Source: a virus
Length of the DNA stretch: 21,582 nucleotides
Direction: 5' to 3' (one strand)
Virus record (IMG/VR): IMGVR_UViG_3300037247_000928
Location: 1 to 21,582 of that record
Position numbers and translations under genes: made by a program. Positions 1 to 21,582 of the stretch are shown one piece after another. Under the pieces are notes generated by a model. That model had not been told where the DNA came from and searched no databases. It saw nothing but the letters and a program-made list of their open reading frames with translations. Position 1 is the first letter of the stretch, and the number at the start of each line of letters is the position of its first letter.

Positions 1-291
1 CTTGTTCTGCTCCACCGCCGGCACCATGTACGGCCTTGCCGGCATCTTTGCCGTGCCCACCTCCAGGTAGCCGCCGTAGCCACTTTGCGTAAACAACCGC
101 CCGGTTAGTTTTGCCTTGTCAACGTCCGTGTCAATGCTGCGCTTGTTCGTACCCCTGCGCTCCGGGCTACCCTCCACCGCAGCAGTTTTAATTTCCTCCT
201 CTAGCGCCCCCTCCATGCCGTCGCCAATCGCTTGGCGCAACTTTGCATCAAACTGCCCGCGCCGCAAGTTTAGTTTCAGCTCCAGCTTCAT
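1..291 (-). CDS. HK97 gp10-like neck/tail-completion protein, 3' end cut by window edge
   Basis: I translated this by hand because the frame is open from an ATG at 291 to the left edge (97 residues, no stop). It begins MKLELKLNLRRGQFDAKLR and contains the family-typical C-terminal signature: a Tyr-Gly-Gly-Tyr-Leu-Glu-Val-Gly-Thr stretch followed by MPARPYMVPAVE. This matches the HK97 gp10 family pattern (aromatic, E-x-GT, then P-x-x-P-A), whose members sit between head closure and tail tube and help join or complete the tail. The start overlaps the stop of the head-closure gene by 4 nt (ATGA), which implies translational coupling. Position after the connector and closure genes supports the call. 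The C-terminus is not visible. Confidence 0.78.
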   Translation of the reverse strand, partial: MKLELKLNLRRGQFDAKLRQAIGDGMEGALEEEIKTAAVEGSPERRGTNKRSIDTDVDKAKLTGRLFTQSGYGGYLEVGTAKMPARPYMVPAVEQNK

Positions 292-611
292 AGCCTCACC
301 CGCTCCAATAGCACCTCCAGGTGGTGCCCCTGCCCACCCGCATCCTGCACCTGCAAAATGCCATACCGCTGGCCATCCTGCTCAATTTGGTCTTGTTCCG
401 TCAGTGCGCGGTTTTCCAGGTACAGCACAAAGCCGGCAATCTTGACCTCGGTCCCGACTTTTATTTCGCGCCCGCGCAAGTCAGCTTGCATCAAACAAGC
501 CACATTTGGTACCAGTACCTCCGTGTACGTGGCCCGCCCGTAGCCGCCTGCTGCCGCCTTCGTGCGTTCCACCACCGTGCAGGTTTGCGTCAACAACTCT
601 GCAAAGCTCAC
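288..611 (-). CDS. Head closure / head-tail joining protein
   Basis: A 107-residue protein starting at a GTG (611) with GAGGAGG about 10 nt upstream. It is all-beta in character. The fold-typical order is visible: a short N-terminal TCTVVERT strand, a middle VACLMQADLRGREIKVGTE segment, and a C-terminal QRYGILQVQDAGGQGHHLEVLLERV. That last segment resembles the 'Y-x-I-x-x-V-x-D-x-G-x-x-x-H-x-E-V-x-x-E' pattern of SPP1 gp16 / HK97 gp9-like head-tail joining proteins. These form the ring under the connector that closes the DNA-filled head. It lies 4 nt after the connector gene and overlaps the gp10-like gene, which is the usual neck-gene order. Family assignment is by pattern and neighbourhood, not by a search. 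Confidence 0.75.
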   Translation of the reverse strand: MSFAELLTQTCTVVERTKAAAGGYGRATYTEVLVPNVACLMQADLRGREIKVGTEVKIAGFVLYLENRALTEQDQIEQDGQRYGILQVQDAGGQGHHLEVLLERVRL

Positions 612-615
612 AATC

Positions 616-1008
616 TTAGCCCCTCCTCATGGCGTTCTTTTCCATTATTTCGTACCAGCTAAATACCGTGTGCGTCTGTTCGGCCACCTCAAAGGCCGGT
701 GCTTCCTCCGACAATGCCCGGTACAGCGCGGCCGTCTTTAGCAACGCTTCGGACATGCCCTTGGTATCGGTCTTGAAGTCGCCCAGGCCCTCCAACTTGT
801 GCAGCAATGCTGCGTTTACCGCCAGCGCCTCCAACAGTTCGGCAGCCGCAAGGTTCAGGTCACCGCCCACCGTATCAAAAGCCAGCACGGCAGTAATTTC
901 CTCATCTTGCCACAACTGGCGCACGGGGTTTGCTGTATCCGTATCCCGTATCTTTAGCCGCACCTTATCCTTGTCGGTTGGTAGCGTTGGGTTGTATGTG
1001 AAACTCAT
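616..1008 (-). CDS. Head-tail connector (adaptor) protein, gp6/gp15-like
   Basis: A 130-residue, largely helical protein. The N-terminus DKDKVRLKIRDTDTANP followed by LWQDEEITAVL is typical of phage gp6-like/SPP1 gp15-like connectors ('D-x-V-R-x-x-I-G-D-T-D ... L-x-D-E-E-I'). A helix then follows with AAAELLEALA and a lysine-rich turn. Twelve copies of such proteins form the adaptor ring on the portal. The ATG at 1008 has GGGAGG 7 nt upstream and overlaps the end of the upstream 767-residue gene by 4 nt. It is followed after 4 nt by the head-closure gene. Confidence 0.78.
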   Translation of the reverse strand: MSFTYNPTLPTDKDKVRLKIRDTDTANPVRQLWQDEEITAVLAFDTVGGDLNLAAAELLEALAVNAALLHKLEGLGDFKTDTKGMSEALLKTAALYRALSEEAPAFEVAEQTHTVFSWYEIMEKNAMRRG

Positions 1009-3308
1009 TCCATTGCCTCCCTATGCGGTATTGGCAAACCTGCCGCCCGGCGCAAATCCTCGCGCACGTGCCCACGGTAGAAAATCCTGTGCTGCGGCGC
1101 ACTCAGCGTGATTACCAGCGGTACTGTCTGTTCCAAAGCCCCAGCTTTGCTAATCAAATGCGTAGGCGAGCCAAGTTGTATAGCCAGTGGCGTGGCTTGC
1201 TGTAGGGTAACGGGGCCGCCCACGATGGCGTGAACCGGGGCGCTGAGCGCGGCGGCTAGCGGCGTAGCCTGCTGCAAGGTTACTGCGCCGGGTTGCACCG
1301 CATGCGTAGGTGCACCCAACTGCACGGGCAGCGGTGCCGCCGCCAGCACGACCAGCCCTGGTATTGCTGCATGCGTAGGGCTAACAAGTGAAATGGCTAG
1401 GGGCGTGCCCTGTGTAAGAGTTATCTCACTGCTGATAGCATGGGTGGGCGCGCCCAGGTTTACGGCTAGAGGCGTAGCCTGGGTCAACGTAACTGGCCCA
1501 GCAGTTACCGCGTGCGTGGGCGCGCCCAAGGTTATGGCCAGCGGTGTACCTTGTGTCAGTTGGCCGGCGGTTAAGATTGCGTGAATAGGTGAACCAAGAA
1601 CAACTGCCAAAGGGGTACCCTGCGTCAATGTAACAGGGCCGGCAGTTACGGTGTGCAATGGCGAACTGAGAGTTATAGGAAGCGCGGTGGCCGCCAAAGT
1701 TACCGGCCCTGGTGAAATGGTGTGTACAGGTGAACCTATACTGATACCAAATAGGGAAGTCTGCGTCAGTGTAATAGCCGTACTTATTTCATGCGTAGGA
1801 GAACTGATGGTAATAGCGAGAGGCGTAGCCTGTGTGAGCGTTACTGCGCCCGGCTGTATTGCATGCGTAGGTGCGGCCAGCGCAATGGCAAGCGCAGCGG
1901 TTTGCGTCAGCGTGACGGCCCCGGCGACAATAGCATGCACAGGAGCGCCAAGGCTAATTCCGAACAAATTACCCTGTGTTGCGGTTTGGAGGGTGGTTAG
2001 CGTAACGCCGCTGTAGACCCCGGCCACCTGCTGCTTGTGAACGTCCAGGATGACGCTGCCCGGATCAGTAGGTAAAAGAACAAGAGGAAGGTGAGGAACA
2101 AAGCTGGAGCGGCGCTTGTTCTCCTCGGCGGGGTCGCCCACCGCCGCTAACTCCATCGTCACCGCCCAGATGGTACGCTGCTGCCCGGCGGGAGTTCCAG
2201 TTACATCGTCCACGCTAGCGTCAAGGTCAACCGTATGGGCAGCGTTACTCAGATTGGCAAGGGTACTAAGTAAGAACGGGTCTTCATCGCCATCATAATT
2301 ACTGTCATAGCGGAAATCATACGCATCCGTCGTTTGTCCTGCCGGCTGGTCGGAATTATCTACCTGGACACGAAATTTGGCGAGGCGCGCACCGGCGTTC
2401 TTATCAAAGCCCCAATAAGCCCCCATCCAAACGTCGCCCGTTACGGTCGGCGTTATAGAGGCTGTTTGGAGTTCAGTAGCGTAATCGGTAGCCGAGAGAT
2501 TTTCATCCGCCTCGGTATAGGCGAAGGCGTGCCGGTCAAACTTGTTCAGGTTGAGCGCGAAGATGGTCGAGTGCAGACGGATAGGCGAGCCGGATTGGGC
2601 GGTAGATTTCTCCTTAAAGGTATTCGACGCCGCGCCCAACGTAAAGACCCGCGCCATACCATGCAGAATCCCGGAAGAATCGGCCTCTTGCAGACCTACA
2701 TCCGCCTGTGGCAGTGAAGAAGTTGCCTCGCCTGAACGGTCAAGAACCTGAAGTACCCGGTCGGTATCGACAACCGGATCATACTGCGCTGTCACCAGCA
2801 CCAGCCAGTCGTCGCTGGCCGTTCCAGGCGTGAACGTGATGGATGCGCCATCCGTCGGCGTCCCGCTTAGCGTATCATCCGTACTCCGTTCATTAAAGAA
2901 CCAGTCAGTATCCTCAGTTACATCGTCGCTTAGGTTGATGGCCAGCATCGCAACCTGGTCAACCCCCACGGTTTCGTCTGGATTGGATGCGTGGAATTGT
3001 AGTTTAATAGCTTCGCCGGAGACCGCTGTCCAGACGGTCAGGAAGGTATAAGTGCGGCGAACGCCTGCCCCGACTTGTTCCCGGTTTGATTCGGATTCCG
3101 CAAAGTCGGTCGAACCATGAAGAACTTTAAGATACGCTTGACGGTTGCCGAGGCTATTGGCTAACTGAGCGGTTATATAGAGGAGGTACTTTTTACCCAC
3201 CGTGAAGTTGCCAGAGGCTATGTTGGCCCCAGTTACATCCACGTAAGATATACTACTGGTGGTCTGGTTGGTGTTTTGCTCAGTGAAGGCGTGGGCAATC
3301 TCGGCCAT
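1005..3308 (-). CDS. Virion fibre-like protein: three beta-sandwich modules plus 13 short Pro-x-His repeats
   Basis: A 767-residue protein of unknown function, probably on the virion surface. Residues 1-128, 130-255 and 256-390 look like three related beta-rich modules; each has a Tyr/Trp-Leu-x-x-x-x-x-A/W core strand and a closing LAINLSDD-, FALNLNKF- or VTMELA-type strand. A linker follows (about 390-440). Then come thirteen 23-24-residue repeats (about 443-743) of the form LTQATPLAI-x-LGAPTHAI-xx-G-x-VT, and a charged tail with LRRAAGLPIPHREAME. There is no signal peptide or membrane segment. The ATG at 3308 has AAGG 9 nt upstream. It lies between the beta-helix gene and the connector gene, so a role as a head fibre or decoration is inferred. 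The N-terminal modules resemble domains I recall from environmental phage structural proteins, but no named family can be assigned. Confidence 0.7.
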   Translation of the reverse strand: MAEIAHAFTEQNTNQTTSSISYVDVTGANIASGNFTVGKKYLLYITAQLANSLGNRQAYLKVLHGSTDFAESESNREQVGAGVRRTYTFLTVWTAVSGEAIKLQFHASNPDETVGVDQVAMLAINLSDDVTEDTDWFFNERSTDDTLSGTPTDGASITFTPGTASDDWLVLVTAQYDPVVDTDRVLQVLDRSGEATSSLPQADVGLQEADSSGILHGMARVFTLGAASNTFKEKSTAQSGSPIRLHSTIFALNLNKFDRHAFAYTEADENLSATDYATELQTASITPTVTGDVWMGAYWGFDKNAGARLAKFRVQVDNSDQPAGQTTDAYDFRYDSNYDGDEDPFLLSTLANLSNAAHTVDLDASVDDVTGTPAGQQRTIWAVTMELAAVGDPAEENKRRSSFVPHLPLVLLPTDPGSVILDVHKQQVAGVYSGVTLTTLQTATQGNLFGISLGAPVHAIVAGAVTLTQTAALAIALAAPTHAIQPGAVTLTQATPLAITISSPTHEISTAITLTQTSLFGISIGSPVHTISPGPVTLAATALPITLSSPLHTVTAGPVTLTQGTPLAVVLGSPIHAILTAGQLTQGTPLAITLGAPTHAVTAGPVTLTQATPLAVNLGAPTHAISSEITLTQGTPLAISLVSPTHAAIPGLVVLAAAPLPVQLGAPTHAVQPGAVTLQQATPLAAALSAPVHAIVGGPVTLQQATPLAIQLGSPTHLISKAGALEQTVPLVITLSAPQHRIFYRGHVREDLRRAAGLPIPHREAME
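1080..1982 (-). repeat. Thirteen in-frame 69-72 bp coding repeats
   Basis: The 3' third of the 767-residue gene is a tandem array of 13 units, each 23 or 24 codons. The DNA copies are diverged, but motifs such as GCATGCGTAGG (plus strand) recur at several copies, which fits duplication followed by drift. In protein terms every unit keeps Pro-x-His (APVH, APTH, SPTH, SPVH, SPLH, SPIH, APQH). Two short beta-strand-like segments lie between the units. The array is in frame throughout, which argues for selection on the protein. Confidence 0.85.
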
Positions 3309-3330
3309 CGGTTAAACCTTCGCTATTTTT

Positions 3331-4992
3331 CTATGCTCCTGAGATCATCTTCGCGCGGGTAAAGGTGCCGCTCACCAGGCTCAGGGCCGCCTTGGCGATC
3401 TTCACGTCCGCGTCGCTGTAAACGCCCAGCTCCGAGCCCGTGGTTATGTTTTGGTTTCGCAGCGCCATGTAGAACAGCATCAGCGCCGACGCGATGGTCG
3501 GGGTGGCGGCGGGGATGCCCTGCGAGAGCTCGGGGATCGTGTCCACCGTTAGCCCGTCCACGACCTCGGCGTTCACGTCAGCCTTGGCCTGGGTGGCGAG
3601 CTGCTCGGCCTGGGCCTGTACCAGCTGGCTCACCAGCGCCAGGGGCGCGGTCGTCAGCCAGAGCTTCAGGTCGGCCGGCACCTTGCCGCTCGACAGCACG
3701 TCGGGCGCGGCGCCCAGCCACTCCTTCAGGTCGGCGTGGACCATCCCGTCCGCCTCGGTGGCGATCAGGTTAGCCGGGGTCGCCAGCACCTTGCCGGCGG
3801 CGTCCGTGCCGGCCTCGGCCGCTATCGTACTCCTCGACAGGGCGGCATCCTCGGTGAGATCGGTGGTGGTACCGTTGTCGGTGATGGTCATGTTGCCGCG
3901 CGCGGCTACCGTCAGGCTGGTGCAGGTGGCGCCTATGATGAGCTGGCCGTCGCTCTCGTAGCTCACGGTGTCAAGGGCGGTTCCGCTATTAAGCTGCATC
4001 CCTCCTGAGTAGTGCCGGATGTTGAGGTTGGTAACACCCGCCCCCGGAAAGGTGAGCTCTGGCGTATTGTTTCCCGCGACCGCGCTGTGGCATCCAGCGA
4101 AAATTATGTTCGTTGACGCACGGAGGGTACTGTTACCCGTCAACGCGCAACCATAGGCAAAGCACTCCAGGGCCAACAACCCCGTCAGTTCGCAATCGTG
4201 CATGTGGATTCGGTCTGCTCCGCCCTGGGTGCCGGTCACGGAGAGAGAAATGAACGTCGAGTTATCCACGTCCTGGGAACCCAGATTGACCTGGTTATTT
4301 CCCCCAATGCCGACAAACTCGTAGTCCTCCATCAGGGCGACGAGCGTAATGTTAGAGTCGTTAACAAGGTAGATGCGGTCGAGGCTCATGCTATCGGCCA
4401 GGGTCTTGGCTGCGCCGATGGTGGAAACGGGGTTGCCCACGGTGCCGTCAACGCCGTTTGCGGTATTGGTGTTGCCGGCGGCGTCGTCCAGGTAGACGCC
4501 AAGGCCACGCGGCCCCAGGTAGGCGGGGTAGAACCCCTCGTTGCCGTCGAACACGGTTTCGGCATTGTCGGCGGCAGGCGCAGAACCACTAATGGCGGTC
4601 ATGTTCGCTCCAACTTCTCCAGCAGCACTTACGCCAAGCCTTCTCCCGTTGGTGACGGGCATGAGGGCGGCGCGGTTCTCGATACTAAACGAGGCCACCA
4701 CGTAGCCCACAGCAGAGATGCCGCCTATGGTGCCAACCGATATAACCACTTGGTATTCTTGTCCTATGCCGAAACCGTTGGCGGCGGTGGCAGCGATTCG
4801 ACAGTTGTGCAGTCCGGTTAGCCCATCGAAATCTAGGGTCAGGACTTCAGCCACGGTTATTTGCGTGATGGAATTGTCCTCATATACCTCCACCACGCCG
4901 CCAACTAGGGTGACGGGCAAGCCGGTGTTATCAACCGTGGTAAACTTGAAATCGAAAGTTGCCTCTAAAGCAAAGTCGCCTAAGTAGTTCAT
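3331..4992 (-). CDS. Beta-helix fibre-like phage structural protein
   Basis: A 553-residue protein. The N-terminal part (1-110) is a beta-rich attachment-type module (MNYLGDFALEATFDFKFTT ... YQVVISVG ... ASFSIENRAALMP) of a kind found at the start of many phage fibre-like proteins. Residues about 155-380 look like a right-handed parallel beta-helix: VDGTVGNPVSTIGAAKTLAD is the usual entry (a 'GT-x-x-NP-x-x-T-x-x-x-A' segment), followed by regularly spaced short strands with G, N, D and C turns. The C-terminal 90 residues (DVNAEVVDGLTVDTIPELSQ onward) are helical and end in TFTRAKMISGA. This tail region is also common in phage proteins of this type. Beta-helices in phages often bind or cleave polysaccharide, but no catalytic residues could be identified. 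The start overlaps the upstream stop (ATGA), with GAGGG upstream. The 3' portion is richer in G/C than the rest. Confidence 0.72.
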   Translation of the reverse strand: MNYLGDFALEATFDFKFTTVDNTGLPVTLVGGVVEVYEDNSITQITVAEVLTLDFDGLTGLHNCRIAATAANGFGIGQEYQVVISVGTIGGISAVGYVVASFSIENRAALMPVTNGRRLGVSAAGEVGANMTAISGSAPAADNAETVFDGNEGFYPAYLGPRGLGVYLDDAAGNTNTANGVDGTVGNPVSTIGAAKTLADSMSLDRIYLVNDSNITLVALMEDYEFVGIGGNNQVNLGSQDVDNSTFISLSVTGTQGGADRIHMHDCELTGLLALECFAYGCALTGNSTLRASTNIIFAGCHSAVAGNNTPELTFPGAGVTNLNIRHYSGGMQLNSGTALDTVSYESDGQLIIGATCTSLTVAARGNMTITDNGTTTDLTEDAALSRSTIAAEAGTDAAGKVLATPANLIATEADGMVHADLKEWLGAAPDVLSSGKVPADLKLWLTTAPLALVSQLVQAQAEQLATQAKADVNAEVVDGLTVDTIPELSQGIPAATPTIASALMLFYMALRNQNITTGSELGVYSDADVKIAKAALSLVSGTFTRAKMISGA

Positions 4993-5702
4993 TGTGCCCT
5001 CACTGCGTGATGTCTTACCTGCGCCAGTCCCGCGCCCTGCCCGACTACCCCCGTCTTCGTCACCGTAATCCTCGGCACCTGGGTATTGGCCATGCCAGGA
5101 TTGCCGCCGTTGTAGCGCACCCGAAACTCCACGTAATCCCCGTCAACAAAGTCAGCCGAAACCAGCAACAGGCCCCAGACCAGCTCGGTAAAGTTGTTCG
5201 CCGTCAGTTGAAAGTTTGCCAGCTCCGCGTCGGATACCATCTGCTCGCCGGCGACAAAGGAGCCCGGCCCATCAGTGAGGCCGTCCGTTCCCCGGTTGGT
5301 TGTAGCCGCGCCGTCGGTCAGAGCGCTACCGGCGTCCATCTGAACGCGGTCGGTTGCGCCTGTGGGAATTATCCATGATCCCCCGCCATTTAAACGGTAT
5401 TGGAGCTCGTAGTCGTCAATGGTGTTTCCGTCAATATCCCCAGCGCCCACCTCATCCATCAAAAGACGAAGTTGGATTTGGGAATCTGAATCTACGTTGC
5501 GGCCAGTTACGTTTACGTCCTCGTTGGCAACCGGGCTTGACCCCGCCTCGGTGCCATCCTCGTAGAAGCGGAAGTGCGTTATGTCCGGGGCAAACTCGTC
5601 GTGGCCGAACAGCGCCCAGGGGCCAGAGTATAGATAGCTTTCCCGTACCAGGACTACGCCTGTCTCGATGTCGAGTACGACCTTAGTGGTGACGCGCTTC
5701 AA
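4989..5702 (-). CDS. Uncharacterised phage structural protein (beta-rich)
   Basis: About 237 residues if it starts at the TTG at 5702, which has AAGAGG 7 nt upstream and gives MKRVTTKVVLDIETGVVL. An ATG at 5738 would add 12 residues and overlap the upstream gene by 56 nt. An ATG at 5777 is also open but has no good ribosome site. The 'T-T-K-V-V-x-D-I-E-T-G-x-V-L ... YSGPWALF' opening is common in phage virion-associated proteins of unknown role. The rest is beta-rich: ITHFRFYEDGTEAG, a YELQYRLNGGGSW strand, and a C-terminal VEFRVRYNGGNP strand of a jelly-roll or fibronectin-like fold. It overlaps the next gene by 4 nt. It is likely co-expressed with the fibre-like proteins; its function is unknown. 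Confidence 0.66.
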   Translation of the reverse strand: MKRVTTKVVLDIETGVVLVRESYLYSGPWALFGHDEFAPDITHFRFYEDGTEAGSSPVANEDVNVTGRNVDSDSQIQLRLLMDEVGAGDIDGNTIDDYELQYRLNGGGSWIIPTGATDRVQMDAGSALTDGAATTNRGTDGLTDGPGSFVAGEQMVSDAELANFQLTANNFTELVWGLLLVSADFVDGDYVEFRVRYNGGNPGMANTQVPRITVTKTGVVGQGAGLAQVRHHAVRAQ

Positions 5703-5982
5703 TTTTCGCCCTCTTTTTAATTGCCCAATAGTCCTCATCCCGGATTGTCCGCCCAAACAATACAGCCTTGGGGCCAACGTACATCTTCATGTAGTCCCAA
5801 TAGCCGTCAAGGTCGCACCCATTCCAACCGCCAAGGTCGGGGTTCCAGTAGTAAGCGTCCTTCCCACACTGGGTCTTTCCATTATTGTTGACGGCCTGTA
5901 CGTTGTTTTGCGGGGCATGGAAGGGGTCACCATCCTCACTGCTGAAAGTTGACCCATCGCCGTAGTAGATTGTCCAGGCCAT
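5683..5982 (-). CDS. Uncharacterised small phage protein (MAWTIYYGDGSTF type)
   Basis: A 99-residue protein starting MAWTIYYGDGSTFSSEDGDP. It is rich in Tyr, Trp, Asp and Gly in the first 70 residues and basic at the end (KKRAKIEARHH). The opening and the VLFGRTI segment are ones I recognise from phage genes in the same position, which carry no known function. GAGGG lies 5 nt before the ATG. It overlaps the following gene by about 20 nt (or 56 nt, depending on the start). A GC-rich hairpin (6012-6032) separates it from the preceding gene. It could be a chaperone or minor component for the fibre-like proteins, but that is only inferred from position. Confidence 0.65.
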   Translation of the reverse strand: MAWTIYYGDGSTFSSEDGDPFHAPQNNVQAVNNNGKTQCGKDAYYWNPDLGGWNGCDLDGYWDYMKMYVGPKAVLFGRTIRDEDYWAIKKRAKIEARHH

Positions 5983-6011
5983 CGTTGCCCTCTGCCCAGC
6001 ACTAGCGGTTA

Positions 6012-6032
6012 GGGCCGGCTATGGGCCGGCCC
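6012..6032 (-). terminator. GC-rich hairpin after the 147-residue structural gene (no U-tract)
   Basis: A perfect 8-bp inverted repeat, GGGCCGGC / GCCGGCCC, with a 5-nt loop (arms 6012-6019 and 6025-6032). It begins about 10 nt after the stop codon on the minus strand. No run of T follows, so a classical intrinsic terminator is doubtful. An mRNA 3'-end stabiliser or processing site is equally possible. Confidence 0.45.
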
Positions 6033-6042
6033 CACCCGGCCG

Positions 6043-6486
6043 TTACGTCAGTTGCAGGATGCCCTCGGCGTTCCACGCAATGTCCACATTGCCGCCGTTG
6101 GTTACAAGCGGCAGCCCCGTCAGCGTGTCCAGGTACGCAATTACCACGCTGGTGGTATCCACGCCCGTATTCTTGAAGACGATTACCGCCGCAATGGTGC
6201 CAAAGTCCGCGCCGGTGTACGCCAAATCGTCGGCATTGTACTCGGCCCGGTTGTTGGGGTCGTCCTCTACGATGGTTTTGGTGGCCAGCGATTTACGCGC
6301 ATAGCCGGCACCGCTCAGCTCGGCGTCAACAATGTCGCTAGCACCGCTCTCATCGATGAAATCATGGTCGGCGTCAGGCGTGTACGGGGTGCTGGCAATA
6401 AGCAAGACCTGGATGTCATCGACCACTAGGTCGATGGTGCCATCCATAATCTGCTTTTTCGCAAGGTTGTAAAATACATCGGCCAT
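6043..6486 (-). CDS. Phage structural protein of unknown role
   Basis: 147 residues from the ATG at 6486, which has GGGAGG about 9 nt upstream. The frame stays open to 6552, but that extension would be translated through the 6517-6548 hairpin and has no ribosome site, so I reject it. The protein reads MADVFYNLAKKQIMDGTIDL, then VLLIASTPYTPDADHDFIDE, GAGYARKSLATKTI, NRAEYNADDLAYTG and a C-terminal NGGNVDIAWNAEGILQLT. This pattern (LL-x-x-S-x-Y-x-P-x-x-D, GYAR-x-x-L, and a closing W-N-x-x-G-I-L-x-L) is shared by a widespread group of phage structural proteins encoded near head and neck genes, with no experimental function I know of. Hairpins flank the gene on both sides, so its level may be set independently of its neighbours. 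Confidence 0.72.
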   Translation of the reverse strand: MADVFYNLAKKQIMDGTIDLVVDDIQVLLIASTPYTPDADHDFIDESGASDIVDAELSGAGYARKSLATKTIVEDDPNNRAEYNADDLAYTGADFGTIAAVIVFKNTGVDTTSVVIAYLDTLTGLPLVTNGGNVDIAWNAEGILQLT

Positions 6487-6516
6487 TTCGTTTTGCCTCC
6501 CTCTGTCTAGTACAGT

Positions 6517-6548
6517 GCCGGGGGCAGCTTGTAGCGCCGGCCCCCGGC
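6517..6548 (-). terminator. GC-rich hairpin after the major capsid gene (no U-tract)
   Basis: A perfect 9-bp inverted repeat, GCCGGGGGC / GCCCCCGGC, with a 14-nt loop (arms 6517-6525 and 6540-6548). It starts 27 nt downstream of the capsid stop on the minus strand. No T-run follows it. It may end or attenuate the capsid transcript, or protect the 3' end of the highly expressed capsid message. Confidence 0.5.
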
Positions 6549-6575
6549 CCATACTTATTGCGGGGCTGCTCCCTT

Positions 6576-7733
6576 TTAGGTTGTGAAGCCGCCCGTTTCC
6601 ACCCGCGTCCGACGCGGGTCGAGGCGTACACCGCCCATGATGTGCCGGGCACGTACCCAGATAACGTCGTTCCAGAAGTCACCTTCCAGGGGCGAAATCG
6701 GGGCACCACCCGCAGCTACCTTGTCGCTACTCTTAAACACCACCTCAGGTGTAACGCGGCCGCGCAAAAAGTTCAGCACTGCCGCCGGCCCATCTACACC
6801 CGGGTCGGCAAACAAGTACCAGCAGCTCACACCGTTAGTGGTGTTCACAATCGGCAAGTACGGGTTGGTGTGCGGCGTGACGTTGTACAGCTTGGCGGGG
6901 TTGCGCGAGCCACGGATGGTTACTGCGCCAGCCGTGCCAGCCGCCACAATCGTCTCGCTTTCCAGCACTTCAAACATCTTGGTACGCCCAGCGGGCGGTA
7001 CAACCAAATGGATCTTTTCGATGATGATTGGTTCACCATCGAAGTCCACCTGGTCGGCCATATCCTGAATGGCTGGCCCAAGCGTATCCACGCCCAAGAT
7101 GCGCGCGCTGAGGTTGGTGATCGACGTGCCATCGAGCGGGTGCGTCACCGGCGCACCGTACAAGCCCGTGTGCGGCGCGGTCGGTTCGGCAATCAGCTTG
7201 GTCGCTTCCTTCCAAACCGTCCGCCTTGCCGCCCGCGCAAAGCGCGCCGCAGGTGCCAGCGCGCCCAGGTTGTCGTTCAGCAGGCTTTCCCAGCTATAGG
7301 GGTAGGCACGGCCAAACTTCTCGAGCACTGATTCGACCTTGCCCTCCTTGATGGCCACGCCCGTGTACTCGCCGTGCTCCAGCACCTTCGGTAGCGCACC
7401 CTCGCCGCCATGCGCCGACAACCAATCCTTTGACCGGAAGTCGTTTTGGATGCCTTGCCCGATATACCCAAACACGTCGGGCTCGGCTGCCTTGTACGCT
7501 GCTACCAACTGGCGCTCCAGCACGTTGCTAAACAACAGCGGGAAGTCGCTCGTGGTTGCGGCTTCAAAGATGCGCCGCCGCCGCTCGTAGGGCGAGAGGC
7601 GGGTGTCGCAAATCAGGTTGTTCACCTCGGCCAGCCTGCGTTGCAGGTTTGGTATGTTACGTTGCCGCAACAGGTCGCGGGCCGCAATGAACGTTTCGGT
7701 CATGGGGATGTGCTCCAATGCTTCACGTTGCAT
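6576..7733 (-). CDS. Major capsid protein (HK97-fold type)
   Basis: A 385-residue protein of the size expected for a phage major capsid protein. After a helical N-terminal region (MQREALEHIPMTETFIAARD), EAATTSDFPLLFSNVLERQL opens the body in the way I know from gpT/HK97-like capsid proteins ('T-T-S-D-F-P-x-x-L-x-x-x'). Next comes LEHGEYTGVAIKEGKVESVL, then FGRAYPYSWESLLNDNLGAL ('G-R-x-x-x-x-S-x-x-x-L-I-N-D-D-L-G-A'), which corresponds to the E-loop/spine-helix region. The protein ends with a beta-rich P-domain and GGVRLDPRRTRVETGGFTT. The ATG at 7733 has GGGAGG 8 nt upstream. It follows the decoration protein and scaffold genes and is followed by a strong hairpin. HK97-type fold membership is inferred from pattern and context. 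Confidence 0.86.
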   Translation of the reverse strand: MQREALEHIPMTETFIAARDLLRQRNIPNLQRRLAEVNNLICDTRLSPYERRRRIFEAATTSDFPLLFSNVLERQLVAAYKAAEPDVFGYIGQGIQNDFRSKDWLSAHGGEGALPKVLEHGEYTGVAIKEGKVESVLEKFGRAYPYSWESLLNDNLGALAPAARFARAARRTVWKEATKLIAEPTAPHTGLYGAPVTHPLDGTSITNLSARILGVDTLGPAIQDMADQVDFDGEPIIIEKIHLVVPPAGRTKMFEVLESETIVAAGTAGAVTIRGSRNPAKLYNVTPHTNPYLPIVNTTNGVSCWYLFADPGVDGPAAVLNFLRGRVTPEVVFKSSDKVAAGGAPISPLEGDFWNDVIWVRARHIMGGVRLDPRRTRVETGGFTT

Positions 7734-7766
7734 GTTCTTGTCCTCCCTAGTTTTTGCCCGCGCCCA

Positions 7767-8150
7767 TTACGGCTTCAGTAGCAGGACGGGGATTTCGGTG
7801 GTGGCATCGCCGGCCACAGCGCCAAGTGCAATGCCGTATTGGATTTCGCCGCTATCGACGTTGAGAACTTCGGTTGCCGTATCCCAATACACCAGGTCAC
7901 CATACACAACCGGCGTGCTGGCATCGGCTACACCTTTGCCAACCACCGGCAGTTTGTGAACCTGGGTAATGGTGCATGGGATGATGTCGCCGCTGGCCTT
8001 TGCATCCAGCTCAGCAACACCCGGCAAGTTGGCGTTCCCAATCACCACCGGCTGCCCGCTGTTTACAAACCCATCGCCCGTATCCAAGAACACTAGGTTG
8101 GTATGCGGTACATCGATGGTGTTACCTTTTTGAAACCACGTTTGGCTCAT
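7767..8150 (-). CDS. Capsid decoration (cement) protein, DUF2190-like
   Basis: A 127-residue beta-rich protein. It has the DUF2190 pattern: an N-terminal strand rich in D/N and V (GNTIDVPHTN), a GQPVVIGNANLPGVAE strand, a DIIPCTITQVHKLPV strand, VYGDLVYWDTATEVLNV ('G-x-x-V-Y-W-D') and a final IQYGIALGAVAGDATTEIPV ('G-x-A-L-x-A-A-x-x-G-x-x-x-x-x-V-L'). Related proteins trimerise on the capsid surface and stabilise the shell against DNA pressure. The start is decided by AAGGAGGG 6 nt upstream. Its position between scaffold and major capsid protein is the typical place for this family. Confidence 0.82.
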   Translation of the reverse strand: MSQTWFQKGNTIDVPHTNLVFLDTGDGFVNSGQPVVIGNANLPGVAELDAKASGDIIPCTITQVHKLPVVGKGVADASTPVVYGDLVYWDTATEVLNVDSGEIQYGIALGAVAGDATTEIPVLLLKP

Positions 8151-8163
8151 GCTTAGCCCTCCT

Positions 8164-8727
8164 TTACTTCTTTGCGGCTACCGGGAAACGTGATTCCTCG
8201 GCAGCTTCTTTGGCAGCGGCCTCTGTCATGCCGCCGCGCTGGTAGGATTCGATCAGCGCCTTGTGGTCGGCCTCAGGGTCGCCCTCGCCATCACCGTCGC
8301 CGCCGCCGGCGTTGGCTTCCCCCATGCCTTGCACACCACCAGGCTTGCCCTTGTTGCCGTCGCCGGCAGCACCAGGCTTGCCTACTTTTGCGCCCACATC
8401 TTTCAGGAACTTTTCCTCGGCCTTAATGGCCTCGGCCAACTGCGCCTCTAGGCCCGTGGCCTCGGAGAAATCCTTGAAACGGTCGCGGATGCGCTGTTTG
8501 CTGGGGTCGGGCAGGGTTTTACACTTACCCAACGCCTCTTCCAGCGCGGTTTTGTTCACGGCAATACGGCCCTTCTTCTCGGCCTCGGCCACCTTTTCCT
8601 TTGCTTCCTTGGCCTCTTTTTGCGCCTTGTCGCGCGTTTCCAATGCCGTATCGCGCTCGCTCTCGGCGGTAACTTTTGCTGCCCGCTCGGTAGCAAGTTG
8701 TTCTGCTACGTTTTGCTCGTTGCTCAT
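8164..8727 (-). CDS. Scaffolding protein from nested internal start
   Basis: A 187-residue product starting at an internal ATG (8727) with GGAGGG about 7 nt upstream, one of the strongest ribosome sites in the window. Residues 10-60 are highly charged and coiled-coil-like (ERAAKVTAESERDTALETRD, KEAKEAKEKVAEAEKK). A helix (KQRIRDRFKDF) and an acidic, Gly-rich linker (GGGDGDGEGDPEAD) follow, and the C-terminus is a small helical segment ending in SRFPVAAKK. Coiled coil plus disordered acidic linker plus a basic C-terminal helix is the usual make-up of phage scaffolds, which guide capsid assembly and are then expelled or digested. It lies between the protease and decoration genes. Nesting in a longer frame recalls lambda Nu3 within C. 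Confidence 0.7.
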   Translation of the reverse strand: MSNEQNVAEQLATERAAKVTAESERDTALETRDKAQKEAKEAKEKVAEAEKKGRIAVNKTALEEALGKCKTLPDPSKQRIRDRFKDFSEATGLEAQLAEAIKAEEKFLKDVGAKVGKPGAAGDGNKGKPGGVQGMGEANAGGGDGDGEGDPEADHKALIESYQRGGMTEAAAKEAAEESRFPVAAKK

Positions 8728-8904
8728 ATGCCTTCCCTCCTCTTGCAGTTGTTTGCGTGCTAGCGGTGACAAAGCATTGTCAACGCTTTCACGAAATGCT
8801 TCTAACGCCTCAGCCGTGCCCCCGGCGTTGGCGTAGGTTACAAAGTCCACGCTTTCGCCGTGCAGCAGCTTGCTTACAACCCAGGTTTTAATTGACTTCG
8901 ACAT
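8164..8904 (-). CDS. Protease C-terminal strand fused to scaffold (frame-shifted continuation)
   Basis: The scaffold frame is open upstream of its internal start to an ATG at 8904, which has GGGGGAGG 6 nt upstream (a further ATG lies at 8910). The extra 59 residues contain WVVSKLLHGESVDFVTYANAGG. This matches the end of phage prohead proteases, where the strand after the catalytic Ser reads 'V-x-x-I-x-x-x-x-S-V-D-x-V-T-x-P-A-x-G-G'. The preceding protease frame stops at 8888 without this strand. The segment is therefore the missing protease C-terminus, now in the +1 frame and joined to the scaffold. It could be made by frameshifting from the protease, by reinitiation at 8904, or reflect a sequence error. 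Confidence 0.6.
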   Translation of the reverse strand: MSKSIKTWVVSKLLHGESVDFVTYANAGGTAEALEAFRESVDNALSPLARKQLQEEGRHMSNEQNVAEQLATERAAKVTAESERDTALETRDKAQKEAKEAKEKVAEAEKKGRIAVNKTALEEALGKCKTLPDPSKQRIRDRFKDFSEATGLEAQLAEAIKAEEKFLKDVGAKVGKPGAAGDGNKGKPGGVQGMGEANAGGGDGDGEGDPEADHKALIESYQRGGMTEAAAKEAAEESRFPVAAKK

Positions 8905-9652
8905 GGGCATCCTCCCCCTCGCCCAAAGCCCGGATGCTCAGACCCATCTCGTGCAGCAACCCGTGCTGGGCAAGGTTTTGCAAGCGCCGGTCGAAACCGT
9001 CGTCAATGATGGCCGCTACGCCATCAATGGCCTGCGCTTCTTTGTTGTAATGCACCTGCTGGATGTTCCCAACCCAATTCCACACATCCCCCTCAGGCCG
9101 CCGCCGCTGCTCTTCCTCGGTGGCGTGGTTGGCAAACATTTTCAGCCCTTCGAAAATACGGTAGTCGCGCTCCAGCACCGCTGCCGGATAGAAGCGCGAG
9201 CGGCTGGTGTTGAGGCCGGCCTTGATGATGCGCACGGGCAGCAGCCGCTTTTCCTTGTCGTACTTTGCCTCCTGTACCGCCAGTACATTGCTGCACAGTT
9301 GCGCCCGTGGCCCGGCCTCCTGTACCTGTTCGGTTGCGCTACACGTTTCCTGCCGCTGCACCAGCAACGCCTCCTTGTACGTCAGTGGCAGCAGCTCCGC
9401 CGCCTCTGTAGCCGCGCCTGCCGGCACGTTGCAGCTTGTGGCCTGGACGCCGGCGGGGAAGCCACGGGTTAGGGCGAGGAAAGCACCTTTGCACTTGGCA
9501 GGGTCGAACTGCCGGAAGCGCATGAACTTGCTGGCAGCCGCACCCTCGTCCAGCTTGTCGCTGCGCAACGTGTGGCCCTTCAGCCACACGCGCGCGCGCG
9601 CGGCCGTCCACGTAGCTTTGGCAAACAACACCGTTTGTATGCGCTGTGGCAT
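8888..9652 (-). CDS. Prohead maturation protease, reading frame broken near the 3' end
   Basis: A 254-residue protein that would cleave scaffold and capsid precursors inside the prohead. An N-terminal module (about 25-70, with FMRFRQFDPAKCKGAFLALT) precedes the protease domain (about 125-254). In that domain FYPAAVLERDYRIFEGLKMF is followed by NHATEEE with the likely catalytic His176, then RRPEGDVWNWVGNI, then GLLHEMGLSIRALG with the likely catalytic Ser239. Related phage proteases keep a NH-P/A-T...RP-x-G-x-x-x-D/N core and a GLSI Ser motif, then one more strand (SVDFVT...AGG). Here the frame stops 15 residues after the Ser, and that strand is encoded in the +1 frame. Removing one base in AATTAAAA (8887-8894) would give VEVNKTWVV and restore continuity. 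The ATG at 9652 has GGGAGG upstream. Confidence 0.72.
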   Translation of the reverse strand: MPQRIQTVLFAKATWTAARARVWLKGHTLRSDKLDEGAAASKFMRFRQFDPAKCKGAFLALTRGFPAGVQATSCNVPAGAATEAAELLPLTYKEALLVQRQETCSATEQVQEAGPRAQLCSNVLAVQEAKYDKEKRLLPVRIIKAGLNTSRSRFYPAAVLERDYRIFEGLKMFANHATEEEQRRRPEGDVWNWVGNIQQVHYNKEAQAIDGVAAIIDDGFDRRLQNLAQHGLLHEMGLSIRALGEGEDAHVEVN

Positions 9653-9657
9653 TGCCC

Positions 9658-10080
9658 TTACCCTCCCTTGACGGCTGCTCCCTGGTTGCCCTTAACGTAA
9701 GCATCGAACTCGGCCCGCACACCCGCCAACTGTGCCAATCCCTCATCAAGGCGCTTTTGCAATGAGGCACTGTTGCCCTGCTCGCGTGCAAGGTGTTCCT
9801 TGAAGCTCTCTTTCTCCTTCTGGCACGCCACAAGCTGCTTTTGCAGTGCGCCGCACCTGGCTACTTCCAGCAGTAGCGCCTGCTTGCCTGCGCCCTTGGC
9901 CTGGTCACACTTGGTTGCAGGCACGATCACCCGCTGCCCTGGTGCGCACTCCACCGCCACTTGGTTCCCGCCGTGGCGGCCTACTACCTTGCCCGACAGT
10001 GCAACTAATGCACCATTAGGTATTTCCTTACCGCCGCCATCCAACCATACCAACTTACCGCTTGCTGCTTCTGCCACCAT
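9658..10080 (-). CDS. Small coiled-coil protein of unknown function
   Basis: A 140-residue protein with a GGAGG site 9 nt before the ATG at 10080. Residues 1-55 are short strands and Gly-rich turns, including GKVVGRHGGNQVAVECAPGQ, and could form a small beta-barrel. Residues about 65-130 look like a coiled coil (LQKQLVACQKEKESFKEHLA ... SLQKRLDEGLAQLAGVRAEF). I recognise no family. It lies between the MuF-like minor head protein and the prohead protease, so a minor internal head or scaffold-associated role is possible; this is only positional inference. The 75-nt gap upstream (10081-10155) contains its ribosome site and no other feature I can see. Confidence 0.6.
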   Translation of the reverse strand: MVAEAASGKLVWLDGGGKEIPNGALVALSGKVVGRHGGNQVAVECAPGQRVIVPATKCDQAKGAGKQALLLEVARCGALQKQLVACQKEKESFKEHLAREQGNSASLQKRLDEGLAQLAGVRAEFDAYVKGNQGAAVKGG

Positions 10081-10155
10081 TTTGTTTTCCTCCGGGGGCG
10101 CACAACCTTGCTGGGTGTACGCTGATGGAATTTTGCTGCATTGCGAAACTTTGCC

Positions 10156-11037
10156 TCATCGCCGTAGCCTCTTCGTAACCAACGTGCAGTGGCAGTCGGG
10201 ATGGAATGGTGGCCGCTGATGGCCGCTGGGGAAGGCTTGGTCAATAGGCATGGCCCCGGCCTGGTGATTGTTGATGCAAACGGGGCACGGGTTTATCCGG
10301 CTGAGCACGGTAGTCTTGCCGGGCGCATTCCGTGCCTGCATCTTTTGCAGCATAGCTTCCGACATGGCATCATTGATTTCCGTTGTGGCAATCAAGTTCG
10401 AGCGCCGCACGGACATGTCCAACAGCTCGCGGCGTATTAAGCGCCCCGTCCCCTCCACGCCCAACTTGTCCCGTATGCCCCGCGCTATCAACTGCGCCAT
10501 GCGCTGCTGCGTTTGCAGGTTTATGCCAGTAACCAACTGCGCCGCCCGTTGTGCTGCAAACTGCGATGCCGCTAGTGCGGCTGGGCCGGGCACTTCAAAG
10601 GTCTCGATGGCTTGCTCGCGCAACCAAATCATCTCCCCCGCTTCGTTCAGCTCCACCTGCTCGCCCTGCTTCAAGCCGGCGCGCATGGCGCTGTCCAAAC
10701 TGAGCAGCAGTATATTGAACAGCAGCTCGGTCAGCCCATCCACCACCGGCTTGACCGTGTGCGCTGCTACATCCCTGCCCAGGTTTACCTCGTTCTGCGT
10801 TGCTGCCCGCTCGCCACCATCTGCATCCCCAGGCTGCGGCCCATATTGCAGCACAAGTTGTTCCAGTCCTATGTCCTCAACGGCCCTACGCAGGCGGCGG
10901 AAGTAAAAGGCCAAGTCTTGTTTCAAGATGCGCTGTATGCGCGCACCCTCAGGGCTTTGCAACCCTACCGCCTCTAATACGTGGCGCATGCGTGTAAACG
11001 CCTCCGCCAGTACCCCGTTATGTAGTGATAAACCCAT
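10156..11037 (-). CDS. MuF-like minor head protein
   Basis: A 293-residue protein with a long helical N-terminus (MRHVLEAVGLQSPEGARIQR). The C-terminal domain carries a SNLIATTEINDAMSEAMLQK helix and then PCPVCINNHQAGAMPIDQAF ending in RPPFHPDCHCTLV. The order 'R/S-x-x-x-I-A-x-T-E ... C-P-x-C ... G ... P-P-x-H-P-x-C-x-C' is the diagnostic signature of the Mu F / SPP1 gp7 minor head protein family (PF04233). The Cys/His set probably binds zinc. These proteins sit inside the head near the portal and are needed for assembly or DNA delivery. The start overlaps the end of the upstream 114-residue gene by 20 nt, and no strong ribosome site is visible. Confidence 0.85.
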   Translation of the reverse strand: MGLSLHNGVLAEAFTRMRHVLEAVGLQSPEGARIQRILKQDLAFYFRRLRRAVEDIGLEQLVLQYGPQPGDADGGERAATQNEVNLGRDVAAHTVKPVVDGLTELLFNILLLSLDSAMRAGLKQGEQVELNEAGEMIWLREQAIETFEVPGPAALAASQFAAQRAAQLVTGINLQTQQRMAQLIARGIRDKLGVEGTGRLIRRELLDMSVRRSNLIATTEINDAMSEAMLQKMQARNAPGKTTVLSRINPCPVCINNHQAGAMPIDQAFPSGHQRPPFHPDCHCTLVTKRLRR

Positions 11038-11362
11038 CTGGTATTTCTATATCCCTTTGCCAATCGCGATAGCCTTCCGGGTTTGCCAGTGGTATGGCCC
11101 AGGTAAGTGGAGCCATGTTTGTGTGCACGTGGTAATGCTCAATCAGAAACGCTGCCCGCGCCGGGTGCATGTGGTTCGGGTGTTTGCGCGCGAACCACGC
11201 CGGGAACCACACCTTCCAGGGCGGTACGTACACCAGGCGGATGCTGCCGCACACTAGGCACAGCATGCGTATAGATGCACCTACGCACATGGCCCACCTA
11301 TCTGTGCGTTTGTAACGGAACAGTATCCAGGGTGCCTTTGTTTCGTATGTGTCGTAGGCCAT
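11018..11362 (-). CDS. Small Cys/His/Trp-rich protein between portal and MuF genes
   Basis: A 114-residue protein I cannot assign. It starts at an ATG that shares one base with the portal stop (TAATG), so it should be translationally coupled to the portal. It contains WILFRYKRTDRWAMCVGASI, then MLCLVCGSIRLVYVPPWKVW, then FARKHPNHMHPARAAFLIEH and YHVHTNMAPLTW. The CxxC, an earlier Cys and the cluster of His residues in the middle could hold a metal ion. Small CxxC genes inserted in the head module are uncommon. It could be a moron gene, a packaging accessory or an internal virion protein; nothing in the sequence decides between these. Confidence 0.6.
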   Translation of the reverse strand: MAYDTYETKAPWILFRYKRTDRWAMCVGASIRMLCLVCGSIRLVYVPPWKVWFPAWFARKHPNHMHPARAAFLIEHYHVHTNMAPLTWAIPLANPEGYRDWQRDIEIPDGFITT

Positions 11363-12948
11363 TACATCACACTCCCTGCTTCCATTAAGTCACAAACCCT
11401 ATGCACCGCCGCCGCCAACGCCTCCACCTGCCCCGCCTGTGGCTGCGCACCCGCCGCCGCCCCTGGCGGTTGGCCTGCAACGGGTGCACCAGGGGCGGCA
11501 ACGGGTGGGTTCGCTTTGGCTTCCTCCTCGCGCTCCTTGCGCTTCTTCATAATGGCCTCAACAATTTCCGTTACGTTGTTTACGCCCGCCGCCGCAAACA
11601 CCAACGCAATTATCTCAGCCCGCTCCGCCAGCTCGGGCACAACGTCCTTCAGTTTCTGCAAGGCATCGGCCAGCTTGGGCAAATCCTTTTGAATAATGGG
11701 CGGCCAATCCACGTCAAGCTCGGCCTTCTTAACCTTAACCGCCTGCCGGGCCAACACGTACCTGTACAAATCCAGGTACACATCCGTCCACAACTGCTGG
11801 TTCATTTCGAATCCCTTTAGTATGGGCAGCTCCATTGCCGTCGCCGTGGCCAAATTGCCCGTCCGTGGGTCTCCGAAATAATGGAGTGGCAGGTTGACAC
11901 TGGAGCCAAACATGGTTTTGAACAGGTCGGCATCAGCCGTAGCGTTTACTGCGCCCGTATCCTGCTTTTGCAGTTCGAGTTTTAGCCCCTGGTTTTGCAG
12001 CCACGTGCTTGCCGCAGCCGGCGGCGGGTTGCGCTCCGTACCGCCCGTTGCCGTTAGCGTGGTGGTCAGCCGCGCTTTCAAGTCCTTCAACGCTTTGCCA
12101 CTGCCCTTGTTGGTAAGGTGGTAAACGTAGCGGGCCACAGCCTGTATAACTGCGCTGCGGGCCTGCATGAACTTCCGGTTCTCTCGGCTCCAATCCAACC
12201 CGCTTTCCAGCAAGCTCGCACCCCACAACCCCAGCGGCTCGTTCGCCACGTGGTACACCACCACATCAGGCTGCACCGGCTTCCCCTGCCCATCCACGCG
12301 CAGCACCGCCTCATCCGGCGCTGCCCAATCCCGGTAATACATGGCCTTGTCCTCGCTGCCGGCCTTGCCGGGTACCATGCGCTTATAGAACCACGGCTCC
12401 TCGGCATCCTCGGGGTTGGTAATTATTTCGGTTACTTGTCTGCTATCCAAGCGGCGGAATACAAAGCCACTATCGGTATCAAATATGGCCACAAACAAGT
12501 CGCCATCTATCAGCAGGCGGTTGCTGTTCTTTTGTTGCCCCTGCGCGCTAAAGAAGGTGCGGTTGCGCGGATCCAGCCGCAGTTCTTCCAGTATGCTCGC
12601 CGCCCGGCCCTTAGCGGTAACGCTGTGCCCGGTGCCCACGCTGTAGGCCGTCCACAAGCGCACGGCTTGGTGCGACAGTGGGTCACGACGGTAGAAGCGG
12701 CGCGCTATCGGCAGCACGTTCTCGCGCGTGGGTAGATCCATCTCGCTGCCCACCAACGCCGTGCGCAGCCACCCCCTATCCTCCAGCGCCAACTCCAGTG
12801 CGGCTTGCGAACCGAAGGCTTCCTGCATCATTTCGGGCGGCAACTGTTCCATTGCCTCCACTACCTGCAACGCATCGCGCAGCAAGCCCGGATCGCCTTC
12901 CATTAACTGCCCATTGCCGCTGCCGTTTCCTTTTGCTTTACGGGCCAT
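11362..12948 (-). CDS. Portal protein
   Basis: A 528-residue protein of the size of phage portals, which form the twelve-subunit ring through which DNA enters and leaves the head. Visible portal-like features are ENVLPIARRFYRRDPLSHQA and VRLWTAYSVGTGHSVTAKG at the start of the core, a LLIDGDLFVAIFDTDSGFVF strand pair, VVVYHVANEPLGLWGASLLE in the middle, LFKTMFGSSVNLPLHYFGDP in the stem/tunnel-loop region and a long C-terminal helical region (ILKGFEMNQQLWTDVYLDLY). The tail (470-528) is low-complexity Pro/Ala/Gly followed by a helix. GAGGGG lies 7 nt before the ATG. The terminase-portal-MuF order supports the call; I did not assign a portal subfamily. Confidence 0.85.
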   Translation of the reverse strand: MARKAKGNGSGNGQLMEGDPGLLRDALQVVEAMEQLPPEMMQEAFGSQAALELALEDRGWLRTALVGSEMDLPTRENVLPIARRFYRRDPLSHQAVRLWTAYSVGTGHSVTAKGRAASILEELRLDPRNRTFFSAQGQQKNSNRLLIDGDLFVAIFDTDSGFVFRRLDSRQVTEIITNPEDAEEPWFYKRMVPGKAGSEDKAMYYRDWAAPDEAVLRVDGQGKPVQPDVVVYHVANEPLGLWGASLLESGLDWSRENRKFMQARSAVIQAVARYVYHLTNKGSGKALKDLKARLTTTLTATGGTERNPPPAAASTWLQNQGLKLELQKQDTGAVNATADADLFKTMFGSSVNLPLHYFGDPRTGNLATATAMELPILKGFEMNQQLWTDVYLDLYRYVLARQAVKVKKAELDVDWPPIIQKDLPKLADALQKLKDVVPELAERAEIIALVFAAAGVNNVTEIVEAIMKKRKEREEEAKANPPVAAPGAPVAGQPPGAAAGAQPQAGQVEALAAAVHRVCDLMEAGSVM

Positions 12949-13177
12949 TGCTGATCCCCTCTTCCAGGCCGCCTATTACCTCGCCCGGCCCCAAGTCTTT
13001 CAAGCGGTTGGCCAGCGTAGCCACCGCCAGCCCTAGTAAGTTATCGGTGCGCTGCTGCGAGTGCAGCACATCCCACATCGCTTGCCGCACCAGCACTGGT
13101 TCCGCCCTTGGGCAATCCACCATTATCGCCGTCAGCTTTACCTGCACATCAGGCTTTACGCGCTTCCGCTTAGCCAT
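12938..13177 (-). CDS. Small basic protein of unknown function
   Basis: A 79-residue protein between the terminase and the portal, overlapping the portal start by 11 nt. The N-terminus is strongly basic (MAKRKRVKPDVQVKLTAIM). The body is helical (VLVRQAMWDVLHSQQRTDNL, VATLANRLKDLG) and ends acidic and Gly-rich. AGGTGG lies upstream of the ATG at a long spacing. Basic small proteins at this place could bind DNA or assist packaging, but I recognise no family. Confidence 0.55.
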   Translation of the reverse strand: MAKRKRVKPDVQVKLTAIMVDCPRAEPVLVRQAMWDVLHSQQRTDNLLGLAVATLANRLKDLGPGEVIGGLEEGISNGP

Positions 13178-13213
13178 CAGCTAATTCCACCTGCGCCACT
13201 GTCGCCTCGGCCA

Positions 13214-15037
13214 TTACGTCACCACCCCAAAGCCGTATTCATCTGGCTCATCCAACCCCTCGCTTATGGGCGGCATGCCTTCCTGCGTGTCGTCAATTAA
13301 CACGACATCCTCGTCCTGCCCCACGCCCATTAGCAAGTACCGCAACCCGTGCACCAGCACATCCACCTGATCGTTGTATTGGCCGTTGGGGAACTGCGCG
13401 CATTCCTCAATTAAGTCATACGTGTACCGCGCCTCGCGCAACACCTGCACCCAACCCGCTTGCATGTACCCGGTTACGCTTTGCGCCCGCAGCACCTTGT
13501 CCTGCACCGGCGCAGGCAGCAGCGTAATGGGTACTTGCGGCCAATCGGGGCGGCGGCCCTGGCCTGTTATAACGGCTTGCACAAACGAAATCCCGCTGGC
13601 CTTTGGCTCCACCTTAACCGCGTTCACCATCAACCCGGCATCCACTGCACGCTTGTATTGCAGGTACGCTTGGGGTAGGAGCCGCGTCCACTCCAACTTT
13701 TCACGAAACCATTGGAGAACGAGCACAGCCCCCGGCATCAACCCAAACGTACCGCACACACTGTAGCTGCTGCCTTTGTTTTCCGTGTACCCCGTATCCC
13801 ATATCTGCACCACATGCAGGTAGCCGCCCGGCAAGCGGTCGGTAAACTTCCACCACGCACGCTTAATGATTTCCCCCGCCGGCACGTGCGGGTTGCCCTG
13901 GCACATGCCCTCAAAGCGCAGCGGCCCCAGCTCCAACCGCTTTACCTGTTCCTGCGCCTCGCCTATGCGTTCAGGCCACAGTAACCCGCCCTCGGCAGCC
14001 AGCCCGTTGGCCGGGCCGTCGGCGTCAAGGTGGGCACCCATAATACATTCGCTATCAGCTCCCACAATCGCAGTACGTGGTTTCAGCACACCACCTACCT
14101 GGAAGGGGGAGCCGCCTACGCCCCGGAGCGGTTCTTTTGTGGGTGACGCAGGCGGCTTGGTCGTGGCACTACGGGGTTGCTTTGTTGCGGCGGGGGGGGG
14201 TTGTGCTGTTTGGCCAGTGGTACTGCGTAGGTATTGCAGTATGCCGCTTTCGAAGTGAACCATTTCAGGGCTACGCTCAAAGTGCAACGTCTGCTCGGGC
14301 GGCAGCTTAGCGCAAAATGGGCACAGCGCCTTGCCGCCATACCCGCGCATGGGCATGTGCACTACCAGCCAGCCCTGCTCCTGCATCCAGCGCGCTATAT
14401 CCCGTTCGTGCCAACGCGTCATTACTGCAATGGCCCGCCCGCCCTCATGCGCCGGCAGTATGCGCGACATGAAGGTGGTGCTAATCCATCGCTGCACCTT
14501 TTCCCGTTGCAGCTCGGTGGCACTGTTCTCTTCGTCCATGATGTCGTCGAGCAGGCCAAGTGTAAAGCGCCGGCCCAAAATGGGGCCATACATACCGGCG
14601 CAAACGTAGCTGGGATCCTTGTCGCCCGGATCGTCCCGCCGCAAGTACCACCTATGGTTCGCCCAGCCCTTCAAGTAATCAGGCTGCACGCCAGGGAAGC
14701 GTTCCTGGTAGCGCGGGTTATCGCAGATGGTGTCGCGCACCGCAATGCTGTTGGCCTGCGCCTGCGTAGCTGTGTTGCATACGTGGCCAAAGTGTAGCGC
14801 CCGGTTCCGCCCTATCTCCCACGCCGGCCATACCACGCTTACCCAGGTAGTTTTCGCATGGTCAGGCGGCGCTACAATCAGCAGCCGTTGCAGCGTATGG
14901 TCTTGCAGCAGATCGCACCACAGACGATGATGGGGGGCAGGCTTGAAACCGTGCACGTACTCGCCATACTTGGCTAATTCAGTGCGGGCCAACTTTTGCA
15001 GCATGCGCTCTTGCAAGTCCGAGGAGTGCGTTCGCAT
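13214..15037 (-). CDS. terL: Terminase large subunit (DNA-packaging ATPase and nuclease)
   Basis: About 607 residues from the ATG at 15037 (GGAAG upstream). The frame is open to a GTG at 15115 and also has an ATG at 15004. The motor pumps DNA into the prohead and the nuclease cuts it. The Walker A-like segment VAPPDHAKTTW lies at about 55-65 (Asp where Gly is usual). Walker B is LGLLDDIMDEE at about 161-171, and AVMTRWHERD (about 204-213) is the coupling-motif region. The RNase H-like nuclease has QIWDTGY (Asp at about 414), VEPKASG (Glu at about 477) and NDQVD (Asp at about 556 and 559), so all acidic residues are present. Between the two domains there is an unusual insertion of about 90 residues (CPFC, then a Pro/Thr-rich linker). 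It overlaps the small subunit by 59 nt. Confidence 0.9.
   Translation of the reverse strand: MRTHSSDLQERMLQKLARTELAKYGEYVHGFKPAPHHRLWCDLLQDHTLQRLLIVAPPDHAKTTWVSVVWPAWEIGRNRALHFGHVCNTATQAQANSIAVRDTICDNPRYQERFPGVQPDYLKGWANHRWYLRRDDPGDKDPSYVCAGMYGPILGRRFTLGLLDDIMDEENSATELQREKVQRWISTTFMSRILPAHEGGRAIAVMTRWHERDIARWMQEQGWLVVHMPMRGYGGKALCPFCAKLPPEQTLHFERSPEMVHFESGILQYLRSTTGQTAQPPPAATKQPRSATTKPPASPTKEPLRGVGGSPFQVGGVLKPRTAIVGADSECIMGAHLDADGPANGLAAEGGLLWPERIGEAQEQVKRLELGPLRFEGMCQGNPHVPAGEIIKRAWWKFTDRLPGGYLHVVQIWDTGYTENKGSSYSVCGTFGLMPGAVLVLQWFREKLEWTRLLPQAYLQYKRAVDAGLMVNAVKVEPKASGISFVQAVITGQGRRPDWPQVPITLLPAPVQDKVLRAQSVTGYMQAGWVQVLREARYTYDLIEECAQFPNGQYNDQVDVLVHGLRYLLMGVGQDEDVVLIDDTQEGMPPISEGLDEPDEYGFGVVT
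14006..14332 (-). other. Atypical insertion between the ATPase and nuclease domains of terL
   Basis: Between HMPMRG (end of the ATPase domain) and GGLLWPERIGEAQEQV (start of the linker to the nuclease), related terminases have about 25-30 residues, while here there are about 110. The stretch holds CPFC, then QPPPAATKQPRSATTKPPAS, and then KEPLRGVGGSPFQVGGVLKP. The coding DNA includes a run of nine C (G9 on the plus strand at 14192-14200). It looks like a separate low-complexity element spliced in frame. Confidence 0.55.
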
Positions 15038-15467
15038 CGCTGCTTCCAAGTTGGTCAATCCAACTGTGTTCGTGGACAATCCGCGCCTCCAGGTGTTGCA
15101 ATACATCTGGTTCACCGCGAAATCTCATGTACAGGGCCAGCAGGGTTTCAAACTGTTCCAGCGACAGCTCAACGACGTAGGCTTCCAGCTTTTCCTTTGT
15201 GCCACAATGGTACTCCCACCACTTGTCGCACACCTGCTTCAACCGCGTTGCCCACGCCAGCTTTACCTCCACCACTGGCCCGTTGCAGGCTTCATCAATG
15301 GCAGCCCGCGTGGACGACTTACGCTGCTCATACCGCTCCTGCCAGTTGAAGGCTTTCTTCCACCGCTGCACCGTCAGCCGCGCAACCGTAAGCTCTCGCG
15401 CTACACGCACGATGGGATTGTTCATAGATTGTGCAAGTGCAGCGGCATAGATTTCATACGCTTGCAT
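14979..15467 (-). CDS. terS: Terminase small subunit (DNA-recognition)
   Basis: About 162 residues from the ATG at 15467. The frame is open upstream to a TTG at 15602, but that extension (HHRNPLDTTAPTTASCAAV...) is low-complexity and has no ribosome site. The N-terminus AYEIYAAALAQS leads into a helix-turn-helix, NPIVRVARELTVARLTVQRW, followed by KKAFNWQERYEQ. This is the arrangement of many phage small terminases ('A-x-x-x-x-L-G-V-S-x-x-T-V-x-R-W ... F-x-W-x-x-R'), which bind the packaging site and load the large subunit. The middle is helical (VKLAWATRLKQVCDKWWEYH) and could be the oligomerisation region. The 3' end overlaps the large subunit. The ribosome site is weak (AGG 4 nt from the ATG). 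Confidence 0.74.
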   Translation of the reverse strand: MQAYEIYAAALAQSMNNPIVRVARELTVARLTVQRWKKAFNWQERYEQRKSSTRAAIDEACNGPVVEVKLAWATRLKQVCDKWWEYHCGTKEKLEAYVVELSLEQFETLLALYMRFRGEPDVLQHLEARIVHEHSWIDQLGSSDANALLGLARAHAAKVGPH

Positions 15468-15642
15468 ATGCCTGGGGGTTTCGTTGGGGGTGTTACGCTG
15501 TGTACCCCTCGGTGTTTTGCTGTTGCGTGCCACGGCTGCGCAGGATGCAGTAGTTGGGGCAGTGGTGTCAAGCGGATTGCGGTGGTGTTGAGCAGTTGGC
15601 AACTAGGGGAAGGTGGGGTTAAGTAGTAGCAGCGGCAGGGGG
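15468..15642 (-). other. Longest gene-poor gap; repeated CTTAACCCC motif before terS
   Basis: No convincing gene lies in these 175 bases. On the minus strand CTTAACCCC occurs twice within 30 nt (plus-strand positions about 15610-15655), set in C-rich sequence. A TTGACA lies at 15561-15556, but no good -10 follows at 16-18 nt. Packaging start sites often lie in or next to terS, so this is a candidate recognition region, by position only. Confidence 0.3.
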
Positions 15643-15837
15643 TTAAGGTGGGGCGAACTTTTTTTGGGGTTTGGCTGGCGCTACGGGCTTATCGCCAGTA
15701 GCAACGGCCAACACACGCCGGCAATGGGGGCAAGCCAACAGGCGCATGTCAGCGAACAACACACGGGGCAGGTTGGCCAGTGGCCCATAAACGGGGCCGC
15801 AGGCGCGGCAAACGAGCGGGACAGTTTCAGCATCCAT
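15643..15837 (-). CDS. Small zinc-ribbon protein
   Basis: 64 residues from the ATG at 15837 (AAGG 6 nt upstream). Two cysteine pairs, CRAC (about residue 10) and CPHC (about residue 36), make a four-cysteine zinc ribbon. The C-terminus is Pro/Lys-rich (KPVAPAKPQKKFAPP). Proteins of this kind bind nucleic acid or act as protein adaptors. It directly follows the DUF1643 gene (2-nt gap) and is the last gene before the terminase module. The partner and role are unknown. Confidence 0.65.
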   Translation of the reverse strand: MDAETVPLVCRACGPVYGPLANLPRVLFADMRLLACPHCRRVLAVATGDKPVAPAKPQKKFAPP

Positions 15838-15839
15838 AA

Positions 15840-16361
15840 TCAACCTTTTTTTTGGGCTTCATACCCCTTCCACACCTGTACGGGCTGCGCGTAGGGGGTG
15901 TAGAGAGGATGGCGCGGGTGCCCCTCCGCCGTTGTGCCCAAGCAATAGCAGGTATAAGTTGCGAGCAACAAATTAGAAACAACCTGGGCACGTAGCAGTA
16001 ATTTGTCGTGGGGGTTGCCCCAGGCAAGCATGATGCGGTCGGCAGTTTCCGCAACGGTGCTTATGGTATCCATGTTAGCCGGGCCAATGGGGTCGCCGGC
16101 CGTCAGCAGGTTGTCCGGTGCAGTAGAACGAAAAGCGAACAAATTACAAATATGCAGCCTGCCGTGCCCCCACAGTTGGGCGAAGCGGATACAGCGACGG
16201 ATGGTAGGGTCATTGGCAATACTGCTGGCCGTGCTGGGGTTAAGCATTACGAACAAAACCGTAAGGCCATTGGGCTGCCACATGCGCCACAGTTTGTAAC
16301 GGTACTTGCCGCACGCGCTAAACTCGGCACCGCTAAAGTCATCCAACGATAGAGTTTTCAT
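15840..16361 (-). CDS. DUF1643 family protein
   Basis: A 173-residue protein that matches the DUF1643 pattern closely. It has WQPNGLTVLFVMLNPSTASS ('F-V-M-L-N-P-S-T-A-x-x'), then NDPTIRRCIRFAQLWGHG ('D-D-P-T-I-R-R-C-x-x-F-A-x-x-W-G-x-G'), HICNLFAFRSTAPDNLLTAG with DPIGPAN, IMLAWGN, and a C-terminal CLGTTAEGHPRHPLY ('C-L-G-x-T-x-x-G-x-P-x-H-P-L-Y'). The family is found in bacteria and phages and has no established biochemical role that I know of; the conserved N, D, H and W residues suggest an enzyme. A ribosome site (AGGG) lies 9 nt before the ATG. It sits in the run of small phage genes, likely as an accessory protein. Confidence 0.85.
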   Translation of the reverse strand: MKTLSLDDFSGAEFSACGKYRYKLWRMWQPNGLTVLFVMLNPSTASSIANDPTIRRCIRFAQLWGHGRLHICNLFAFRSTAPDNLLTAGDPIGPANMDTISTVAETADRIMLAWGNPHDKLLLRAQVVSNLLLATYTCYCLGTTAEGHPRHPLYTPYAQPVQVWKGYEAQKKG

Positions 16362-16372
16362 TAAGTTTTACC

Positions 16373-16567
16373 CTATTCCTCTTGGTAAGTTGCCAACGCT
16401 ATATCATATTGTTCTTTCGTATAACCAATGGCTTGCAACTCTGCTGCTGTAGGGTCGCCATACCAGTTGCAATCAGGGTTCTGACAATACGTAGTTGGCA
16501 CAACGGCGCAGTTTTGGTCGGTTGTGAAAGTCAAAGAACCACAGTCAGGACATTGACGAAAACTCAT
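16373..16567 (-). CDS. Small zinc-ribbon protein
   Basis: 64 residues from the ATG at 16567, fixed by AGGAGG 5 nt upstream and an ATGA overlap with the preceding gene. The sequence MSFRQCPDCGSLTFTT is followed by TTYCQNPDCNWYGDP, so there are CxxC and CxxxxC pairs around a beta-hairpin, as in a zinc ribbon. The C-terminal helix is AAELQAIGYTKEQYDIALA. The role is unknown. An in-frame extension to 16705 exists but is a shadow of the neighbouring gene. Confidence 0.68.
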   Translation of the reverse strand: MSFRQCPDCGSLTFTTDQNCAVVPTTYCQNPDCNWYGDPTAAELQAIGYTKEQYDIALATYQEE

Positions 16568-16758
16568 ATAACCTCCTCTTTGGGCACTAGCTTTACAAGC
16601 CTTGGAAACTTGCGGCGGTGCTTGCGGCAGCGCCAATGCAACTCTACCGTGCGCCGGCGGCCACGGCGGCAACGTGGGTTGTAGCAGCCCCGGTACCGTT
16701 GGCAATCAATGCAGTAGTGGTGGTGGTAGTTCGGGTCGTCGCTATACTTTTTTGGCAC
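16564..16758 (-). CDS. Small, very basic Cys-rich protein
   Basis: 64 residues from a GTG at 16758 that has GGAGG 6 nt upstream. An ATG at 16791 is in frame but lacks a ribosome site and would overlap the previous gene more. The protein is rich in Arg/Lys and His, with HHHYCIDCQRYRGCYNPRCR in the middle and HWRCRKHRRK later. The Cys pairs plus a later Cys and His could bind one or two zinc ions. The charge suggests nucleic-acid binding. It overlaps the upstream gene by 17 nt and the following zinc-ribbon gene by 4 nt. Confidence 0.6.
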   Translation of the reverse strand: MPKKYSDDPNYHHHYCIDCQRYRGCYNPRCRRGRRRTVELHWRCRKHRRKFPRLVKLVPKEEVI

Positions 16759-17128
16759 CCGCGTCCTCCAATACCGCCTGCGCATCGGCAATATCTTTTA
16801 GCACCGCTTGGCCCTCTGCTCCATCCAGCCCATCCTCGTTGTAGATGGCAGTGTCGATTGCCGTAATGCAACGCAGGAACACGGTACCGAATAAGTCGCG
16901 CTCCACCCGCAGCAGCTCCACCAACACCTTCGCTTGCAGCGCCAGTTCCACAATATCGTTATACTCCGCAAACGCCAGTGCCTCCCACCGCTCCGCATCA
17001 CCTTTGGGTGGGTTGGCCACTATATCGCGGGGGAAGCGTTCGAACACGTAGTTGTGTTTCTCTATGCGTGCCAGTTGTCGCGCTTGCAACCCAACAATCC
17101 AATCCAGTTTTTCTTTTACAGCACTCAT
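16742..17128 (-). CDS. Helical protein of unknown function
   Basis: 128 residues from the ATG at 17128, chosen because GAGGAGG lies about 8 nt upstream and the ATG overlaps the previous stop by 4 nt. Almost wholly helical: MSAVKEKLDWIVGLQARQLA, then ALAFAEYNDIVELALQAKVL, VELLRVERDLFGTVFLRCIT and a C-terminal VLKDIADAQAVLEDAGAKKV. There are no cysteine pairs, unlike its neighbours, and no family I recognise. Confidence 0.62.
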   Translation of the reverse strand: MSAVKEKLDWIVGLQARQLARIEKHNYVFERFPRDIVANPPKGDAERWEALAFAEYNDIVELALQAKVLVELLRVERDLFGTVFLRCITAIDTAIYNEDGLDGAEGQAVLKDIADAQAVLEDAGAKKV

Positions 17129-17577
17129 CGCTTTGCCTCCTCTTGTGGTGCTACCCATTGCGCTTGCCTATACACGTTCTTAATTACATCGGCCAGTGCT
17201 TTTAGCCCTGCCGGCGTATCGACGTGGTACATGCCTACGGCGAAGCCTTTGTGCCACTCCAGGGGCGAGGGACAAGCGCAGTGCCCAGAAACGCGCACAT
17301 CTTTGCCGTGCCGACGGTGTAGCTCTGTTGCGTAGGCGGGTGGGATACCAGGGCCGTCAGCAATCCAGTAGTACCATGCTCGACGAAAACCCCAGCGCAT
17401 CGGCTCCAGCGTACCAATTATGCAGGTTGGAACCTCGCTGTTCGGAAGCTGTAGAGGGAGCTGGTAGGCTACTATGCCAGCAGCCTTCAGCTCGGCGCGC
17501 AGCGTATCATCACAGCCCTCTACACCTGCCATGTTTGGGAACACTCCAGGTTTTGCATTAGATGGGTTTAGGCCCAT
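17125..17577 (-). CDS. Uncharacterised phage protein
   Basis: 150 residues from the ATG at 17577, fixed by AAAAGGAGG 7 nt upstream. The sequence contains GVFPNMAGVEGCDDTLRAEL, then RRAWYYWIADGPGIPPAYAT, HGKDVRVSGHCACPSPLEWH and MYHVDTPAGLKALADVI. The pattern 'Y-Y-W-x-A-x-G-P-G-I-P ... V-R-x-x-G-H-C-x-C-P-S-P ... YHVD-x-x-x-G-L-x-A-L' looks like a conserved small phage domain of unknown role. It shares 20 nt with the gene upstream and 4 nt with the gene downstream. Confidence 0.66.
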   Translation of the reverse strand: MGLNPSNAKPGVFPNMAGVEGCDDTLRAELKAAGIVAYQLPLQLPNSEVPTCIIGTLEPMRWGFRRAWYYWIADGPGIPPAYATELHRRHGKDVRVSGHCACPSPLEWHKGFAVGMYHVDTPAGLKALADVIKNVYRQAQWVAPQEEAKR

Positions 17578-18013
17578 AGCTTTCCTCCTTTTCGTTGTGC
17601 TTGCGCCACCACTGCCGCAGCATTTCATTTATGCGTTGCCATTTACGTGCGGTTGCGCCAACCGCCGGCGGTGGAGGTGGTGGTGCTAGCAAGCGCAGCG
17701 GGCGGCCCCCAGCATGCAGCGGTGGCAGTGCCGGGCGGCGGCGGTGCTTGCGCGGTGGTGGTGCACCGGGCGCGCGCGGCTTGTGCGTGCCAGGCTTGGG
17801 CGCACCCTCGGCACGGTCGAAAATACACTGGTAGCACATGGGCGTGCCATCCACTACCTGGTACGGTTTTACCATACCCTTGCCACGTTCCAAACAAGGC
17901 CAGCACATCTTCTGGCTGCGCAGCACCTCATTCATCGCCAACAGCACGCTCCTGTTCACGTTCCGCTTCAACTTCAGCGCGGCCAGCCTCAACCCCCGCG
18001 TTGTAGCCCTCAT
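17558..18013 (-). CDS. Two-CxxC protein with basic, Pro-rich tail
   Basis: 151 residues from the ATG at 18013, which has GGAGG 9 nt upstream but overlaps the upstream gene by 86 nt. An ATG at 17935 (126 residues, 8-nt overlap) is the alternative and keeps the whole domain. CWPC and CYQC bracket a short beta-hairpin (LERGKGMVKPYQVVDGTPM), as in a zinc ribbon. About 50 residues then follow that are basic and proline-rich, including PPPRKHRRRPALPPL and LLAPPPPPPAVG. The C-terminal helix is RINEMLRQWWRKHNEKEE. Zinc ribbon plus disordered basic linker plus helix suggests binding to nucleic acid or to host polymerase; this is inference. Confidence 0.6.
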   Translation of the reverse strand: MRATTRGLRLAALKLKRNVNRSVLLAMNEVLRSQKMCWPCLERGKGMVKPYQVVDGTPMCYQCIFDRAEGAPKPGTHKPRAPGAPPPRKHRRRPALPPLHAGGRPLRLLAPPPPPPAVGATARKWQRINEMLRQWWRKHNEKEESYGPKPI

Positions 18014-18158
18014 CACGCTTTACCTCCAGGCACTTTTCACACGGTTCCACAATAAAACAAGGCTGGCCGCGCTGCCGCGTTTTGGTACCCTCGGTTTGGT
18101 TGCAGAGGCCCTCGCCACAGTAGCAATATATTTCGACGTTTAGCGTAATGTCGGTCAT
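17928..18158 (-). CDS. Small zinc-binding protein with charged C-terminal helix
   Basis: 76 residues from the ATG at 18158, which has GGGGGA 6 nt upstream and overlaps the preceding stop (ATGA). MTDITLNVEIYCYCGEGLCN carries CxC and a third Cys; GQPCFIVEPCEKCLEVK supplies two more pairs. The rest is a charged helix (AGVEAGRAEVEAEREQERAV). The pattern 'V-x-x-Y-C-x-C-G-x-x-L ... V-E-P-C-x-x-C-L' recurs in small phage proteins of unknown function and fits a zinc ribbon. Confidence 0.66.
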   Translation of the reverse strand: MTDITLNVEIYCYCGEGLCNQTEGTKTRQRGQPCFIVEPCEKCLEVKRDEGYNAGVEAGRAEVEAEREQERAVGDE

Positions 18159-18517
18159 AGCGTCCCCCTTAGCCCCTTGTACTTTGCTACCAGCTCGGCC
18201 CATATCTCATCCGATTCCGCAAGTAGAGCCGGGGCAAACAACCTCAGGAAGCGGCGGCCATTTTCCAGGATAGGCGTCGTGTCAATTTTATTGGGATTAC
18301 CCAAAAAGATGAACAGCTTCGGTGCGTTTATACCATCCTCCACTTGTTCCACCTTCATGCCATACTCATCCAGCCCGGTAAACCTGTACCCGTTCTTCAG
18401 TAGCGCCACAATCGTTTGCTGCATGCTGTCGCCAAAGTTTTCACCTCTGTGGGCTATCATTGCCACGTAGTAGCAAGCATCCCACTCATCGCCTGTTAAG
18501 TAATCGCTTAGTGCCAT
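18155..18517 (-). CDS. Uncharacterised phage protein
   Basis: 120 residues from the ATG at 18517, fixed by a near-perfect AAAGGAGGTG site. The sequence opens MALSDYLTGDEWDACYYVAM and has a central MKVEQVEDGINAPKLFIFLG strand pair and a helical end (FLRLFAPALLAESDEIWAEL). There are no metal-binding motifs. No family is recognised. The stop overlaps the next start by 4 nt, so it is co-translated with the zinc-binding gene downstream. Confidence 0.65.
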   Translation of the reverse strand: MALSDYLTGDEWDACYYVAMIAHRGENFGDSMQQTIVALLKNGYRFTGLDEYGMKVEQVEDGINAPKLFIFLGNPNKIDTTPILENGRRFLRLFAPALLAESDEIWAELVAKYKGLRGTL

Positions 18518-18518
18518 G

Positions 18519-18743
18519 TTACACCTCCTTTGTAGGTGGTACCCAATAGTAATCAGGATACTTTGTTCTAATAGCAAGCAAAGCTGGCCGCAGTATCTCA
18601 TAGTTCGACCAATCTGCTACAAAGGCAGTAGCGACTAGGCTGCACAGGAAGTTACCTGCCTTGAAGGGTTGTTCGTGGACAATCCCAAACAGCCACGGCG
18701 CTAACACCGGGTCGTTGTTCGCTATCATCATATTGCATCTCAT
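18519..18743 (-). CDS. Small uncharacterised protein
   Basis: 74 residues from the ATG at 18743, one base after the previous stop (TAAAATG), with further in-frame ATGs at 18731 and 18728. No Shine-Dalgarno site is visible, so translation may depend on coupling. The segment MIANNDPVLAPWLFGIVHEQ leads into FLCSLVATAFVADWSNYEIL and a C-terminal IRTKYPDYYWVPPTKEV. One Cys, several aromatics. The central hydrophobic stretch is too short and interrupted for a clear membrane segment. Function unknown. Confidence 0.58.
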   Translation of the reverse strand: MRCNMMIANNDPVLAPWLFGIVHEQPFKAGNFLCSLVATAFVADWSNYEILRPALLAIRTKYPDYYWVPPTKEV

Positions 18744-18744
18744 T

Positions 18745-19017
18745 TTATTTGCCGGTTGGCCGGCCCAGCTTCTTCTCGACAATCGCATCTATGCGCGCAG
18801 CAAACAGGGCAGCGGTAGCAAACAGCACAAACGTACCCTGCCCTAGCTTGCAGTTTAGATCACGCGCCGCTTGCAATGCCTCGTTGGCCTTGCCTTCGTA
18901 AATCAGCGTCGCAATCTCAGCGAGTTCCTCGCTTGCTGCTTCCAACCCGGTTTGTGTTGGCTTGTTTGACATAGCTCCCCCCAGCGCCAGCATCGCATCA
19001 AGTTCCTTGTCGCTCAT
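18745..19017 (-). CDS. Small helical protein of unknown function
   Basis: 90 residues from the ATG at 19017, which overlaps the upstream stop by 4 nt. An internal ATG at 18972 (GGGGGGAG upstream) could give a shorter 75-residue form. The body is helical: GLEAASEELAEIATLIYEGK, then ANEALQAARDLNCKLG, FVLFATAALFAARIDAIVEK and a basic end KKLGRPTGK. The hydrophobic FVLFATAALFAA stretch could pack in a helical bundle or touch the membrane. No family recognised. Confidence 0.6.
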   Translation of the reverse strand: MSDKELDAMLALGGAMSNKPTQTGLEAASEELAEIATLIYEGKANEALQAARDLNCKLGQGTFVLFATAALFAARIDAIVEKKLGRPTGK

Positions 19018-19277
19018 TCTTTACCCGCATTCTGTATCTTTACCCGCAGCGGGTCAGCATACCGCCGCACCAATTCCCGCGTACTTTCCAGTGTAGCGTT
19101 GAGGCGCGTTATCTCACTTACTTGCGCATCCATAGTGGCCGCCAACTGGTTCAGATGCCCCTCAATTCGTTGCATCAAAGCGTTGATGCGCGTCAGCGGC
19201 TCAGCCACCATCTTCCCCGCCGTGGTTATGGCGTTTGCAAACTCCTTTAGCATTTCCCTTGTTTCGTGCTCTGTCAC
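19014..19277 (-). CDS. Small coiled-coil protein
   Basis: 87 residues from a GTG at 19277 with GGGAGG 7 nt upstream. Nearly all helical with heptad-like spacing: MLKEFANAITTAGKMVAEPL, then INALMQRIEGHLNQLAATMD and VSEITRLNATLESTRELVRR. No cysteine motifs or domains I recognise. It is coupled to the next gene by an ATGA overlap. Confidence 0.62.
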   Translation of the reverse strand: MTEHETREMLKEFANAITTAGKMVAEPLTRINALMQRIEGHLNQLAATMDAQVSEITRLNATLESTRELVRRYADPLRVKIQNAGKE

Positions 19278-19281
19278 TGTA

Positions 19282-19542
19282 CTACCTCCCGCCCGGCTCT
19301 GCCGTGGCTAGTAACCGTTGCATGTGTCGGAAATGTATCTTGTATTGCTTAATGACGCTAATCATATCGGCAATCGCTTCCTTCAAATCTTCACTACAGT
19401 TAGGGCAACCCGGCGGCTTGCGGTCAAACATTAAGCTCTTGTGTTCCTTGCACCGTAACTGCCCTACCTTCGGATTGTGCGTAATCTTGCCTGCCATCAA
19501 TTCCCGGCATTGTTCCATGCTTGCCTTTGGTAGTATTACCAT
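19282..19542 (-). CDS. Small zinc-ribbon-like protein
   Basis: 86 residues from the ATG at 19542. AAGGAG is 5 nt upstream of this ATG and only 2 nt from the alternative ATG at 19545, which is why the inner one is preferred. HNPKVGQLRCKEHKSLMFDR is followed by KPPGCPNCSEDLKEA, so CxxH and CPNC could hold one zinc. The C-terminal half is helical (AIADMISVIKQYKIHFRHMQ). The ribosome site lies inside the end of the preceding tiny membrane-protein frame, so the two may be coupled. Confidence 0.64.
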   Translation of the reverse strand: MVILPKASMEQCRELMAGKITHNPKVGQLRCKEHKSLMFDRKPPGCPNCSEDLKEAIADMISVIKQYKIHFRHMQRLLATAEPGGR

Positions 19543-19622
19543 CATTTCTCCTTATGGTGAAACAACACATACGCTACAACCAACACCAGCACCCACCCGC
19601 CAATAATCAAAACCATTAGCAT
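19542..19622 (-). CDS. Candidate 26-residue single-pass membrane peptide
   Basis: From the ATG at 19622 (or 19616) the frame reads MLMVLIIGGWVLVLVVAYVL and then FHHKEK: about 20 hydrophobic residues followed by a charged tail. Its stop (TGA) overlaps the next gene's start (ATGATG), and its last codons supply that gene's AAGGAG site, a layout typical of genuine coupled phage genes. There is no clear ribosome site upstream, and the start lies 7 nt beyond the structured element at 19629-19713, whose opening or processing could control access. It might be a holin-like or signalling peptide, or chance. Confidence 0.42.
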   Translation of the reverse strand: MLMVLIIGGWVLVLVVAYVLFHHKEK

Positions 19623-19628
19623 AAGTGG

Positions 19629-19713
19629 TGGGGGCACACGCTGTCTGCCCGTCGCAGGGCTGCTCCTGGCGGGATGCTGCCTCCCGTGCGGTTTTTCCTT
19701 CCGTGTGCCCCCA
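19629..19713 (-). ncRNA. Candidate structured RNA with 12-bp closing stem
   Basis: A perfect 12-bp inverted repeat, TGGGGGCACACG (19629-19640) and its complement (19702-19713), brackets 61 nt. On the minus strand the interior can form CGGGA/UCCCG with a 7-nt loop, then GCCC/GGGC with a 6-nt loop, and a weak GG-A5-CC hairpin, giving a three-armed, cloverleaf-like shape. It is not a tRNA: the closing stem is too long and there is no CCA or anticodon arm. No known riboswitch or ribozyme core was recognised. It lies 11 nt after the strong hairpin at 19724-19757. Confidence 0.38.
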
Positions 19714-19723
19714 TAGAACACCA

Positions 19724-19757
19724 CCGGGGCCAACCACATGGGTATGGTTGGCCCCGG
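19724..19757 (-). terminator. Perfect 13-bp hairpin after the promoter-proximal gene
   Basis: CCGGGGCCAACCA (19724-19736) pairs perfectly with 19745-19757 around an 8-nt loop. It begins 22 nt after the stop of the gene at 19779. The downstream minus-strand sequence (TGGTGTTCT) has only scattered T residues, so it may be a leaky or factor-dependent terminator, or a stabilising 3' hairpin. Confidence 0.58.
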
Positions 19758-19778
19758 CGTTTGACCTACGCAGCGGGG

Positions 19779-20240
19779 TTAGCTGGCGAGGTCGAAGCTC
19801 CGAACTTCGTAGAACCACTTGTCCTTGCTGGAGGGCAAGCTGGTGGGCAAGCCGAGCTTCTTCAGCTTGTCCGTTTCGTTCAGCCCACAGAGCCGTTTGA
19901 CGCTGTGGATGGCGCGGGCCGGGTAAGCGCGGCCAAAGTAACCACGGGTGGGGTTGTACCCCTCGCCCACCGTGGCCACACACAGCAACGGGCGCTTTGC
20001 ACCCTTGTGTTTTGCCTTGCGCCACTGCGGTTCCAAGAAGCTGACCTTGAAAATGGCCAGCCCACGGGGCTGCTTGATGGCCTCGATGCCCAGGCTGCCG
20101 GCCAGCTTGGCATTGTTCAGGCCACCCAAGTTGTCGACGGCCGTCACAACCAGCTCCGGGCGCACATTGCGCACGGCGCGGGCTGCGGCATCTTTGTTGC
20201 CATTCACAATCACGGTAATGTTGCCGGGTGTAAATTTCAT
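19779..20240 (-). CDS. Unknown protein expressed from its own strong promoter
   Basis: 153 residues from the ATG at 20240, which has GGAGG 8 nt upstream. An in-frame ATG at 20279 falls at the expected transcription start and is therefore rejected. The sequence begins MKFTPGNITVIVNGNKDAAA and continues with VRPELVVTAVDNLGGLNNAK, then GIEAIKQPRGLAIFKVSFLE, LLCVATVGEGYNPTRGYFG and a basic C-terminal half (VKRLCGLNETDKLKKLGLP). It looks alpha/beta and globular with no metal motif, membrane segment or family I recognise. A promoter upstream and a 13-bp hairpin downstream make it a near-independent unit, unlike every other gene here, so it is probably needed in quantity or early. DNA binding or an anti-host role is possible but unsupported. 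Confidence 0.68.
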   Translation of the reverse strand: MKFTPGNITVIVNGNKDAAARAVRNVRPELVVTAVDNLGGLNNAKLAGSLGIEAIKQPRGLAIFKVSFLEPQWRKAKHKGAKRPLLCVATVGEGYNPTRGYFGRAYPARAIHSVKRLCGLNETDKLKKLGLPTSLPSSKDKWFYEVRSFDLAS

Positions 20241-20285
20241 CGGTTGTTCCTCCGTAGTGTTCAAAGTTGGTGTTGCCATAAGCCG

Positions 20286-20314
20286 ATGCTAGAGGAACGT
20301 TGCACACTTGTCAA
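20286..20314 (-). promoter_or_regulatory. Sigma70-type promoter (TTGACA-17-TAGCAT)
   Basis: On the minus strand a consensus -35 (TTGACA, 20314-20309) is followed after exactly 17 bp by TAGCAT (20291-20286, 4 of 6 to consensus). The 25 bases before the -35 are A/T-rich (ATTTTC repeated twice on the plus strand) and could act as an UP element. The predicted transcript starts near 20279, leaving a leader of about 40 nt with the GGAGG site of the 153-residue gene. It is the only strong promoter I found in the window. Confidence 0.8.
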
Positions 20315-20381
20315 CTCCTATTTTCGATTATTTTCTGCAATGAAACTGCGTTGTTCGGCTGCATGTACCACCTGGGGCGAC

Positions 20382-20591
20382 CTACTGCCGCCGGAATTCC
20401 TCCGTATTCGGGCACGTTGTCCAGTGCGGCTCCAGCGTGTCCGGGTTAAGCGGCAGCTTCTTCTCGTGCGGCGTAACGTACCAGTGTATTTCCGCACCGC
20501 AGGTAGTGCCGTTGCACCGGCTGCTGCCGCTAAACCTGTACCCATCTGCCTCCAACTCCTCGCGGCTACCGTATTGCTTGAAAGCTACCAT
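20382..20591 (-). CDS. Small zinc-ribbon-like protein
   Basis: 69 residues from the ATG at 20591, fixed by GGAGG 7 nt upstream. The frame continues to 20642, but that part is a shadow of the upstream gene. The sequence has RCNGTTCGAEIHWYVTPHEK followed by KLPLNPDTLEPHWTTCPN. The order C-x4-C-G-A-x-I-x-W-x-x-T-P-x-x-K-x-x-P-L-x...H-W-x-T-C-P is one I recognise from small phage and bacterial zinc-ribbon proteins of unknown role. It is the last gene before the promoter region and overlaps the membrane protein gene by 7 nt. Confidence 0.68.
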   Translation of the reverse strand: MVAFKQYGSREELEADGYRFSGSSRCNGTTCGAEIHWYVTPHEKKLPLNPDTLEPHWTTCPNTEEFRRQ

Positions 20592-20884
20592 GTGTGTGCC
20601 TCCAGTTCTTTCAGAAATGGTATTGCCTGGGCCAGTGGCCAATCAATCCCCTCTTTGCGCTGGTGCGTCCAACACCACACTACCCGCGCACACCGCAGCG
20701 GCGTAGGTTTGTCCGGGTAGCCGTCACAGAACTGGTCAAAGACGGTAAGCATGCGCCCGTAGTCGTGCACCACCGGGGGCGTTGGTGCTGGTGCGAAATG
20801 TACATTTGTTGTAATGACAACGATGGCACCCAAAACTACGACCAACTTCAATACAAAGCCCCAATCCGCTAACATGTTCCACAT
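20585..20884 (-). CDS. Single-pass membrane protein of unknown function
   Basis: A 99-residue protein with a hydrophobic helix at about residues 8-27 (WGFVLKLVVVLGAIVVITTN), a Pro-rich joint (APAPTPPVV) and a soluble domain of about 60 residues with three Cys (FDQFCDGYPDKP, RCARVVWCWTHQRK). There is no lipobox, so an N-terminal anchor with the domain outside or inside is likely. The ATG at 20884 overlaps the replication-protein stop (TAATG) and uses GGAGG 7 nt upstream. It might tie replication or injection to the membrane, but no family is recognised. Confidence 0.64.
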   Translation of the reverse strand: MWNMLADWGFVLKLVVVLGAIVVITTNVHFAPAPTPPVVHDYGRMLTVFDQFCDGYPDKPTPLRCARVVWCWTHQRKEGIDWPLAQAIPFLKELEAHTW

Positions 20885-21582
20885 TACTTAGCCTCCTGCG
20901 TCTTGCCATCCGGGCCAACAAAGATAACTACCATGCCGCGCAAAAACTTTTCTAGATGCAGCCGGCCTTCCTGCACAAGCCAATGCAGGATCATTTTGCT
21001 GGGCGCTTGCACCACCAGTATCGTTTCCTTCTCATTCCAATCCCATACCCGCGTAGGGGCAAACCATGTTTGGTATGTGTGTTTATTCATTTTTAATGCA
21101 AGTTGGTTTAGCAAAGTATCCCATAAGGCATTTCCGGTACGTAACACATCATCGGAAGCAATCGGTTTAGTAATCGGTTCTGGCTGTGGTTGCCGTGCTG
21201 ATACTGTACCAGCATAGCGGCCCATGCTGGCCTCTTTGGTTGCCATTACATTGCCAGTCAATTCTTTCTTGCACCAGTTGCCGAGGAATTTCAATACACT
21301 TGGCCGTCCCTTGCCTGTACGCACCAACCACAGGTCTGCCTCCTTGTACACCTGTTCCAAGTTAAGTGCATGACCGAAGGTTTCATCTAATAGTATGTGG
21401 GTGCTTTTAGTTACATTAAGTTTTTTGCCTATGTGATGAAACTGCAAACCTTTGACAACCCCGCTTGCCTGCGTAGCAGGCGTAGGAGAAGAAGCAGCCC
21501 GCGCTTTGCGGGCTGCGCCCCTCTTACCCTTCCCTTTCCCTTTACCTTTCCCTTTACTATTACTATCACCTATCCCTTTACT
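20884..21582 (-). CDS. Replication protein with C-terminal DnaA domain-I-like module, 5' end cut by window edge
   Basis: The frame is open from the stop at 20884 to the right edge (about 232 codons seen). From the edge come a Lys-Gly/Ser linker (KGKGKGKGKRGAARKARAAS), a segment HALNLEQVYKEADLWLVRTG ... VLKFLGNWCKKEL that resembles the C-terminal tail of phage DnaD/initiator-type replication proteins, a variable linker, and ALWDTLLNQLALKMNKHTYQ, then TWFAPTRVWDWNEKETILVV and APSKMILHWLVQEGRLHLEK. The last part matches the DnaA N-terminal domain ('L-W-x-x-x-L-x-x-L-x-x-x-x-x-x-x-x-x-F/Y-x-T-W-x-x-P', then a strand and 'A-P-x-x-x-x-x-W-x-x-x-x'), which recruits the DnaB helicase. Inference: a phage initiator or loader that docks host helicase. 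An in-frame TTG at 21447 is not taken as the start because the frame continues. Confidence 0.75.
   Translation of the reverse strand, partial: SKGIGDSNSKGKGKGKGKGKRGAARKARAASSPTPATQASGVVKGLQFHHIGKKLNVTKSTHILLDETFGHALNLEQVYKEADLWLVRTGKGRPSVLKFLGNWCKKELTGNVMATKEASMGRYAGTVSARQPQPEPITKPIASDDVLRTGNALWDTLLNQLALKMNKHTYQTWFAPTRVWDWNEKETILVVQAPSKMILHWLVQEGRLHLEKFLRGMVVIFVGPDGKTQEAK
21529..21558 (-). repeat. Hexanucleotide repeat coding for (Lys-Gly)n
   Basis: The plus strand reads as tandem six-base units of CCCTTT type (with CCTTCC and ACCTTT variants). In the replication-protein frame this encodes alternating Lys and Gly. Expansion or contraction by whole units would keep the frame, changing only the length of a basic, flexible linker. 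Confidence 0.7.

Follow-up and report, generated by a model that had tools for sequence, protein, structure and literature searches.

Fibrous β repeats are a familiar kind of element in the appendages of phages. Several trimeric phage fibres and spikes, among them T4 gp37, the R-type pyocin fibre shaft and P2 gpV, carry HxH iron sites, octahedral metal sites built from six histidines (PMC6116203). T4 gp5 forms a triple-stranded β-helix from a VxGxxxxx octapeptide, one strand and turn every eight residues (PMC4576200). The β-bracelet of the Orsay virus δ head fibre, which projects from the capsid, advances by about eight residues per step through five-residue strands of alternating aliphatics, following (V/L)x2Vx4V with three-residue charged loops, whereas the trimeric triple β-spiral of adenovirus and reovirus fibres repeats a strand, a proline/glycine turn and a second strand every 15–17 residues or so, with about 17 residues per 15 Å step (PMC7565637). 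The tailed virus HFTV1 bears trimeric turrets on its capsid, with a deacetylase-like and lectin-like head, and coordinates zinc through histidines in its tail fibres (PMC12494034).

Here we describe a protein that recalls each of these shafts in part. The window, the whole stretch of DNA that was analysed, is a 21,582-base record of an uncultured tailed phage, and it encodes a 767-residue protein whose C-terminal part contains thirteen repeats of a P-x-H motif. As in the HxH fibres, conserved histidines run along what may be a β-structured phage appendage, where they might form rings of symmetry-related side chains; unlike those fibres, the protein has P-x-H with one histidine per unit, no H-x-H anywhere in its 767 residues, and no sequence match to them. 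It shares with T4 gp5 an eight-residue strand-plus-turn periodicity, but under a super-period of 23–24 residues, with no sequence match and without V-x-G columns in the repeats. The Orsay fibre has a similar strand spacing and alternation of aliphatics, yet it comes from an unrelated virus, and the present repeats have G/A/S/P loops in place of charged ones and a three-step super-period. The triple β-spiral alternates strands with proline or glycine turns, as the present repeats may do, but in steps shorter than the 23.5 residues per unit found here. HFTV1 turrets offer a parallel as trimeric surface appendages of a tailed-virus capsid, if the present protein is indeed a trimer; the parts of the HFTV1 account drawn on here report no such repeat.

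A thirteen-unit P-x-H array

The repeats occupy the C-terminal part of a single open reading frame, which divides as follows.

1005–3308, minus strand: gene of the 767-residue repeat protein (open reading frame, GAAGG preceding its start, ATGA overlap with the start of the connector gene that follows)
2018–3308, minus strand: N-terminal part, residues 1–430, charged (20% D/E/K/R), delimited by composition and domain self-alignment
1080–1982, minus strand: thirteen P-x-H repeats of 23–24 residues, residues 443–743, delimited by motif positions, column conservation and periodicity
1005–1079, minus strand: Arg-rich C-terminal tail beyond the repeats, from the translation of the open reading frame

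The motif begins at residues 456, 480, 504, 527, 550, 574, 597, 621, 644, 667, 691, 715 and 738, with successive spacings of 24, 24, 23, 23, 24, 23, 24, 23, 23, 24, 24 and 23 residues; its codons lie at nucleotides 1935–1943 in unit 1 and 1089–1097 in unit 13. The mean period is therefore 23.5 residues, and the strongest lag in a lag analysis is 47, or two units. When the C-terminal part was shuffled 20,000 times, P-x-H occurred 1.5 times on average and at most eight times, as against 13 in the real sequence. These positions and the shuffle test confirm the original prediction of thirteen units with P-x-H every 23–24 residues and, as a correction, place the array on the minus strand. On the plus strand, antisense open reading frames of 63 and 121 codons span the repeats (1393–2016); as genes these (for example 1651–2016, plus) were judged spurious and probably arise from the repeated codons. 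Searches for promoters, terminators, tRNAs and Rfam features gave none that bears on the array.

We aligned the units with the length change placed in the loop after P-x-H-x-I, where most of the variation between 23 and 24 residues falls (SSE or STA versus QPGA). Conserved columns are I/V2, V7, L9, Q11, P14, L15, I/V17, L19, P22 and H24. The hydrophobic columns alternate (7/9, 15/17/19 and 2), with P22, H24 and I2 in one alternation, and the repeats have a weak eight-residue sub-period (lag-8 z 4.4; P 0.015 by column permutation). This pattern suggests a unit of three eight-residue steps, in which V-x-L-x-Q, L-x-I-x-L and P-x-H-x-I each lead into a turn made up of G, A, S, P or T. Roughly three short strands per unit also appear in two low-confidence AlphaFold2 models, and together pattern and models favour three strands over the two that had been proposed. 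Since the histidine alternates with P22 and I2, it probably faces the hydrophobic-core side of its strand.

The array is rich in A, T, P and G, and just four of its 298 residues are D, E, K or R, against 19.8% of the N-terminal 430, so that hardly any side chain in the repeats other than histidine is ionisable. Several units contain T-x-T within a V-T-L-T-Q strand (1080–1982, minus). The same pattern occurs in ice-binding solenoids, and here it probably reflects β propensity and nothing more. The N-terminal residues 1–430 probably comprise three tandem β-rich domains, each some 125 residues long. The first two show a weak alignment to each other (25% identity, pairwise E 6 × 10−4), and a third copy is suggested.

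Proline and histidine persist in highly diverged units

Only the proline and histidine columns are invariant in all units, as had been anticipated when the rest of the repeat was described as drifting; L9 comes next, in 12 of 13. Elsewhere the units differ widely, with a mean identity between them of 47% in amino acids and 51% in nucleotides, and differences at 46%, 32% and 69% of first, second and third codon positions. At fourfold-degenerate sites the fraction that differs is 0.69, where random bases of the same composition would give 0.74; synonymous sites between units are thus close to saturation. The invariant prolines use all four codons (CCT 8, CCC 2, CCG 2, CCA 1), and the histidines use CAT seven times and CAC six. 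Because neither residue changes despite this near-saturation and the mixed codons, this comparison of units shows an old array in which selection has kept P-x-H.

It had also been proposed that recombination between units changes the length of the fibre. This finds no support, since unit DNA is highly diverged and the longest exact repeat shared between units is 14 nt, which argues against homologous recombination. The same divergence rules out recent duplication of units and makes it unlikely that repeat copies were collapsed in assembly.

The repeat gene lies between capsid and connector genes

The repeat gene belongs to a minus-strand operon that also encodes terminase (phrog_38), portal (phrog_10963), head morphogenesis, protease and decoration (phrog_122) proteins. 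Its neighbours, from downstream to upstream, are listed here.

288–611, minus strand: head-tail adaptor or head completion protein, 107 residues (phrog_1059, E 1.9 × 10−4; Phage_HCP below its cutoff)
616–1008, minus strand: putative head-tail connector, 130 residues (phrog_1732, E 1.9 × 10−7; matches the capsid-adjacent gene of Amigo)
3331–4992, minus strand: 553-residue protein without a family match, spike- or fibre-like by eye with a β-helix-like middle
4989–5777, minus strand: 262-residue protein in the same inserted block, without a family match
6043–6552, minus strand: 169-residue protein (phrog_644, function unknown, E 7.6 × 10−25)
6576–7733, minus strand: major capsid protein (Phage_capsid_4, PF25209, E 6.6 × 10−32)

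Five open reading frames, of 169, 99, 262, 553 and 767 codons, separate the capsid and connector genes. Arthrobacter phage Amigo has a gene matching the window's putative connector (34% identity, E 0.007 in a small search), and there it comes immediately after the capsid gene, from which we infer that the window carries an extra block 3′ of the capsid gene. The genes at 3331–6552 (minus; 169, 99, 262 and 553 residues) are absent between capsid and connector in Amigo, and searches of Pfam and PHROGs gave no significant family match for the 99-, 262- and 553-residue proteins. In a distant relative, different proteins are encoded behind the capsid gene, including one judged by eye to be concanavalin-like. 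The repeat protein is thus encoded where a phage appendage would be in a structural operon, which fits the fibre-like role first proposed for it. Its place between capsid and connector genes and the concanavalin-like protein of the relative lead us to prefer an appendage of the head or neck, the most likely location as judged from gene order.

Elsewhere in the window, the terminase large subunit (13214–15115, minus) has a Pro/Thr/Lys-rich low-complexity stretch, TTGQTAQPPPAATKQPRSATTKPPASPTKEP, in mid-protein, and two accessory proteins match families of unknown function (15840–16361, minus, phrog_3230, E 1.7 × 10−54; 17125–17628, minus, phrog_35792, E 6.1 × 10−39). One IMG/VR contig derives from the same phage (98.8% identity, 64 mismatches over 9954–15503) and stops short of the repeats.

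Queries for relatives of the repeat protein ranged from its full length down to dimers and single units, and also included a consensus repeat and artificial alignments forcing degenerate patterns, in which the extra rows were invented sequences that served only to steer the pattern search. None was confirmed in IMG/VR or in GTDB genome contigs, and nothing convincing emerged from INPHARED phages, PLSDB plasmids, Pfam, PHROGs, NCBIfam or the PDB. A weak match to a Halorubrum plasmid was rejected as the antisense of a low-complexity gene. An IMG/VR-wide scan for four P-x-H motifs at 47-residue spacing, which is blind to relatives whose spacing or residues differ, matched 117 stretches, and the loci examined among these contained no chain of at least four P-x-H in an open frame.

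Structural explanations for the array

The original prediction read the array as a β-solenoid or a trimeric β-prism. Modelled alone with AlphaFold2, as that prediction had suggested, the full protein reached a mean pLDDT of 40, with the repeats mostly at about 50–63; four units modelled with an alignment of the protein's other units reached 46. Neither model is usable as a fold, and a Foldseek search with the low-confidence model returned no match below E 0.2 (best E 0.21), so its matches were set aside as evidence. The regular, β-type repeat stands; neither of the two folds is confidently predicted or matched.

We favour, at about even chances, an oligomeric, β-structured shaft that belongs to a surface appendage of the virion and buries one histidine layer, probably symmetric, in each unit. 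On this account the protein would be a structural appendage of a tailed phage, a fibre, turret or spike, with the head or neck as its likeliest site. The β-rich N-terminal domains would be globular, and the C-terminal ~300 residues would stack 13 β layers into a rigid shaft. Each layer would be made of the three short strands described above and would contribute one histidine per chain, oriented like the hydrophobic core positions. An oligomer, of which a trimer is the likeliest form, would then place a ring of symmetry-related histidines every 23–24 residues, and these rings might fix hydrogen-bond register, bind a metal or an anion, or act as pH-sensitive joints. A densely packed shaft of this kind fits the scarcity of charged residues in the repeats.

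The array might instead be a monomeric three-sided β-solenoid with one 23–24-residue coil per unit, whose histidines and prolines would line up as ladders with a spacing of ~4.8 Å, either at one edge or within the core. A three-sided coil agrees with the three steps of eight residues, and the weak model draws mostly β-helix chains in Foldseek, though at the insignificant scores given above. A tight histidine ladder would, however, be unusual, and AlphaFold2 is reported to over-predict confident solenoids for perfect or near-perfect repeats (PMC11795689), so that its low confidence here (pLDDT ~46–63) counts weakly against a solenoid, the bias having been shown for perfect repeats. We regard this fold as possible but on balance unlikely.

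Within the oligomeric shaft that we favour, the histidine layers could bind a transition metal (Fe or Zn) at up to 13 sites, in line with the metal binding that the original prediction raised. The one invariant histidine per layer and the known trimeric phage fibres that bind these metals through histidine make metal binding possible by analogy; yet H-x-H is missing, and three histidines per layer would supply half of a six-histidine octahedral site, which leaves this sub-case improbable. Still less probable is a role for the histidines as a pH switch or in binding an anionic polymer of the host surface: thirteen of them against four charged residues make them almost the sole chargeable groups of the repeats, but their alternation with conserved proline and isoleucine suggests burial. 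Weakest of all is the reading of the array as an irregular, flexible linker rich in Pro, Ala and Thr, which would suit the low AlphaFold2 confidence and the A, T, P, G-rich composition but hardly the strict aliphatic alternation, the nearly invariant L9 and I/V columns, or a proline and histidine that outlast near-saturated divergence, patterns that linkers do not usually keep.

Discussion

Whether the oligomeric shaft favoured here would amount to a new class, an uncharged rod of three eight-residue steps per unit with a buried histidine ring serving as metal site or pH joint, seems doubtful at present. If its oligomeric fold is correct, the repeat would offer a possible modular rod for protein engineering. 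A nearly uncharged repeat in which proline and histidine alone are invariant is a natural test of what periodic histidines do in a viral shaft, one that would distinguish roles in register, metal binding and pH sensing.
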